From assembly GCF_003600685.1 (NCBI RefSeq), contig NZ_CP032084.1:2232001-2296000 (forward strand): a stretch of DNA of 64,000 bases, in the 5' to 3' direction. Positions 1 through 64,000 of the stretch are shown in pieces. This stretch comes from Achromobacter sp. B7 (GTDB lineage Bacteria; Pseudomonadota; Gammaproteobacteria; Burkholderiales; Burkholderiaceae_B). The notes under the pieces are model-generated. The model had not been told where the DNA came from, ran no database searches, and worked only from the letters and a program-made list of their open reading frames with translations. Within the stretch, counting starts at the first letter, position 1. Each line of letters starts with the position of its first letter. A program made the translations under genes and the position numbers.

Positions 1-2
1 TG

Positions 3-1757
3 GCGCGCACGACGGTGGAATCCGCGATGGACCTGGTCTTTGCCGATGGCTCGCGGCGCCGCGTGCAACTGGGCTACGAGGCTTTCTTCATGACCGGCGA
101 CCGCGTGCCGGACGGCAAGGGCGGCATGGTGCTGGCGGGCGGCTATCTGGACATCCATGGCGCACCCATCATGGATACGTCCGTGCCCGGCCGCGCGCGC
201 CCGTTCTTTTCGGACTGCCCGGATGGCATGTCGCTGCTGACGCTGGCCGGCCCGCTTGGCGAGGCCGACGGCGCAACGGGTCCGCCCACCGTCACCAAAC
301 CGGCAACCGCCACCGTCTACGCCGTCGTGCAGTTCGAATATCTGTCGCGCGACCGGGCCGGCCAGGACATGTGGGCGCGGCTGCCATCGCCCATCGCGGT
401 GCTGACGCTGTCGCAAAACCTGCAAACCGGCCAATTGACCCCGGTGCGCTACAGCAACGTGAACACCGCGCCCGTGCATGGCCTGTGGGTCACCTGTGGC
501 GCCAGCCTGTCGCCGTGGAACACGCATCTGTCCAGCGAAGAATACGAGCCCGACGCCACCACGGCGCGCACCTCGGCGTCGTTCCGCGCGTTCAGCCGCC
601 ACCTGTATGGCGACGCCCGCCGCGCCAACCCCTATCACTACGGCCACCTGCCCGAAATCACCGTGCAGCCGGACGGCACCGGCAGCATCAAAAAACACTA
701 CTGCATGGGCCGCATCTCGCATGAATTGGTGCAGATCATGCCCGACCAGCGCACCGCCTTGATGGGCGACGACGCCACCAACGGCGGGCTGTTCATGTTC
801 GTGGCGGACCGCCGCGCGGATCTGTCCTCGGGCACGCTGTACGTGGCCCGCTGGACGCAGACATCAGGCACGGGGCCCGGCGCCGGGACGCTGACCTGGA
901 TCCGGCTGGGCCATGCCACCAGCGCCGAGGTCAAGGAACTGGCCGACGACCTGGTCGCCGCCGACATCATGGACGTGCGCACGGCGGACCCCAAGAATGC
1001 CGCCTACACCCGCATTCGGTTTGACGGCAAGAACAACTGGGTGCGTCTGAAGCCCGGCCGCCGCCAAGCCGCGGCATTCCTGGAAACGCACCGCTACGCG
1101 GCACTGGTGGGCGGCACGCTGGCCTTCACCAAGATGGAGGGCACGACGGTAAACGCCCAGGACAAGATCGCGTACACCGCGATGGCGCACATCGAAACGT
1201 CCATGGTGGACGGCACCTCGCCGCACCTGCACGTAGAAGGCCCGGACGCGGGCGCGGTCTATCAACTGCGGCTGCAAGCCGGGCAAGTGGATACGGACGG
1301 GCAGGGCATCGACAGCGAGTGGGTGCCGGTGGACATGGGCGCGGTGCCCGAGTTGGTGGGCGCGATGCTGGCCGCGCCCGACGCCTTGGGCAACCGCCAC
1401 CGCAGCGACCGGATATCCAACCCCGACAACCTGAAGTTCTCGGAGAAACTGCGCACGCTGTTCGTGGGCGAAGACAGCATGGGCCGCGTCAACAGTTTCC
1501 TGTGGGCGTTCAACGTCGATACGCGGGTGCTGTCGCGCCTGTTGTCCTGCCCGGTGGCGGCGGAATCCACGGGGCTGCACGCGGTGGACGACATCAATGG
1601 CTGGACCTACATCACCAGCAATTTTCAGCACACGGCGGACTGGAACGACGTGCATGATGTGGTGCGCCCGGTGCTGGAGCCGCTGGTCAAGGCCAAGTAC
1701 CGCAACGGCCGGGGCGCCTCGGTCGGATATCTGACGGCGGTGAAGATCAACGCCTGA
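3..1757 (+). CDS. PhoX-like (DUF839) alkaline phosphatase, 5' end outside window
   Basis: The reading frame is open to the left window edge, so the N-terminus, including any export signal, is missing. The first start-like codon inside is a GTG at 15, which is probably internal. The roughly 580 visible residues resemble the PhoX/DUF839 phosphatase family: a segment near residues 465-500 reads NPDNL...LFVGEDSMGR followed by a strand-rich stretch ending in a TSNFQH motif. PhoX enzymes are known as exported, metal-dependent phosphomonoesterases made under phosphate limitation. The next genes (phosphodiesterase-like lipoprotein, phospholipase C) fit a phosphorus-scavenging group. The family call is good; the substrate is not determined. 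Confidence 0.72.
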   Translation, partial: ARTTVESAMDLVFADGSRRRVQLGYEAFFMTGDRVPDGKGGMVLAGGYLDIHGAPIMDTSVPGRARPFFSDCPDGMSLLTLAGPLGEADGATGPPTVTKPATATVYAVVQFEYLSRDRAGQDMWARLPSPIAVLTLSQNLQTGQLTPVRYSNVNTAPVHGLWVTCGASLSPWNTHLSSEEYEPDATTARTSASFRAFSRHLYGDARRANPYHYGHLPEITVQPDGTGSIKKHYCMGRISHELVQIMPDQRTALMGDDATNGGLFMFVADRRADLSSGTLYVARWTQTSGTGPGAGTLTWIRLGHATSAEVKELADDLVAADIMDVRTADPKNAAYTRIRFDGKNNWVRLKPGRRQAAAFLETHRYAALVGGTLAFTKMEGTTVNAQDKIAYTAMAHIETSMVDGTSPHLHVEGPDAGAVYQLRLQAGQVDTDGQGIDSEWVPVDMGAVPELVGAMLAAPDALGNRHRSDRISNPDNLKFSEKLRTLFVGEDSMGRVNSFLWAFNVDTRVLSRLLSCPVAAESTGLHAVDDINGWTYITSNFQHTADWNDVHDVVRPVLEPLVKAKYRNGRGASVGYLTAVKINA

Positions 1758-1764
1758 GTCCGTG

Positions 1765-1791
1765 GCAAGGCGGCGCCGCCCGCCGCCTTGC
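1765..1791. other. GC-rich hairpin after the PhoX-like gene
   Basis: Two perfect 11-base arms (1765-1775 and 1781-1791) enclose a 5-base loop eight bases past the stop codon. The 3' side is followed by A-rich sequence rather than a T tract, so it is not a canonical intrinsic terminator on the plus strand. It may protect the mRNA end or help Rho-dependent termination. Confidence 0.5.
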
Positions 1792-1829
1792 AAAAATTCC
1801 TGATCCGTCGATCAAGCTTTCTGCTCTTT

Positions 1830-1847
1830 GTTTCATGGGCCTTTCAC
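1830..1847 (+). promoter_or_regulatory. Candidate Pho box (PhoB site)
   Basis: Two 7-base direct repeats, GTTTCAT and CTTTCAC, are separated by 4 bases, which is the 11-base periodicity of PhoB sites (CTGTCAT-N4-CTGTCAY). Eleven of the 14 repeat positions match; the spacer is GC-rich rather than AT-rich. The site lies 58 bases before the start of the phosphodiesterase-like gene, in a cluster of phosphate-releasing enzymes. Binding is inferred. Confidence 0.42.
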
Positions 1848-1904
1848 GTTCGCTCGCCACACTGTGCGCAGCGTAAACCGTGTTCATGAAACGAGAAGAG
1901 AAGC

Positions 1905-3920
1905 ATGAGAACAATGGATTGGAGAAAATGGTGCGCCATGTTGCTGGCCACCAGCGCATTGGTCGGCTGTGGGGGCAGTGATGACGACGATGACGGCACG
2001 ACCGCGCCGCCGCCGCCCACGCAACCGCCGGTCAGCGAACCCGCCGCGCCGCGCGCCGACAAGGTGCTGTTCATCGGCGTGGACGGCCTGACCTATGACG
2101 CCATGCGCCGTGGCGTGGCCGACATGTCCCTGGCCAACATCGGCCAGTTGACCGCAACCCGCGCCTGGACGGGCGGCGTGACCGGCGACGTGACGCAGCA
2201 GCCGACGCTGTCCGCGCCCGGCTGGGCCACCTTGTTGACAGGCCAGTGGGCGGACGTACACGGCGTGCGCTCCAACGTGGCCGGGCAGGGGATGAAGGCG
2301 GCCAGCCTGTTCCAGCGCATCAAGCTGGCGCACCCCGAGGCGCGCACGGCCGGCGCCTTCAATTCGCCGTTGCTGGCCGGCCTGGTCGGCGGCGATCGCG
2401 ACGCGGGCTACCTGCAAACCCTGACGGACTGCGCGGGCGTGGACGATTGCGTGGCTTCGCAAGCGCGCGACCGCATCACCGAAGGCTACGACGTGGTGGT
2501 TGCGCAGTTCGGCGCACCCGAACGCGCGGCCTCGGACAACGGCTTTACCGGTAACTACGATGCGGTGATCCGCCAGACGGACGCGGCCATCGGCGTGCTG
2601 GCCAAGCAGATCGCCGAGCGTCGCGCCGCGCATCCGAACGAGAACTGGCTGATGGTGGTGGCCTCCAGCCATGGCCTGGGCAAGACCGGCGTGGCCGATG
2701 GCCTGCCCCTGTCCCCGAACAAGACCATCTTCCTGGCCAGCAACCAGCCGACAATGTTGGGCGGCAGCGCGGATGACGCCTCGTTCGACGGCGCGTGGGA
2801 CAGCAATTGGTACGCGCTGCCCAGCGCCGCCGACGTGGCCCCCACGATGCTGGCGCACCTGGGCGCCTTGCCCGCCGCCGGCCAGTACGACATGGCGGGC
2901 ACGCCCTTGTCCGAAGCCCTGGCGCTGCGCCGCCTGTCGGCCCGCACGTCCATGGACAACAAGAGCGTGACGCTGTCCTGGGTGCGCGTGGGCGAACCCG
3001 ACGGCCAGATCGTGGTCAGCCGCGACGGCGTGGAAGTTGCGCGCTTGCCCGGCACCGACGCCACCTATACCGACAGCGGTTTCACGTTCGACACGGAAGG
3101 CGTGCACACGCTGAACTACACCGTGTCGGCGGGCCGCGCCAGCAGCGCCACGCATGCGTCGGTGGTGTATGCCAAGCCGGTGCCGCTGTTGGCGTCACTG
3201 CGCACGGGGCTGACGATGCTGTTTCCGTTTGAAGGCAACCTGACCGACGTTGCAGCAGGCGGCGGCGCGATCACCCCGTATGACGGTGTGCAGGCGCCCG
3301 CATTCGCGGACGGCGGCGTGTTCGGCAAGATGTTCCAGAACGAGCGTGGCTCGGCCGCCCTGGGCGCGTTCAAGCTCGATTACCCGGCAGGCATGCTCGA
3401 CAGCGTGTCCGTGTTCACCATCGGCTTCTGGTATCAGTCGGACGGCACGGCGAACGACCGTTCGATCCTGGGCAACAAGGACTACAACTCGGGCGGCAAC
3501 CCCGGTATCACCATCGCCCAGTGGGCCGGCCCCGAGCTGCGCTTCAACTTGGCCGGTGGCGGCGTGCGCGCCGATATCAACGGCATCAAGTTCACGCCGA
3601 ACAAGCCCGTGTACATCGCCATGACCATCGACAAGCCCGCCAAGATGATGACGGCGTACGTGTACGACAGCGAAATCGGGTTCCTGCGGCGCAACGTGAC
3701 CACGGGCTCGGTGAACCTGGCGCAAGTGGCCGGCCTGTTCGGTCCGCACATCGGCCTGAACGAAGACGGCAAGGGCACCTACGGCATCTGCTGCGCCGGC
3801 ACCAAGGGCCCGTACACGATGAATTTTGACGACCTGGCCTTCTGGTCGCGCGCCCTGACCGAGACGGAAGTGAAGTCCCTGGCGCTGTCCGGCAAGTCCG
3901 TTTCCGACCTGTTTCCCTGA
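1905..3920 (+). CDS. Lipoprotein with alkaline-phosphatase/phosphodiesterase fold and C-terminal LamG domain
   Basis: This is a 671-residue protein. The ATG at 1905 has a purine-rich AGAAGAGAAG upstream. A lipoprotein signal ends in LVGC (Cys22), followed by an Asp-rich and Pro-rich linker. Residues about 54-320 resemble type I phosphodiesterase/alkaline-phosphatase-superfamily proteins: Asp60 in FIGVDG, and Thr101 in PTLSAPGW at the nucleophile position. Residues about 420-670 look like a LamG/concanavalin-like jelly roll. Several metal-ligand positions look altered: GAPER at 203-207 where DxxDH is usual, and Ser255-His256 where Asp-His is usual. Activity is therefore uncertain. It sits between two phosphate-releasing enzymes and is predicted to be membrane-anchored and periplasmic or surface-exposed. 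Confidence 0.7.
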   Translation: MRTMDWRKWCAMLLATSALVGCGGSDDDDDGTTAPPPPTQPPVSEPAAPRADKVLFIGVDGLTYDAMRRGVADMSLANIGQLTATRAWTGGVTGDVTQQPTLSAPGWATLLTGQWADVHGVRSNVAGQGMKAASLFQRIKLAHPEARTAGAFNSPLLAGLVGGDRDAGYLQTLTDCAGVDDCVASQARDRITEGYDVVVAQFGAPERAASDNGFTGNYDAVIRQTDAAIGVLAKQIAERRAAHPNENWLMVVASSHGLGKTGVADGLPLSPNKTIFLASNQPTMLGGSADDASFDGAWDSNWYALPSAADVAPTMLAHLGALPAAGQYDMAGTPLSEALALRRLSARTSMDNKSVTLSWVRVGEPDGQIVVSRDGVEVARLPGTDATYTDSGFTFDTEGVHTLNYTVSAGRASSATHASVVYAKPVPLLASLRTGLTMLFPFEGNLTDVAAGGGAITPYDGVQAPAFADGGVFGKMFQNERGSAALGAFKLDYPAGMLDSVSVFTIGFWYQSDGTANDRSILGNKDYNSGGNPGITIAQWAGPELRFNLAGGGVRADINGIKFTPNKPVYIAMTIDKPAKMMTAYVYDSEIGFLRRNVTTGSVNLAQVAGLFGPHIGLNEDGKGTYGICCAGTKGPYTMNFDDLAFWSRALTETEVKSLALSGKSVSDLFP

Positions 3921-3941
3921 TGTGGCAAGGATAGAAAAACC

Positions 3942-4142
3942 ATGAGCAAGTCCCTGATATTGCGCGGTTTCGTGCGCGCCGGCGCGGTGCTGATGTTGAC
4001 CGCGGCCCTGGCCGCGTGTGGCGGCGACGACGGCGATGACAGCAAGCCGGATAACGGCGCCGGCACGCCCGGCAACGGCGGCACCGAAACGCCGGTGACG
4101 CCGCCGACCCCGGCCAAGCCCGAACTGCGTTGCGCGCCCTGA
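3942..4142 (+). CDS. Mini-lipoprotein of 66 residues, function unknown
   Basis: The ATG is preceded by AAGGAT. A hydrophobic signal ends in LAAC (Cys26), giving a clear lipobox. The mature part is only about 41 residues: CGG, an Asp-rich run, then Gly/Pro/Thr-rich sequence ending in Cys-Ala-Pro. It lies 21 bases after the phosphodiesterase-like gene and 35 bases before the likely phospholipase start. Its head resembles the anchor and linker of its upstream neighbour. It could be a small partner protein or the stump of a larger lipoprotein; no continuation was seen in the other frames. Confidence 0.6.
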   Translation: MSKSLILRGFVRAGAVLMLTAALAACGGDDGDDSKPDNGAGTPGNGGTETPVTPPTPAKPELRCAP

Positions 4143-4177
4143 GCCGCGCTTCTTATCGATCACTAGGAATAGCATCC

Positions 4178-6349
4178 GTGAAGTCCGAAAAAGACCCGAT
4201 CCACGCCGGCAAGCGCCGCTTCCTGCGCAATGCCGCCGCATCCACTGCCGGCCTGACCGCGCTGTCGATGTTCCCGCCGGCCATCCGCCGCGCGCTGGCC
4301 ATTCCCGCCAACAACCGCACCGGCACGATCAACGACGTTGAACACGTGGTGATCCTGATGCAGGAGAACCGCTCGTTCGACATGTACTTCGGCACGTACA
4401 AGGGCGTGCGCGGTTTTGGCGACCGCATGACGATCCCGCTGCCGCAGAACCGTTCGGTGTGGGAACAGACCAACGGCACTCGCGTGGTGATGCCGTATCA
4501 CCTGGACAGCACGCAGGGCAATGCCCAGCGCGTGTCCGGCACGCCGCACGACTATATGGACGCGCAGATGGCCTGGGACGGCGGCCGCATGGATCAGTGG
4601 CCGCGCTACAAGCAGAACCAGTCCATGGGCTATTACCGCCAGAAAGAGGTGGAATTCCAGTTTTCGCTGGCCGAAGCCTTTACGCTGTGCGACGCCTACC
4701 ACTGTTCCACCCACGGCGGCACCAACACCAACCGCCTGTTCCTGTGGACCGGCACCAACGATCCGCTGGCGCAGGGCAACGGCCCGTCGACCCGCAACCA
4801 GTGGGACAGCCTCGGCGCGTCCACCACCGGCTGGACCTGGATGACGTATCCCGAACGCCTGCAAAAGGCCGGCGTCAGCTGGAAGGTTTACCAGAACCTG
4901 CCCGAGAACTTCGGCGACAACTCGCTGGCCGGTTTCCAGCAATACCGCCGCGCCAACGAACAGGCGGGCAACGCCGCCGACGGTTCGCCGTACCCGGCCT
5001 GGACGCCAAGCATGGACGGCGCCAACCCCTTGTACAAGGGCACGGCCAACACCATGCCCGACGGCGGCTTCCTGCAATCGCTGCGCGATGACGTCAACAA
5101 CGGCACCTTGCCGCAGGTGTCGTGGATCGTGGCGCCCGCCACGTATTCCGAACACCCCGGCCCGTCCAGCCCGGTGCAGGGCGCGTGGTACATCCAGGAA
5201 ACGCTGGACGCGCTGACGGCCAACCCCGACGTCTGGAGCAAGACCGTCCTGTTGATCAACTTCGACGAGAACGACGGCTACTTCGACCACGTGCCGTCGC
5301 CCGCCGCGCCGTCGCTGAACCCCGACGGCTCGATGGCCGGCGCGTCCACCGTCAACACCGACCTGGATCGCCACACGCACGCCTCGGCGCAGGACGCGGC
5401 CGACAACCGCGTCTATGGCCCCGGCCCGCGCGTGCCGATGTACGTGGTGTCGCCGTGGAGCCGTGGCGGCTGGGTCAATTCGCAGGCGTTCGATCACACC
5501 TCGGTGCTGCGCTTCCTGGAAGCGCGCTTCGGGGTGCCGGAAGACAACATCAGCCCGTGGCGCCGCGCCGTGCTGGGCGACCTGACGTCCGCTTTCAACT
5601 TCGCCACGCCCAACGATGAAAAGCTGCCCGACCTGAATATCCTGACCCGGTCCGGCGCCGACCAGTTGCGCGCCGACCAGCAGGCGCTGACCGCCGTGCC
5701 CTTGCCCGACACGACGACGCAGGCCAAGCCGGTGCAGGAGCAGGGCGTGCGTTATTCGCGCGCCTTGCCCTACGAGCTGCACACCAGCGGCCGCAGCCAG
5801 CCCACCACCGGCAACATGTGGCTGCTGTTTTCCAACACGGGCAAGCAGGCGGCGGTTTTTCATGTGTATGACCGCCTGCACCTGGACCGCCTGCCGCGCC
5901 GCTATACCGTGGAACCGGGCAAGCAGCTGGAAGGCAGCTGGGACACGGCGGCCGACGGCGGCAAGTACGACCTGTGGGTGTTGGGCCCCAACGGCTATCA
6001 CCGGCATTTCGCGGGCGACCTGGCGCTGGCCCGCACGTCGCAGCTGGACCCGGAAATCCGTGTCTGCTATGACATCGCCAATGGCGACGTCTATGTCAGC
6101 TTCATCAACAGCGGCAAGGACGCCTGCACGTTCGAAGTCACGCCCAACGCCTACTACAGCAATAACGAGCGCTGGACGCTGACCGTGCCGGCCGGCAGCA
6201 AGGTCGAACAACACTGGGCGCTGGAAGGCAGCGGCCACTGGTACGACTTCACCGCCCGCCTGGCGCAAGACCCGTCCTACCTGCGCCGCTTCGCCGGCCG
6301 CGTCGAAACGGGCAAGCCGTCCGTCACCGATCCGGCGATGGGCATGTAA
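4178..6349 (+). CDS. Phosphocholine-specific phospholipase C, Tat-exported
   Basis: The GTG at 4178 is chosen because AGGAAT lies eight bases upstream and it places a twin-arginine motif (KRRFLRN, residues 12-18) at the N-terminus. An in-frame upstream codon at 4130 would overlap the mini-lipoprotein. The product is about 723 residues, usual for bacterial PC-PLC. Family signatures include HVVILMQENRSFDMYFG near residue 50, CSTHGGTNTNR, and FDENDGYFDHV. The C-terminal third contains two repeated beta-rich units typical of DUF756 pairs. Such enzymes release phosphocholine from phosphatidylcholine after folded export and are often phosphate-regulated. It ends six bases before the convergent LysR gene. 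Confidence 0.9.
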   Translation: MKSEKDPIHAGKRRFLRNAAASTAGLTALSMFPPAIRRALAIPANNRTGTINDVEHVVILMQENRSFDMYFGTYKGVRGFGDRMTIPLPQNRSVWEQTNGTRVVMPYHLDSTQGNAQRVSGTPHDYMDAQMAWDGGRMDQWPRYKQNQSMGYYRQKEVEFQFSLAEAFTLCDAYHCSTHGGTNTNRLFLWTGTNDPLAQGNGPSTRNQWDSLGASTTGWTWMTYPERLQKAGVSWKVYQNLPENFGDNSLAGFQQYRRANEQAGNAADGSPYPAWTPSMDGANPLYKGTANTMPDGGFLQSLRDDVNNGTLPQVSWIVAPATYSEHPGPSSPVQGAWYIQETLDALTANPDVWSKTVLLINFDENDGYFDHVPSPAAPSLNPDGSMAGASTVNTDLDRHTHASAQDAADNRVYGPGPRVPMYVVSPWSRGGWVNSQAFDHTSVLRFLEARFGVPEDNISPWRRAVLGDLTSAFNFATPNDEKLPDLNILTRSGADQLRADQQALTAVPLPDTTTQAKPVQEQGVRYSRALPYELHTSGRSQPTTGNMWLLFSNTGKQAAVFHVYDRLHLDRLPRRYTVEPGKQLEGSWDTAADGGKYDLWVLGPNGYHRHFAGDLALARTSQLDPEIRVCYDIANGDVYVSFINSGKDACTFEVTPNAYYSNNERWTLTVPAGSKVEQHWALEGSGHWYDFTARLAQDPSYLRRFAGRVETGKPSVTDPAMGM

Positions 6350-6355
6350 CTAGCC

Positions 6356-7258
6356 TTACGCGGCGGTTTGCGGTTCGCGCGCCCGGAAGGCCGTGGCGCA
6401 GGCTTCGCAGATCGCCGCCGTAATGCTCTGGCGCGCGTGTTCGCGCCGCTCCAGCATCCCGATGGCCCGCGACAGCGGGCCTAAATCTTGCGGCAGCATC
6501 AGAATGCGCAGTTCGGGGCTGTGCTGCCAGTTGGACCCGTTGATCAGCGGCAGCAGGGTGACGCCGACTTCCTGGCGCACCAGTTCCACCAGCGTTTCGA
6601 TGGCGTTCAGTTCCAGGAATTCATTGATCGGCACCGCCAGGCGGCGCAGCACCCGGTCAATCTGCAACCCGGTGCGCTGCGTGCGGTCAAAGCGCAGGAA
6701 GGGGTTGTTGGCCAGCACCTGGCGGGCGTCCTTGCCGGTGGCTGACGCCGGCGCAATCACCACCAGCTGTTCTTCATATAGCGGGGTCCAGCGCGTGCTG
6801 GCCATCTTGCGGCCGGCTTCCACCAGAAAGGCCGCGTCCAGCTCGCCGTCTTCGACCTTGCCCGCCAGTTCGCTGGCCTTGCCCGACAAAATGCGCACGT
6901 CCAGCTTGGGGTGCGCTTTTTTCAGCCCGGACACGACCTTGGACAAGGTGCCCATGCAGGACACGATGCTGCCCACTGACACCGACCCGGCCAGTTCGCC
7001 CGGCACGGTTCGGGGCAGCCGCATCCGGTCGTATAAATCCAGCAAATGCTTGATTTCGGGTAGCAATTCGCGGCCAGCTGCGTTAAGAATGGCAAGTCGG
7101 CCGCTACGGTCGAACAGTTCCCGGCCCAGTTCGGCTTCCAGCGAACGCATCTGGAAGCTGACGGCGGCCTGGGTCAGCGCCACCTGCTCGGCCGCTTCGG
7201 AAAAAGAGCCATGGTGCGCGACGGCCAGGAAAGTGCGTAAAAACCGGATGGTGCTCAT
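6356..7258 (-). CDS. LysR-family transcriptional regulator, probable regulator of the ggt-peptide importer operon
   Basis: This 300-residue protein has the usual LysR length. The N-terminal winged helix-turn-helix (residues about 3-62) includes FLAVAHHGSFSEAAEQVALTQAAVSFQMRSLE. The rest is a substrate-binding-like effector domain. It is transcribed away from the gamma-glutamyltransferase-like gene at 7372; the 113 bases between them are AT-rich and contain two short perfect inverted repeats suited to LysR binding. Divergent control of the neighbouring operon is inferred from this layout. The inducer is unknown. Confidence 0.9.
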   Translation of the reverse strand: MSTIRFLRTFLAVAHHGSFSEAAEQVALTQAAVSFQMRSLEAELGRELFDRSGRLAILNAAGRELLPEIKHLLDLYDRMRLPRTVPGELAGSVSVGSIVSCMGTLSKVVSGLKKAHPKLDVRILSGKASELAGKVEDGELDAAFLVEAGRKMASTRWTPLYEEQLVVIAPASATGKDARQVLANNPFLRFDRTQRTGLQIDRVLRRLAVPINEFLELNAIETLVELVRQEVGVTLLPLINGSNWQHSPELRILMLPQDLGPLSRAIGMLERREHARQSITAAICEACATAFRAREPQTAA

Positions 7259-7268
7259 CGCCGTGATC

Positions 7269-7287
7269 CATAAAAATTTCTTTTATG
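7269..7287. promoter_or_regulatory. Candidate LysR operator, inverted repeat 1
   Basis: The perfect inverted repeat CATAAAA-N5-TTTTATG begins 11 bases upstream of the LysR start codon, in an AT-rich island of an otherwise GC-rich region. Its size and position suit an autoregulatory LysR recognition site. Confidence 0.5.
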
Positions 7288-7297
7288 ACGGAACAAA

Positions 7298-7312
7298 AAA
7301 TCAAATTGATTT
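7298..7312. promoter_or_regulatory. Candidate LysR operator, inverted repeat 2
   Basis: The perfect inverted repeat AAATC-N5-GATTT lies 60 bases before the ggt-like start and 10 bases from the first repeat. Two neighbouring dyads of this kind are typical of the recognition and activation sites of LysR regulators. Confidence 0.42.
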
Positions 7313-7371
7313 AATTAGATCACGAGAGTACCTTCGCCTGCTTAACCGTTCAGACCGTTTAGAGACAAGCC

Positions 7372-9000
7372 ATGAAAACCTTCGACTGGGTCAATCCGTA
7401 TCCTTCCGTACGCATTCCGCTGTTCGCGCGCAACGTGGTGTCCACGTCGCACCCGCTGGCGGCCCAGGCGGGCTTGCGCATGCTGCTCAAGGGCGGCAAC
7501 GCCGTTGATGCGGCCATTGCCGCCGCCGCCACCATCGTGCTGGTGGAACCGGTGTCTTGCGGCCTGGGCGGCGACTGCTTTGCCATCGTCTGGGACGGCA
7601 AGGAATTGCATGGCCTGAATTCGTCGGGCGTGGCCCCGGCAGCCTGGAATACCGAATACTTCAAGGCCAAGTACGGCACGGGCCCGGATGGCCTGGCCAT
7701 CCAGCCCAAGCGCGGCTGGGACGCCGTGACGGTGCCGGGCGTGGTGGCCGGCTGGGCCGCGCTGCACGAAAAGCTGGGCAAGCTGCCGTTTGAACAACTG
7801 TTCGAACCCGCCATCGAAATTGCCGAGCGCGGCTATGCCGTGCCGCCGGTGGTGGCGCACAAGTGGGCCGCCGCCGCTGACGAATTGAAGTCGCAGCCCG
7901 GCTATGCCGCCGCCTTCATGCCCGAGGGCCGCGCGCCCAAGGTCGGCGAACACTTCCGCTTTCCGGATGCCGCCAACACGCTGCGCCGCATCGCCGAATC
8001 CAAGGGCCGCGACTTCTACGAAGGCGAGCTGGCCGAACGCATCGCCGCCTTCAGCAAGGAATGCGGCGGCGCGATGACGCTGGAAGACCTGCGCAACTAC
8101 CGCCCGGACTGGGTCAAGCCCATTTCCAAGTCGTACCGTGGCTACGAGCTGCACGAGATCCCGCCGAACGGCCAGGGCATTGCCGCGCTGATCGCGCTGG
8201 GCATCGTGGAACGCTTCGATATGTCGGACATCCCCGTGGATTCCGTGCAGTCGCAGCACATCCAGATCGAAGCCATGAAGCTGGCGTTTGCCGACCTGTA
8301 CAAGTACGTGGCCGACCCGCGCGCCATGCAGGTGACGCCCGAACAGATGCTGTCGGACGCCTACCTGGACAGCCGCGCCAAGCTGATTCGCCTGGACCAG
8401 GCCACCCATTTCGAAGCGGGCCGCCCGCATGCAGGCGGCACGATCTACCTGACCGCCGCCGACGAAAACGGCATGATGATTTCGTTCATCCAGTCCAACT
8501 ACATGGGCTTCGGATCGGGCGTGGTCGTGCCGGGCACGGGCATCAGCATGCAGAATCGGGGCGTGGGTTTCTCGATGGATCCCAAGTCGGCCAACGTGGT
8601 GGAAGGCGGCAAGCGCCCGTTCCACACCATCATCCCGGGCTTCCTCACGCGCGGCGGCAAGCCGGTGATGAGCTTTGGCGTGATGGGTGGCGACATGCAG
8701 CCGCAAGGCCATATGCAGACGGTTGTGCGCATGATCGACTACCACCAGAACCCGCAGGCCGCGTGCTGCGCGCCGCGCTGGAAGGTCAACCGCGACTTCA
8801 CGCTGGACATCGAGACCAATATGAAGGCTTCCACCATTGCGGGCCTGAAAGACCTGGGGCATGCTCTGAAGTCCGTTGACGATCCGTACATGGACTTTGG
8901 CGCCGGCCAATTCATCTGGCGCATGTCGGAAAACGACAACGAACTGGGTTACGTCGCCGCCAGCGACAGCCGTCGCGACGGCCAGGCGGTCGGCTTCTAA
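7372..9000 (+). CDS. ggt: Gamma-glutamyltransferase-family N-terminal nucleophile hydrolase, probably cytoplasmic
   Basis: This 542-residue protein has the gamma-glutamyltranspeptidase fold: GGNAVDAAIAAA and GLGGDCFA near the N-terminus, and the expected autoprocessing Thr at residue 357 in HAGGTIYLT, giving a large N-terminal and smaller C-terminal chain. No signal peptide precedes the catalytic domain, unlike the periplasmic enterobacterial enzyme, so cleavage of imported gamma-glutamyl peptides in the cytoplasm is likely. It heads an operon with a complete Dpp/Gsi-type importer, suggesting use of glutathione or related peptides. Oxamate amidohydrolase (HpxW type) belongs to the same family and is an alternative. 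Confidence 0.85.
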   Translation: MKTFDWVNPYPSVRIPLFARNVVSTSHPLAAQAGLRMLLKGGNAVDAAIAAAATIVLVEPVSCGLGGDCFAIVWDGKELHGLNSSGVAPAAWNTEYFKAKYGTGPDGLAIQPKRGWDAVTVPGVVAGWAALHEKLGKLPFEQLFEPAIEIAERGYAVPPVVAHKWAAAADELKSQPGYAAAFMPEGRAPKVGEHFRFPDAANTLRRIAESKGRDFYEGELAERIAAFSKECGGAMTLEDLRNYRPDWVKPISKSYRGYELHEIPPNGQGIAALIALGIVERFDMSDIPVDSVQSQHIQIEAMKLAFADLYKYVADPRAMQVTPEQMLSDAYLDSRAKLIRLDQATHFEAGRPHAGGTIYLTAADENGMMISFIQSNYMGFGSGVVVPGTGISMQNRGVGFSMDPKSANVVEGGKRPFHTIIPGFLTRGGKPVMSFGVMGGDMQPQGHMQTVVRMIDYHQNPQAACCAPRWKVNRDFTLDIETNMKASTIAGLKDLGHALKSVDDPYMDFGAGQFIWRMSENDNELGYVAASDSRRDGQAVGF

Positions 9001-9038
9001 GACCAAACCGCTCGCAAGCTACAAGGGGAAAACTCACA

Positions 9039-10553
9039 ATGAAACGCTTGACCTTGACCTTCGGCGCCAGCCTGCTGGCGCTTGCCGCCGGCGCCGCGTG
9101 CGCGCAGAACATCCGCATCGGCCTGCAGGAAGATCCGGACGTGCTGGACCCGCACCGCGCCCGCACCTATGTGGGCCGCATCGTGTTCACGTCGCTGTGC
9201 GACAAGCTGGTGGACATCGACCCCAAGCTGCACTTTGTGCCGCAACTGGCCACCTCGTGGTCGTTCAGCCCCGACAACAAGGTGCTGACGTTCAAGCTGC
9301 GCGACGACGCGCTGTTCCATGACGGCTCGAAGTTCGACGCCGCGGCCGCCAAGGCCAACCTGGAACGCGCGATGACGCTGCCGGACAGCCTGCGCAAGGG
9401 CGAACTGGGCTCGGTTGAAAAAGTGGACGCGCCTGATGCCACGACGCTGGTGCTGACCTTGAAGAAGCCGGACGCCACCTTGCTGGCGCAACTGTCCGAC
9501 CGCGCCGGCATGATGCTGTCGCCCAAGACCTTCACCGACGCCGACGTGGCCGCCGTGGGCCGCAAGCCCGTGTGCTCGGGTCCGTACAAGTTCGTTGAAC
9601 GCATCCAGAACGACCGCATCGTGCTGGAAAAATTCGACCAGTACTACGACGCCAAGGATTACGCGTTCAAGCGCGTCACGTTCCTGCCGATCCCCGACAC
9701 GACGGTGCGCCTGTCGAACCTGCGCGCGGGCGACCTGGACATGCTTGAACGCCTGAACCCGTCCGACGCGCCCCAAGTCAAGACCGACGCCAGCCTGACG
9801 TTCGCGCCGGTGGCCGGCCTGGGCTTCCAGCAGTTCATGTTCAACGTGGGCAACGGCAAGCGCGCCGAAGACAACCCGTTCAAGAACAAGCTGGTGCGTC
9901 AGGCGTTCCAGTACGCCATCGACCGCAACGCCATCAACGAAGTGGCCGGCGGCGGCATCTTTGAACCCGCCCAGCAGCCGTTCCCGCCCGCAAGCCCCTA
10001 TCACAGCGACAAATTCCCCGTCACCCAGCGCGACGTGGCGAAGTCCAAGGCGCTGCTCAAGCAGGCCGGCATGGATCGCGTGAAGGCGGAACTGGTGTTC
10101 GGCAACAACACGACTACCTCGTCGATTGCCGAGATTGTGCAGGCGATGGCGTCCGAGGCGGGCTTTGACCTGTCGCTGCGCCCCACGGAGTACGCGGCGC
10201 TGCAAAAGGAAGCGTCGGGCGGCAACTTCCAGATCGTCATGCTGGGTTGGTCGGGCCGGGTGGACCCGGACGGCAATATCTACGCCTTCGTGACGTGCAA
10301 GGGCGCGCTCAACGACGGCCACTACTGCAACCCGGAAGTGGACAAGCTGCTGAACGAAGCGCGCACCGTTCCTGACGAGACGCGCCGCAAGGCCATCTAC
10401 GAGCAGGCGATGACCATCATCCAGGACGAGCTGCCCGGCGTGTATAACTACTACCAGCCGTGGCCCTTCGCGATGGGCAAGAAGGTCAAGGGCTTCACGC
10501 CGTACCCGGATGGCATGATCCGCCTGAAGGGCGTGACGTTCGCTCAGAAGTAA
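9039..10553 (+). CDS. ABC transporter periplasmic substrate-binding protein, family 5 (DppA/GsiB type)
   Basis: The 504-residue protein begins with a Sec signal ending AGAACAQ. The mature start NIRIGLQEDPDVLDPHRAR is typical of oligopeptide/dipeptide/glutathione binding proteins (SBP_bac_5). The conserved FKLRDDALFHDGSKFDA segment follows near residue 85. It lies 38 bases after the ggt-like gene, with AAGGGGAAA as ribosome-binding site. It should capture peptide in the periplasm and deliver it to the two permeases encoded next. A pair of hairpins after its stop probably reduces read-through into the permease genes. Confidence 0.92.
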   Translation: MKRLTLTFGASLLALAAGAACAQNIRIGLQEDPDVLDPHRARTYVGRIVFTSLCDKLVDIDPKLHFVPQLATSWSFSPDNKVLTFKLRDDALFHDGSKFDAAAAKANLERAMTLPDSLRKGELGSVEKVDAPDATTLVLTLKKPDATLLAQLSDRAGMMLSPKTFTDADVAAVGRKPVCSGPYKFVERIQNDRIVLEKFDQYYDAKDYAFKRVTFLPIPDTTVRLSNLRAGDLDMLERLNPSDAPQVKTDASLTFAPVAGLGFQQFMFNVGNGKRAEDNPFKNKLVRQAFQYAIDRNAINEVAGGGIFEPAQQPFPPASPYHSDKFPVTQRDVAKSKALLKQAGMDRVKAELVFGNNTTTSSIAEIVQAMASEAGFDLSLRPTEYAALQKEASGGNFQIVMLGWSGRVDPDGNIYAFVTCKGALNDGHYCNPEVDKLLNEARTVPDETRRKAIYEQAMTIIQDELPGVYNYYQPWPFAMGKKVKGFTPYPDGMIRLKGVTFAQK

Positions 10554-10560
10554 GAACGAG

Positions 10561-10586
10561 GCGCGGCGGCCCCAGGGCTGCCGCGC
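10561..10586 (+). other. Hairpin after the binding-protein gene
   Basis: Eleven-base arms (10561-10571 and 10576-10586, one G-T pair) close a 4-base loop directly downstream of the stop codon. No T tract follows, so mRNA 3'-end stabilisation is more likely than termination by itself. Confidence 0.45.
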
Positions 10587-10591
10587 GCGTT

Positions 10592-10620
10592 GGACGCGGC
10601 AACGCGTCCTTTGGCTTTTT
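10592..10620 (+). terminator. Terminator-like hairpin inside the importer operon
   Basis: A perfect 7-base GC-rich stem (GGACGCG/CGCGTCC) with a GCAA loop is followed by TTTGGCTTTTT. It sits between the abundant-component gene (binding protein) and the permease genes, a common place for partial termination in ABC operons. Confidence 0.5.
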
Positions 10621-10689
10621 GCGGCGGACGCGCGCCAGGTGATGCAGGCCTGATGCCGTCCGCCGTTCCTGTTATACGGTTTTTCCCAC

Positions 10690-11634
10690 ATGCTCAAACT
10701 TATCTTGCGCCGCGTGATCGTCGCGATACCGACACTGATACTGGTGTCGATGATCGTCTTCATGCTGCAGAAAATCCTGCCGGGCGACCCGGTGCTGACG
10801 CTGGCCGGCGAAGAGCGCGACCCGGCCGTCCTGGATTATCTGCGCGACAAATACCGCCTGAACGACCCCTTGCCGATGCAGTACGCGGCGTGGGCCGGGC
10901 AGGTGCTGCAAGGCGACCTGGGCAAGTCGCTGCGCACCGACGTGCCGGTCACGACGCTGATCGCGCAAAAGCTGCCGGTGACCTTGCAACTGGCCGCCAT
11001 GGCGATGTTCTTTGCGCTGTTGGTCGGCATTCCCATGGGGATCGTCGCCGCGGTGCGCAAGGGCAAGCCGATTGAAATGGGGGCGAACATCGCGGCGCTC
11101 TCCGGCATGTCGATACCCAACTTCTGGCTGGGCATCATCCTGATCATGGTGGTGTCGGTGCAATGGAAGCTGCTGCCGGCATCGGGCTATGTGTCGCCCG
11201 CCGAAGATTTCTGGTTGTCGATCAAGACCATGCTGATGCCGTCGCTGGTGCTGTCCACGGCCATCGCGGCGTACCTGATGCGGCATACGCGTTCGTCGAT
11301 GCTGGAAGCCTTGTCGGCTGACTACGTACGCACGGCGCGCGCCAAGGGCGTGTCGCCGCGCCAGGTAGTGTTGCGTCACGCGCTGCGCAATGCGTTGATG
11401 CCGATCGTGACGCTGGTGACGCTGCTGTTCGGCGAATTGCTGGCCGGTGCGGTGCTGACGGAACAGGTCTTCACGATTCCGGGTTTCGGCAAGCTGGTGG
11501 TGGACGCGGTGTTCACGCGTGATTACGCGGTGGTGCAGGGCGTGGTGCTCTGCGTGGCGGTGGGCTTCATTCTGATGAACCTGCTGGCCGACATTCTCTA
11601 CATCCTGGTCAATCCCCGCCTGAGGCATTCATGA
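10690..11634 (+). CDS. ABC peptide transporter permease 1 (DppB/GsiC type)
   Basis: This is a 314-residue inner-membrane protein with six predicted hydrophobic segments, beginning MLKLILRRVIVAIPTLILVSMIVF. The signature permease loop, contacting the ATPase, is seen around residues 215-245 (DYVRTARAKGVSPRQVVLRHALRNALMP). The length matches DppB/OppB/GsiC. Its stop overlaps the start of the second permease, implying coupled translation. It should form half of the transmembrane channel. Confidence 0.93.
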   Translation: MLKLILRRVIVAIPTLILVSMIVFMLQKILPGDPVLTLAGEERDPAVLDYLRDKYRLNDPLPMQYAAWAGQVLQGDLGKSLRTDVPVTTLIAQKLPVTLQLAAMAMFFALLVGIPMGIVAAVRKGKPIEMGANIAALSGMSIPNFWLGIILIMVVSVQWKLLPASGYVSPAEDFWLSIKTMLMPSLVLSTAIAAYLMRHTRSSMLEALSADYVRTARAKGVSPRQVVLRHALRNALMPIVTLVTLLFGELLAGAVLTEQVFTIPGFGKLVVDAVFTRDYAVVQGVVLCVAVGFILMNLLADILYILVNPRLRHS

Positions 11635-12509
11635 GCGCAAATACTGCAACGGCCGCTGCCGTCACGCCGCCCCGCAGCCGCAACCGCGCCTGGGGAAAAT
11701 TCAAACGTAATCACATCGCGATGCTGGGCCTGGCCATCGTCGCGTTCTTTGTGCTGTTGGCCGTGCTGGCGCCTTTCATCGCCAACCACGACCCCTTGCA
11801 GACCAGCTTCACCACCATCCGCAAGGCGCCGTCGGCGTCGTACTGGCTGGGCACGGACGAGCTGGGTCGCGACATTTTCAGCCGCATGGTCTATGGCGCC
11901 CGGGCGTCGTTGATGGCGGGCCTGGTGTCGGTGTTGATCGCCTTGGTGGTCGGGGTGCCGTTTGGCTTGGCCGCCGGCTACTTCGGTGGCTGGACGGACA
12001 GCATCATTTCGCGCGCCACGGAGGCGTTGCTGGCGATTCCGTTCCTGATCCTGGCCATTGCGCTGGCCGCCTTCCTCGGGCCCAGCCTGACAAACGCGAT
12101 GATCGCCATCGGCGTGTCGGCCGCGCCGAAGTTTGTGCGCTTGACGCGCGGGCAGGTGCTGGCCGTCAAGAACGAAGACTATGTGCAAAGCGCGCGGGCG
12201 TTGGGCGCGTCGGACTTGCGCATCATCGGCCGGCACGTGTTCCCGAACGTGATGCCGCCGCTGATCGTGCAGGCCACGATCACCATCGCCACGGCGATCA
12301 TTGCCGAGGCCAGCCTGTCGTTCCTGGGGCTGGGCCTGCAACCGCCGACGCCGTCGTGGGGCTCGATGCTGAACACGGCCAAGAACTTCATGACCCAGGC
12401 GCCCTGGATGTCGATCTTCCCCGGGTCGGCCATTTTCCTGGTGGTGCTGGGCTTCAATCTGTTGGGCGACGGGTTGCGCGACGCGCTCGATCCGCGTCAG
12501 GAAAAGTAA
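11631..12509 (+). CDS. ABC peptide transporter permease 2 (DppC/GsiD type)
   Basis: The 292-residue protein overlaps the upstream permease by four bases (ATGA). The N-terminal domain typical of DppC/OppC/GsiD contains [21 protein letters not shown]. The conserved [24 protein letters not shown] is followed by the permease loop [22 protein letters not shown]. It pairs with the preceding gene to make the membrane channel. Its TAA shares a base with the ATG of the ATPase gene. Confidence 0.93.
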
Positions 12510-14392
12510 TGACTATGGCAACAATGGATCCCAAACGCGTCGTTGATGTCAGCGGCCTGACGGTGCGCTTCAAGACGCCCGAACGCACGGTGGAAGCGGT
12601 GCGCAATGTGTCGTTCCACGTTGATCGCGGCGAGACGCTGGCGATTGTGGGCGAGTCCGGTTCGGGCAAGTCGGTGACCTCGCTGGCGCTGATGCGGCTG
12701 GTGGAATACGGCGGTGGCAAGATCGTCAATGGCGATATGTTCCTGCGCCGCCGCAACGGCGAGGTGCTGGACCTGGCGCATGCGCCCGACACGACGCTGC
12801 AACGGGTGCGTGGCGCGGACGTGGCGATGATTTTCCAGGAGCCGATGACGTCGCTTAACCCCAGCTTTACGGCGGGCAACCAGATTGCCGAGGCGTTGCA
12901 GTTGCACCAGGGGCTGGACGCGGCGGCGGCGCGGGCGGAAACGTTGCGGATGCTGGAACGGGTACGAATTCCCGAGGCGCGCGCGATTCTTGACCGTTAT
13001 CCGCACCAGTTGTCGGGTGGCATGCGGCAGCGGGTGATGATTGCGATGGCGTTGTCGTGCAAGCCGCAATTGCTGATTGCGGATGAGCCGACGACGGCGT
13101 TGGACGTGACGATTCAGGCCCAGATTCTGCAACTGATACGTCAGCTGCAAGAAGAGATGGACATGGGGGTGATTTTCATCACGCACGATATGGGCGTGGT
13201 GGCGGAAGTGGCCGACCGTGTGCTGGTGATGTATCGCGGCGACAAGGTGGAAGAGGGCGGCTCGGACGAGATTTTTGCGCGGCCGCGGCATGCGTATACG
13301 CGGGCGTTGTTGTCGGCGGTGCCGCGCTTGGGCGCGATGCATGGCACGGATGAGCCGGCGCCGTTTCCGCTGTTGAAGGTGGAAGAGGCGGCGCATGTGG
13401 CAAACCCGGCGGCGCTGGTGGATGCGCCGGTGGCGGCGCCGTCAACGGTGCGCCGCGAGAATGGCCCGGTGCTCAAGGTGCGGGATCTGACGACCAGTTT
13501 CGACATCACGGGCGGCATTCTGGGGCGCGTGCAGAAGCGCGTGCATGCGGTGGAGAAGGTCAGCTTCGATCTGTACCCGGGCGAGACCTTGTCGCTGGTG
13601 GGTGAGTCGGGTTGCGGGAAGACGACGACGGGTCGGTCGCTGTTGCAGCTGGTCAAGAGCAAGAGCGGCACGATTGAATTCGACGGCAAGAATATCGGGG
13701 CGTTGCGCGGTAGCGCGATGCAGACGCTGCGCCAGCACATTCAGTTCATTTTCCAGGACCCGTTTGCGTCGCTGGATCCGCGCATGACGGTGGGCTATTC
13801 CATTATGGAACCGCTGCTGATTCATAACGTGGCCAAGGGCAAGGCGGCGCAAGACCGGGTGCGCTGGCTGATGGATAAGTGCGGCTTGCTGCCTGAAATG
13901 ATCGACCGCTATCCGCATGAGTTCTCCGGCGGGCAGCGTCAACGGATCTGCATTGCGCGGGCATTGGCGCTGAACCCGAAGGTGGTGATTGCCGACGAGT
14001 CGGTGTCGGCGCTGGATGTGTCGATTCAGGCGCAGATCGTGAATTTGCTGCTGGATCTGCAACGGGAACTGGGGGTGTCGTTCCTCTTTATCTCGCACGA
14101 CATGGCGGTGGTGGAACGCGTTAGCCATCGGGTGGCGGTGATGTATCTGGGGCAGATCGTCGAGATCGGACCGCGCCGGGCGATCTTCGAAAATCCGCAG
14201 CATCCCTATACGAAGAAGCTGATGGCGGCGGTGCCGATCGCGGATCCGCAAAGGCGGCATCGCGAGAGGTCGTTGCTGGTGGATGAGATTCCCAGCCCGA
14301 TGAGAAAGCTGGGGGACGATCCGTTGGTGGAGCCGTTGGTGGCCGTCGGAGAGGGGCATTTTGTGGCCCGGCATTCGGTCGGGGTTTATTGA
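12509..14392 (+). CDS. Dual-domain ABC ATPase (GsiA type; DppD-DppF fusion)
   Basis: The ATG at 12509 overlaps the permease stop (TAATG), giving 627 residues. Two complete nucleotide-binding domains are visible: the first with GESGSGKS and LSGGMRQR, the second with GESGCGKT and FSGGQRQR, each followed by Walker B ([24 protein letters not shown]). One protein therefore supplies both ATPase sites, as in GsiA of the glutathione importer, rather than two separate subunits. It completes the importer. In-frame upstream codons from 12356 lie inside the permease and are not credible starts. Confidence 0.93.
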
Positions 14393-14459
14393 CGAATGTG
14401 CGCAGGCGGTATCATGGCGGGCTTCACGCTATTTGCCCTTTCTTATACGGATTTTTGCC

Positions 14460-14996
14460 ATGGCCCTGCGCGCCACTATCTACAAGGCCGAACTTAACGT
14501 TGCCGATACCGATCGCCACTACTACGGCAGCCACGCGCTGACGGTGGCGCGTCATCCCTCCGAGACCGATGAACGGATGATGGTGCGGCTGGTGGCGTTT
14601 GCGTTGCATGCGCAGGAAGACCTGGCGTTTACCAAAGGGCTGAGCGATACCGATGAGCCCGATCTGTGGGTCAAGGATCTGACGGGGGCGGTCAAGCTGT
14701 GGATCGAGGTCGGGCAGCCGGAAGAGCGGCGCATCTTGCGCGCTTGTGGGCGCGCGGACGAGGTCATCGTTTATTGCTACGGCGGGTCTGCCAGCAAGAT
14801 CTGGTGGGACGGCGTGCGCAACAAGCTGGAACGCACGCGCAACCTGAAGGTGGTGAATCTGCCTTCGGAGCAGAGCCGGGCGCTGGCGAAGCTGGCGGAA
14901 CGCACCATGCAGCTGAATGCAAACATTTCTGATGGCATCGTGTATTTCTCGGCCGACAAGGGCGAGGTCAGCATCGAGCCCGAGGTGTGGCGCTAA
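14460..14996 (+). CDS. yaeQ: YaeQ family protein
   Basis: The 178-residue product has the YaeQ length and sequence (MALRATIYKAELNVADTDRH; LWIEVGQPEERRI; VYCYGG). YaeQ proteins have a PD-(D/E)XK nuclease-like fold; the precise role is not established, though suppression of RfaH-related defects has been reported for the family. The ATG at 14460 is preferred over upstream in-frame codons that would overlap the ATPase gene. It stands alone, followed by an intrinsic terminator. Confidence 0.92.
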   Translation: MALRATIYKAELNVADTDRHYYGSHALTVARHPSETDERMMVRLVAFALHAQEDLAFTKGLSDTDEPDLWVKDLTGAVKLWIEVGQPEERRILRACGRADEVIVYCYGGSASKIWWDGVRNKLERTRNLKVVNLPSEQSRALAKLAERTMQLNANISDGIVYFSADKGEVSIEPEVWR

Positions 14997-15029
14997 GCGC
15001 TGCGCCTGAACCCGGCGTTACACATTTTC

Positions 15030-15058
15030 CGGCGATTTTTCTTGCTCGCCGCTTTTTT
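15030..15058 (+). terminator. Intrinsic terminator of yaeQ
   Basis: A 6-base stem CGGCGA/TCGCCG with a 10-base T-rich loop is followed by C and six T residues, 34 bases after the yaeQ stop. Confidence 0.6.
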
Positions 15059-15066
15059 GCGGGATT

Positions 15067-15086
15067 AATATGACGACCATCATATT
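15067..15086. promoter_or_regulatory. TetR operator O1 (autoregulation)
   Basis: An imperfect palindrome with half-site AATATGAYGA ends 14 bases before the TetR start codon. The same motif recurs at 15749-15768 ahead of the dehydrogenase gene. Two copies flanking a TetR gene strongly suggest this is its binding site. Confidence 0.7.
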
Positions 15087-15100
15087 TCAGAAGCCCGATC

Positions 15101-15700
15101 ATGCCTGGCCCATCCAACCGCAAAGCGCTTTCCCACGAACGGATCGTTGACGCCGCCGCGCGCGCGATCCGGCGAGAGGGGTACGCCGGGGTGGGCGTGG
15201 CGGACATCATGAAGGAAGCGGGGCTGACGCATGGCGGGTTCTATGCGCACTTCCCATCGCGGGATGCGTTGCTGGCCGCTGCGATGGAGCGGGCGGGCAG
15301 CGACGGCGCGGCGCGGATGAAGCAAAGCGTGGCCCGGCGCGAGGCCGAGGGGGCCAGCACGCTGCGTGCGTGGGTGGAAGCGTATCTGGGCGATGCGCAT
15401 CTGAAAGGCTGCGAAAGCGGCTGCCCGGTAGCGGCGCTGGCCTCCGAGATGCCGCGTCAGTCGACCGAAGTGCGCGAGGTGTCGGCGGTGCGTGTGCAGC
15501 GCCTGATACAAGCGGTGCGGGCGGTGTTGCCGGCGGAGGCGGGCGAGCATGCGGCTGTGGCAGTGACCAGCACGATGGTGGGCGCGTTGCAGCTGGCGCG
15601 TGCGTTGGGCGATAACGATGACGGGCGGGCGGTGTTGGCGTCGGCGCGCCAATCGATTCTGGATCAGTACGAGCGCAAGGCAGTCGGCCCGGCGCACTGA
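15101..15700 (+). CDS. TetR-family transcriptional repressor
   Basis: The 199-residue protein has an N-terminal TetR helix-turn-helix (residues about 10-56: ERIVDAAARAIRREGYAGVGVADIMKEAGLTHGGFYAHFPSRDALL) and a helical ligand domain containing a C-E-S-G-C-P element around residues 106-111, typical of the subgroup near aldehyde or quinone responsive regulators. A palindrome just before the gene recurs before the next one, so it probably represses itself and the dehydrogenase-MFS pair. The ligand is unknown. The gene ends in its own intrinsic terminator. Confidence 0.92.
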   Translation: MPGPSNRKALSHERIVDAAARAIRREGYAGVGVADIMKEAGLTHGGFYAHFPSRDALLAAAMERAGSDGAARMKQSVARREAEGASTLRAWVEAYLGDAHLKGCESGCPVAALASEMPRQSTEVREVSAVRVQRLIQAVRAVLPAEAGEHAAVAVTSTMVGALQLARALGDNDDGRAVLASARQSILDQYERKAVGPAH

Positions 15701-15716
15701 ATCCCACATTTCCAAG

Positions 15717-15738
15717 GGCCGCCATGCGCGGCCTTTTT
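15717..15738 (+). terminator. Intrinsic terminator of the TetR gene
   Basis: Stem GGCCGC/GCGGCC, 5-base loop, then five T residues, located 16 bases after the stop. It separates tetR transcription from the downstream SDR promoter. Confidence 0.72.
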
Positions 15739-15745
15739 ACCCGAC

Positions 15746-15771
15746 ACAAATATGATGATCGTCATATTTGT
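15746..15771. promoter_or_regulatory. TetR operator O2 ahead of the dehydrogenase gene
   Basis: A 26-base palindrome, with arms matching at 12 of 13 positions, is centred between 15758 and 15759. Its core (15749-15768) matches operator O1. It lies 45 bases before the dehydrogenase start, where it could block RNA polymerase. Confidence 0.75.
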
Positions 15772-15815
15772 GCCTTCTGTCACCAGCGGTGTGCAGGCCT
15801 TATCGAGAAATCATC

Positions 15816-16520
15816 ATGGATTTAAAGAATGCAGTCGTTTTGATTACCGGCGCCAATCGTGGGCTTGGCCTGGCGTTTGCGCGCGAAGCGTTGGCGCGGG
15901 GGGCGCGCAAGGTCTACGCCGGGGCGCGGGACCCGTCCATGGTGACGTTGCCGGGCGTCCAGGCCATCAAGCTTGACGTGACGAACGCGGCCGATGTGGC
16001 GGCGGCAGCGGCGCTGGCCACGGACGTGACTTTGGTGATCAACAATGCGGGCATCGCGGCGCTGGGTGGTTTTCTGGATGCGGATGCAATCGAATCGGCC
16101 CAACGTCATCTGGAGGTCAACCTGTACGGGTCATTGCGTGTGGCGCAGGCCTTTGCGCCGGTGCTGGGCGCCAATGGTGGCGGGGCGTTGCTGAATGTGC
16201 TGTCGGTGGCCAGCTGGGTCAATGGGCAGCCGCTGGGTTTGTATGCGATGAGCAAGTCAGCCGCGTGGGCGATGACGAACGGGCTGCGTCATGATCTGCG
16301 TGGGCAAGGGACGCAGGTCTTGGGGCTGCACATGGGCTTTGTCGATACCGACTTCACCAAGGGCATCGACGCGCCGAAGTCCACGCCGCAAGACATCGTG
16401 GTGCAAGCGTTTGACGGCTTGGAAAAGGGCGCCGAGGAAGTGCTGGCCGATGCGGTGGCGCGTCAGGTCAAGCAGGGCTTGTCCGCCGAGCCGGCGGTGT
16501 ACTTGCAGGCGCGGGGCTAA
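15816..16520 (+). CDS. Short-chain dehydrogenase/reductase (SDR)
   Basis: The ATG at 15816 with GAGAAA upstream gives 234 residues, a classical SDR length. Cofactor motif TGANRGLG is at 11-18, the NNAG motif follows near residue 74, and the catalytic Tyr143-x3-Lys147 is present (LYAMSK). It is an NAD(P)H-dependent oxidoreductase of unknown substrate. The palindrome upstream and the exporter downstream (8-base gap) suggest a TetR-controlled response to a toxic carbonyl or similar compound, combining reduction and export. Confidence 0.9.
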   Translation: MDLKNAVVLITGANRGLGLAFAREALARGARKVYAGARDPSMVTLPGVQAIKLDVTNAADVAAAAALATDVTLVINNAGIAALGGFLDADAIESAQRHLEVNLYGSLRVAQAFAPVLGANGGGALLNVLSVASWVNGQPLGLYAMSKSAAWAMTNGLRHDLRGQGTQVLGLHMGFVDTDFTKGIDAPKSTPQDIVVQAFDGLEKGAEEVLADAVARQVKQGLSAEPAVYLQARG

Positions 16521-16527
16521 GGCTGTC

Positions 16528-17934
16528 ATGCACGCTACGACTCATTCTTCTACGTCGCCCGCGGCCGAACCGGTGGCGGCGTCGCCCTGGCCGGTGTTCT
16601 GGGTGGCCAGCATTGCGGTGTTTCTGGTGTCGCTGGACGGCACGATGTTGTACGCGGCGTTCGGCGCGTTGCGGGCGGGCTTTCCCGAGGCGTCCGCCGC
16701 GGATATGTCGTGGGTGCTGAACGCCTACACGGTGGTGTACGCCGCGATGTTGATTCCGTCGGGCGGGTTGGCGGACACGCATGGGCGCAAGCGCATGTTC
16801 ATGATGGGGGTGGTGTTGTTCCTGGCCGCGTCGGCGGCGTGTGGCTTGGCGGGCAGCGTGGGCTGGCTGATTGCCGCGCGCGTGTTGCAGGCGATAGGCG
16901 CGGCGTTGTTGACGCCGGCGTCGCTGTCGATTGTGCTGGCGGCGTTTCCGGTGTCCAAGCGCGCGGTGGCGGTCAGCCTGTGGGGCGCGGTGGGTGGTCT
17001 GGCGGCGGCGGTCGGCCCCAGCCTGGGGGCGTTCGTGGTGGACGCGGCGGGTTGGCCGTGGGCGTTTTATATCAACTTGCCGTTGGGCGCGCTGTCGCTG
17101 TGGTTTGGGGCGGGGCTGCTGCGTGAATCGGTCAAGCCGGACGCGCGCCGCCGGGTGGATGGCGTGGGCATGACGTTGTTGATGTTGGCGGTGGGTGCGC
17201 TGGCGTTGGCGACGGTGCAGTCGGAATCGCCTTCATGGAGCCGGCTGGAATTGGGGGTGGTGGCGGCGGTGGGCGTGGTGTCGTTGGGCGCGTTCGTGGC
17301 GTGGGCGCGGGCGACGCCGCATCCGCTGGTGGACCTGTCGCTGTTTTCGCATCGCACGTATCGCTACGTGAACCTGGCGACGTTGAGCTTCGGCATCGCG
17401 TTCGCGATGATGTTCTTTGCGTTCTTTTTCTACATGACCGGGGTGTGGCAGTACAGCCTGCCGCGTGCCGGGTTGGCGGTAACGCCGGGGCCTTTGCTGG
17501 TGGTGCCCACGGCCATCCTGACGGGGCGGCTGGCCGCGCGTCTGGGCCATCGGCCGTTCCTGGTGACGGGGGCGCTGATCTACGCGGCGAGCGGCCTGTG
17601 GTTCTTGCTGGTGCCGGGCGAGCAGCCGGCTTATCTGACGCAATGGTTGCCGGGCCTGTTGCTTAGCGGCATCGGCGTGGGCATGGTGCTGCCGTCCTTG
17701 TCGGCGGCGGCGGTCAGCCGTTTACCGGCGCAGCACTACGCGGTGGGCAGCGCCGTGAACCAGGCCACGCGGCAGATCGGCGGCGTGATGGGGGTGGCGA
17801 TCACGGTGCTGTTGCTGGGGCACGGCGCGGTGAACCATGCGGCGTTTTCGCCGCTGTATGTGGGGCATGTGGCGCTGGCCTTGGTGACGGCGTTGCTGTG
17901 TTTGGCAGTCGATACGCGGCCGGGCAAGGGCTGA
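16528..17934 (+). CDS. MFS drug exporter, DHA2 (EmrB/QacA) family
   Basis: The ATG at 16528 gives 468 residues with about 14 hydrophobic segments. MFS motif A is in the first cytoplasmic loop (GGLADTHGRKRM), and the motif C-like segment GAVGGLAAAVGPSLGAFVVDAAGWPWAFYIN is typical of drug/proton antiporters. It is probably co-transcribed with the preceding SDR and under the same TetR repressor. Upstream in-frame codons from 16291 lie inside the SDR gene. It is convergent with the next minus-strand gene, with only 20 bases between stops. Confidence 0.92.
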   Translation: MHATTHSSTSPAAEPVAASPWPVFWVASIAVFLVSLDGTMLYAAFGALRAGFPEASAADMSWVLNAYTVVYAAMLIPSGGLADTHGRKRMFMMGVVLFLAASAACGLAGSVGWLIAARVLQAIGAALLTPASLSIVLAAFPVSKRAVAVSLWGAVGGLAAAVGPSLGAFVVDAAGWPWAFYINLPLGALSLWFGAGLLRESVKPDARRRVDGVGMTLLMLAVGALALATVQSESPSWSRLELGVVAAVGVVSLGAFVAWARATPHPLVDLSLFSHRTYRYVNLATLSFGIAFAMMFFAFFFYMTGVWQYSLPRAGLAVTPGPLLVVPTAILTGRLAARLGHRPFLVTGALIYAASGLWFLLVPGEQPAYLTQWLPGLLLSGIGVGMVLPSLSAAAVSRLPAQHYAVGSAVNQATRQIGGVMGVAITVLLLGHGAVNHAAFSPLYVGHVALALVTALLCLAVDTRPGKG

Positions 17935-17954
17935 TTGCCCGGGCGGGCCGATCC

Positions 17955-19226
17955 TCAGCTTGCGCAGGCGTCGGGGGCCGGGTTGGCCGGGTCGCTGCAT
18001 GCCTTCCATTTTTCCGGCGGCATGGCGGGCAGCAGCATGACGCGGCTTGCCGGGTCCCGGTAGAAGTACACGCGCCATGGGTGTTCCCCCATCGCTTGCC
18101 ATACCGCTTGCTGTTGAGCCGGCGTCAGGATCGCGCCACCGGGCGTGCTTTGCGCGCCTTCGGCCAGCACGATCTGCGCGTCGGGGTCCCAGGACAGCAT
18201 GTCGTCGTCCAGCGGCACGTCGTCCTTGATGCGGACAACGAGCCACGGGTTGTCCGGCACGTCGACGGGCAGCGCCGCCAGCGCATCGCGATGCACGGGG
18301 AACAATCGATCAGACGGTTTGCCGGGCGGCGCGGCATAGGCGGCCAGCGTATCGCCGCCCGGCGCGAAGTCGCCAAGGGTCTGAAGAACGTAACGCGGCC
18401 CGGGCTTGCCCTGCGCATCCACGGTCTGAACGGCCACGGGCTGCCCCGGTGACGCCAGATCGATCACGCGCAGCAAGCCGCCGGACGCATCGCGCACATA
18501 GTGACGGCTGGCCCCGGCGGCGGTGCCGGTCGTGGCGCTGGCAGTGCTGCCGGCACTGCCGAGGCTACAACCGTCGTCGATGAACGCCGTCAGCCGGCCT
18601 TGGGCGTCGCGCTGCACGCACGCGCGACGCGTTGGCTGGTAGGGTTGATCGCCGGATGCGCCGGCCTCGCCGTATTCCGTATACGCCGTCAATGCGCCGG
18701 TGGTGTCGTACGCCAGCGTAAAGCCGCCGTCCAGCACGGCCTTGCCGCGTATTGGCCGATAGCGCTCTATGCGGCAAAGGCGCCCGTCGGCGTCGAAGTA
18801 CAGCCGCGTGGGCGCGGAGCCCGCCACCTTGTTGCCGGCGCGGTACGCGGACCAGTCGACCTTGTCCGCCCAGGTGTGCGGCATCAGGTCGCCGCTGTCG
18901 TCTATCCAGGCCAGCCTGCCGTTGGTCGGCACCCGTTCTCCGCGCTTGCCGAGCAGCACGCGCTCATCGTCCAGCGCCAGGGTGACCGGCACGGCGGGCA
19001 GGGTGGACGGCACCGAGAAGTCGGTCTCGGTCGGGCCGCAGGCGGCGTGGGCCGGGGCGGCGAAGAACATCGGCGCGGCCGCGCACAACAGCATCAACAA
19101 ACGCGGGATGGGCCGCACGTGCGCGGTGCACGAAATAGGCGGGCTGCGCGAAATATGCGGGGGGTGCGAAGTACGCGGGGTGTGCAAACTGTGCGGCATA
19201 GGCAGGCTACTGGGCGGCTTATGCAT
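17955..19226 (-). CDS. Secreted or periplasmic protein of unknown function with YD-like repeats
   Basis: I do not recognise a named family. The start at 19226 (ATG overlapping the upstream stop as ATGCATAA) gives 423 residues, but about 45 residues encoded by 18-base repeats precede a good signal peptide ending FFAAPAHA. An internal ATG nearer that signal may be the true start. The mature part contains recurring elements such as YFDADGRLCRI, YDTTGALTAY, QRDAQGRLTAF and VRDASGGLLRV, resembling short YD/RHS-type repeats. A C-terminal Cys-rich end (CSDPANPAPDACAS) may form a disulfide. It is translationally coupled to the preceding secreted-type protein; both may work in the envelope. Confidence 0.65.
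   Translation of the reverse strand: MHKPPSSLPMPHSLHTPRTSHPPHISRSPPISCTAHVRPIPRLLMLLCAAAPMFFAAPAHAACGPTETDFSVPSTLPAVPVTLALDDERVLLGKRGERVPTNGRLAWIDDSGDLMPHTWADKVDWSAYRAGNKVAGSAPTRLYFDADGRLCRIERYRPIRGKAVLDGGFTLAYDTTGALTAYTEYGEAGASGDQPYQPTRRACVQRDAQGRLTAFIDDGCSLGSAGSTASATTGTAAGASRHYVRDASGGLLRVIDLASPGQPVAVQTVDAQGKPGPRYVLQTLGDFAPGGDTLAAYAAPPGKPSDRLFPVHRDALAALPVDVPDNPWLVVRIKDDVPLDDDMLSWDPDAQIVLAEGAQSTPGGAILTPAQQQAVWQAMGEHPWRVYFYRDPASRVMLLPAMPPEKWKACSDPANPAPDACAS
19126..19197. repeat. Four degenerate 18-base tandem repeats within a coding region
   Basis: Units at 19126-19143, 19144-19161, 19162-19179 and 19180-19197 share a pattern close to STGCGCGAAATATGCGGG. On the minus strand they encode degenerate hexapeptides rich in His, Pro, Ile and Ser near the N-terminus of the gene at 17955-19226. 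Confidence 0.6.
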
Positions 19227-19872
19227 ATTGCAGCGAGTCCATGAACTTCACCAGATCCCAGAATTCCTTCGACACCCCGCCCAGGCGCAGCCCGCCCTGG
19301 CTATCTTCGAACAACAGGAACGGGTAAGCATTACGCGCATACACGCCGTTGTCCGGCAGCCGGTAGGGCGTGAAGATTTCCGGGTTATTGAAATACCGCT
19401 CCAGCCTTCCGCCGCCGTCCACGTGCATGTAGCGCACGCGCAAGGTCTGCAATTTGTACGTGTCGTGCGTGTCGGGGTACACGCCGCCATCGCCGGCCAC
19501 CACCGATTGGGCCAACGCGCCCATGAAGACCCGCTGGACCCCCACGAAGCGAATTTCACCGTGCGTGCTGCCGCCCGGCGCCTTCGCCAATGACTTGACC
19601 AGCTGCGTCGCGCGCGAGCCTGGCACCAGCGTCTTGGCAAACATCTTGTCGATGTCGGCGTTGCTCGGGTCTGGCGACTGCCGCAAGGTTTGCAGGTCTT
19701 GCCGGAAGTCGGTCAGCCATTGCTGGTAGCGCTGGTTCTCAAGCTGGCGGTCAAACGACTCGGCCCGGACCACGCCCGCAACCAGCGCGAACCATGCGAC
19801 CAAGGCGAACATGCCGATGCGCCAAAGCCAGGGGCGGGGGGCGGAAAGGGGGAAGGGGGGACGGGTGCGCAT
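19219..19872 (-). CDS. Membrane-anchored or secreted protein of unknown function
   Basis: The ATG at 19872 gives 217 residues starting MRTRPPFPLSAPRPWLWRIG, then a hydrophobic signal (MFALVAWFALVAGVVRAESF). No catalytic motif is recognised. The mature part has a helical stretch rich in Gln and Arg (residues about 40-70) and a strand-rich C-terminus ending WDLVKFMDSLQYA. Its stop codon overlaps the start of the next minus-strand gene by eight bases, so the two are probably translated together. Longer upstream starts would run into the autotransporter remnant and are not supported. Confidence 0.68.
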   Translation of the reverse strand: MRTRPPFPLSAPRPWLWRIGMFALVAWFALVAGVVRAESFDRQLENQRYQQWLTDFRQDLQTLRQSPDPSNADIDKMFAKTLVPGSRATQLVKSLAKAPGGSTHGEIRFVGVQRVFMGALAQSVVAGDGGVYPDTHDTYKLQTLRVRYMHVDGGGRLERYFNNPEIFTPYRLPDNGVYARNAYPFLLFEDSQGGLRLGGVSKEFWDLVKFMDSLQYA

Positions 19873-19978
19873 AGGAAAGCGATGATACCGCCGAGTTCGG
19901 CGGGGACGGCGGTTTCTTGGCGACAGGTCTGGCAGGCGACCTTCGATAAAAACCTGGCCGCGATCCCTAAATTTTTGC

Positions 19979-21184
19979 GCGCACCTGCCAACCCCACCCA
20001 CCGAGCCGGCTGCGCCCACCCCGCCCAGCCGTCCGATTGCCTTTGCCGACGCCGCGCGCACCGGCAACCAGCGCGCCGTCGCCAACGCGCTGGACAGCCT
20101 GCCAGCCGGCAATGCGCTGCACGAGTACATCCTGACCTTGCCCGACGGCGCTCCGCCCGCCGCGTTCAACAGCCTGTCCGGCGAAGCGCACGCCAGCGTC
20201 GCGTCCAGCCTGATGGGTTCGGCCGGCACGACGCGCACGCTGCCGCTGTCGCACCTGCGCGCAAACCTGAACGCCGGCATGCGCCCGGGGTCTCCCACGG
20301 CGCAGGCGGGCGGCACGCTGTCCGCCTCTGCCTTGCCGTCGTCAAACGCGCAGCCCGCCTGGGCCGAGCTGGTTGGCAATTGGCAAACGCAGAACGCCAC
20401 GGACAACACGGCGCAAGTGCGTCAGCACACCGGCGGGTTGTTTGTGGGCGCCGACCATGCCGTGGGTAGCGGATGGCGGCTGGGTGCGGCCCTGGGCTAC
20501 ACGGACAGCAAGATCCGCGTCGACGACCGCGCCTCGAAGGCGGACGTGTCCGGCTACAGCGCCGCTGTCTATGGCGGCAAATCGTTTGACGCCGGCTCGG
20601 GCAAGCTGAACCTGCTGGTCGGCACGTCCTACACCTGGCACGACGTCGCCAGCGAGCGCTACGCCTCGGTAGCCGGCGCCTCGCAAAAGCTGACCGCCGA
20701 CTACGGCGCCAGCACGACGCAGCTTTTTACCGAGCTGGGCTATGCGCTGCCTTTGTCCGACCGCACCACCCTGGAACCCTTCGCGGGCGTGGCCTGGAGC
20801 GACTTGCGCAGCCGCAGCTTCAGCGAGTCGGGCGGCTCGGCGGCGCTTAGCGGCCAAAGCAGCAGCCACAAGCAGACCAGCAGCACGCTGGGCGTGCGCA
20901 CGCAAACGAACGTCTCGTTGGCGGGTGCCGAAGCGCGCTTGCAAGCCACGCTGGGCTGGCGCCATGCCTTGGGCGATGTACTGCCGCGGTCCACCATGGC
21001 GTTCGATGGCGGGCAAGCGTTCACGGTGTCGGGCGCGCCCATCGCCCGCAACGCCGCCATCGCCGAACTGGGCGGGGAAGTGGCCGTGTCGCGTAATGCG
21101 ACGCTGGGCTTGAACTACAGCGGCCAGTACGGCGGCGGCAACTGGGAACATGCAGGGTCGTTGAACGTGCGCTGGCGGTATTGA
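19979..21184 (+). pseudogene. Autotransporter C-terminal fragment (passenger lost)
   Basis: Codons from 19979 read continuously as an autotransporter linker and barrel: a Pro/Thr-rich stretch, AFADAARTGNQRAVANALDSLPAGNALHEYILTL, then AFNSLSGEAHASVASSLM and a complete roughly 270-residue beta-barrel ending in the outer-membrane signature RWRY. There is no ATG or GTG at the 5' end of this homologous stretch; the first possible start is a TTG at 20138, well inside it. Signal peptide and passenger are absent, and the boundary abuts the promoter region of a divergent gene. A decayed autotransporter left by a deletion is the best reading. Expression as a barrel-only protein cannot be excluded. Confidence 0.75.
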
Positions 21185-21277
21185 GGCGGTATTGAGCCGG
21201 GACCGAGGCGGGCTCGAGGCGGGGTCGCTCGAACCCGACCTCGGTGTTTTCCCGATAGAACAACCCATCCGGCTATT

Positions 21278-21295
21278 TGTTCCATTGACGGTACA
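21278..21295. promoter_or_regulatory. Candidate GntR operator
   Basis: An imperfect inverted repeat TGTTCC-N6-GGTACA (one mismatch) covers the predicted -35 element of the GntR gene, which would allow autorepression. The link to this regulator is inferred from position. Confidence 0.35.
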
Positions 21296-21313
21296 TTAGG
21301 ACACCCCTAGAGT
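21285..21313 (+). promoter_or_regulatory. Sigma-70-type promoter of the GntR gene, possibly leaderless
   Basis: A -35 TTGACG and -10 TAGAGT are separated by 17 bases. The predicted transcription start falls at about 21320, on or next to the ATG at 21321. No clear ribosome-binding site precedes that ATG. Confidence 0.5.
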
Positions 21314-21320
21314 TTCCGGC

Positions 21321-22118
21321 ATGGGAACCACACTGCCTCTGCCGAAGTACCACCAGATCTACCTTGTGTTGCGCGAGCAATTGCAAGAAGGTCGTTTCGA
21401 TCAGGACGGGCTGCCGGGCGAGCACGCGCTGGCGGCGCAGTTCGACGTGGCCCGCATCACCATCCGCAAGGCGATGGAGATGCTGGTGTCCGACGGGCTG
21501 GTGTCTCGCCGCCCCGGGTTGGGCACCTGGCCGTTGCGCGCGTCCCCCGCCGCGCAGGCCGTGCCCGCCGCCAATGCGTCGCAAAAGGCGCACCTGACCG
21601 GGCTGCTTGAGAACATCGTCAACATGGGCCTGCGCACCTCGGTGCAGGTGCTGGACAGCACGCTCGTGTCCGCGCCGCCAACGGTGGCCGAGTCGTTGCG
21701 CATTCCCGCGGGTGCGCCCGTTCACAAAAGCCTGCGCGTGCGCAGCACCGAGGCCGGGCCGCTGTCCCACATCACCACCTACGTGCCGCAAGCGGTGGCC
21801 GACTTCACGCGGCAAGACCTGGAACGCGAGCCCTTGCTGATGCTGCTGGAAGCGGCCGGCGTGGAATTTGGCGGCGCCACGCAGACCATCTCGGCGCGTC
21901 TGGCCGATGCGCAGGTGGCGCGCCATCTGGATGTGTCGGTGGGTTCGGCGCTGCTGGCCGTGACGCGAGTCGTGCGCGACGTGAATGATCGCCCCGTCCA
22001 GCTGTTGCAGGGCCTGTACCGGCCCGACCGATACCAATACCAATTGCAGCTGTCGCGCGTCGGCAGCATCGACGCCAAGGTCTGGGTCAGCGAAGAGCTG
22101 TCGGCCCAATTTCATTGA
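21321..22118 (+). CDS. GntR-family regulator with UTRA ligand domain
   Basis: The 265-residue protein has an N-terminal GntR winged helix (residues about 8-72: PKYHQIYLVLREQLQEGRFDQDGLPGEHALAAQFDVARITIRKAMEMLVSDGLV) and a UTRA domain (residues about 95-255) of the HutC subfamily, which usually binds a small metabolite. It is first in a long co-directional block of import and catabolic genes, 18 bases before the binding-protein gene, and most likely controls that block in response to the substrate or an intermediate. Confidence 0.9.
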   Translation: MGTTLPLPKYHQIYLVLREQLQEGRFDQDGLPGEHALAAQFDVARITIRKAMEMLVSDGLVSRRPGLGTWPLRASPAAQAVPAANASQKAHLTGLLENIVNMGLRTSVQVLDSTLVSAPPTVAESLRIPAGAPVHKSLRVRSTEAGPLSHITTYVPQAVADFTRQDLEREPLLMLLEAAGVEFGGATQTISARLADAQVARHLDVSVGSALLAVTRVVRDVNDRPVQLLQGLYRPDRYQYQLQLSRVGSIDAKVWVSEELSAQFH

Positions 22119-22136
22119 ACCCTTCGGAGATCACCC

Positions 22137-23342
22137 ATGAATTCGCGCCGCACCTTCCTCTATCGTTCCGCCGCCGCCACGGCGCTGTTGTCCGCGCCCT
22201 GGGTGGCGCGCGCGCAAGGCGCCGCGCCGGTCAAGATCGGCGTGCTGCATCCGGTGACGGGCGCCTTGGCGTATTCGGGCCAGCAATGCCGCTTGGGCGC
22301 GCTGCTGGCCATTGAAGACATCAACAAGGCCGGCGGCATCAAGTCCCTGGGTGGCGCGCCGCTGTCCGCCGTGCTGGGCGATGCGCAGTCGCGCCCCGAG
22401 GCCGGTTCCGCCGAGGTGGAAAAGATGAATGAGGCGGGCGTGTCGGCCATCGTCGGCGCGTATGCGTCCGCGATCTGCCTGGCCACCACGCAGACGGCGG
22501 CCAAGTACAACCTGCCGCATGTGGTGGACGTGGGCGTGGCGGATCAGATTGTCGAGCGCGGGCTCAAGAACACCTTCCGCTTCGGGCCGGGCTACCGGGC
22601 TTGCAGCGAGCGCGCCATTACCGACCTGGTGGCGTTGAACGAGGCGGCCGGCAAGCCGGCCAAGACGGTGATGATCGTGCACGAGGATTCGCTGTTCGGC
22701 ACCGGCACGGCGGCCCTCTTGTCCAAGTCGTTGCCGCAGCACGGCTTTGACGTGAAGGAAGTGGTCAAGCACCCGAACCCCACGCGCGACTTCAACAACA
22801 TCGTGCTGCGCATGAAGTCCGTGAATCCGGACATCGTCATCCCCGCCAATTACTACAACGAATACGCGCTGTTGCTGCGCGCCATGAAGCAGCAAAAGGT
22901 GCAGCCCAAGGCGATTTATTCGGTGCTGGGGGGCGCGGCGTCCAGCTACAAGTTCTTGAAGGAATTTCCGGATATCGCCAACGGCATCATCGACTGCAAC
23001 CACTGGTTCAATCCAAAAGACCCGCGTGTCGCGCCGTTGAAGGCGCGCGTCGAGGAAAAGGGCGCGTACTTCAGCTACGAAGTGTTCATGACCTACGTGG
23101 CGGTGCAATTGCTGGCGGATGCCATCGAACGCGCGAAGTCCGCCGACCGCGCCGCGATCATCGACGCGCTGGCCGCCAGCACCTTCCACGACAACCTGAT
23201 GCCCTACGGCCCGACCAAGTTCGTCAACGGCCAGAACACGGGCGCGCAGCCGCTGCTGACGCAGGTGATCGGCGGCGACATCAAGGTGATCATCCCGGCG
23301 GAGTATCGCCAGGCCGACGCGATTTTTCCGTTAAAGGGCTGA
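22137..23342 (+). CDS. ABC importer substrate-binding protein, Liv/urea type (Peripla_BP_6)
   Basis: The 401-residue protein begins MNSRRTFLYRSAAATALLSAPWVARAQ, a signal with a twin-arginine-like start (SRRTFL) that may be Tat or Sec. The mature part VKIGVLHPVTGALAYSGQQCRLGALLAIEDINKAGG is characteristic of branched-chain amino acid, amide or urea binding proteins. CGGAG precedes the ATG. It is the recognition component of the importer encoded by the next four genes. Its ligand should reveal the substrate of the catabolic block; it cannot be read from the sequence. Confidence 0.9.
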   Translation: MNSRRTFLYRSAAATALLSAPWVARAQGAAPVKIGVLHPVTGALAYSGQQCRLGALLAIEDINKAGGIKSLGGAPLSAVLGDAQSRPEAGSAEVEKMNEAGVSAIVGAYASAICLATTQTAAKYNLPHVVDVGVADQIVERGLKNTFRFGPGYRACSERAITDLVALNEAAGKPAKTVMIVHEDSLFGTGTAALLSKSLPQHGFDVKEVVKHPNPTRDFNNIVLRMKSVNPDIVIPANYYNEYALLLRAMKQQKVQPKAIYSVLGGAASSYKFLKEFPDIANGIIDCNHWFNPKDPRVAPLKARVEEKGAYFSYEVFMTYVAVQLLADAIERAKSADRAAIIDALAASTFHDNLMPYGPTKFVNGQNTGAQPLLTQVIGGDIKVIIPAEYRQADAIFPLKG

Positions 23343-23350
23343 GCGCAAGC

Positions 23351-24223
23351 ATGCTGGACCCGGCCATCCTTTTCTCGTCGGTGCTGAACGGCCTGACGAC
23401 CGGCGCGGTGTACGCGCTGATCGCCCTGGGGCTGACCCTGATCTACGGGGTGCTGCACATCATCAATTTCGCCCACGGCGCCGCGCTGATGGTGGCGCTG
23501 TACGCCGTCTATCTGCTGAAGGACCGGCTGGGTATCGACCCGTATGCCGCGCTGCCCCTGGTGGTGGCGGGCATGTTCGGGCTGGGCTATGCGCTACAGC
23601 GCTTCGTCATCAACCGGGCCAGCCATGGCAAGGACGAGAACATCCTGCTGGTGACGCTGGGCCTGGCCATCGTGCTTGAGAACCTGGCGCTGGTGTGGTT
23701 CAAGTCCGACACGCGCAGCATCGACACCGCCTACACCCTGTCCACGCTTGAAATCGGCCCGGCCATGATCGCGCTGCCCAAGGTCATTGCGTTCTTCGGC
23801 GCGCTGGCGGTGGCGACGGTGCTGTTCTGGATCATCCGCGGCACCGACCTGGGCCGCGCCATCCGCGCGGTGGCGCGCGAAAAGCAGGGCGCCAAGCTGA
23901 TGGGCATCGACGTGGAAAAAGTCTATGCGCTGTCGTTCGGCATCGGCATGGCCTGCCTGGGCGCGGCGGCCTGTTTCCTGCTGCCGGCCTATTACGTGAA
24001 CCCGCAGGTGGGCAGCGGCTTCGTGCTGGTGGCCTTCACGATCGTGGTGTTGGGCGGCATGGGCAGCTTCGTGGGGGCGCTGGTGGGCGGGCTATTGATC
24101 GGCGTGGTGGAATCCATCGGCGGCCTCTTCCTGGGCGATTCGTTAGGCCAGATGGGCATCTTCGCGATCTTTATCGCGGTGCTGCTGTTTCGCCCGCAGG
24201 GGCTGTTCGGGGCGAGGGGCTGA
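23351..24223 (+). CDS. livH: Liv-type ABC permease (LivH family)
   Basis: The 290-residue inner-membrane protein starts eight bases after the binding-protein stop. Its N-terminus (FSSVLNGLTTGAVYALIALGLTLIYGVLHIINFAHG) is the hallmark of LivH. About eight hydrophobic segments follow, with the permease loop DLGRAIRAVAREKQGAKLMGIDVEKVYALSFGIG near residues 170-205. It pairs with the next permease. The name reflects family, not a claim that leucine is the substrate. Confidence 0.92.
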   Translation: MLDPAILFSSVLNGLTTGAVYALIALGLTLIYGVLHIINFAHGAALMVALYAVYLLKDRLGIDPYAALPLVVAGMFGLGYALQRFVINRASHGKDENILLVTLGLAIVLENLALVWFKSDTRSIDTAYTLSTLEIGPAMIALPKVIAFFGALAVATVLFWIIRGTDLGRAIRAVAREKQGAKLMGIDVEKVYALSFGIGMACLGAAACFLLPAYYVNPQVGSGFVLVAFTIVVLGGMGSFVGALVGGLLIGVVESIGGLFLGDSLGQMGIFAIFIAVLLFRPQGLFGARG

Positions 24224-24225
24224 AC

Positions 24226-25194
24226 ATGAATAGGGATCTTTGCGCCATCGCGCTGTTCGGCCTTGCGTTGGCCGCCTTGGCAACGTTTGCGCAGTCGGGC
24301 GTGCTGCTGACGTTCGTGATGATGTCGCTGTACGCCGCGCTGCTGTCGCAGGCCTGGAACATTCTGGGCGGGTATGGCGGGCAGCTGTCGTTCGGCCATG
24401 CGCTGTTCTTCGGCGTGGGCGCTTATGCGCAAGCGCTGGGGCAATTGAACTTCGGCATCAATCCGTGGCTGGCGTTGCCGGTGGCGATTGCACTGGGTGC
24501 GCTGGTCGGCCTGGCGGTGGGCGGGCTGACGTTTCGCTACGGCCTGAAGGGGTCTTACTTTGCCCTGGTGACGCTGGCGTTTGCCGAAGTGTTTCGCATC
24601 CTGGCCTTGTCCGCGTCCTTCACGGGCGGCGGGGTGGGGCTGATGGTGCCGTTGCAAGAGGGCGCGGCAAACATGCAGTTTGCGTCGCGCCGGGGCTACA
24701 TCTATCTGCTGCTGGCGTTTGTGGTGCTGGCGTTGCTGGTGACGGCGTGGCTGCGGCACTCGCGCTTTGGCGCGTACTTGCAAGCGGTGCGCGACAACGA
24801 AGACGCCGCGCGGGCCATCGGCGTGAACCCCTTGCGGGTGAAGCTGGGCGGCATTGCACTGTCGGCGGCGTTCATGAGCGCGGCGGGCGCGTTCTATGTG
24901 CAGGTGTTCCAGTACATCGACCCGGGCATCGCCTTCGGTTCCGCCGTATCGGTGGAAGCGCTGGTGGGGGCCATCGTGGGCGGCATGGGCACGTTGTGGG
25001 GGCCGGTGCTGGGCGCCGTCGCCCTGCATGGGCTGGCCGACCTGACGCGCAATCTGTTTGGTGAATTGCCCGGCATCAGCATGGTGATCTACGGCGTGGT
25101 GCTGATTTTGATCGTGATGTTCCTGCCGCGCGGCATCAGTGGCAGCGGCCAATCGTTGGGCCGGCTGTTCGGCAAGGAGCGCGCCCGTGCCTGA
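24226..25194 (+). CDS. livM: Liv-type ABC permease (LivM family)
   Basis: The 322-residue polytopic protein begins two bases after livH. Typical LivM segments are QAWNILGGYGGQLSFGHALFFGVGAYAQA near residue 45 and FGAYLQAVRDNEDAARAIGVNPLRVKLGGIALSAAFMSAAGAFY near residue 180. With LivH it forms the channel. Its last eight bases overlap the GTG start of the ATPase gene, and the AAGGAG ribosome-binding site of that gene lies inside livM. Confidence 0.92.
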   Translation: MNRDLCAIALFGLALAALATFAQSGVLLTFVMMSLYAALLSQAWNILGGYGGQLSFGHALFFGVGAYAQALGQLNFGINPWLALPVAIALGALVGLAVGGLTFRYGLKGSYFALVTLAFAEVFRILALSASFTGGGVGLMVPLQEGAANMQFASRRGYIYLLLAFVVLALLVTAWLRHSRFGAYLQAVRDNEDAARAIGVNPLRVKLGGIALSAAFMSAAGAFYVQVFQYIDPGIAFGSAVSVEALVGAIVGGMGTLWGPVLGAVALHGLADLTRNLFGELPGISMVIYGVVLILIVMFLPRGISGSGQSLGRLFGKERARA

Positions 25195-25942
25195 CATCCT
25201 TTTGCAAGCCAGCAATCTCTCGATTTCGTTCGGCGGCCTGAAGGCCGTTCAGGACGTGAACCTGGCCGTGCCCGAGGGCTCGTTGACCGCGCTGGTCGGC
25301 CCCAACGGCGCAGGCAAGACCACGCTGTTTGCGCTGCTGTCCGGCTTTTTGAAACCGGGCGCCGGGTCGGTGCGCTTTGCCGGGCAAGACATCACCGGAC
25401 GCGCACCGCATGAATCCGCGCAGCTGGGCCTGACCCGCACTTTCCAGATCGTGCAGCCGTTCGGTGCGCAGACGGTGCGCCAGAACATTGCCGTGGGCGC
25501 GCATCTGCGCCTGCGCGATCGGCGCGCCGCCCTGGCCGCCGCCGAAGACGTGGCCGCGCGCGTGAACCTGCACAAGGTGCTGGACAAGCCCGCCGCCGAC
25601 TTGACCGTGGCCGGGCGCAAGCGGCTGGAACTGGCCCGCGCGCTGGCCACGCGCCCGCGCCTGCTGCTGCTGGACGAAGTGCTGGCCGGCCTGAATCCAA
25701 GCGAGATCGACGAGATGATTCCGGTGGTGAAAAAGCTGGTGGACGATGGCGTTACCGTCTTGATGATCGAACACGTGATGCGCGCGGTGATGAGTCTGGC
25801 CGAACACGTGTGGGTGCTGGCGCAGGGGCGTTTGATTGCGTCCGGTACGCCGGGCGAAGTCACCCGCGACCCGACGGTGGTGGAGGCCTACCTGGGGCAT
25901 GGCGCGGCCGCGCGGCTGGCCGCACAAGGGGCGCCGGCATGA
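25187..25942 (+). CDS. livG: Liv-type ABC ATPase 1 (LivG family)
   Basis: The GTG at 25187 is chosen because AAGGAG (25174-25179) sits seven bases upstream and the start overlaps the livM stop. The product is 251 residues. Walker A is GPNGAGKT; an abbreviated signature region reads LTVAGRKRLELARALATRP and Walker B LLLLDEVLAGLN. The Ser of the usual signature (LSxGxxR) is replaced by Val-Ala (TVAGRKR), as seen in some LivG-type proteins. It powers the importer with LivF. Confidence 0.9.
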   Translation: MPDILLQASNLSISFGGLKAVQDVNLAVPEGSLTALVGPNGAGKTTLFALLSGFLKPGAGSVRFAGQDITGRAPHESAQLGLTRTFQIVQPFGAQTVRQNIAVGAHLRLRDRRAALAAAEDVAARVNLHKVLDKPAADLTVAGRKRLELARALATRPRLLLLDEVLAGLNPSEIDEMIPVVKKLVDDGVTVLMIEHVMRAVMSLAEHVWVLAQGRLIASGTPGEVTRDPTVVEAYLGHGAAARLAAQGAPA

Positions 25943-26649
25943 GCGCGCTGCTTGAAGTGACCGGCTTGCGGGCGGGCTACGGGCGCATGGAAGTGCTGCG
26001 CGGCGTGGACCTGGCGGTGGGCGAAGGTGAAATCGTCGTCCTGCTGGGCAGCAACGGCGCCGGCAAATCCACGTTGAACAACACCGTCTGCGGGCTGTGC
26101 AAGCCCTGGGGCGGGTCGGTGCGTTTTGACGGTCACGACCTGACCGGCAGGCACTACCGTGACGTGGTGCGCGCCGGGCTGATCCAGGTCCCTGAAGGCC
26201 GCCGCATTTTTCCCAACCTTAGCGTGCGCGAAAACCTGGAACTGGGTTCGTTCACCCGGGCGCGCGAGCATCGCACGGCCAACCTGGACAAGGTGCTGGA
26301 TATTTTTCCGCGCCTGCGCGAACGGCTGGCGCAGCTGGCCGGCACCATGTCGGGTGGTGAGCAGCAGATGCTGGCGATCGGACGCGGGCTGATGGCCGAA
26401 CCGCGCCTGTTGATTCTGGACGAACCCTCGCTGGGCCTGTCGCCCTTGATGGTTGAAGAACTGTTCGGCCTGATCCAGCGCCTGCACACCGATGGGTTGG
26501 CAATTCTGCTGGTCGAGCAGAACGTGGGGCAATCGCTGGAAACCGGGCAGCGCGCCTATGTGATGGAAAACGGGGCGGTGCGCTATAGCGGATCGTGTGC
26601 GCAACTGATGGCCAGCGACGACGTGCGCCGGGCCTATCTGGGGATGTAG
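25939..26649 (+). CDS. livF: Liv-type ABC ATPase 2 (LivF family)
   Basis: The ATG at 25939 overlaps the livG stop (ATGA), giving 236 residues. Walker A is GSNGAGKS, followed by LIQVPEGRRIFPNLSVRENLELGSF, a LivF hallmark. Signature is MSGGEQQM and Walker B LLILDEPSLGLSP. This completes the five-component importer. It ends two bases before the aconitase-family gene, so transport and catabolism are very likely on one transcript. Confidence 0.93.
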   Translation: MSALLEVTGLRAGYGRMEVLRGVDLAVGEGEIVVLLGSNGAGKSTLNNTVCGLCKPWGGSVRFDGHDLTGRHYRDVVRAGLIQVPEGRRIFPNLSVRENLELGSFTRAREHRTANLDKVLDIFPRLRERLAQLAGTMSGGEQQMLAIGRGLMAEPRLLILDEPSLGLSPLMVEELFGLIQRLHTDGLAILLVEQNVGQSLETGQRAYVMENGAVRYSGSCAQLMASDDVRRAYLGM

Positions 26650-26651
26650 CG

Positions 26652-27962
26652 ATGCCTGTTGTTGACCAAGCCCTCCGGCCCCAGGATTCACCGCAGCGCT
26701 CACCGCAGACCCTGGCCCAGAAGTTGATCGCCGCCGCCTGCGGACGTGCCTCGGTCCAGCAGGGCGAAATCGTGACCTGCGCCGTGGACCTGGCGATGTT
26801 CCATGACTCCAGCGGGCCGCGCCGCTTGCAGCCCATGCTGCAAGAGCTGGGCGCGTCGCTGTGGGACCCGAAAAAGATCGTGCTGGTCATCGACCACTAC
26901 GTGCCCGAATCCGACGACGAATCGCGCCGCATCGTGCGCATTGCGCGCGACTGGGCGGCGGGGCAGCAACTGCCCAATGTGTATGACTCGGTTGGCATCT
27001 GCCATGTGGTCGTGCCGCAGCATGGCCACATCCGCCCCGGCATGTTCTGCGTGGGCGGGGATTCGCATTCGCCCACGGGCGGTGCGTTCGGCGCGTATAT
27101 GTTCGGCATCGGCAGCACCGAAATGCTGGGCGTGGCCGTCACCGGCAAGATCTGGGTCAAGGTGCCGCAAACGTTGATGATGCGCTGGAACGGGCGGCTG
27201 GCCGCCGGCGTGACCGCCAAGGACATGATGCTGCACATGATTGGCCGCTACGGCATGAACGGCGGGCGCTACCAAGCCGTGGAGTTCTGCGGCGAGGCCG
27301 TGCGCGCGCTGCCCATGCAGGAACGCATGACCCTGTCCAACATGAGCGCCGAACTGGGCTCGCAGGTGGGCCTGATCGCGCCGGACGAGACCACGGCCGC
27401 CTACTTGCGCAAGGCGGGGGTGACCGACAGCCTGGACCTGGCGCGCTGGCAAAGCGACGCGGACGCCGACGCTGAATGGCACGACTTTGACGCGGCCTTG
27501 CTGGCGCCGCAGGTGGCCGCGCCGCACAGCCCGGCGAACGCGCGCGACGTGGACCAGTACCGCGATGTGCCGGTGCAAGTGGCCTATATCGGCGCGTGCA
27601 CGGGCGCCAAGCTTGAGGACCTGCGCGCCGCGGCCAGCGTCTTGCGCGGTCGCCGCCTGGCGCCGGGCATGAGCCTGATGGTGGCGCCGGCCAGCCGCCT
27701 GGACCAGCAACAGGCCGAACAGGAAGGCGTGATGCAAGTGCTGCAAGACGCCGGCGCAGAGGTGCTGGCCACTTCATGCGGGGCCTGTGCGGGCTATGGC
27801 GGGTCCATTCCCGACGGGGCCAGCGTCATCTCCACCACCGCGCGCAATTTCAAGGGCCGCATGGGCTCCGAGACGGCGCGGGTTTACCTGGCGTCGCCCT
27901 ACACCGTGGCGGCCTCGGCCGTTGCCGGCCGCATTGCAGACCCGCGCGAGGTGATGGCATGA
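26652..27962 (+). CDS. Aconitase/LeuC-family hydratase, large subunit
   Basis: The ATG at 26652 gives 436 residues. Three cluster-binding cysteines, Cys316 (IGACTG), Cys376 and Cys379 (SCGACAG), have the same 60-residue and 3-residue spacing as LeuC, so a 4Fe-4S cluster is expected. Also visible are DHYVPESD and GDSHSPTGGAFG. The family adds or removes water on hydroxy-dicarboxylates (isopropylmalate, homocitrate, maleate, dimethylmalate). Neighbours are catabolic and no leuB or leuA is nearby, so leucine synthesis is unlikely. The stop overlaps the small-subunit start (ATGA). Confidence 0.85.
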   Translation: MPVVDQALRPQDSPQRSPQTLAQKLIAAACGRASVQQGEIVTCAVDLAMFHDSSGPRRLQPMLQELGASLWDPKKIVLVIDHYVPESDDESRRIVRIARDWAAGQQLPNVYDSVGICHVVVPQHGHIRPGMFCVGGDSHSPTGGAFGAYMFGIGSTEMLGVAVTGKIWVKVPQTLMMRWNGRLAAGVTAKDMMLHMIGRYGMNGGRYQAVEFCGEAVRALPMQERMTLSNMSAELGSQVGLIAPDETTAAYLRKAGVTDSLDLARWQSDADADAEWHDFDAALLAPQVAAPHSPANARDVDQYRDVPVQVAYIGACTGAKLEDLRAAASVLRGRRLAPGMSLMVAPASRLDQQQAEQEGVMQVLQDAGAEVLATSCGACAGYGGSIPDGASVISTTARNFKGRMGSETARVYLASPYTVAASAVAGRIADPREVMA

Positions 27963-28522
27963 CGGACCGCACTGCAACAACTTCCACCGCCGTCGAAGCC
28001 GGCGCGGGGCGGACCACGTCGACGCCCGCCACATCGACCCATCGCGTCTGGCGCGTGGGGGCCGATATCGACACCGACGCGCTGGCCCCGGGCGCCTACA
28101 TGAAGTTCGGCATCGACGAAATCGCGCGCCACTGCCTGCAACGCGTCCGCCCGGAATTCGCGGCGCGGGTGCAGCCGGGCGACGTGTTGGTGGCCGGGCA
28201 CAACTTCGGCATCGGCTCCTCGCGCGAGCAAGCCGCATCGGCGCTGGTGCGCCTGGGCGTGGCCGCCGTCATCGCCCCGTCTTTCAACGGCCTGTATTTT
28301 CGCAACGCCTTCAATGTCGGCCTGTTGCTGTTGACCTGCGCGCAGGCGGATGCGCTGGCCGAAGGCGAACGCATCACGTTCGACCCCATCGCCGGGCGTA
28401 TCGGCCGCGCCCAAGCCGCCGACCCCGCTGCATTGCCTTGCGAGCCCGTACCTGACTTCCTGATGGACATGGTGCGGGCCGGCGGGCTGCTGAATCTGCT
28501 GAAACAGCGCCAAACCTCCTAG
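27959..28522 (+). CDS. Aconitase/LeuD-family hydratase, small subunit
   Basis: The 187-residue protein is coupled to the large subunit by an ATGA overlap. After a low-complexity Thr/Ala-rich N-terminal stretch of about 28 residues it follows the LeuD/swivel-domain pattern: VGADIDTDALAPGAYMKF, then VAGHNFGIGSSREQAASAL, the substrate-binding GSSREQA loop. With the large subunit it should form a heterodimeric hydratase. The loop that sets specificity in this family (just after the DIDTD motif) does not by itself tell me the substrate. Confidence 0.85.
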   Translation: MTDRTATTSTAVEAGAGRTTSTPATSTHRVWRVGADIDTDALAPGAYMKFGIDEIARHCLQRVRPEFAARVQPGDVLVAGHNFGIGSSREQAASALVRLGVAAVIAPSFNGLYFRNAFNVGLLLLTCAQADALAEGERITFDPIAGRIGRAQAADPAALPCEPVPDFLMDMVRAGGLLNLLKQRQTS

Positions 28523-28532
28523 GAAGAACACG

Positions 28533-30212
28533 ATGCTAGATCCCGTCACCCTGGCGGTCCTGAAGGGCCGTCTGGAACAGATTGCCGATGAGATGGACGC
28601 GACGCTGTACCGCAGCGCGTTCAACCCCATCATTGCCGAGGCCCACGACGCCTGCCACGGCATGTACGACGCGGCCACGGGCGCCACGCTGATCCAGGGC
28701 AAGTCCGGCCTGCCGGTCTTCGTGGGCGCGATGGCGTTTGCCGTGAAGGCGGCGGCCAAGGTGGCGGCCGAACGCGGCGGCATGGTGGACGGCGACGTCT
28801 GGCTGTTCAATGACCCGTACGAAGGCGGCACGCACGCCAACGACTTCAAGCTGGTGCGTCCGGTGTTCCGCGACCAGAAGCTGTTCTGCTTTCTGGCGTC
28901 GGCCGCGCATTGGCACGACGTAGGCGGCGCGGTGCCCGGCAATTACAACCCGGCCGCCACCGAATGCTGGCAAGAGGCGGTGCAGATCCCGCCGGTGCGC
29001 ATCGTGCGCGCGGGCGTGCTGGACCTGGACGTGCTGGCCATCCTGAAGGCCAACACCCGCTTGCCGGACAGCTTGTGGGGCGACCTGAACGGGCAATTGG
29101 CCGCGTTGGAGTTGGGCGCGGGGCGTCTGGACGGGCTGCTGGACGAATATGGCGACGCCACCGTGCTGGAGTCGCTGGACACCTTGCGCCAGCGTGCGCG
29201 TCGTTTGATGCGCGACCACATCGCGCGCCTGCCCGACGGCGACTACGCGTTCGAAGACATGCTGGACAACGACGGTGTGCGCGACGTGGCGCTGCGCATC
29301 GCGCTGAAGCTGTCGATCAATGGTGACCGGCTGACGCTGGACTTCAACGGCACGTCGCCCGCCTGCGCGGGGCCCGTCAATATCTCCCGCGCCACTGCCA
29401 TCGCCGCGTGCTACGTGGCGCTGAAGCACCTGTTTCCCGACGTGCCGGCCAACGCGGGCGTGCTGGACGCGGTGGACGTGGTGTTGCCCGACGGCCTGGT
29501 CATCTCGGCCGACCGGCCGCGCCCGGTGGGCGGCTATACCGAAACCATCCTGCGCATGATCGACGTGATCTTCTGCGCGATGGCGCAAGCCGCCCCAGAG
29601 CGCGCGATGGCCCAGGCCTACGGCACGATCAATGCGCTGTCCATCGCGGGCTATCGCAGCGACGCCGCGCGCAAAGGGCAGCGCTGGGTGATGTTCAGCT
29701 TTTTCGGTGGCGGGCACGGCGGGCACGCCGATGGCGACGGGCTGAGCCACGGCAATGCGCCGATTTCCACCGCCACCATTCCACCGCTGGAGATCCTGGA
29801 AGCCGCCTATCCCGTCCGCTTCACGCAGTGGGCGCTGCGCCCGGATTCGGCGGGCGACGGCAAGCATCGCGGCGGGCTGGGCGCCATCTATGAAATCGAA
29901 TTGCTGGAAGACAGCGCCGAAGCGTTCATCTTCGGGGAACGCGGGCGCAGCGCGCCCAAGGGCATCGCGGGCGGCGGCCAGGCTGCACTGAACGTGTTCC
30001 GGTATCAGCAGGACGGGCAATGGGCATCCCCGCCGATGAGTTCGAAGATGCTGGGCATTCAGCTACAGCGCGGCGACCGCGTGCGGCTGGAAACGCCGGG
30101 CGGTGGCGGCTACGGCGATCCTGCCGGCCGCACGACGGCCGCGCGTGAACACGACCGCAAGATGGGCTATGTGGGCGATATCGCCGGCAACAAGAAGGAG
30201 CAGTTGGCATGA
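28533..30212 (+). CDS. hyuB: Hydantoinase B/oxoprolinase-family subunit
   Basis: The 559-residue protein begins LDPVTLAVLKGRLEQIADEMDATLYRSAFNPIIAEAHDACHGMYD, diagnostic of HyuB. Further motifs are LFNDPYEGGTHANDFKLVRPVF and, near the end, GGGGYGDPAGR. HyuB acts with HyuA in ATP-dependent opening of cyclic imides or lactams (hydantoins, 5-oxoproline) or in related carboxylation reactions. AGGAAGAA precedes the ATG. Here hyuB comes before hyuA, and the two genes overlap by four bases. Confidence 0.9.
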   Translation: MLDPVTLAVLKGRLEQIADEMDATLYRSAFNPIIAEAHDACHGMYDAATGATLIQGKSGLPVFVGAMAFAVKAAAKVAAERGGMVDGDVWLFNDPYEGGTHANDFKLVRPVFRDQKLFCFLASAAHWHDVGGAVPGNYNPAATECWQEAVQIPPVRIVRAGVLDLDVLAILKANTRLPDSLWGDLNGQLAALELGAGRLDGLLDEYGDATVLESLDTLRQRARRLMRDHIARLPDGDYAFEDMLDNDGVRDVALRIALKLSINGDRLTLDFNGTSPACAGPVNISRATAIAACYVALKHLFPDVPANAGVLDAVDVVLPDGLVISADRPRPVGGYTETILRMIDVIFCAMAQAAPERAMAQAYGTINALSIAGYRSDAARKGQRWVMFSFFGGGHGGHADGDGLSHGNAPISTATIPPLEILEAAYPVRFTQWALRPDSAGDGKHRGGLGAIYEIELLEDSAEAFIFGERGRSAPKGIAGGGQAALNVFRYQQDGQWASPPMSSKMLGIQLQRGDRVRLETPGGGGYGDPAGRTTAAREHDRKMGYVGDIAGNKKEQLA

Positions 30213-32290
30213 GCACGGCAGATCGGGGTTTCGTCCCAGGCAACAACGCGTCGCGGGGGCTCGTGGTGGGCGTGGACGTGGGCGGCACGTTCACGGACCT
30301 GTTCGTGCTGGACGAGGCAGGCGGCACGGCGCGCGTGGTCAAGGTACCGTCCACGCGCGGCGAAGAAGCGCGTGGCTTCATGAACGGCATTGCGCGCGTG
30401 GCCGACGGCGCGGGCGCCATCAACACCATCGTCCATGGCACCACCGTGGGCACCAACGCGCTGCTGGAGCGCAAGGTGGCGCGCACCGGCATCATCACCA
30501 CGGCGGGATTCCGCGACGTGCTGGAGATGCGCCGCCGCGACCGACCCCAGACCTGGGGCCTGCGCGGCAATTACGAACCGGTCGTCTCGCGCGACCTGCG
30601 CCTGGAAGTCAGCGAACGCGTGCTGGCCGACGGCACCGTGCATACGCCGGTGGACCTGGGCCAGGTGGAGGCCGCGGCGCGCGCGCTGCTGGAGCAGGGC
30701 TGCGAGGCCGTGTGCGTGTTCTTCGTCAACGCGTATGCGAACCCGGTGAACGAGGCGCAGGCGGTGGCGCGCGTGCGCGCGATTTGGCCCAACGCCAATG
30801 TCACGGCGGCCACCGAAGTGCTGCCCGAGATTCGCGAATTCGAACGCTGCTCGACGGCGGTGCTCAATGCCGCGTTGCAGCCGGTGGTGGGCAGTTATCT
30901 GACGCGATTGGAATCCGATTTGCGCGAGCACGGCTTTGACGGCGAGCTGCTGGTCGTGCAGAGCAATGGCGGCGTGATGTCGCGGCAGACGGCGTGCGAC
31001 GTGCCGGTGCGCACCGCGCTGTCGGGCCCGGCGGCGGGCGTGATTGCGTGCGCGGCGATTGCGCGCGCTTCCGGCTTTCCCAACGTCGTTACCGGCGACA
31101 TGGGCGGCACCTCGTTCGATGTGTCGCTGGTGGCGGGCGGCGAGGCCTCGCTGTCGGCGCAGACCGTGATCGACTTCGGCATGGTGGTGCGCGCGCCGAT
31201 GATCCAGATCGAGACCATCGGCGCGGGCGGCGGGTCGATCGCCAGCGTGGACGCGGGCGGCCTGTTGCAGGTGGGGCCGGAATCCGCGGGCAGCGTTCCG
31301 GGCCCGGCCTGCTATGGGCGCGGCAATACCCGGCCCACCGTTACCGACGCCAATGTGCTGCTGGGCCGCATCTCGGCAGAGCGGCCGTTGGGCGGCGGCC
31401 TGCTGGCCACCATGAACGTGGAGCTGGCGCGCGCGGCCATCGAAGACCATGTGGCCAAACCGCTGGGCCTGGAGGTGCACGCGGCCGCCGAGGCGATCCT
31501 GACCGTGGCCAACGCCAAGATGGCCGGCGCGATACGCGTGGTGTCCATCGAACGCGGGCACGATCCGCGCAAGTTCGCGTACATGCCTTTCGGGGGCGGG
31601 GGCGCGTTGCATGTGTGCGCCATGATGAATGAAGTGGACGCCGCGCACGGCATCGTGCCGCGCTACCCGGGCGTGACGTCCGCGCTGGGCTGCGTCATGG
31701 CCGACATGCGGCACGACGGCGTGCAGACCTTGAACACCGCGCTGGACGCGCTGGATACCGACGACCTGTTGGCGCGTATCGATGCCCTGGCCGCGGCCTG
31801 CCAGGAACGCCTGGATTCGGCGGGCGTGGCATTCGAAGGCGTGCGTGAAAGCATCGAACTGGACATGCTTTATGTGGGCCAAAGCCACACCGTCTGCGTG
31901 GAAGTCACGCGCGATGCATTGACCCGGCCAGGCATTGCAGCGGCCTTCGACCGCGCCTACCGCGCCGCATTCGGCCGCAGCTTGAGCGGCATCGCCGTGC
32001 GCATCCTGAACCTGCGCTATGCGCGGATCGGCCAGCGCCCCAAGTTCGATTTGTCGCTGCTGGCGCCCACCTGCCGCGACATGCCGGCCGCGCTGGGCAC
32101 GCAGCGCGTGTTTCACGCGGGCCAGTGGCGCGACGCCGTGCGCTATGCGCGGCTGGACCTGCCGGTAGGCGCCGAGGTGGCCGGCCCGGCGATTCTTGAA
32201 CAGCCCGACACCACCATCTGGATCGAACCGGGCTTTGCCGGCCGCGTCGACGCGTTGGGCAATTTGCTGATTACCCGGCAGGACGCCTAG
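30209..32290 (+). CDS. hyuA: Hydantoinase A-family ATP-dependent subunit
   Basis: The 693-residue protein starts within the hyuB stop (ATGA). The N-terminal phosphate-binding motif VVGVDVGGTFTDLFVLDE, TIVHGTTVGTNALLERK, and GDMGGTSFDVSLV are hallmarks of HyuA/N-methylhydantoinase A with an actin-like ATPase fold. The length is typical for a stand-alone HyuA. Together with HyuB it probably opens a cyclic imide/lactam or activates a carbonyl at the cost of ATP. Which of these it does is not visible. Confidence 0.92.
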   Translation: MSTADRGFVPGNNASRGLVVGVDVGGTFTDLFVLDEAGGTARVVKVPSTRGEEARGFMNGIARVADGAGAINTIVHGTTVGTNALLERKVARTGIITTAGFRDVLEMRRRDRPQTWGLRGNYEPVVSRDLRLEVSERVLADGTVHTPVDLGQVEAAARALLEQGCEAVCVFFVNAYANPVNEAQAVARVRAIWPNANVTAATEVLPEIREFERCSTAVLNAALQPVVGSYLTRLESDLREHGFDGELLVVQSNGGVMSRQTACDVPVRTALSGPAAGVIACAAIARASGFPNVVTGDMGGTSFDVSLVAGGEASLSAQTVIDFGMVVRAPMIQIETIGAGGGSIASVDAGGLLQVGPESAGSVPGPACYGRGNTRPTVTDANVLLGRISAERPLGGGLLATMNVELARAAIEDHVAKPLGLEVHAAAEAILTVANAKMAGAIRVVSIERGHDPRKFAYMPFGGGGALHVCAMMNEVDAAHGIVPRYPGVTSALGCVMADMRHDGVQTLNTALDALDTDDLLARIDALAAACQERLDSAGVAFEGVRESIELDMLYVGQSHTVCVEVTRDALTRPGIAAAFDRAYRAAFGRSLSGIAVRILNLRYARIGQRPKFDLSLLAPTCRDMPAALGTQRVFHAGQWRDAVRYARLDLPVGAEVAGPAILEQPDTTIWIEPGFAGRVDALGNLLITRQDA

Positions 32291-32299
32291 GAGACAAGC

Positions 32300-32908
32300 A
32301 TGCAGGTTCCGGACCCTCGTACCACCGCCTTGCTGGTGATCGATCTGCAAAACGATTTCCTGGCGCCCGGCGGCGCCTACGATCGGGGCGGCGCGGTCAG
32401 CCCACAGGCGCGGGCCTTGCCGGCCCGCGTGGCGCCCGTTGCCCGCGCGTTGAAGTTGCAAGGCGGCTTTGTGGCGGCCAGCCAGTTCACGCTGTGGCCC
32501 GACGCGCACGGCGAGCCCATGATCTCGCCGCATTTGAAGCAACTGCGTCCGTTCCTGGCCAAAGGCGATTTCGCGGCCGGCACCACGGGGCAGGCCAATG
32601 TGGCCGAGCTGGACGGGTTGGTGGACGTGGCGGTGTGGAAGGTGGCGTATTCGGCCTTCTTCAAAACGCAGCTGGATTGGGTGTTGCGCCGCGCGGGCAT
32701 CTCCAGCGTGGTGATTGCGGGCATCGTCACCAACGGCGGCGTGGCCAGCACCGCCCGCGATGCGCACATGCGCGACTATCACGTGACCGTGCTGGCCGAC
32801 GGCTGCGCCGCGCCCACGCCCGCCATGCACGATGCCGCGCTGGCGGACCTGCGCACGGTGGCGGACGTGATCACGTGCAAGGATTTCATCGGCAGGCTGG
32901 CGTCGTGA
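32300..32908 (+). CDS. Isochorismatase-fold protein lacking the catalytic cysteine
   Basis: The 202-residue protein, with AGGAGA before the ATG, has the isochorismatase-like hydrolase fold: Asp15 in LLVIDLQNDF and Lys114 in VAVWKVAYSAF fill two of the three catalytic places. At the third, the family motif TNVCVxxTARDA reads TNGGVASTARDA, so Gly147 stands where the nucleophilic Cys of amidases such as nicotinamidase or N-carbamoylsarcosine hydrolase should be. Isochorismatases proper (EntB, PhzD) also lack this Cys. A non-amidase hydrolysis, or a binding role, is therefore more likely than amide cleavage. It lies between hyuA and the flavoprotein gene in the catabolic block. Confidence 0.82.
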   Translation: MQVPDPRTTALLVIDLQNDFLAPGGAYDRGGAVSPQARALPARVAPVARALKLQGGFVAASQFTLWPDAHGEPMISPHLKQLRPFLAKGDFAAGTTGQANVAELDGLVDVAVWKVAYSAFFKTQLDWVLRRAGISSVVIAGIVTNGGVASTARDAHMRDYHVTVLADGCAAPTPAMHDAALADLRTVADVITCKDFIGRLAS

Positions 32909-34353
32909 GCGCGGCTGTCGTCAAACGCGGAAAGCCCGGCGGCCCTTCGGACGCCGAAATGATGCAGGTGCCGGTGCTGATCATCGGCGCGGGCGCTTGC
33001 GGGCTGACCGCCGCGCTGCGGCTGGCGCAGGCGGGCATTGAAACCGTGTTGATCGAACGCGACGCCGCGCCCAGTGGCTCGTCGGCGTTGTCCTCGGGGT
33101 TTATTCCGGCAGCGGGGTCGGCGGTGCAGCGCGCCGCCGGCATCGATGATGACGCGGCGCGTTTCGCCGCCGACATCCAGGCCAAGGCCCACGGCACGGC
33201 CGCGCCGCATCTGGTTGCCGCCTACACGGGCGCGGCGGCCCCGGCCATGGATATGTTGGCGCGACATGGCCTGGCGTTCGAGGTCCTGGACGGTTTCCTG
33301 TATCCGGGACACTGCGCGCGTCGCATGCATGCCTTGCCGGAACGCACGGGCGTGGCCTTGGTGACCGCGCTGGAACGCGCCGCCACGGCCGCGGGCGCGC
33401 ATCTGTTGACGCGCGCGCTGGCCCGCGACATCTGGGTGGAAGCGGGCGAGGGCGACCGTGGCGGCGTGGACGCCGGCAGCCGCATCACCGCCGTGGGCTG
33501 CGAACGGCCGGACGGGTCCGTGGACGTGATCGGCTGCCAGGTGCTGATCCTGGCCTGCAACGGATTTGGCGGCAACGCGGCCATGGTGGCCGAGCATTTG
33601 CCCGCCATGAGCCAGGCCGTCTACGGCGGCCACGTCGGCAACGACGGCAGCGCCATCGAATGGGGCAAGGCCTTGGGCGCACGCCTGGCCGACCTGGGCG
33701 CCTACCAGGGGCACGGGTCCTGGGCGACACCGCAAGGCACATTGATCTCCTGGGCCGTCATGATGGACGGCGGGGTGCAGATCAATCGCGATGGTCGGCG
33801 CTTTCATGACGAAACGCAGGGCTATTCCGAAGCCGCCGTGCATGTGTTGTCCCAGCCGGGCGGCGTGGCCTGGAACGTGTTCGACGACCGCACGCTGGCA
33901 TTGGCACGTGGCTTTCCGGATTTTGTGGCGGCCGAAGCGGGCCAAGCAGTGAAAACCTGTGCGGATCTGCCCGCCCTGGCCGCGCTGATCGGCTGCGATG
34001 CCGGCGTGTTGCAACAGACCTTGCAAGCCGTCGGCCCGGATGGGGCGGACCCCCTTGGCCGCCGCTTTGAACGCACGCTGCAAGCGCCGTACCACGCCGT
34101 CAAGGTCACGGGCGCGCTGTTTCATACGCAAGGTGGCCTGGATATCGATGCGCAATGCCGCGTGTTGACCCGCGATGGGCAGGCGCTGCCGAATTTGCTG
34201 GCTGCCGGTGGCGCCGCGCGCGGCGTGTCGGGCAACGACGTGTCGGGCTATCTGTCCGGCAACGGATTGCTCAGTGCGGTGGCGGGCGGCTATATCGCCG
34301 CCGCGACCGCCGCATCGCTGCTGGGGCACGAACTTGTACAGGAACCCTCATGA
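32905..34353 (+). CDS. FAD-dependent dehydrogenase, fumarate reductase/3-ketosteroid dehydrogenase-like
   Basis: The GTG at 32905 overlaps the upstream stop (GTGA) and gives 482 residues; an ATG at 32959 is an alternative. A dinucleotide-binding motif VLIIGAGACGLTAALRLAQAG lies near residue 20, followed by RDAAPSGSSALSSGF, and a C-terminal second FAD segment (NLLAAGGAARGVSG). This is the FAD_binding_2 arrangement of fumarate reductase flavoproteins, tricarballylate dehydrogenase and ketosteroid dehydrogenases, which introduce or reduce C=C bonds next to carbonyl or carboxyl groups. Desaturation of the pathway intermediate before hydration is the natural guess. It overlaps the next gene by four bases. 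Confidence 0.85.
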   Translation: MSAAVVKRGKPGGPSDAEMMQVPVLIIGAGACGLTAALRLAQAGIETVLIERDAAPSGSSALSSGFIPAAGSAVQRAAGIDDDAARFAADIQAKAHGTAAPHLVAAYTGAAAPAMDMLARHGLAFEVLDGFLYPGHCARRMHALPERTGVALVTALERAATAAGAHLLTRALARDIWVEAGEGDRGGVDAGSRITAVGCERPDGSVDVIGCQVLILACNGFGGNAAMVAEHLPAMSQAVYGGHVGNDGSAIEWGKALGARLADLGAYQGHGSWATPQGTLISWAVMMDGGVQINRDGRRFHDETQGYSEAAVHVLSQPGGVAWNVFDDRTLALARGFPDFVAAEAGQAVKTCADLPALAALIGCDAGVLQQTLQAVGPDGADPLGRRFERTLQAPYHAVKVTGALFHTQGGLDIDAQCRVLTRDGQALPNLLAAGGAARGVSGNDVSGYLSGNGLLSAVAGGYIAAATAASLLGHELVQEPS

Positions 34354-35210
34354 AGCAAACCCTGAAAACGCAATTGGCAGCGGGCGCCGTGCTGGCCCCC
34401 GGCATCTACGACCCCCTGTCGGCGCTGATCGCCGAGCAGGCCGGGTTTGCCGCGCTGTACCTGTCGGGCGCTTCCATCGCCTACACCCGCTTGGGCCGTT
34501 CAGACATCGGCCTGACCACGTATTCCGAGGTCGAGGACACGCTGGCTCGGATCACCGAACGCGTCGCCACGCCGGTGATCGTGGATGCCGACACGGGCTT
34601 TGGCAACGCGTTGAACACGCAGCGCACCGTGCGCGGCTTCGAACGCGCGGGCGCTGCCATGATCCAGTTGGAAGACCAGACGTTTCCCAAACGCTGCGGG
34701 CATCTGGATGGCAAGGCGGTGATACCCGCGACCGAGATGTGCGGCAAGCTGCGCGCCGCCGTGGACGCGCGGGTGTCAGCGTCCACGCTGATACTGGCGC
34801 GCACCGACGCGGTGGCGGTTGAAGGGCTGGAGGCCGCGCTGGACCGCGCCGAGCGCTATCTTGAAGCCGGCGCCGACGCGCTGTTCATTGAAGCCTTGCG
34901 CACGCCAGAACAGATGCAGGCGGCCTGCGACCGATTTGCCGGGCGCGTGCCGCTGTTGGCCAATATGGTGGAAGGCGGCAAGACGCCGGTGCAAAGCGCG
35001 GACGCGCTGACCGCCCTGGGCTTTCGCATCGTCATCTTTCCCGGCGGCACGGCGCGCGCCGTGGCGCACACGTTGCAGGCTTACTACGGCAGCCTGCGCC
35101 AGCACGGCACGACTGCGCCATGGCAGGACCGGATGCTGGATTTTGACGGCTTGAACGCGGTGATCGGTACGCCTGAACTGCTGGAGCAGGGGCGACAGTA
35201 CGAGGGCTAG
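34350..35210 (+). CDS. Isocitrate lyase/PEP mutase-family C-C lyase
   Basis: The ATG at 34350 overlaps the flavoprotein stop (ATGA), giving 286 residues. The family pattern is clear: APGIYDPLSALIAEQAGF, VDADTGFGN (metal site), QLEDQ, and FPKRCGH with Cys116 at the catalytic lyase position. That cysteine points to C-C lyases (2-methylisocitrate, 2,3-dimethylmalate type) rather than phosphonate mutases. Cleavage would give a 2-oxoacid such as pyruvate plus a carboxylate. It is the last gene of the block and the likely final step feeding central metabolism. Confidence 0.88.
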   Translation: MKQTLKTQLAAGAVLAPGIYDPLSALIAEQAGFAALYLSGASIAYTRLGRSDIGLTTYSEVEDTLARITERVATPVIVDADTGFGNALNTQRTVRGFERAGAAMIQLEDQTFPKRCGHLDGKAVIPATEMCGKLRAAVDARVSASTLILARTDAVAVEGLEAALDRAERYLEAGADALFIEALRTPEQMQAACDRFAGRVPLLANMVEGGKTPVQSADALTALGFRIVIFPGGTARAVAHTLQAYYGSLRQHGTTAPWQDRMLDFDGLNAVIGTPELLEQGRQYEG

Positions 35211-35384
35211 GGCAAGGGTAGGCCACGCGCGCGGCCCGATCATAAATTCCCCAAAGCGCATCGCATTTCGCGGATCAATAGCGCTAAGATGGATTCGCTG
35301 CAACCGCCGGGCCAACTATCGTGCTGGCCAGGCAAACGCCGTCATCGCAAGACGAAGACGGCGGCATCGGCGCGAGAGGGAATC

Positions 35385-37031
35385 ATGACTGGAATCATCC
35401 GAGTCTCCATTCTTGCTGTGTTGCTGCTGATCCTGACGCCTGCACTGTCCGCTGGGGCAGAGGACGCGCGTCCGGAACCCTCTCCCCTTGAGCTGGCGCT
35501 TGAGACCGCCCCGGTCGAGGTGGACGGCCAGGTGCTCTTCCGGGTACGAGGGCTGTCCTCATTTCCCGCCGAGCGGCGCGCCGAGGCCATCCGGGAAAGA
35601 ATCACGAAGGTCGCGGCGGATACCTCGTTTTCAAGCGCCGGCCTTCGGACCGAGCCCGTTGATAACGGCACCGTCATCATGGCGGGGGCAACCGCGCTGA
35701 TCATCGTCAGCGACGCCGACGCCCAGCTTGAACAAACTACCCGTGACAATCTCGCGGCGTTGCATCTGCTGCGAATCCGGCAAGCCATAGACGACTTCCG
35801 GCGGGCGCGCGGCACCGAAGCCCTGCTCAGGTCCGGCCTTTACAGTGCCGGCGCAACGGTATTGCTGGCCCTGGGTATCGCCGTTCTGCTGTTGCTTAAC
35901 CGCTGGCTGGACAAGGCGGTGTCCCGGCTTTTGAAAAGCCGCGTCCGCGCGGTGGATATCCAGTCATTCGAGCTGTTGCGATCGGACACCATCTGGAAGG
36001 CGTTGCACGCGCTGGTGCTGGCGGTGGGCGCCGCCACCATCGTCATATCGGTGTATGCGTACCTGCAATACGTGCTTGCGCTGTTTCCCTGGACGCGCTC
36101 GCTTTCCAACGACCTGTTCGACCTGGCCACCGGCACCGCAGAAAGGCTGGGAAAATCCGCGGCCGCGGTGATCCCCGACATTCTTATCCTTGTCCTTATC
36201 TATTACGTGGCCCGTTTCGCGCTGCGACGGGTCCGCACTTTCTTCGATGCGGTCGAACACCGGCGCGTGAGCTTCGCCCAATTCGAGCCGGAATGGGCCA
36301 TCCCCACCTACAAGCTTGCGCGGATATTGATCCTGGCGTTTGCGCTGATCGTTGCATACCCGTATATCCCCGGTTCCGAGACTGCCGCGTTCAAGGGCAT
36401 TTCGATCTTCATCGGCCTGGTGGTGTCGCTGGGATCTTCCACGGCAATCTCCAACTTTATCGCCGGCTATCTGATGACCTATCGACGCGTGTTCAAGGTG
36501 GGGGACAGGGTGAAGGTGGGTGACGTGGTGGGGGAAGTGGTGTCGGTGCGCCTACAGGTGACCCACGTCCGCACGAACAAGAATGAAGAAATCACGATTC
36601 CGAACTCCCAGATCCTGAACAGCGACGTCACCAACTACAGCTCGCTGGCCGCCTCCCAAGGCTTGATTCTTCACACCAGTGTCGGCATCGGCTACGAAGT
36701 CCCGTGGCGGCAGGTTGAAGCCATGCTCCACGCCGCGGCCGCGCGGTGCGCGGTGGTGCTGGCCGAGCCCGGCCCCTTCGTGCTGCTGACCAAGCTGGGA
36801 GACTTTGCGGTTACCTACGAGCTGAACGCTTACACCCGCGATACGCAAAGAATCGCCAAGACCTATGCCGAACTGCACCGCCACATTCTTGACGTCTTCA
36901 ACGAATACGGCGTGCAGATCATGACGCCTGCCTACGAAGGGGACCCGGACGAGCCCAAGGTGGTGGCGCCGGCGCAATGGTATACGGCGCCGGCGGTGCC
37001 GGCAGTATCGGATGATCGCGCGGACCGCTGA
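35385..37031 (+). CDS. MscS-family mechanosensitive ion channel
   Basis: The ATG at 35385, with GAGAGGG upstream, starts a signal peptide ending ALSAGAED; an ATG at 35289 would bury it behind 32 charged residues. The product is 548 residues: a periplasmic N-terminal region (about 25-155), several membrane segments, then the MscS pore and beta domain (GISIFIGLVVSLGSSTAISNFIAGYLM; FKVGDRVKVGDVVGEVVSVRLQVTHVRTNKNEEITIPN). It should release solutes on hypo-osmotic shock. It has its own promoter region after a 174-base gap and is not obviously part of the catabolic block. Confidence 0.9.
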   Translation: MTGIIRVSILAVLLLILTPALSAGAEDARPEPSPLELALETAPVEVDGQVLFRVRGLSSFPAERRAEAIRERITKVAADTSFSSAGLRTEPVDNGTVIMAGATALIIVSDADAQLEQTTRDNLAALHLLRIRQAIDDFRRARGTEALLRSGLYSAGATVLLALGIAVLLLLNRWLDKAVSRLLKSRVRAVDIQSFELLRSDTIWKALHALVLAVGAATIVISVYAYLQYVLALFPWTRSLSNDLFDLATGTAERLGKSAAAVIPDILILVLIYYVARFALRRVRTFFDAVEHRRVSFAQFEPEWAIPTYKLARILILAFALIVAYPYIPGSETAAFKGISIFIGLVVSLGSSTAISNFIAGYLMTYRRVFKVGDRVKVGDVVGEVVSVRLQVTHVRTNKNEEITIPNSQILNSDVTNYSSLAASQGLILHTSVGIGYEVPWRQVEAMLHAAAARCAVVLAEPGPFVLLTKLGDFAVTYELNAYTRDTQRIAKTYAELHRHILDVFNEYGVQIMTPAYEGDPDEPKVVAPAQWYTAPAVPAVSDDRADR

Positions 37032-37245
37032 TCGGTTCGGCGTCAAACCCGTGATTGGCCGGCCTGGGCGGCGCGCACACCCACGGACGCGGCCGATCCC
37101 CGGTCTGACGGAATTTTGCCGGATATAGCATGGACTTTGCGATCCGTCGGTAGCAACAATGCCATGCAGGTTTCGCACTTGAGGGGGCTTCCCCGGAGGT
37201 GGTAGGTCGGGGGTCCAGAACGTCGTCTTTCGAGGGCCGAACGCC

Positions 37246-38937
37246 ATGGACTTCTTAGGCAACTTGCTGCAGCGCTACCCCGAGCTTGCCGTTTTCCTGG
37301 CGATCGGCCTGGGCTATTGGGTCGGCGGATTCAAGATTCGCGGGGTCGGCTTTGGGCCGGTGACAGGCTCCTTGCTGGCGGGGTTGCTGATCGGCTATTT
37401 CTTTCTCATACCGGTATCCGACACCGCCAAGCAGGTGCTCTTCCTGCTGTTTATGTTCGGAATCGGCTACTCGGTGGGGCCAAGTTTCTTTCGAGGCATG
37501 AAGGATGGCGGCTGGCGGTGGGCGGTGCTGGGCGTCGTCATACCCGTTGCGGGGCTGCTCACGGCCTGGGCGCTGGCGCTCTTGCTGAAGCTGGAACTCG
37601 GTTATGCCGTGGGCTTGATCTCCGGCGGCTTGACCGAGTCGCCCGCTATCGGCACGGGTAGTGAAGCCATCCGCAATCTTCCCATCAGCGCTGCCGAGAA
37701 GGATCGCCTGATCAGCCAGATCGCCGTTGCCGATGCGCTCTGCTACATCTTCGGGACGTTCGGAATCATCTGGTTCTGCTCCAGCCTGGGGCCGAAGCTA
37801 TTGCGCGTGGACCTGAAGGCGGAGGGCGCGCGGCTTGAGCAGGCGTACGGCATACAGCGTCAGAAAGCCGGCGTGGCTTCGGCGTGGCGTAAATTCGACT
37901 TGCGCGCCTATCTTCTTCAGCCCGACCACCCCGCCGTGGGCCATAGCGTTGCGCTGGTCGAATCGCGATATGCCCCGGACCGGATGTTCGTGGAACGCAT
38001 CCGGCGTGACGGCAGCTTGCTTGCCGTCGAGCCCACGACGGTCCTGCGCGCGGGCGACGTGGTGGCGGTCTCGGGCAAAAGCGAAGTGATACTGAAATGG
38101 CTGGACGGCCACGCCGTCGAACAGGCAGACCGCGAACTGCTGGATATTCCAAGCGCGATGTACGACGTCGTGTTGTCCAACCCTGCGCTTGTCGGCAAGA
38201 CAGTGGCTCAGATTGCGGAGCAGGCCCAGGAAGTGCGCGGCGTGTTCCTTCGCGACATCCGGCGCAACGGCGTGCAGATACCGGTGGGTTCCAAAACGGT
38301 GCTGTTGCGCGGCGACGTGCTCAGTATCGTCGGGCTTGAGCCCGCGGTTGAACGCGTGGCCGAGCGCATGGGCAGCATCGTGCGGGAATTGAACGCCACG
38401 GACTTTGTTGCGCTGGGATTCGGCATATTCGTCGGCGCGGTGGTGGGGACGTCGCTGGTGCTGCCCATCGGCAGCATGCATATCGCCATTGGCAGCAGTG
38501 TCGGGACACTGATTCTTGGGCTGCTGGTGGGCTGGCGAAATTCCGCCAGGCCTTTGTTTGGGCGCATATCCCATGGCGCCCTTGAATTCATGAAGTCCAT
38601 CGGGTTGGCGGGCTTTGTCGCGATGATCGGGCTGAAGGCGGGGCCGGTATTCGTGCAAGCGCTTCAAGAAGTCGGGCTGACGATTTTTCTGGCGGGCATC
38701 GTGGTCACGATGGTTCCGCAGTTTGTCGGCTTGCTGTTCGGGCGCTACGTGCTGGGGCTTGAGCCCCTGTTGCTGCTGGGCGCGCTGGCCGGGGCACAAA
38801 CGATGACGGCCGGGCTTGCCGCGGTGCAGGAAAAATCACAGAGCCCGGTCGCGGTCATCGGGTATTCCGGCACGGTGGCGTTCGGACACATTCTGATCAC
38901 GACGTGGGGAACGGTGATCGTCTGGCTGCTTTACTGA
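37246..38937 (+). CDS. AspT/YidE-family transporter with two TrkA-C domains
   Basis: The 563-residue protein matches the aspartate-alanine exchanger (AspT) architecture. An N-terminal membrane half (VFLAIGLGYWVGGFKIRGVGFGPVTGSLLAGLLIG, a fold repeated in the C-terminal half) flanks two cytoplasmic TrkA-C/RCK-C domains (residues about 205-375). GAGGG lies ten bases before the ATG. The substrate may be a dicarboxylate or amino acid. It follows a 214-base gap containing short GC hairpins and is 28 bases upstream of the SulP gene, so the two transporters may be co-expressed. Confidence 0.87.
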   Translation: MDFLGNLLQRYPELAVFLAIGLGYWVGGFKIRGVGFGPVTGSLLAGLLIGYFFLIPVSDTAKQVLFLLFMFGIGYSVGPSFFRGMKDGGWRWAVLGVVIPVAGLLTAWALALLLKLELGYAVGLISGGLTESPAIGTGSEAIRNLPISAAEKDRLISQIAVADALCYIFGTFGIIWFCSSLGPKLLRVDLKAEGARLEQAYGIQRQKAGVASAWRKFDLRAYLLQPDHPAVGHSVALVESRYAPDRMFVERIRRDGSLLAVEPTTVLRAGDVVAVSGKSEVILKWLDGHAVEQADRELLDIPSAMYDVVLSNPALVGKTVAQIAEQAQEVRGVFLRDIRRNGVQIPVGSKTVLLRGDVLSIVGLEPAVERVAERMGSIVRELNATDFVALGFGIFVGAVVGTSLVLPIGSMHIAIGSSVGTLILGLLVGWRNSARPLFGRISHGALEFMKSIGLAGFVAMIGLKAGPVFVQALQEVGLTIFLAGIVVTMVPQFVGLLFGRYVLGLEPLLLLGALAGAQTMTAGLAAVQEKSQSPVAVIGYSGTVAFGHILITTWGTVIVWLLY

Positions 38938-38965
38938 TCGACCCCGCGACGGACCGTTGCCCACC

Positions 38966-40699
38966 ATGCCCGCATCCTCGCCCACGCCTGCCCCCGTCGA
39001 CTCGGCGGTTACGCGCTGGATGCCCGGGCTGTCTGTACTACGGTCATATCAAGCGGCTTGGCTTCCCAACGACCTGGCGGCGGGCCTGGCATTGGCCGCG
39101 ATGCTGGTACCGGTGGGCATCGCCTATGCCGAGGCGTCGGGCGTGCCGGGCATCTACGGGCTTTACGCCACCATCGTGCCGCTGCTGGCCTATGCCATTT
39201 TTGGGCCAAGCCGCATCCTGGTGCTGGGGCCGGATTCGGCGCTGGCCGCGCCCATTCTTGCGGTGGTGCTGAGCGTGTCCGGGGGCGACCCCGTGCGCGC
39301 GGTGGCCGCGGCCAGCCTGATGGCCGTTATCGCCGGGCTGGTCTGCATCGTTCTGGGCTTGTTGCGCCTGGGGTTCATCACCGAACTGTTGTCCAAGCCC
39401 ATACGCTATGGCTACATGAACGGCATTGCGCTCACCGTGCTTGTCAGCCAGCTGCCGAAATTGTTCGCCATTCCGATCGAAGGCGGCGGCCCCTTGCGCG
39501 AGCTGTGGCAATTGGGGCGGGCAGTGGCCGATGGCAAAACCAACGGCTATGCCTTCGCGGTAGGGGCGGCCAGTTTGGTGACGATCTTGCTGCTTAAGCG
39601 TTTTAAGCGCGTGCCCGGCATCTTGGTCGCCGTTGTCCTGGCCACATTGGCGGTCAGCATTTTTCGGCTGGATGTTCACGGCGTAAAAGTGCTGGGCGAG
39701 ATCCCGCAGGGCTTGCCGACATTCACCTGGCCATGGCTGGATAACGCGGACTGGCTCACCATCATCGTCGGAGGCGGCGCGGTGGCGATGATTTCCTTCG
39801 CGGATACAAGCGTGCTGTCGCGAACCTACGCCGCGCGCACGCACTCCCATGTCGACCCAAATCAGGAAATGGTGGGCTTGGGCGTGGCCAACCTGGCGGC
39901 GGGATTCTTCCAGGGGTTTCCGATCAGCAGCAGCGCATCACGCACGCCCGTGGCCGAAGCGGCGGGTGCGCGCACGCAGCTGACGGGCGTGGTCGGGGCG
40001 GCGGCCGTGGCGCTTTTGCTGTTGTTGGCGCCTGACCTGCTGCGCTACCTGCCCAACAGCGCGTTGGCCGCCGTGGTGATCGCCGCGGCCATCGGCCTGT
40101 TCGAAATCAAGGACCTGCGCCGTATCCACCGCATCCAGCAATGGGAGTTCTGGCTGTCGATGTTGTGCTTTGCCGGCGTGGCGGCGTTTGGGGCGATACC
40201 CGGCATCGGCCTGGCGGTCGTCATCGCCATCATCGAGTTTCTGTGGGATGGCTGGCGGCCGCATTTCGCGGTGTTGGGGCGTGTGCCCAACTTGCGCGGC
40301 TATCACGACTTGAAGCGCTATCCAGATGCCGCACTGATCGACGGCCTGGTGCTGTTTCGCTGGGACGCGCCGCTATTCTTCGCCAATGCCGAGCTGTTTC
40401 AGCAACGGCTGTTGGAAGCCGTCGATGCCTCGCCCACGCCGGTGCGCCGGGTGGTGGTGGCGGCCGAACCCGTCACCAGCGTTGACGTGACCGCGGCGGA
40501 CATGTTGCGCGAACTTGCCCAACATCTGTCCAAGGAAGGCGCGGCACTGCATTTTGCCGAGATGAAGGATCCGGTGCGGGACAAGCTCAAGCGCTTCGAG
40601 CTGGCGGAAATTTTTGGCGACGATCATTTCCATCCAACGGTGGAAAGCGCCGTGGAGCTTTATCTGGGCAAACGCGGCGCCGACGGTTGCGAGCAATAG
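38966..40699 (+). CDS. SulP-family anion transporter with STAS domain
   Basis: The ATG at 38966 gives 577 residues. Residues about 30-430 are polytopic with the SulP signature NDLAAGLALAAMLVPVGIAYAEASGVPGIYGLYATIVPLLAYAIFGPSR, and PISSSASRTPVAEAAGARTQLTG further on. A C-terminal STAS domain (about 445-565) follows. SulP proteins carry sulfate, bicarbonate or dicarboxylates; the substrate is not determined here. It directly follows the AspT-type transporter and ends 34 bases before the convergent ubiC. Confidence 0.92.
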   Translation: MPASSPTPAPVDSAVTRWMPGLSVLRSYQAAWLPNDLAAGLALAAMLVPVGIAYAEASGVPGIYGLYATIVPLLAYAIFGPSRILVLGPDSALAAPILAVVLSVSGGDPVRAVAAASLMAVIAGLVCIVLGLLRLGFITELLSKPIRYGYMNGIALTVLVSQLPKLFAIPIEGGGPLRELWQLGRAVADGKTNGYAFAVGAASLVTILLLKRFKRVPGILVAVVLATLAVSIFRLDVHGVKVLGEIPQGLPTFTWPWLDNADWLTIIVGGGAVAMISFADTSVLSRTYAARTHSHVDPNQEMVGLGVANLAAGFFQGFPISSSASRTPVAEAAGARTQLTGVVGAAAVALLLLLAPDLLRYLPNSALAAVVIAAAIGLFEIKDLRRIHRIQQWEFWLSMLCFAGVAAFGAIPGIGLAVVIAIIEFLWDGWRPHFAVLGRVPNLRGYHDLKRYPDAALIDGLVLFRWDAPLFFANAELFQQRLLEAVDASPTPVRRVVVAAEPVTSVDVTAADMLRELAQHLSKEGAALHFAEMKDPVRDKLKRFELAEIFGDDHFHPTVESAVELYLGKRGADGCEQ

Positions 40700-40733
40700 C
40701 GCCAGGCGGTTCCGGCGTGGCTGGCGGCTACTG

Positions 40734-41354
40734 TTATCGCGCCGTGCGCTGATGCGGCACCAGCGGGGGCGTGGGCTGGCCGGCGATCACGTCCCAGAAG
40801 CCGGGCAGGAAGCACTCGGCCACCAGCAGCGGCTGGCCCTGGCGCCAGAAGACGGACCGTCTTGCCCACACGCGGTGGGCGTCTTGCGAGTGGCCGTCGG
40901 TGGGCAGCACGTCGCGCGCCGTGGCGTAGAACGGCACGGGCGAGGCCAGGCGGCGGCAGGCAAAGCGGGAACGGATGACGGTGCTGTCGTGATACAGCAT
41001 GTCGGCCAGCGGCCGCGTCAGCAGGCGGCGCATGCCTTGCCACGCGCCATGCGATGCGCGTAGCGGCGTCAGGCTGCGGGCGGGCACGCTGTCCACGCCG
41101 TTCACCGACATCAGCACTTCGCGGATCCAGACCGGCGAGCCGGGCGCGATGCCCATGGCGCGGGCTTCGTCGGGCGGCGCGCCGTCGGCGTATTCGGCCA
41201 GCACGCGCAGGCGCACCTGGCCTACCTGGCGCAGGCCGGCGGTCAGGGCGCCGGGGCGAAACAGCCAGTGGCGCATGGCGGGGGGCAGGACGGGTGGCGC
41301 GACGGCCAGCCAGCCGGGAGCAAGCGGGGGGAGATGGGCGGCGGGTTTCATCAT
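40734..41354 (-). CDS. ubiC: Chorismate lyase
   Basis: The 206-residue protein fits Ubi[26 protein letters not shown], then [11 protein letters not shown], and [24 protein letters not shown]. UbiC converts chorismate to 4-hydroxybenzoate and pyruvate, the first step of ubiquinone synthesis, in the cytoplasm. Two adjacent ATGs (41354 and 41351) are possible starts. It is divergent from rluF with 56 bases between start codons, and no other ubi gene is adjacent. Confidence 0.88.
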
Positions 41355-41410
41355 GGCTGCGTATTATGCCAAGCCCGAAGGGCGGCTCGCCAACGCATAC
41401 AATACCGGCC

Positions 41411-42142
41411 ATGGAAAAAGTACGAATCTCCAAGCTCATGTCCGAGCGCGGACTTTGCTCGCGCCGCGAGGCCGACAGCTATATCGAACGCGGCTGGGTC
41501 CGCGTGGACGGCGAAGTGGTGTCCGAACTGGGCGCCAAGGCGTTTCCGGATCAGGTCATCACGCTAGAGCGCGCCGCGCAGGCGCGCCAGACCTCGCGCG
41601 TGACCATCCTGATCAACAAGCCGGTGGGATATGTGTCGGGCCAGGCCGAAAAAGGCTATACGCCCGCCGTGGCGTTGATCGACTCGCGCTCGCGTTTTGC
41701 CGGCGACCGCCATCCGCAGCGCTTTGAACGCGCGCACCTGGACGGCCTGGCGGTGGCGGGGCGGTTGGACATCGATTCGCAAGGCTTGCTGGTGCTGACG
41801 CAAGACGGTCGCATCGCCAAGCACCTGATCGGCGAAGACTCCAGCGTGGACAAGGAATACCTGGTGCGGGTGCAGGGCGATTTGCCCGACCGTGGCCTGG
41901 AACTGCTGAATCACGGCCTGTCGCTGGACGGCAAGGCGCTGAAGCCCGCCCATGTGCGCTGGCAAAACCACGACCAGCTGCGCTTCGTTCTGCGCGAAGG
42001 CAAGAAACGCCAGATCCGCCGCATGTGCGAACTGGTCGGGCTGAAAGTCGTGGGCCTGAAGCGCGTGCGCATCGGCCGCGTGTCGCTGGGCGACCTGCCG
42101 CTGGGGCAGTGGCGGTATCTGCGCGACGACGAGGGCTTTTAA
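41411..42142 (+). CDS. rluF: 23S rRNA pseudouridine synthase, RluF/RsuA family
   Basis: The ATG at 41411 gives 243 residues. An S4 RNA-binding domain (residues about 3-50: [31 protein letters not shown]) precedes the synthase domain with the catalytic Asp120 in [12 protein letters not shown] and the KKRQIRRM element. The RsuA/RluB/E/F class modifies a single uridine; RluF (23S U2604) is the closest by overall pattern, though RluB-like or RluE-like activity cannot be excluded. It is single-gene and followed by a hairpin terminator. Confidence 0.87.
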
Positions 42143-42166
42143 CCCCGCTGTCGTTCAGCATCTAGT

Positions 42167-42195
42167 CAGCCTGGGCCCGCCCGGGCTGTTCTTTC
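42167..42195 (+). terminator. Probable intrinsic terminator of rluF
   Basis: A 9-base GC-rich stem (42167-42175 with 42180-42188, one G-T pair) and a 4-base loop are followed by TTCTTTC, 24 bases after the stop. Confidence 0.55.
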
Positions 42196-42252
42196 TGGCC
42201 GACAAGTGAATTCGGGCGTCAGCAGATTTTTCAGTCTGTTTCGAACTTGCCG

Positions 42253-43176
42253 TTATTTCATGAAGGCGGGCGTATCCTTCGCTTGCCCGTTGCTGCCCAG
42301 GCGCTCCATCAGGAATTCGATGAAGATCCGGGTCTTGGCCGGCAGCAGCCGCGTCTCGGTCACGGCATAGACAGGGAAGGGGCCCAGTTGCCAGTCCGGC
42401 AATACGCGCCGCAACTGCCCTGATTGCTGTTCAGCCGTCTGGCCGCCCACCAGCACCGCGATGCCCGCGCCCAGCATGGCCAGCCGCCGCGCCATGGCGA
42501 CGCCGTTGACCGAAAACCGGTTGCCCGGCGTGAATTCGATGTGCTGATCGCCGTTGCTGAGCGGCCATCGCGTGACGCGGCCCGCGCCTTCCGCGCGGAA
42601 CTCAATGCACTCATGGCGAGTCAAGTCACTGGGATGTTTGGGTTCTCCGTGTTTTTCCAGGTAGTCGTGCGAGGCATACAGGTGGGCGGGCAGCATGCCC
42701 AGCAGCCGGGCGATTTGCGTCGAGTCGGGCAGGTCGCCGATTTCGATTGAGATATCGCAGGTCTGGAATACGCGCGAGGCGTGGTCCGGGTTTGCCAGGT
42801 CCAGGAAAAACGTGACGTCGGGATAGCGGCGGGAGAACTCCATGAACGATTCAGCCAGGAAGTCGGTGCCGAAATCCGCGGGCATGTTGACCCGCAGCGG
42901 CCCGGCCGGCGTGTCGACCAGCTTTTGCAGTTCTTCATGGGCGATCTGCGCCTCGGCCACGATGCGCTGGCAGCGTTCGAAGTACAGCCGCCCGGCATCG
43001 GTCAGCTCCACCTTGCGGGTGGTGCGGCTCAACAAGCGCAGCCCCACCGATTTTTCCAATTCGGCCACCTGGCGAGACAAGGTCGATTTCGGCACGCCCA
43101 GCGTTGCTGCAGCGCGGCTAAAACTACGTGTCTTGGCCACTTCGACGAAGAGTTCCATGCCTTGTAAGCGTTTCAT
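42253..43176 (-). CDS. LysR-family regulator divergent from the RND efflux operon
   Basis: The 307-residue protein has a LysR helix-turn-helix at residues about 8-65 (ELFVEVAKTRSFSRAAATLGVPKSTLSRQVAELEKSVGLRLLSRTTRKVELT) and an effector domain. This version (VPKSTLSRQ, GPLRVNMPADFG) belongs to the common CrgA/aromatic-type branch. It is transcribed away from the tripartite pump with 235 bases between starts, and an inverted repeat lies 27 bases before its own start. Control of the pump is likely from context only. Confidence 0.9.
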   Translation of the reverse strand: MKRLQGMELFVEVAKTRSFSRAAATLGVPKSTLSRQVAELEKSVGLRLLSRTTRKVELTDAGRLYFERCQRIVAEAQIAHEELQKLVDTPAGPLRVNMPADFGTDFLAESFMEFSRRYPDVTFFLDLANPDHASRVFQTCDISIEIGDLPDSTQIARLLGMLPAHLYASHDYLEKHGEPKHPSDLTRHECIEFRAEGAGRVTRWPLSNGDQHIEFTPGNRFSVNGVAMARRLAMLGAGIAVLVGGQTAEQQSGQLRRVLPDWQLGPFPVYAVTETRLLPAKTRIFIEFLMERLGSNGQAKDTPAFMK

Positions 43177-43202
43177 GTCGAGATTCTTTCACAGACTTGG
43201 TG

Positions 43203-43217
43203 TGGGAAATTGTCCCA
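43203..43217. promoter_or_regulatory. Candidate LysR site before the regulator gene
   Basis: Perfect inverted repeat TGGGA-N5-TCCCA in the divergent region, 27 bases upstream of the LysR start codon, an expected place for autoregulation. Confidence 0.4.
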
Positions 43218-43238
43218 TAAATGGAATGATGTTTTCTT

Positions 43239-43267
43239 TATCCGCCCCTTTGTTTCTGGGGCGGGAT
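43239..43267. promoter_or_regulatory. Long inverted repeat in the LysR-efflux intergenic region
   Basis: The core arms CCGCCCC (43242-43248) and GGGGCGG (43258-43264) pair perfectly around a 9-base loop. With one bulged base the arms extend to TTATCC-GCCCC and GGGGCGGGATAA. It may be an operator, or an RNA hairpin in the leader of the pump mRNA. Confidence 0.4.
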
Positions 43268-43411
43268 AACTCAGAATGCGGGTTCTGCAATGCAGCAATG
43301 CAATAAAGCCCTCTTGCGTTTTCAATGCCAATCCACCCATTCGATGCACAAGACCTCCCCCTTATCGTGGGCGGAGGCGGGCTCCTTTTTTGTCGGAAAT
43401 CGGGAATATCT

Positions 43412-44605
43412 ATGAATAAGAAAAGCGCTATGTGGCGCAGCGCGGCAGTGCTCACGCTGACGGCATCGGCTCTCACCCTGGCCGCTTGCGGCAAGAAACA
43501 AGACGCACCGCAGGCGGGCAAACCGCAAGTGACCGTGGTGACCCTGACCACGCAACCCGTTTCCCTGACCACCGAACTGCCGGGCCGCACGTCCGCGTTC
43601 CGCGTGGCCGAAGTGCGGCCCCAGGTGAACGGCATCGTGCAAAAGCGCCTGTTCACCGAAGGCGGCGAGGTCAAGGCCGGCCAGCAGCTCTATCAGATCG
43701 ACCCGGCGCTGTACCAAGCCAGCCTCGACAGCCAGAAGGCTGCGCTGGCCCGCGCCCAGGCGCAGCAGAAGACGGCCGCCTTGCTGGCCGAACGCTACAA
43801 GCCGCTGGTGGCCACGCGCGCCGTCAGCCAACAGACCTACGACAACGCCGTGGCGTCGCGCGACCAGGCGGCGGCCGATGTGCTGTCGGCCAAGGCCGCG
43901 CTGGATACGGCGCGCATCAACCTCGTCTACACCAAGGTGCTGTCGCCCATCGACGGCATCATCGGCCGTTCCGCGGTGACCGAAGGCGCGCTGGTCACGG
44001 CCAACCAGACCGCCGCCCTGGCCTCGGTGCAGCAGATTGACCCGATCTACGTCGACGTGACGCAGTCCAGCGTGCAGCTGCTGCGCTTGCAGGACGCGCT
44101 GGCCAGCGGCCAGCTGAAGAAGGCCGATGGCGAACAAGCCGCGCTGGTGTCGCTGACCCTGGAAGACGGCTCGCAATACAAGCAGACCGGCAAACTGCAA
44201 TTTTCGGAAGTCACGGTGGACCAGGGCACCGGTTCCATCACGTTGCGCGCGGTGTTCCCGAACCCCGACCGGCGCCTGTTGCCCGGCATGTTCGTGCGCG
44301 CGCGGCTGGCTGACGGCGTGGCCGCCGACGGGCTGCTGGTGCCGCAACGCGGCGTGACGCGCAACCAGCGTGGCCTGCCGACGGCGCTTGTCGTCAATGA
44401 CAAGAACCAGGTCGAGCTGCGCCAACTGACGACCGACCGCGCCATTGGCGACAAGTGGCTGGTTACCGACGGCCTGGCCGCCGGCGACAAGGTGATCGTG
44501 GAAGGCTTGCAAATGGTGCGTCCGGGCGTCGAAGTCGTCGCTACCGAGGCTGGCGCCAACGCACAGCAGCCGCAGGCGGCCAATGCCGCCCCGGCCAAGC
44601 AGTAA
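43412..44605 (+). CDS. RND efflux periplasmic adaptor (AcrA/MexA family) lipoprotein
   Basis: The ATG at 43412 starts a lipoprotein signal ending LAAC (Cys26); the product is 397 residues. An upstream in-frame codon at 43325 would hide the signal. Typical adaptor parts follow: the split lipoyl domain ([34 protein letters not shown]), an alpha-helical hairpin rich in Ala and Gln (about 100-170), the second lipoyl half, and beta-barrel domains. It links the inner-membrane pump to the outer-membrane channel. The set resembles AxyABM of Achromobacter and MexAB-OprM of Pseudomonas. Confidence 0.92.
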
Positions 44606-44619
44606 TCAGGGAGCCTTGC

Positions 44620-47600
44620 ATGGCAAAGTTTTTTATCGATAGGCCGGTATTCGCGTGGGTGATCGCGATTGTGCTGATGATGGCCGGTGCGCTGTCCATC
44701 CTGCAATTGCCGGTCTCGCAGTACCCCAACATCGCCCCGCCCGCGATCGGCATCGCGGTGACCTACCCGGGTGCGTCCGCGCAAACCGTGCAGGACACCG
44801 TGGTGCAGGTCATCGAACAGCAGATGAACGGGCTGGACGGCTTGCAGTACATCTCGTCGGAAAGCAATTCCGACGGCAGCATGTCCATCACGCTGACGTT
44901 CAAGCAGGGCACCAACCCGGACACGGCGCAGGTGCAGGTGCAGAACAAGCTGGCGCTGGCGCAGCCTTTGTTGCCGCAGGAAGTGCAGCAGCAGGGTATC
45001 CGCGTCACCAAGGCCACGAAGAACTTCCTGATCGTGGCGGGCTTCGTGTCCACCGACGGCACGATGACCAAGGACGACCTGGCCGACTACGTGGCCTCGT
45101 ACGTGCAGGATCCCATCAGCCGCACGCAGGGCGTGGGTGACTTCCAGCTGTTCGGCTCGCAGTACGCGATGCGGATCTGGCTGGACCCGGCCAAGCTCGT
45201 GAACTACGGGCTGACCACGGTGGACGTGGTGACGGCGATCAAGGAACAGAACGTGCAGGTGTCGTCCGGCCAGCTGGGCGGCCTGCCGTCCGTGCGCGGG
45301 CAGCAATTGAACGCCACCATCATCGGGCCGTCGCGCCTGGAGAAGCCGGAAGACTTCGGCCGCATCCTGCTCAAGGTCAACGCCGATGGCTCGCAAGTGC
45401 GTCTGGGCGATGTCTCGCGCATTGAACTGGGTGGGCAGACCTACGCCATCGACAGCTTCTACAACGGCAAGCCCGCCTCGGGCCTGGCGATCAAGCTGGC
45501 CCCGGGCGCCAACGCGCTGGACACGGCGCAGGCGGTGCGCGACACCATCAACAATCTGAAGCCGTACTTCCCGCCGGGCATGGACGTCGTCTATCCGTAC
45601 GACACGACGCCGTTCGTCAGCCTGTCGATCCATGAAGTGTTCAAGACGCTGGTCGAAGCCATCATCCTGGTCTTCCTGGTGATGTACCTGTTCTTGCAGA
45701 ACTTCCGCGCCACCATCATCCCCACGCTGGCCGTGCCGGTGGTGTTGCTGGGTACGTTCGGCGTGCTGGCCGCGTTCGGTTATTCCATCAACACCTTGAC
45801 GATGTTCGGCATGGTGCTGGCCATTGGCCTGTTGGTGGACGATGCGATCGTGGTGGTGGAAAACGTGGAGCGGGTGATGGCCGAAGAGGGCTTGACGCCC
45901 AAGCAGGCCACGCGCAAATCCATGGGCCAGATCACGGGCGCGCTGATCGGTATTGCCATGGTGCTGGCCGCCGTGTTCATCCCGATGGCGTTCTTCGGCG
46001 GCTCCACCGGCGTGATCTACCGCCAGTTCTCGATCACGATCGTGTCCTCGATGGTGTTGTCGGTGCTGGTTGCCATCGTCTTCACGCCGGCCTTGTGCGC
46101 CACCTTGCTCAAGCCGATCCCCAAGGGCCATCACGGTACGAAGAAGGGTTTCTTCGGCTGGTTCAACCGCTCGTTCGAGCGCAGCAGCAACGGCTATGCC
46201 AATACCGTTGCGCGCGGGCTGAACCGCACCAAGCGCCTGATGATCGTGTACCTGGCGTTGGTCATTGCCATGGGCTGGCTGTTCACGCGTATTCCCACGG
46301 CCTTCCTGCCGGCCGAGGACCAGGGCATCTTGTTCGCCCAGATCCAGACGCCCGCCGGCGCCACCGCCGAAGCCACCAAGGCCGTCATCGACGACGCGAC
46401 CAAGTACCTGCTGACCGAGGAAAAGGACGCCGTGACATCGGTGTTCGCCGTCAACGGCTTTAACTTCGGCGGCCGTGGCCAGAACGCGTCCATCCTGTTC
46501 ATCAAGCTGCGCGACTGGGAAGAACGCGGCGACGCCAGGCTCAAGGCCGGCGCCGTGGCGGCGCGCGCCAACGCGCACTTCGGCAAGACCGAGCGCCGCG
46601 CGCAACTGTTCGTGGTGCCGCCGCCGTCCGTGATGGAATTGGGCAACGTCACCGGCTTTGACTTCCAGCTGATGGACCGCGCCGGCGTGGGCCACGAAAA
46701 GCTGCTTGCCGCGCGCAACCAGCTGCTGGGCGAAGCCGCCAAGAGCCCGGTGCTGGTGGGCGTGCGTCCCAACGGCATCGAAGACGCGCCGCAGTACCAA
46801 CTGGATATCGACCGCGAAAAAGCGCGTGCGCTGGGCGTGGCCGTGTCGGACATCAACAGCACGCTGGCCACGGCGTGGGGGTCGTCGTACGTCAACGACT
46901 TCATCGACCGGGGCCGCGTGAAGAAGGTGTTCGCGCAGGGCGAGGCGTCCTCGCGCATGCTGCCGGAAGACCTGAACAAATGGTACGTACGCAACAATGC
47001 GGGCGACATGGTGCCGTTCTCGGCGTTCTCGAAAGCCACGTGGAGCTTCGGCCCGCAAAAGCTGAACCGCTATAACGGCGTGCCGTCCTACAACATCCAG
47101 GGCCAGGCGGCGCCGGGTTATAGCTCGGGCGCGGCCATGGAAGAAATGGAAAAGCTGGCGGCCAAGCTGCCGGTGGGCGTGGGCTTTGAATGGACGGGGC
47201 TGTCGTTCGAAGAACGCCTGTCCGGTTCGCAGGCCCCGGCGCTGTACGCCATTTCGTTGATCGTGGTGTTCCTGTGCCTGGCCGCGTTGTATGAAAGCTG
47301 GTCCATCCCGACGGCGGTGATGCTGGTGGTGCCGCTGGGCATTATCGGCGTGCTGCTGGCGACGCTGGCACGCGGGCTGTCCAACGACGTGTACTTCCAG
47401 GTGGGGCTGTTGACCACGGTGGGGCTGGCGGCCAAGAACGCGATTCTGATCGTGGAATTTGCCAAGGAACACTTCGAGTCTGGCGCAAGCCTGACGGAGT
47501 CGGCCATCCACGCCGCCCGCCAACGCTTGCGCCCCATCCTGATGACGTCGCTGGCGTTCATCCTGGGCGTGACGCCGCTGGCGATTTCGTCGGGCGCCGG

Positions 47601-47799
47601 TTCGGGCAGCCAGAACGCCATCGGCACGGGCGTGATCGGCGGCATGCTGACCGGCACGTTCCTGGCCATCTTCTTTGTTCCGGCCTTCTTCGTCATCATG
47701 CTGCGCGTGTTCAAGGTCAAGCGCATGAGCGAAAACCAAGACAAGCACGACACCAGCGCCAACGGCTCGCAGGAAGTGTCCGCCGAAGGACAACCGTAA
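44620..47799 (+). CDS. RND efflux pump, HAE1 family (AcrB/MexB type)
   Basis: The ATG at 44620, with CAGGGAG upstream, gives 1059 residues, the standard size. [27 protein letters not shown] is the first membrane helix. The proton-relay Asp pair is in [18 protein letters not shown], and [17 protein letters not shown] and [22 protein letters not shown] are further signatures. Twelve membrane segments and two large periplasmic loops are expected. It exports drugs or metabolites using the proton gradient. Its TAA overlaps the ATG of the channel gene (TAATG). Confidence 0.95.
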
Positions 47800-49298
47800 T
47801 GAAACTTCAGATGAGAACCTTGTTGTCTGTTTCCCTGGCGGCGGCCCTGGCGGGCTGCTCGCTGGCCCCGACCTACGAACGGCCCGACGCGCCCGTCAGC
47901 GCCAACTATCCCACGGGCGATGCCTACAAGGCCGATGGCTCGCAGCTGGCGCAGGGCATGTCCACCGCCGACGTCGGCTGGCGCGACTTCTTCAGCGACC
48001 CGCTGCTGCAACAGCTGATCGAACTGTCGCTGGCCAACAACCGCGACCTGCGCGTGGCCGCGTTGAACGTGGAAGCGGCGCGTGCACAGTACCGTATTCA
48101 GCGTGCCGACCTGCTGCCCAGCGTGGGCGTGGCCGGCAAGGAAACCGCGCAGCGCACGCCGGCCGACCTGTCGCCCAGCGGCAGCGCCACCACCAGCCAC
48201 AACTACCAGGTGGGCGCCGCACTGTCGGCCTGGGAACTGGACCTGTTCGGCCGCATCCGCAGCCTGAGCGACCAGGCGCTGGAGTCTTATCTGGCGCTGG
48301 ACGAAACGCGCACGGCCACGCAGCTGACGCTGATTGCCGAAGTGGCCAATGCCTATCTGACCTTGCGCGCCGACCAGGAATTGCTGGGCCTGACGCGTGA
48401 CACGCTAAAGAGCCAGGAAGATTCGTTCAAGCTCACGCAGCAAAGCTACGACCAGGGGCTGTCCACGGCGCTGGACCTGAGCCAGGCGGAAGTGTCGCTG
48501 CGCACGGCCCAGCGCAACCTGTCGCAATACACGCGTCAGGCCGCGCAGGACCGCAATGCGTTGACGCTGCTGGTGGGCCAGCCGATGTCGCCGGAAATGG
48601 TGGCGGCGCTGGACCAGGCCGTAAAGCTGGATGACGGCATGTTGCCCACGACCTTGCCGGCCGGCTTGCCGTCGGATCTGTTGGCGCGCCGCCCGGACAT
48701 CCGCGCGGCCGAACATCAGCTCAAGGGCGCCAACGCCAACATCGGCGCGGCGCGCGCGGCGTTCTTTCCCACCATCAGCCTGACCGGCCAGGCGGGCACC
48801 GCCAGCGCCAGCCTGGGCGGCTTGTTCGAAGGCGGTTCGGGCGCGTGGAGCTTCGTGCCGCAGATCACCGTGCCGATCTTCGCCGGCGGTTCGCTGCAAG
48901 CGAATCTGGATTTGGCCAAGGTGCAGAAGAACATCCAGGTGGCGCAGTACGAAAGGTCCATTCAGACGGGCTTTCGTGAAGTGGCCGACGCCTTGGCCGG
49001 GCGCGGCACGCTGGACGACCAGATCCAGGCGCAGCGCCTGCTGGTGGACGCCAACCAGCGCGCCTACGACGTGTCGGACCAGCGTTTCCGCCAGGGCATC
49101 GACGACTACCTGAGCGTGCTGGATTCGCAGCGTTCGCTGTACACGTCGCAGCAAGCGCTGGTGGATACGCGGCTGGCCCGGCTGTCCAACTTGGTTACCT
49201 TGTACAAGGTGCTGGGCGGCGGTTGGACCGAGCGCACGGTCACGGCTACGACCGCGCAGGGGTCGGGCGGGGGCGCGAGCGCAGGCTCGGGTTCGTAA
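47799..49298 (+). CDS. RND outer-membrane channel lipoprotein (OprM/NodT family)
   Basis: The 499-residue protein has a lipoprotein signal ending LAGC (Cys20) and the duplicated outer-membrane efflux protein architecture with long helices: LIELSLANNRDLRVAALNVEAARAQYRIQRADLLPSV and LLARRPDIRAAEHQLKGANANIGAARAAFFPTISLTG. It forms the trimeric exit duct for the pump encoded just upstream, with which it is translationally coupled. The C-terminus has a low-complexity Gly/Ser tail. A strong bidirectional terminator follows 22 bases after the stop. Confidence 0.94.
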   Translation: MKLQMRTLLSVSLAAALAGCSLAPTYERPDAPVSANYPTGDAYKADGSQLAQGMSTADVGWRDFFSDPLLQQLIELSLANNRDLRVAALNVEAARAQYRIQRADLLPSVGVAGKETAQRTPADLSPSGSATTSHNYQVGAALSAWELDLFGRIRSLSDQALESYLALDETRTATQLTLIAEVANAYLTLRADQELLGLTRDTLKSQEDSFKLTQQSYDQGLSTALDLSQAEVSLRTAQRNLSQYTRQAAQDRNALTLLVGQPMSPEMVAALDQAVKLDDGMLPTTLPAGLPSDLLARRPDIRAAEHQLKGANANIGAARAAFFPTISLTGQAGTASASLGGLFEGGSGAWSFVPQITVPIFAGGSLQANLDLAKVQKNIQVAQYERSIQTGFREVADALAGRGTLDDQIQAQRLLVDANQRAYDVSDQRFRQGIDDYLSVLDSQRSLYTSQQALVDTRLARLSNLVTLYKVLGGGWTERTVTATTAQGSGGGASAGSGS

Positions 49299-49320
49299 CC
49301 GCAACGGACTCGCCAAAAAC

Positions 49321-49354
49321 AAAACGGGCCGATCGAAAGATCGGCCCGTTTTTT
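49321..49354. terminator. Bidirectional intrinsic terminator
   Basis: Fourteen-base arms (49321-49334 and 49339-49352) enclose a GAAA tetraloop, with T residues to 49354 on the plus side and the A run giving a T tract on the minus side. It serves both the efflux operon and the convergent GlsB-like gene. Confidence 0.9.
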
Positions 49355-49377
49355 ATTGATGCTTGCCTGGCAGGGCG

Positions 49378-49629
49378 TCAGGTGCGCTTGCGGGCGACAA
49401 GGCCAACCACGAACAGCACGATGATGGCGCCCACAACCGAGGCGATCCAGCCAGCCGGTTCGCCCTCTGCGTACCAACCCATCGTCTGACCCAGGAAACC
49501 GGCAACCACGGCGCCGACGATACCCAGGATGGTGGTCATGATGATCCCCATGTTCTGGTCTCCGGGCATGATGGCGCGGGCGATCAAGCCCACGATGAAC
49601 CCGACGATGATCATGATGATAATGCTCAT
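49378..49629 (-). CDS. GlsB/YeaQ/YmgE-family small membrane protein
   Basis: The start at 49629 is preferred to the ATG six bases earlier because AAGGAG then sits seven bases upstream. The 83-residue product MSIIIMIIVGFIVGLIARAIMPGDQNMGIIMTTILGIVGAVVAGFLG has three hydrophobic segments and the GxxxG-rich pattern of the transglycosylase-associated (GlsB/YeaQ/YmgE) family, small inner-membrane proteins linked to general stress, with no catalytic function shown. It shares a bidirectional terminator with the efflux operon. Confidence 0.88.
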   Translation of the reverse strand: MSIIIMIIVGFIVGLIARAIMPGDQNMGIIMTTILGIVGAVVAGFLGQTMGWYAEGEPAGWIASVVGAIIVLFVVGLVARKRT

Positions 49630-49766
49630 GCGCATACTCCTTGCTTTAATAAAAAGGGGGCGATGTGCACTGATGATACTCACGCTTTTTGGGGGGCGGC
49701 TGTAACAACTGGTATGTGGCGCGGCCATGCAACAAGTCGGGCAATCGGGCCTGGATGGTGTCCGGA

Positions 49767-50381
49767 TCAGGAGGTAATGTCGATCAGTTGGGCGACGTCC
49801 TTGGTCAGCGCCGAGACGCTGTCGGTGTCAGACGCCAGCAGCCGCGCGTGGCCGTCCTTGTCGAAAATGTACACGCCACGGCTGTGCGTGACCTCGTACA
49901 TGTCGGCGTCGTCGCCCGGGCGCGGCTTTTCAATCTGGTAGGCCACGCGGTAGCGCCGAGCCAGGTCCGCGATCTGTTTTTCGTCGCCCGTCACGCCGAT
50001 GGCGTTGTTGTTGAAGGCGTTGACGTAGGCTTGCAGGATGTCGGGCGTGTCGCGGTGCGGGTCGACGCTGACGAACACGATGCGCACGTTCTTGGCCTTG
50101 TCGCCCAGGTTTTGCAGCACGGCTGTCAACTGCGCCATGGTGGTGGGGCAGATGTCCGGGCAACTGGCGTAGCCGAAGAACAGCATGACCGTCTTGCCCT
50201 TCAGGTCGTCGCTGCTGATGGTCTTGCCGCCCGCGCCGGGCAGCGAGAATTTCAGGTCGGGCAGATGCCCCTTGACGTTGTACAGCGTCCAGTCCACGTT
50301 CCGATCGCCGCAGGCGGCAAGAAACACGCAAAGGGCCAACAGCAGACCACGCCAGGCGCGGCCGGTAATGAGGTGTCGCAT
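49767..50381 (-). CDS. SCO1/SenC-family copper chaperone lipoprotein
   Basis: The ATG at 50381 starts a lipoprotein signal with LAAC (Cys24); longer starts lack support. The product is 204 residues with a thioredoxin-like fold: the copper-binding CxxxC is Cys74-PDI-Cys78 (FFGYASCPDICPT), the third ligand is His166 in EVTHSRGVYIFD, and VSVDPHRDTPDIL is conserved. SCO proteins deliver copper to the CuA site of cytochrome c oxidase or handle redox on the periplasmic side. No oxidase genes lie in this window. Confidence 0.92.
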   Translation of the reverse strand: MRHLITGRAWRGLLLALCVFLAACGDRNVDWTLYNVKGHLPDLKFSLPGAGGKTISSDDLKGKTVMLFFGYASCPDICPTTMAQLTAVLQNLGDKAKNVRIVFVSVDPHRDTPDILQAYVNAFNNNAIGVTGDEKQIADLARRYRVAYQIEKPRPGDDADMYEVTHSRGVYIFDKDGHARLLASDTDSVSALTKDVAQLIDITS

Positions 50382-50678
50382 GAGTCTCAGGAAAGGCCGA
50401 AAGAGTTGTAGGAGCAATCCGTCCCGGATCAAGCCGGTCAAACCCGTTGATTCTACCTGCATGGATGCGGCGGGCCGGCGGCCGGCCAGGGGCACGGGGC
50501 GTTGGGCGCGCCCGGTTCTTGTCCTGGCGCAAACATCCGCTTCGGCCTGGGGCCCCGGGCCGATTTGTGAAGCTTTGTGGGGAGTGTGTTTTAGATGTCG
50601 CAAAGTCATTCCATCGACGATGCGCGCGGTCTATATTCAGAGCCTCGTCAGTAACGCAGCTACAGGAAGGTCCTGAAC

Positions 50679-51443
50679 GTGGATATGGCATCCGGCACGG
50701 CAATTCGTTATCCGTTGTTCCCGTATTACCCCGCAGTAATCGACATCCTGCATAACCGCAACGCCGGCCGCGTGCTGGACGCGCCCTGCGGAACAGGCTG
50801 GCTGGGCGATATGCTCTCGGCCCAGGGCAGCCGGCAAATTGCCGTGGACGGCGTAGGCCTGTGGGAATTTCCGCCCGCCGACGCCGGCTATCAGTCAGTC
50901 ACCGAGCACGATCTGGACACGCCCCTGAAGGTGGACACCGCCTACGACGCGGTGGTGTGCTGCGAGGCGATCCACCTGATGACCAACCCGGGCGTGCTGG
51001 CGCAGAGCCTGTACCAGGCGCTGCGGCCGGGCGGTACCTTGATCGTCACCACGCCGAATACGTGGTATCTGCGGTCAAGGTGGCAATTTCTGATGCGCGG
51101 GTTTCATTCCGGCTTTCGTCCCATGGTGGGCAAGCAGCGCGGCGTGGATTACATCGCGTATTTTCCGTTCAGCTTTCCGCAACTGCACCTGCTGCTGACG
51201 CATTACGGCTACACGGACATTACGCTGCATGAAGTCAACGAGCCCAAGCCCAAGCGCATGATCGAGCGTCTGCTGGCCGTGCCGTCGCGCCTGTATTACC
51301 GAGGCCGGGTGAAGGGGGCCGAGAACGAAGACGTGCGTCGATTCTGGAAGCAGGCCGGGTCGGATCAGTCGGTGTATGGACGCTGGCTGGTGGTGTCGGC
51401 GCGTCGTCCGGACGAGCCGGTGCCTGCGCAGACGCAGGCGTAG
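50679..51443 (+). CDS. SAM-dependent methyltransferase (class I)
   Basis: The GTG at 50679 is chosen because AGGAAGG (50664-50670) lies eight bases upstream; the ATG at 50685 would be 14 bases away. The product is 254 residues. SAM-binding motif I is VLDAPCGTGWLGDML (residues about 28-42), with a later YDAVVCCEAIHLM and RPGGTLIVTTPNTWYLRSRW, as in Methyltransf_11/23-type enzymes acting on small molecules or lipid-linked substrates. The substrate is unknown. It is monocistronic, divergent from the SCO gene, and followed by a hexanucleotide repeat and a terminator. Confidence 0.85.
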   Translation: MDMASGTAIRYPLFPYYPAVIDILHNRNAGRVLDAPCGTGWLGDMLSAQGSRQIAVDGVGLWEFPPADAGYQSVTEHDLDTPLKVDTAYDAVVCCEAIHLMTNPGVLAQSLYQALRPGGTLIVTTPNTWYLRSRWQFLMRGFHSGFRPMVGKQRGVDYIAYFPFSFPQLHLLLTHYGYTDITLHEVNEPKPKRMIERLLAVPSRLYYRGRVKGAENEDVRRFWKQAGSDQSVYGRWLVVSARRPDEPVPAQTQA

Positions 51444-51455
51444 GTGACGGGGAAA

Positions 51456-51512
51456 GGCGAAGCGAAGTCGAAGCCGAAGTCGAAGTCGAAGTCGAAGCCG
51501 AAGTCGAAGCCC
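51456..51512. repeat. Hexanucleotide tandem repeat (GAAGTC/GAAGCC)
   Basis: About nine 6-base units of GAAGYC type run from 51463 to about 51512, led in by GCGAA repeats and followed by GTAGCC/CTAGCC variants up to about 51535. The block lies between the methyltransferase stop and its terminator and seems noncoding. Confidence 0.8.
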
Positions 51513-51543
51513 TAGCCGTAGCCGTAGCCCTAGGCGCAGGCGC

Positions 51544-51584
51544 AAAAAAGCCCGCAGCGGATTGCAACCGCTGCGGGCTTTTTT
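51544..51584. terminator. Bidirectional intrinsic terminator between methyltransferase and prlC
   Basis: Six A residues, an 11-base perfect GC-rich stem (51550-51560 with 51568-51578) around a 7-base loop, then six T residues. The symmetric A and T tracts let it work for both convergent genes. Confidence 0.9.
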
Positions 51585-51600
51585 GCGCGGGGCAGGGCGA

Positions 51601-53667
51601 TCAGCTGCCGCTCATTCCACTGTGGCGCAGCAGGGCGTCGATGCGAGGCTCCCGGCCGCGGAACGCGGCGAACGATTCGGCCGCCGGGCGCGAGCCGCCC
51701 ACGGCCAGCACTTCGCGCCGGAAGCGCGCGCCGGTTTCCGGGTCCAGCGTGCCCAAGGGGTTGCCCGGCTGCTTGGCCGCGGCTTCCTCGAAGGCCTCGT
51801 ACGCGTCGGCCGACAGCACTTCCGCCCACTTGTAGCTGTAGTAGCCCGCGCCGTAGCCGCCGGCGAACAGGTGCGAAAACGCGTGCGGCAGACGATGCCA
51901 CGACGGCGGGAACAGCACGGCCACTTCCTGGCGCACTTCCTGCAACAGCGCCAGCACTTCCGTAATGGTGGCGCCGTTGGGGCGGTCGTGCATCAACATG
52001 TCGAACAGGGCAAATTCGATCTGGCGCACCGCCTGCATGCCGCTTTGGAAATTGCGCGCGGCGACCAGGCGGTCGTAAAGCGCGCGCGGCAGCGGCTCAC
52101 CGGTGTCCACGTGCGCCGACAGCTTTTGCACCACGGCCCATTCCCAGCAGAAGTTCTCCATGAACTGCGACGGCAGTTCGATAGCATCCCATTCAACGCT
52201 GGCGAAGGCCGCCGCGCCGGGTTCGTCCACCTCGGACAGCAGCGCGTGCAGCGCATGACCGGTTTCGTGGAACAGCGTGATGACGTCGTCGTGCGTAAGC
52301 ACGGCGGCGCGGTCGCCGTTGGGGCGCGAGAAGTTGCAGGTCAGGTAGACCACGGGCGTTTGCACGTGGCCGGCGACGACGCGGCGGGCGCGTTCGCTGT
52401 CGACCCAGGCGCCGCTTTGCTTGCCCGAGCGGGCATACAGGTCCAGGTACAGATAGCCGATCAAGCCGCCATCCGCGCGCTCGACGCGCACGCCGCGCGC
52501 GTCGCTGTGCCAGGTGGAGACGGGCGTTTCGGTCAGGCGCACGTCGAACAGTTTTTCGATGACGTCGAACAGGCCGGCCAGCACACGCGGTTCGGTGAAG
52601 TACTGCTTCACTTCGTCTTCGGAATACGCATAGCGCGATTCGCGCAGGCGTTCCGAAGCAAAGGCCACGTCCCAGGGTTGCAGCTCGTCCAGGCCCAGTT
52701 CGCCCGTGGCGTAGGCCTTGAGCTCGGCCAGGTCGCGTTGCGCAAACGGTTTGGCGCGGGCGGCCAGGTCACGCAAAAAGACGGTGACTTCGCCGGCGTC
52801 GCGCGCCATGCGGGTCTGCAAGCGCAGCGAGGCGTAGGTGCCCAGGCCCAGCAGGCCGGATTCTTCGGCGCGCAGCGACAGCAGCTCTTCGATCAGGGGG
52901 GAATTGTCGAACTTGGCATCGCCTTGTTCGGATGCCACGGTGCCGTAGCCGCGATACAGCGCTTCGCGCAGCGTGCGGTCTTGCGCGTACTGCATCACGG
53001 GCAGGTAGCACGGCATTTTCAGGGTCAGCTTCCAGCCCGTCTTGCCGTCTTCTGCGGCGGCGGCGCGGGCGGCGGACAGCACATCGGCCGGGATGCCGGC
53101 CAGGCGCGATTCATCGTCCACCAGCAGCGACCAGGCGTCGATGGCGTCCAGCACGTTCTCGGAAAACTTCTGCGACGCCTGCGCTTCGCGGTCGGAGATC
53201 TGCGCGTAGCGTTCGCGATCGGCGCCTTGCAATTCCACGCCGCTCAAGCGGAAGTCGCGCAGCGCCATGTCGACGATGCGGCGGCGCACGGGCGACCACG
53301 ATGCAAAGTCGGGCGCGGCGGCCAGACGCTGGTATTGCTGGTACAGGCCTTCGTGCAGCCCGACCCAGGTTGAAAATTCGGTGATCAGCGGCAGCGCGGC
53401 GTTATAGGCTTCGCGCAGTTCGGGCGTGTTGACGACAGCGTTCAAGTGGCCGGCCACCGACCAGGCGCGCCACAGGCGTTCAGAGGCGGTGTCCAGCGGT
53501 TCCACCACGGCTTCCCAGGTGGGCGCCAGCGCGGCATCGGCGGCGTGGTCCACGGCCTTGCGGGCGATGCCCAGCAGTTCTTCCACGGCCGGCACGATGT
53601 GCTCGGGCTTGACGGCCGCGTAGTCGACCAGATCGGAAACGGGGGCAAGCAAGGGGTTCTGGGTCAT
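51601..53667 (-). CDS. prlC: Oligopeptidase A (M3 family metallopeptidase)
   Basis: The ATG at 53667 gives 688 residues beginning MTQNPLLAPVSDLVDYAAVKPEHI, the conserved OpdA start. The zinc-binding HEXXH is His467-ETG-His471 (ITLFHETGHALHALL), with the downstream Glu of the M3 fold in the following helix. Cytoplasmic oligopeptidase A degrades short peptides and signal peptide remnants. The gene is on the minus strand, 201 bases after folD, and ends at a bidirectional terminator. Confidence 0.94.
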   Translation of the reverse strand: MTQNPLLAPVSDLVDYAAVKPEHIVPAVEELLGIARKAVDHAADAALAPTWEAVVEPLDTASERLWRAWSVAGHLNAVVNTPELREAYNAALPLITEFSTWVGLHEGLYQQYQRLAAAPDFASWSPVRRRIVDMALRDFRLSGVELQGADRERYAQISDREAQASQKFSENVLDAIDAWSLLVDDESRLAGIPADVLSAARAAAAEDGKTGWKLTLKMPCYLPVMQYAQDRTLREALYRGYGTVASEQGDAKFDNSPLIEELLSLRAEESGLLGLGTYASLRLQTRMARDAGEVTVFLRDLAARAKPFAQRDLAELKAYATGELGLDELQPWDVAFASERLRESRYAYSEDEVKQYFTEPRVLAGLFDVIEKLFDVRLTETPVSTWHSDARGVRVERADGGLIGYLYLDLYARSGKQSGAWVDSERARRVVAGHVQTPVVYLTCNFSRPNGDRAAVLTHDDVITLFHETGHALHALLSEVDEPGAAAFASVEWDAIELPSQFMENFCWEWAVVQKLSAHVDTGEPLPRALYDRLVAARNFQSGMQAVRQIEFALFDMLMHDRPNGATITEVLALLQEVRQEVAVLFPPSWHRLPHAFSHLFAGGYGAGYYSYKWAEVLSADAYEAFEEAAAKQPGNPLGTLDPETGARFRREVLAVGGSRPAAESFAAFRGREPRIDALLRHSGMSGS

Positions 53668-53807
53668 GGTGTTACCGGGATCGGGATGTGAAAAGGCGGG
53701 GGGCGGACCCAGCACGGTGCCCAACGAAGGCACGCGGGGCCGCAAAGACATAAGGATCAGATAGGGACGATCCGCCCGAAAGCAAGGGCAGTCAAGCCCA
53801 CATGCGG

Positions 53808-53850
53808 CAAGGGCAACGCGCAGCCGTTGGCGGCCTGCGCATTGCCCTTG
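53808..53850 (-). terminator. Large hairpin after folD
   Basis: Sixteen-base arms with one internal mismatch (53808-53823 and 53835-53850) lie 19 bases past the folD stop, in the folD-prlC gap. No T tract follows on the minus strand, so intrinsic termination is uncertain; it could stabilise the folD mRNA end. Confidence 0.4.
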
Positions 53851-53868
53851 TGATGGGTCTGGAACGTG

Positions 53869-54720
53869 TCAGCCCGCCGCGCGTTCGGCGGCTTCGACCG
53901 TGTTGACCAGCAGCATGGCGATGGTCATGGGGCCCACGCCACCCGGCACGGGCGTGATGGCGCCGGCAACTTCCTTGGCGGACGCGAAGTCCACGTCGCC
54001 GCACAGCTTGCCGTCTTCGCCACGGTTGATGCCCACGTCGATGACCACGGCGCCGGGCTTGATCATCGAACCGTCGATCATGCCGGGCTTGCCGGTGGCC
54101 ACCACCAGGACGTCGGCGCGGCGGGTCTGGGCCGCCAGGTCGCGCGTCTTGGAATTGCAGATGGTGATGGTGGCGCCGGCGGCAAGCAGCAACATGGCCA
54201 TCGGCTTGCCGACGATGTTGCTGGCGCCGACGATCACGGCTTCCGCGCCGCGCAGCGTCACGCCTTCCGATTCCAGCATCTTCATCACGCCGTAGGGCGT
54301 GCAGGGGCGGAACAGCGGCTGGCCGGTCATGAGCAGGCCGGCGTTGCTGATGTGAAAGCCGTCCACGTCCTTCTCGGCCGAAATGGCTTCGATGACCTTG
54401 TGGGCATCCATGTGCTTGGGCAGCGGCAACTGCACCAGGATGCCGTGGATGGTGGGGTCCTGGTTCAACACGGCGATGCGGGCCAGCAGTTCGGCCTCGG
54501 TCATCTCGGCCGGGTACTGTTCCTTGACAGAATGCAGGCCGGCTTTTTCGCAGGCGGCAACCTTGTTGCGCACGTAAACCTGGGACGCGGGGTCCGCGCC
54601 CACCAGCACCACGGCCAGACCCGGGCGCGTGCCCTTGGCCGCCAGGGTGGCGACGCGCTGGGCGACTTCTTCACGAATGCGCAGCGACAGGGCCGCGCCG
54701 TCAATAATCCTGGCGGTCAT
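53869..54720 (-). CDS. folD: Bifunctional methylenetetrahydrofolate dehydrogenase/cyclohydrolase
   Basis: The 283-residue protein is a standard FolD: catalytic Tyr49 and Lys53 in [33 protein letters not shown], and a C-terminal NADP-binding [14 protein letters not shown]. It interconverts 5,10-methylene- and 10-formyl-tetrahydrofolate in the cytoplasm. Its ATG overlaps the stop of the response regulator gene (ATGA), so it is co-translated with a two-component system, an unusual position for a housekeeping folate gene. Confidence 0.96.
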
Positions 54721-55343
54721 GCATGCGCCTCGGGTTTGGCCAAGGCCACTTTCATCAAATCAGCAACGGTAGTCACTTCTAGTTTTTCCATAATGTTGGC
54801 GCGATGCGCCTCGACGGTCTTGATGCTGATGCCCAGGTCGTCGGCAATCTGCTTGTTCAAGCGGCCGGCGACGATGCGCTCCAGCACCTGCTGCTCGCGC
54901 GCGGTCAGGCGTGCCAGCATGGCTTCGTGGTCCTTTTGGGCCTGGTGCTTGGACACGCGCTGCGTGGCTTGCTCAAGCATGCGCGCAACGATCTCGCGCA
55001 GGTCCGATTCGTTGAAGGGCTTTTCCAGGAAGTCGACGGCGCCTTTCTTCATCGTGGAAACGGCCATGGGCACGTCGCCGTGGCCGGTGATGAAGACGAT
55101 GGGTAGCGGCGCGTTGCGGGCGATAAGCTGCTCCTGGAGTTCCAGGCCGCTCATGCCGGGCATGCGCACGTCGGCGATCAGCACGCCGATCTGGCTGGCG
55201 TCGTAGTCTTCCAGGAAGGATTCGCCGCTGGCATAGGCGCGAACGCGATAGCCATTGGCTTCCAACAGCCAGCGCAGCGAATCGCGGACCGCTTCGTCGT
55301 CGTCAACTATGAATACCGTGCTCGACAGGTGGGGCGTGTTCAT
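54717..55343 (-). CDS. FixJ/NarL-type response regulator
   Basis: The 208-residue protein has an N-terminal receiver domain with acidic pocket Asp14-Asp15-Asp16 and phosphoacceptor Asp58 ([12 protein letters not shown]), Thr in FITGHGD and Lys in [14 protein letters not shown]-terminal LuxR helix-turn-helix follows ([43 protein letters not shown]). It overlaps the kinase stop by four bases. Targets are unknown; folD downstream and the divergent aceE promoter region are candidates by position. Confidence 0.93.
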
Positions 55344-57094
55344 GCGTGCAACTCCTCGGACTGATCATTCTGGGCCTGCGGCTGGGAAGCAGCGCAGGGC
55401 AGGGTAAAGCGGAAAATAGTACCGCCAGCGGGGTTGGGGTCCGCCCACAGGCGGCCATGGTGCGATTCAATAATGGTACGGCAGATGTTCAGCCCCATGC
55501 CCAGGCCCTGGGTCTTGGTGCTGAAGAACGGTTCGAACAGGCGTTCGGGCTCGGCCAGGCCATGGCCGCGGTCCACCACGGCCACTTCTATATGTTGCTC
55601 GTGCAGGATCACGGCGACTTTCAATTCGTCCGATTCGCTGTTTTCCATGGCTTCCAGCCCGTTCTTGAGCAGGTTCAACAGCACCTGTTCGATCAGGATG
55701 GGGTCGGCCAGCACGTCGGGCGCATTCGACGGCACGAAGCTGTCGATGCGGATGCGGCGCTTGCGGGCGTCGATTTCGGCAAAGCCGATGGCGTTGTCGA
55801 CAATGCGGCCGATAGCCACGCGTTGGCGGCGCGGCTCGCTGCGCTTCACGAATTCGCGGATGCGGCTGATGATCTTGCCCGCGCGTTCGGCCTGCGACGC
55901 GGCTTTTTCCAGCGCGGGCAGCAGCATGTTGGGGCTGGTGTGGCCGGCCTTGACCAAGGCCACCGCGCCCATGCTGTAGTTGGCGATGGCCGTCAGCGGC
56001 TGGTTCAGTTCGTGCGCCAGCGACGAGGCCATTTCGCCCATCGTCGTCAGGCGGCTGGTCAGCTGAATCTTTTCCTGCTGCACGCGGGACGCTTCTTCGT
56101 GGCCACGGCGCTCGGTGATGTCGCGCGCCACCTGCATGCGCACGCGGCGGCCGTCCGTCCAGGCCAGCATGCGGTGGTGCACTTCAAACCAGCGCTGCAC
56201 CGACGGCGCGAACACTTCCACGGATTCATCGGTGAAGCGGCCACGGCGGCCGGCCAGCAGTTCGTCGTGGCCGCCCGTCTGCGCGCCGAAAACGCGGCGG
56301 TAGGTGCGGTTGGCAAACAGCAGTTCCAGGCCGTCGTGGGTGTCCGCCGTGACCGAGATGGCGTCGTCCAGGCCTTCCAGCACCGTCATGAAGCGTTCGT
56401 GCGCGGCGGTCAGGGCTTCGCGGATGCGCTTGGGTTCGGTGATGTCGGTCATCGACGTCATCCAGCCGATCTGGTTGCCGTTCGGGTCCAGCAGCGGCGA
56501 CACATACATGCGCGCGGTGAAGCGCGACCCGTCGCGCCGTTGCGCTTCCACTTCCAGGCCGCTGCTGGGCGTCTTGCCCGACATCAGGACGTCCAGCGTG
56601 TGCTGGTGTTGTTCATGGCGGCCGGGCACCCAATAAGGAAAGGGCGGGCTGCGGCCGATCAGGTCGGCTTCGTTCCAGCCGATCATGCGGCAGAACGCGG
56701 GGTTCACGTAGGCGATGCGGCCTTCCATATCCAGCACGCGCATGCCGGTGGACATGGAATTTTCCATAGCGCGGCGAAAGCCGGTCTCGGCGATGAGCGC
56801 GGCTTCGGCGGTGGAACGAAAGCGGGTATAGCGCCACAGCATCAACAGGCTGATGACGATCACGCAGGACAATGCCAGCACCACCCATATCAGGCGCTGC
56901 TGGCGCATTTCCTGGTCGATCGTCACAAACATGACGCTATCGTCATGAATGCGTTGCAGCCAGAAGAACACCCCCATCACACAGATGTACAGGATCAGCA
57001 CCATGACAGGCGTGACCCAATACACGCCGCGGCGGCGAGTGCGGGCGTGATCGTGGAACGGCGTAGGAATATTGGACTTGGGCGCGCTGGACAT
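55340..57094 (-). CDS. PAS-domain sensor histidine kinase (FixL/DctS-like)
   Basis: The start at 57094 gives 584 residues; an upstream codon at 57157 adds only Arg/Pro-rich sequence. Two membrane helices (about 24-46 and 67-86) flank a short periplasmic loop of about 20 residues. Two PAS domains follow (about 107-215 with GRIAYVNPAFCRMIGW, and 230-340), then the phosphoacceptor His361 in SLAHELNQPLTA and an ATPase domain with DRGHGLAEPERLFEPFFSTK and GLGMGLNICRTIIESH. No FixL haem-binding signature is evident. It is divergent from aceE, with 353 bases between starts. Confidence 0.92.
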   Translation of the reverse strand: MSSAPKSNIPTPFHDHARTRRRGVYWVTPVMVLILYICVMGVFFWLQRIHDDSVMFVTIDQEMRQQRLIWVVLALSCVIVISLLMLWRYTRFRSTAEAALIAETGFRRAMENSMSTGMRVLDMEGRIAYVNPAFCRMIGWNEADLIGRSPPFPYWVPGRHEQHQHTLDVLMSGKTPSSGLEVEAQRRDGSRFTARMYVSPLLDPNGNQIGWMTSMTDITEPKRIREALTAAHERFMTVLEGLDDAISVTADTHDGLELLFANRTYRRVFGAQTGGHDELLAGRRGRFTDESVEVFAPSVQRWFEVHHRMLAWTDGRRVRMQVARDITERRGHEEASRVQQEKIQLTSRLTTMGEMASSLAHELNQPLTAIANYSMGAVALVKAGHTSPNMLLPALEKAASQAERAGKIISRIREFVKRSEPRRQRVAIGRIVDNAIGFAEIDARKRRIRIDSFVPSNAPDVLADPILIEQVLLNLLKNGLEAMENSESDELKVAVILHEQHIEVAVVDRGHGLAEPERLFEPFFSTKTQGLGMGLNICRTIIESHHGRLWADPNPAGGTIFRFTLPCAASQPQAQNDQSEELHA

Positions 57095-57260
57095 GGAATT
57101 CGGGCCAGATAGACCGCGCATTTTAGTGCGTGTTGGGCGGGAATTGCCGGGAATCAAGCCCTGCTTTTGGCCTAGGCCATAAAAAGACGCGTCAGAGGCC
57201 GTTCAGCGGATGGTCAACATTTCGCATTATGAAATGCCGTACCGCAACATGAAATTTTCC

Positions 57261-57290
57261 TTGCGACCGGTTAATCTTCTTTCTTAGAAT
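57261..57290 (+). promoter_or_regulatory. Promoter of the aceE-aceF-lpdA operon
   Basis: The -35 TTGCGA and -10 TAGAAT are separated by 18 bases in a locally AT-rich stretch, giving a predicted start near 57297 and a leader of about 150 bases. The repeated ATGAAAT words at 57229-57236 and 57250-57256 lie just upstream and may be activator or repressor contacts. Confidence 0.55.
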
Positions 57291-57352
57291 GCCGGCTGAT
57301 AGGGAACCGACCCAAAGCAGGTCTCTAGAAAAACACCCCGACCCATGCCTGA

Positions 57353-57383
57353 CATGGTAGCCCGGATGATCCCGGCTACCATG
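57353..57383 (+). promoter_or_regulatory. Long hairpin in the aceE leader
   Basis: Arms 57353-57365 and 57371-57383 pair over 13 positions with one C-C mismatch around a 5-base ATGAT loop, inside the predicted 5' untranslated region and 64 bases before the aceE start. No T tract follows, so it is not a simple terminator. Confidence 0.5.
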
Positions 57384-57447
57384 CAGAGTCCGCGAGTTGA
57401 ACCATCAAGCGGGTGTGGTCACGACGAACCCCAACAGGAGACACACG

Positions 57448-60156
57448 ATGTCCTCTTTCGCCCAGGCTGGCGCCCCGCAGGCTGCCAACGACGAAGACAC
57501 CCTTGAAACCCAGGAGTGGCTCGAAGCCCTGGCGGCAGTCCTTGATCGCGAAGGGCCGCAGCGCGCGCACTACCTGCTGGAACGCCTGATCGACGAAGCG
57601 CGTCGTTCGGGTGCCCACATCCCGTTCTCGCCGAATACCGCTTACGTCAACACGATTCCGCCGGGCCTGGAGCCCGCGCATCCGGGCAACCTGGAACTGG
57701 AAACGCGTATCCGCTCGTATGTGCGCTGGAACGCCATGGCCATGGTCGTCAAGGCCAACAAGCACAACCCGCCGGACGGCGGCGACCTGGGCGGCCACAT
57801 CGCATCGTTTGCCTCGCTGGCCACCATGATCGGCTGCGGCCAGAACCACTTCTGGCACGCCGAAGACGAAAACCACGGCGGTGACCTGGTCTACTTCCAG
57901 GGCCACACGTCGCCCGGCATGTACGGCCGCGCCTACCTTGAAGGCCGCCTGACCGAAGAACAGCTGAACCACTTCCGCCAGGAAGTGGACGGCAAGGGCC
58001 TGTCGTCCTACCCGCACCCGAAGCTGATGCCGGATTTCTGGCAATTCCCGACGGTGTCGATGGGCCTGGGCCCGCTGATGGCCATCTATCAAGCCCGCTT
58101 CCTGAAGTACCTGCACGCCCGCGGCATTGCCGACACCAGCAACCGCAAGGTCTGGGTATTCTGCGGCGACGGCGAAATGGACGAACCGGAATCGCTGGGC
58201 GCCATCGCCCTGGCCGCGCGCGAAAAGCTCGACAACCTGATCTTCGTGGTGAACTGCAACCTGCAACGCCTGGACGGCCCGGTGCGCGGCAACGGCAAGA
58301 TCATCCAGGAACTGGAAGGCGACTTCCGCGGTTCCGGCTGGAACGTCATCAAGCTGATCTGGGGCGGTTACTGGGATCCGCTGCTTGCGCACGACAAGGA
58401 AGGCATCCTGCGCCAGATCATGGAAGAAACCGTGGACGGCGAGTACCAGGCGTACAAGGCCAACGACGGCAAGTTCGTCCGTGAACATTTCTTTGGCAAG
58501 CACCCCAAGCTGCTGGAAGCCGTCTCGCGCATGAGCGACGAAGACATCTGGCGCCTGAACCGTGGCGGCCACGACCCCCACAAGGTGTACGCCGCGTTCG
58601 ACGCCGCCACCAGCCACACCGGGCAACCCACCGTCATCCTGGCCAAGACCATCAAGGGCTACGGCATGGGCCACGTGGGCCAGGCCAAGAACCCGACCCA
58701 CCAGCAAAAGAAGCTGGAACTCGAATCCATCCGCGAATTCCGCGATCGCTTCGGCATCCCGATTCCGGACGACAAGCTGGAAGACCTGCCGTACTTCAAG
58801 CCGGCCGAAGATTCGCCCGAAATGAAGTACCTGCACGAGCGCCGCGCCGCGCTGGGCGGCTATCTGCCGCGCCGCCGCGCCAAGGCCGACGAGCAGCTCA
58901 AGGCCCCCGCGCTGGACGCCTTCAAGGCCGTGCTGGAACCCACTGCCGAAGGCCGTGAAATTTCCACCACGCAAGCCTTCGTTCGCATCCTGAACCAGGT
59001 GCTGCGCGACAAGGAACTGGGTCCGCGCGTGGTGCCGATCCTGGCCGACGAATCGCGTACCTTCGGTATGGAAGGCCTGTTCCGCCAGATCGGCATCTAT
59101 GCCCCGGAAGGCCAGAAGTACATCCCGGTCGATAAGGACCAGGTCATGTACTACAAGGAGTCGGCCGACGGCCAGCTGCTGCAGGAAGGCATCAACGAAG
59201 CGGGTGCAATGAGCTCGTGGATCGCGGCGGCCACGTCGTATTCCTCGAACAACCGCATCATGATTCCGTTCTTCATCTACTACTCGATGTTCGGGTTCCA
59301 GCGCATTGGCGATCTGGCCTGGGCGGCGGGCGACATGCAGGCGCGCGGCTTCCTGTTGGGCGGCACTGCCGGCCGCACGACGCTGAACGGCGAAGGCTTG
59401 CAGCACGAAGACGGCCACAGCCACATCCTGGCGTCCACCATCCCGAACTGCGTGTCGTACGACCCGACGTTCGGCCATGAGCTGGCCGTGATCATCCAGC
59501 ATGGCTTGAAGCGCATGGTGGAAGACCAGGAAAACGTCTATTACTACCTGACGGTGATGAACGAAAACTACCCGCAGCCCGGTCTGACCCAGGGCGACGA
59601 GGAAGGCATCATCAAGGGCATGTACAAGCTGAAGACGCACGGCAAGGGCAAGAACCGCGTGCAGCTGATGGGCTCGGGCACGATCCTGCGCGAAGTCATG
59701 GCTGCGCAGGAACTGCTGGACGCCGACTGGGGCGTGGCATCGGATCTGTGGAGCGTCACCAGCTTCACCGAACTGCGCCGCAACGGCCTGGACGCCGAGC
59801 GCCACAACATGCTGCACCCCGACGAGAAAAAGCCGCAAGTGGCTTACGTCACGGAACAGCTGGCCAAGACGGAAGGCCCGATCATCGCGTCGACCGACTA
59901 CATGAAGCTCTTTGCCGACCAGATCCGTCCGTTCGTGCCCAAGGGCCGCGAATACAAGGTGCTGGGCACCGACGGTTTCGGCCGCTCGGACTTCCGCGCC
60001 AAGCTGCGTGAGCACTTCGAAGTGGATCGCCACTTTGTCGTGGTCGCCGCGCTGCGCGCGCTGGCAGACGAAGGCAAGGTTCCGATGGCCAAGGTGGCGG
60101 AAGCCATCAAGAAGTACGGCATCAATCCGAACAAAGCCAACCCGCAATACGCCTGA
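57448..60156 (+). CDS. aceE: Pyruvate dehydrogenase E1 component (homodimeric type)
   Basis: The ATG at 57448, seven bases after CAGGAG, gives 902 residues, typical of the single-chain homodimeric E1. The thiamine diphosphate motif is GDGEMDEPESLGAIALAAREKLDNLIFVVNCN (residues about 238-270). Also visible are HFWHAEDENHGGDLVYFQGH and, in the C-terminal half, AMSSWIAAATSYSSNN and GRTTLNGEGLQHEDGHS. It decarboxylates pyruvate and passes the acetyl group to the lipoyl domains of E2. First gene of the aceE-aceF-lpdA operon. Confidence 0.97.
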   Translation: MSSFAQAGAPQAANDEDTLETQEWLEALAAVLDREGPQRAHYLLERLIDEARRSGAHIPFSPNTAYVNTIPPGLEPAHPGNLELETRIRSYVRWNAMAMVVKANKHNPPDGGDLGGHIASFASLATMIGCGQNHFWHAEDENHGGDLVYFQGHTSPGMYGRAYLEGRLTEEQLNHFRQEVDGKGLSSYPHPKLMPDFWQFPTVSMGLGPLMAIYQARFLKYLHARGIADTSNRKVWVFCGDGEMDEPESLGAIALAAREKLDNLIFVVNCNLQRLDGPVRGNGKIIQELEGDFRGSGWNVIKLIWGGYWDPLLAHDKEGILRQIMEETVDGEYQAYKANDGKFVREHFFGKHPKLLEAVSRMSDEDIWRLNRGGHDPHKVYAAFDAATSHTGQPTVILAKTIKGYGMGHVGQAKNPTHQQKKLELESIREFRDRFGIPIPDDKLEDLPYFKPAEDSPEMKYLHERRAALGGYLPRRRAKADEQLKAPALDAFKAVLEPTAEGREISTTQAFVRILNQVLRDKELGPRVVPILADESRTFGMEGLFRQIGIYAPEGQKYIPVDKDQVMYYKESADGQLLQEGINEAGAMSSWIAAATSYSSNNRIMIPFFIYYSMFGFQRIGDLAWAAGDMQARGFLLGGTAGRTTLNGEGLQHEDGHSHILASTIPNCVSYDPTFGHELAVIIQHGLKRMVEDQENVYYYLTVMNENYPQPGLTQGDEEGIIKGMYKLKTHGKGKNRVQLMGSGTILREVMAAQELLDADWGVASDLWSVTSFTELRRNGLDAERHNMLHPDEKKPQVAYVTEQLAKTEGPIIASTDYMKLFADQIRPFVPKGREYKVLGTDGFGRSDFRAKLREHFEVDRHFVVVAALRALADEGKVPMAKVAEAIKKYGINPNKANPQYA

Positions 60157-60168
60157 GGGTAAAGAGAC

Positions 60169-61851
60169 ATGAGCAACATCGTGCAAATCAAGGTTCCCGA
60201 TATCGGCGACTTCAAGGAAGTGGAAGTCATTGAGGTGTTGGTGGCGGTGGGCGACACGATCAAGGCCGAACAAAGCCTGATCACCGTCGAGTCCGACAAG
60301 GCGTCGATGGAAATTCCCGCGTCGCAAGGCGGCGTGGTGAAGTCCATCTCTGTGAAGGTGGGCGACAAGGTTGCCGAAGGCGCGGTCGTGCTGGAAGTGG
60401 AAGCCGAAGCCGAAGGCTCGGGCGCCGCCCCGGCCGCCAAGGAAGAGGCCCCCAAGGCCGCTGCCAAGGAAGCGCCGAAGCAGGCTGCTGCCGCTGCCCC
60501 CGCCGCCAAGGCGCAAGCCGCCGCGCCTGCCGCTGCCAGCGGCCCGGTCAATATCGAAGTGCCGGACATCGGCGACTTCAAGGAAGTGGAAGTCATCGAA
60601 GTGATGGTCGCCGTGGGCGACACCATCAAGGCCGAGCAAAGCCTGATCACCGTGGAGTCCGACAAGGCCTCGATGGAGATTCCGGCCTCGCAAGGCGGCG
60701 TGGTCAAGGAAGTGAAGGTCAAGGTTGGCGACAAGGTGGCCAAGGGTTCGGTGGTGGTCGTCGTTGAAGGCGACGCCGGCGCTGCCCCTGCTGCCACGTC
60801 CGACGCCAAGCCGGAAGCCAAGGCCGAAGCTAAGACCGAAGCGAAAGCAGAATCCAAGGCTGAAGCGCCTGCTGCTGCTCCTGCTTCGCGCCCGGCACCC
60901 GCCGCCGCGCTGGAAGACCCCAACCTGAAGCCCGGCCAACTGCCCCACGCGTCCCCGTCCGTGCGCAAGTTCGCGCGCGAGCTGGGCGTAAACCTCAGCA
61001 AGGTCAAGGGTTCGGGTCCCAAGGAACGCATTACCGCCGACGACGTGCGCGGTTTCGTCAAGCAGGCGCTGGCCGCTGCACCGGCTGCCGCAGCCGGCGG
61101 TTCGGCCGATGGCGCTGCGCTGGGCCTGTTGCCGTGGCCCAAGGTCGACTTCACCAAGTTCGGCCCGATCGAAGCCAAGCCGCTGTCGCGCATCAAGAAG
61201 ATTTCCGGCGCGAACCTGCACCGCAACTGGGTCATGATCCCGCACGTCACCAACAACGACGAAGCGGACATCACCGACCTGGAAGCGCTGCGCGTCACGC
61301 TGAACAAGGAAAACGAGAAGTCGGGCATCAAGGTCACGATGCTGGCCTTCCTGATCAAGGCCGTGGTCGCCGCCTTGAAGAAATTCCCCGAGTTCAACGC
61401 GTCGCTGGATGGCGACAACCTGGTGCTCAAGCAGTACTACCACATCGGTTTCGCCGCCGACACGCCCAACGGGCTGGTCGTGCCGGTGATTCGCGACGCC
61501 GACAAGAAGGGCATCTTGCAGATCGCGCAAGAAATGACGGACCTGTCCAAGAAGGCGCGCGACGGCAAGATCTCGCCCGCTGAAATGCAGGGCGGCTGCT
61601 TCTCGATTTCGTCCTTGGGCGGTATCGGCGGCACGTCGTTCACGCCGATCATCAACGCGCCCGAAGTGGCCATCCTGGGTGTGTCGCGTTCGGCGCACAA
61701 GCCCGTCTGGGACGGCAAGCAGTTCGTGCCGCGCCTGATGGTGCCGCTGTCGCTGTCGTACGACCACCGCGTCATCGACGGCGCCTCCGCTGCCCGCTTC
61801 AACGCCTATCTGGGCGCCTTGCTGGCCGACTTCCGCCGCATCGCGCTGTAA
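60169..61851 (+). CDS. aceF: Pyruvate dehydrogenase E2, dihydrolipoamide acetyltransferase with two lipoyl domains
   Basis: The 560-residue protein has two N-terminal lipoyl domains with lipoylated lysines predicted at Lys44 and Lys166 (both in [13 protein letters not shown]), joined by Ala/Lys/Glu-rich flexible linkers. An E3/E1-binding domain is at about 262-300 ([34 protein letters not shown]), and the catalytic core ends with [17 protein letters not shown] (DHRxxDG). It forms the core of the complex and makes acetyl-CoA. It starts 12 bases after aceE. Confidence 0.97.
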
Positions 61852-61863
61852 ACGGGGAGCCCT

Positions 61864-63651
61864 ATGAGCAATACCGTTCAAATCAAAGTGCCGGACATCG
61901 GCGACTTCAAGGAAGTGGAAGTCATCGAAGTGCTGGTCGCCGTGGGCGACACGATCAAGGCCGAACAAAGCCTGATCACCGTTGAGTCGGACAAGGCGTC
62001 GATGGAAATCCCCGCGTCGCAAGGCGGCGTGGTGAAATCCATTGCGGTCAAGGTGGGCGACAAGGTTGCCGAAGGCGCGGTCGTGCTGGAAGTGGAGGCG
62101 GCGGATGCCGCCGCCGCGCCGGCCGCCAAGGAAGCACCCAAGGCCGCTGAGGCACCCAAGCAAGCTGCGGCTGCTGCGGCGCCAGCCCCGAAGTCCGCGA
62201 CGCCTGCGCCGACGGCAGCCACCTTCAAGGGTTCAGCCGACGGTGAATACGACATGCTGGTGCTGGGCGCGGGCCCCGGCGGCTATTCCGCCGCCTTCCG
62301 CGCCGCCGACCTCGGCCTGTCCGTGGTCCTGGTCGAGCGCTACGCCACGCTGGGCGGCGTCTGCCTGAACGTGGGCTGCATCCCGTCCAAGGCGCTCTTG
62401 CACAACGCTGCCGTCATCGACGAAGCCCGCGAGCTGGCTGCCCACGGCATCAGCTTCGGCGAGCCCAAGATCGACCTGGACAAGCTGCGCGGCTACAAGG
62501 ACAGCGTGGTCGCCAAGCTGACCGGCGGCCTGGCCGGCATGGCCAAGGCTCGCAAGGTCACCGTGGTGACGGGCGTGGGCGAATTCGCCGATGCCAACCA
62601 CCTGACCGTGACGTCGGCCGACGGCAAGAGCCAGACGCTGCGCTTCAAGCAAGCCATCATCGCCGCCGGCAGCCAGTCGGTGAAGCTGCCCTTCATGCCC
62701 AAGGACGACCGCGTCGTCGACTCCACCGGCGCGCTGCTGCTGCGTGAAGTACCCAAGAAGATGCTGATCGTGGGCGGCGGCATCATCGGCCTGGAAATGG
62801 GCACGGTGTATTCCACGCTGGGCGCCCGCCTGGACGTCGTGGAAATGCTGGACGGCCTGATGCAAGGCGCTGACCGCGACCTGGTCAAGGTCTGGCAGAA
62901 GAAGAACGCCTATCGCTTCGACAACATCATGTTGAAGACGAAGACCGTGGGCGCCGAAGCCAAGAAAGACGGCATCTACGTCACGTTCGAAGGCGAGGGC
63001 GCGCCCAAGGAACCGCAACGCTACGACCTGGTTCTGCAAGCCGTGGGCCGCAGCCCCAACGGCAAGAAGATCGGCGCCGACAAGGCGGGCATTGCCGTGA
63101 CCGACCGCGGTTTCATCGAGGTCGATCGCCAGATGCGCACCAACGTGCCGCACATCTACGCCATTGGCGACATCGTCGGCCAGCCGATGCTGGCGCACAA
63201 GGCCGTGCACGAAGGCCACGTGGCAGCGGAAGCCGCCGCCGGCCAGAAGTCGTTCTTTGACGCGCGCGTCATTCCGTCGGTGGCCTACACCGATCCGGAA
63301 GTGGCATGGGTGGGCCTGACCGAAGACGAAGCCAAGAAGCAAGGCATCAAGATCGAGAAGGGCGTGTTCCCGTGGGCCGCCTCCGGCCGCGCCATCGCCA
63401 ACGGCCGCGACGAAGGCTTCACCAAGCTGATTTTCGACGCGGAAACGCATCGCATCCTGGGCGGCAGCATCGTGGGCACCCACGCCGGCGACCTGATCAG
63501 CGAACTGGCCCTGGCCGTGGAAATGGGCGCCGACGTCGTCGACATCGCCAAGACCATCCACCCGCACCCGACGCTGGGTGAGTCGGTGGGCATGGCGGCG
63601 GAAGTGGCGGAAGGCGTCTGCACGGACTTGCCGCCGATGAAGAAGAAGTAG
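61864..63651 (+). CDS. lpdA: Dihydrolipoamide dehydrogenase (E3) with N-terminal lipoyl domain
   Basis: The 595-residue protein is about 120 residues longer than a plain E3 because it begins with a lipoyl domain (Lys44 in [13 protein letters not shown]) nearly identical to those of AceF, then an Ala/Pro-rich linker. The E3 part has the FAD motif [20 protein letters not shown], the redox disulfide in [13 protein letters not shown], an NAD motif ([13 protein letters not shown]) and the C-terminal HPHPTLGE with the catalytic His. It reoxidises dihydrolipoyl groups. A terminator follows about 97 bases downstream. Confidence 0.96.
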
Positions 63652-63690
63652 TGTGTGGGGGTAGCGTGTTGCGACGGTTGTCGTTGCACA

Positions 63691-63726
63691 CGTCGCCGCA
63701 TACATCGCCGCATACGTCGTCGCACG
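63691..63726. repeat. Three 12-base tandem repeats after lpdA
   Basis: Three consecutive 12-base units, cgtcgccgcata-like, at 63691-63702, 63703-63714 and 63715-63726 (one to three differences), in the noncoding space between the lpdA stop and its terminator. Confidence 0.55.
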
Positions 63727-63747
63727 CGATGACGCCGCAATGCAAAA

Positions 63748-63784
63748 AGCGCTGGCCTTGTAAAAGGACCAGCGCTATTTTTTT
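63748..63784 (+). terminator. Intrinsic terminator of the pyruvate dehydrogenase operon
   Basis: An 8-base stem AGCGCTGG/CCAGCGCT with a 13-base loop (itself able to pair further) is followed by A and seven T residues. A run of A residues on the 5' side may also allow termination of the minus-strand gene downstream. Confidence 0.8.
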
Positions 63785-63825
63785 GGGATGCCGCCGCGTG
63801 GCGTCCGGCGTCCGGGGCAGGGGTG

Positions 63826-63909
63826 GATATCAGGGGTGGGATATCAGCCGGGACATATCAGGCTTGCGATATCCGACGTGTGATATCAGGCGTGCGATAT
63901 CAGGCGTGC
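63826..63909. repeat. Six-copy 14-base tandem repeat with GATATC core
   Basis: Six adjacent 14-base units begin at 63826, 63840, 63854, 63868, 63882 and 63896. The last two are identical (GATATCAGGCGTGC) and the others differ at a few positions; a partial seventh may follow. Every unit keeps ATATC; five of six keep the whole GATATC palindrome. The last unit overlaps the stop codon of the minus-strand gene. Confidence 0.88.
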
Positions 63910-64000
63910 GTATTGATGCGCGAACCCAGCGTGGCGTCAACGGCCATCGGGGCCACCGACTGCATCAGCGTCAGCGCGGTATCGGCTTGCGCGTTCAGCG
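63900..64000 (-). CDS. 3' end of a small protein gene, possibly YjfB-type motility protein
   Basis: The minus-strand frame is open from the right window edge to a TGA at 63902-63900 and encodes 32 visible residues, ending LMQSVAPMAVDATLGSRINTHA. The tail LG-x-x-I/V-N-T-x-A resembles the C-terminus of short YjfB-like putative motility proteins, but the fragment is too short to be sure. Its start lies outside the window. The tandem 14-base repeat begins in its last codons and extends downstream. Confidence 0.45.
   Translation of the reverse strand, partial: LNAQADTALTLMQSVAPMAVDATLGSRINTHA

Follow-up and report, generated by a model that had tools for sequence, protein, structure and literature searches.

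A Burkholderiales operon proposed to degrade maleimide- or succinimide-type cyclic imides

INTRODUCTION

Bacteria process cyclic imides by a pathway in which an imidase and a half-amidase convert the imide, via the half-amide, into a dicarboxylate. Cysteine amidases of the isochorismatase fold act through an Asp-Lys-Cys triad, and in 2,3-disubstituted maleamates the neighbouring carboxylate can replace the work of the nucleophile. In fumarate reductase, the catalytic arginine is Arg402 and the substrate arginine Arg544. Caprolactamase has been demonstrated to depend on ATP (PMC6061476), and the small-subunit loop determines HACN/IPMI preference (PMC7308503).

The locus considered here lies in a window of 64,000 nucleotides (the whole stretch of DNA analysed) from Achromobacter sp. 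B7. The original prediction had an imide or lactam ring opened first, with a hydratase and then a lyase of the Cys type acting afterwards, in a pathway that was not a recognised one. Synteny across Burkholderiales supports the first part. As to the second, literature searches on hematinic acid, citrazinate, imidase, cyclic imide hydrolase and the combination of genes, with subscription journals largely uncovered, gave no described pathway among the matches listed; the literature search likewise found no paper on the imidase/half-amidase pathway. On a balance tipped slightly in its favour, the operon is considered to serve the catabolism of a maleimide- or succinimide-type cyclic imide, an assignment that would explain what an operon common among Burkholderiales does, its hydratase bearing a leucine-biosynthesis name in the named rows listed.

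RESULTS

Layout of the cluster

The cluster (21321-35210, + strand) comprises 13 genes, where twelve had been counted before, tightly packed on one strand in the order of Table 1. Neighbouring genes are separated by at most 18 bases or overlap by up to 8, and five of the junctions are 4-base ATGA/GTGA overlaps; the block is headed by the GntR/UTRA regulator, as described originally; all the families named then are present on the + strand by family matches (LivG and LivF by reading). The binding protein is 68-97% identical across the HyuBA-type loci that possess one. Beyond the borders lie an mscS-like gene at 35289 and, on the + strand, an autotransporter domain (20138-21184). The minus-strand frames at 17955-21268, in which a glutarate operon had been suspected purely on length, have translations unlike such enzymes and were discarded as a candidate; they gave no match in the family search (three frames) or in structure-sequence searches (two frames).

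Table 1. Genes of the cluster, with positions in the window
Feature	Position	Strand	Basis
GntR/UTRA regulator	21321..22118	+	PF00392 + PF07702, both over cut-off
Liv-type ABC importer, periplasmic binding protein	22137..23342	+	PF13458
LivH-type permease	23351..24223	+	top NCBIfam models UrtB/LivH, under cut-offs
LivM-type permease	24226..25194	+	PF02653
LivG-type ATPase	25187..25942	+	GTG start chosen, 25139 start possible; name from reading sequence
LivF-type ATPase	25939..26649	+	sequence and starts; name from reading sequence
LeuC/HacA/DmdA-type hydratase, large subunit	26652..27962	+	PF00330, PRK00402, hacA_fam
LeuD/DmdB-family hydratase, small subunit	27959..28522	+	TIGR02087; substrate loop YMKF
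HyuB/oxoprolinase B	28533..30212	+	PF02538
HyuA/oxoprolinase A	30209..32290	+	PF01968, PF05378, PF19278
Isochorismatase-fold protein, Cys to Gly	32300..32908	+	
FAD_binding_2 flavoprotein	32905..34353	+	GTG start; ATG 32959 also possible
ICL/PEPM-family lyase, PrpB-like, KRCGH	34350..35210	+	PF13714

Ring openers and the Cys-less isochorismatase fold

The nearest curated models of HyuA and HyuB are the alpha and beta subunits of caprolactamase, at 518 and 279 bits, respectively, well short of the cut-off of 1000 for both CapA and CapB. In relatives, the ring opener is exchanged for unrelated cyclic-amide hydrolase families. Three loci (L114, L133 and L140) have an AllB/hydantoinase-type amidohydrolase between the hydratase and the flavoprotein, together with an importer of the cluster's own type (71-84% identity), no amidase gene being seen in the L133 locus. 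Seven further loci carry a PuuE-like pair and a Cys-bearing amidase, whose top solved relative in the one member searched (L055) is maleamate amidase Ami, at 118.7 bits. In the hydratase tree, which was built rapidly, contains several very long branches and is used only for these placements and for family names, L133 groups with three HyuBA-type rows (support 96), and L055, L090 and L100 form one branch (support 100).

The isochorismatase-fold protein of the window has Gly at the position of RutB's Cys, bearing out the earlier description of it as Cys-less. The same Gly, with the Asp and Lys of the triad, is kept in 39 of 39 rows (the window included, L036 and L069 being the same genome), so that the cysteine-amidase triad is incomplete throughout. 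If anything, the protein is closer to RutB and biuret hydrolase than to Ami, the structure matches showing folds only. A Cys-less amidase would suffice if the half-amide were a 2,3-disubstituted maleamate, because the neighbouring carboxylate could then act for the nucleophile.

Recurrence in relatives

The hydratase, HyuBA, the isochorismatase fold and the lyase occur together in 38 of the 99 classed loci, hosted by Achromobacter, Pandoraea, Paraburkholderia, Variovorax and others; Alcaligenaceae, Burkholderiaceae and Comamonadaceae all have members with the gene set, for the most part 60-98% identical. Gene order is kept, except in L039 (different order, identity down to 47%) and where genes are inserted or the flavoprotein is missing. 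The cluster is not a chance neighbourhood. Synteny in Burkholderiales, proposed earlier as a check, thus held for the recurrence of the gene set and failed in some Alcaligenaceae, where separate modules are seen.

These separations bear on the possibility that two independent modules are merely co-transcribed, the importer, HyuBA and isochorismatase fold handling a lactam or hydantoin, mainly for nitrogen, and the hydratase-lyase triad handling free alkylmaleates from elsewhere. In 20 of the 99 loci, hydratase and lyase occur with none of the other parts detected (ring opener, isochorismatase fold, flavoprotein, close Liv importer); these loci often carry Bug-type binding proteins. The HyuBA module lacks the hydratase in L146, which retains the regulator, importer, HyuBA and isochorismatase fold and has the triad elsewhere in its genome, and in L153, whose genome gave no clade hydratase at E<=1e-40. 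Against independence, both parts are kept together in the 38 loci, the AllB- and PuuE-type loci have a substitute opener instead of lacking one, and the Cys-less protein accompanies hydratase and lyase even where HyuBA is missing (L149-L152; HyuA lies elsewhere in one of the two genomes of this type searched). Two independent modules are considered fairly unlikely, and a single route for a cyclic imide is preferred.

Two further variants weigh against that route: in the HyuBA-type loci L088 and L091 an MFS gene is present while the Liv importer is missing, and L045-L047 have neither flavoprotein nor clade lyase, the lyase matches elsewhere in their genomes reaching just 38%. In its favour, an MmgE/PrpD gene lies within the cluster in L039, L107, L126 and L136 (family checked for L039).

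The flavoprotein is optional in the cluster, being absent from 4 of the 38 HyuBA-type loci with a lyase (L054, L075, L077 and L091). At the positions of the fumarate reductase arginines it reads VMMD and GYLSGNG, which sets it apart from that enzyme, and orthologue patterns also have no Arg there. Its original casting as an obligatory desaturase of the freed dicarboxylate is thus not supported.

Hydratase, lyase and the side chain of the substrate

The large hydratase subunit scores above cut-off with PRK00402 (527 bits) and with the hacA-type model TIGR01343 (hacA_fam; 414 bits, cut-off 386), and far below it with the leuC model (251 bits, cut-off 560). A LeuCD role in leucine biosynthesis was rejected on this shortfall and on the presence of two other LeuC proteins over cut-off in the same genome, even though a leucine-biosynthesis enzyme is the database name in the named rows among the best 120 of 7538 proteins. 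The small subunit belongs to the LeuD/DmdB family TIGR02087 (154 bits, cut-off 109). In its loop, YMKF, the Lys aligns with the Arg of homoaconitase YLRT (2pkp) and is kept in 97 of 101 rows; judged from the alignment, the loop would offer the basic residue for side-chain recognition seen in homoaconitase.

The lyase has the KRCGH motif with the catalytic Cys of the ICL/PEPM family, as first reported, and so do 83 of 88 rows. It falls under the prpB cut-off (290 bits against 354) and thus outside PrpB proper; its top solved relatives are nevertheless methylisocitrate lyases, true isocitrate lyases being far weaker.

Glutaryl-CoA dehydrogenase (GCDH) or glutarate CoA-transferase genes adjoin the cluster in about four lineages, a count that omits unspecific CoA-transferase matches of 32-36% identity (L048, L052, L060, L079, L101, L103, L108 and L130). 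L055 has a GCDH (735 bits to 3gnc), ETF and a SUGCT-type CoA-transferase, with the identical set in L100; the GCDH of L045-L047 is the only match of its genome at E<=1e-120; L114 has one at the locus; and in seven Pandoraea loci a SUGCT-type gene adjoins the lyase. The chance of three GCDH lineages is roughly 1.6e-4, assuming 25 lineages, itself an estimate. In NCBIfam, FadE outranks GCDH as a match to the L055 enzyme, and the L046 and L114 enzymes are not singled out as GCDH; SUGCT-type paralogues are numerous in some genomes, the window's own having 7 matches at E<=1e-90. No glutarate genes adjoin the cluster in the window, and its genome's GCDH lies 2.4 Mb away. Because the small-subunit Lys stands at the homoaconitase Arg position and glutarate genes lie beside the cluster, a carboxyethyl side chain on the substrate is suggested.

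A dialkylmaleimide whose side chains carry no acid group (methylethylmaleimide or citraconimide, for example) could instead be broken down by way of a 2,3-alkylated maleate, much as anaerobic nicotinate degradation does in its dimethylmalate branch. This alternative would fit the LeuD/DmdB family score and the 2,3-dimethylmalate lyase (162 bits) among the solved relatives of the lyase, but leaves the conserved loop Lys and the glutarate genes with no role, and is judged improbable. Isonicotinate has a route via citrazinate; bacterial isonicotinate degradation was not among the matches listed in the literature. Still less probable is a six-ring imide of this kind, such as citrazinate from isonicotinate, opened to cis-aconitamate and then hydrolyzed, hydrated and cleaved to glyoxylate and succinate: the reaction logic is identical, the loop Lys would presumably suit aconitate too and the flavoprotein weakly resembles tricarballylate dehydrogenase TcuA (101 bits, under the cut-off of 369), but a dedicated pair would presumably be needless beside housekeeping aconitase and isocitrate lyase, GCDH is left unexplained and the lyase is PrpB-like rather than of the true isocitrate type.

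DISCUSSION

Proposed pathway

The ring-opener swaps, together with the resemblance of the PuuE-loci amidase to maleamate amidase, make the sequence imide, half-amide, maleate-type diacid, malate-type acid and cleavage the best reading; its reactions, their order and the substrate are inferred from directly observed gene content, synteny, opener swaps and residue patterns. Under control of the GntR protein, the imide would be taken up by the Liv-type importer and opened by HyuBA at the expense of ATP. The maleamate-type half-amide would be hydrolyzed by, or with help of, the isochorismatase-fold protein, after which the DmdAB-type hydratase would add water to the 2,3-substituted maleate and the PrpB-like lyase would split the malate-type acid into pyruvate (or another 2-oxoacid) and a carboxylate. 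The dispensable flavoprotein may convert some substrates between their saturated and unsaturated forms, perhaps already at the imide stage.

The lead substrate is hematinic acid, whose diacid would be methyl-homoaconitate; this would be converted via methyl-homoisocitrate into pyruvate and glutarate, as in a methylcitrate cycle one carbon longer. Such an outcome agrees with the side-chain clues and is plausible, while the fuller proposal, in which bacteria degrade hematinic acid along with related imides derived from pyrroles, the small end products of heme and chlorophyll oxidation, is tentative and carries the balance of probability against it. If true, it would show how the imides left at the end of chlorophyll and heme breakdown can be degraded, and would offer, in the conserved protein lacking the Cys, a chemistry open to direct testing. 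According to PMC7318184, hematinic acid is present in leaves and, from earlier work, in lake sediments, and about 10^12 kg of chlorophyll are produced and degraded a year.

Comparison with known systems

Like the 2-methylcitrate cycle (PrpD, aconitase, PrpB), the preferred imide route would hydrate a methyl-branched acid of the maleate type and use a KRCGH lyase to release pyruvate from it, and some clusters of the present type add an MmgE/PrpD gene; it differs in its two-subunit HacA/DmdA-type hydratase, the prior imide opening and a PrpB score below cut-off. Anaerobic nicotinate breakdown, with its dimethylmaleate hydratase and dimethylmalate lyase, likewise pairs a LeuD/DmdB-family hydratase with an ICL/PEPM lyase (the lyase compared being PDB 3fa3, not a nicotinate-pathway enzyme), whereas HyuBA, the importer and the loop Lys belong to the present cluster. 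Caprolactamase CapAB and hydantoinase HyuAB are of the same two-subunit family as HyuBA, which stays well under the CapAB cut-offs and is followed by different genes. Maleamate amidases Ami and NicF have the isochorismatase fold, and Ami is the nearest solved relative of the L055 amidase, but the window protein has Gly in place of their nucleophilic Cys. With the imidase/half-amidase pathway, finally, the cluster would have the passage from imide through half-amide to dicarboxylate in common, the hydratase-lyase continuation being its own.

Cluster content and conservation

The cluster is a real, conserved catabolic operon, in which 13 genes follow one another with intergenic gaps of −8 to +18 bases in a genome of 6.24 Mb consisting of one contig, with Achromobacter as its nearest named relatives. 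The gene families named in the original prediction were borne out by family searches, namely the GntR/UTRA regulator, the Liv-type binding protein and permeases, the LeuCD/HacAB/DmdAB-type two-subunit hydratase, HyuB, HyuA, the isochorismatase fold, the FAD_binding_2 flavoprotein and the ICL/PEPM lyase; the two Liv ATPases were named by reading of the sequence. Assignment of the hydratase as LeuC of leucine biosynthesis was rejected (251 bits versus a leuC cut-off of 560), and two LeuC above the cut-off are encoded elsewhere in the genome.

Coordinates of the cluster and of related or neighbouring features (L numbers, loci fetched from other genomes)
Sequence	Position	Strand	Feature
Window	20138–21184		Autotransporter beta-domain; 348-residue open frame, most of the passenger not visible in that frame
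Window	21321–35210	+	Cluster
Window	32300–32908	+	Cys-less protein (isochorismatase fold, Gly at the usual catalytic Cys)
Window	35289–38937		MscS-type channel, then Asp-Al_Ex/TrkA_C exchanger, directly 3′ of cluster
L090	2818–3882		Weak match to Rieske-type oxygenase model, adjoining PuuE-type cluster; next to genes read as reductase- and SDR-like
L090	3918		Asp/Glu/hydantoin racemase family gene adjoining PuuE-like pair
L100	3982–4776		Asp/Glu/hydantoin racemase family gene adjoining PuuE-like pair
L114	15092–17189		About 2.1 kb without called gene, between flavoprotein and lyase
L149	14487–15242		Arylmalonate decarboxylase/Asp-Glu racemase superfamily gene near GntR–hydratase–(Cys-less protein)–lyase locus without HyuBA
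L150	4486–5292		As for L149

With the hydratase as starting point, matches at E ≤ 1e-60 occur in 35 of 250 genomes of the order Burkholderiales and matches at ≥55% identity in 13 of the 250, the window's own counted. Named genomes yielded at least 567 relatives, the best 80 of which were taken forward. From these and other fetched loci, ninety-nine with a hydratase ≥50% identical, L036 and L069 being from the same genome, were classed by tblastn (hits with E ≤ 1e-8 and query coverage over 40%; lyase >55% identity). The synteny across relatives on which the original prediction depended holds in 38 of these loci, where HyuBA, the isochorismatase-fold protein and the lyase accompany the hydratase. 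It breaks up in some relatives outside this set, the modules lying apart in the genome of L146. The 38 loci include the flavoprotein in 34 cases (all except L054, L075, L077 and L091) and the Liv importer in 36, an MFS gene taking its place in L088 and L091. In one additional locus (L043), HyuBA is present but both the isochorismatase fold and the lyase are missing, and 20 of the 99 have only hydratase and lyase; absences are partly technical because some loci are truncated at contig ends. In L060 and L079, no imide module accompanies the hydratase–lyase pair; nearby are CaiB-type genes and genes read as MFS-like. The hydratase of L095, on a contig in a Singulisphaera (Planctomycetota) bin, groups beside a Comamonadaceae one in the tree, and this contig is probably mis-binned.

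With the Cys-less protein as starting point, matches at E ≤ 1e-40 were found in 15 of 151 genomes of the window's family, its own counted; the 14 others are represented by 13 fetched loci, three of which duplicate loci of the named-genome scan, and by L036, already in the set. The protein adjoins cluster genes in all 15, with HyuBA in 11 and, in L149–L152, with hydratase and lyase at a locus devoid of HyuBA. Of two genomes searched from the genus of these four loci, one has HyuA elsewhere and the other gave no HyuA match at E ≤ 1e-150. The hydratase shares the locus in 13 of 15, the exceptions being L146, whose genome has a hydratase–lyase triad at a separate place (L159), and L153, in whose genome no hydratase of the clade was found at E ≤ 1e-40 and a lyase 67–68% identical stands apart (L158) without hydratase beside it.

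Replacement of the putative ring opener

The main reason for reading the cluster as acting on the cyclic imide class, which is about as likely as not, is that unrelated families opening cyclic amides accompany this hydratase and, in most cases, this lyase. In L114, L133 and L140, an amidohydrolase of 494–498 residues takes the place that HyuBA and the Cys-less protein have in other loci. The importer and the flavoprotein are shared with those loci, and the lyase is present in L114 and L133 (the L140 locus ends before its position). For the L114 and L133 proteins, the best family matches are AllB allantoinase and hydantoinases, with scores under the cut-offs of those models, and no amidase gene was seen in the L133 locus. 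In seven PuuE-type loci (L041, L045–L047, L055, L090 and L100), HyuBA is replaced by two PuuE-like polysaccharide-deacetylase-family proteins and a different isochorismatase-fold protein (families checked on L055), which retains the Cys in both sequences inspected (L041 and L055). Among solved structures, including 4l07 and 3uao, the closest to the L055 amidase is the maleamate amidase Ami from Pseudomonas putida S16, followed by N-carbamoylsarcosine amidase and then NicF. A single, more distant PuuE-like protein (30–35% identity) occurs in 15 further loci, mostly of Comamonadaceae metagenome bins, and an AtuA-like gene was seen in 21 loci in all (L092–L097, L101–L105, L110–L113, L116, L120, L121, L123, L124 and L139), directly preceding GntR in those inspected (L095, L097, L103 and L113).

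Flavoprotein and Cys-less protein

In its structure model (pLDDT 82), the flavoprotein adopts a fold shared with urocanate and fumarate reductases as well as with ketosteroid and cyclohexanone dehydrogenases. A GYLSGNG-type stretch varies little among orthologues, and neither the alignment nor the orthologue patterns show the fumarate reductase arginines; we infer that the flavoprotein acts on a carbonyl compound, for instance an imide, rather than on a C4 dicarboxylate in free form. The Cys-less protein is modelled with an amidase fold (pLDDT 86.7), and true isochorismatases likewise have Gly in place of Cys. Hydrolysis of a 2,3-disubstituted maleamate can be assisted by its own carboxylate, and one may therefore speculate that Cys would be dispensable here, a view that L133, in which no amidase was seen, would also fit.

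Possible glutarate link and candidate substrate

Genes for a porin, ETF, glutaryl-CoA dehydrogenase (GCDH) and a CoA-transferase follow the lyase in L055, which is on a plasmid of Burkholderia plantarii, and in L100, from Caballeronia hypogeia. The L055 GCDH scores 735 bits to 3gnc, NCBIfam placing FadE above its GCDH model, and the CoA-transferase 542 bits to the succinate–glutarate CoA-transferase model, under the cut-off of 750. The L090 locus, which groups in one branch with these two, breaks off behind the porin; its genome has the GCDH and CoA-transferase genes side by side on another contig (88% and 79% identical). GCDH is divergent from the hydratase in L045–L047, as the sole match of each genome at E ≤ 1e-120, and lies upstream of GntR in L114; the L046 and L114 enzymes were assigned by 70–72% identity to the L055 protein, because NCBIfam lists no glutaryl-CoA model for them at E ≤ 1e-60. 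Seven loci of Pandoraea have a CoA-transferase of L055 type facing the lyase (516–520 bits in two tested); it is, by position, the best match in the three Pandoraea genomes searched, the next being 41–44% identical. The link is weakened by these NCBIfam rankings and by the presence of GCDH in 40 of 40 genomes searched, within fetched flanks only for L100 and L045–L047, with the window's own 2.4 Mb from the cluster; the chance figure of ∼1.6e-4 for three GCDH lineages depends on a guessed count of 25 lineages. A distant CaiB-type CoA-transferase (32–34% to that of L055) is found directly 3′ of the lyase, on the same strand, in L101, L103 and L108.

Hematinic acid is 3-methyl-4-(2-carboxyethyl)maleimide. 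Its diacid is a methyl-cis-homoaconitate, whose hydration and retro-aldol cleavage would give pyruvate and glutarate. This imide is the leading candidate substrate, if still rather unlikely to be the actual one. Its presence in leaves, and from earlier work in lake sediments, is stated in PMC7318184, and its release from heme by ChuS in a title cited in PMC6018153.

Predicted specificity of the hydratase and lyase

Both the loop of the hydratase small subunit and the kinship of the lyase, closest among solved relatives to methylisocitrate lyases, would suit a methyl-branched tricarboxylate. According to PMC7308503, this loop region decides the substrate preference of isopropylmalate isomerase versus homoaconitase. 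Of 101 aligned rows, 97 have the loop Lys; the others are L048, L049, L052 and L050 (a gap), whose hydratases are about 40% identical. In the alignment with solved relatives, the loop reads YMKF in the window, its Lys aligning with the Arg of YLRT in homoaconitase (2pkp), whereas isopropylmalate isomerase (3vba) has YLVY.
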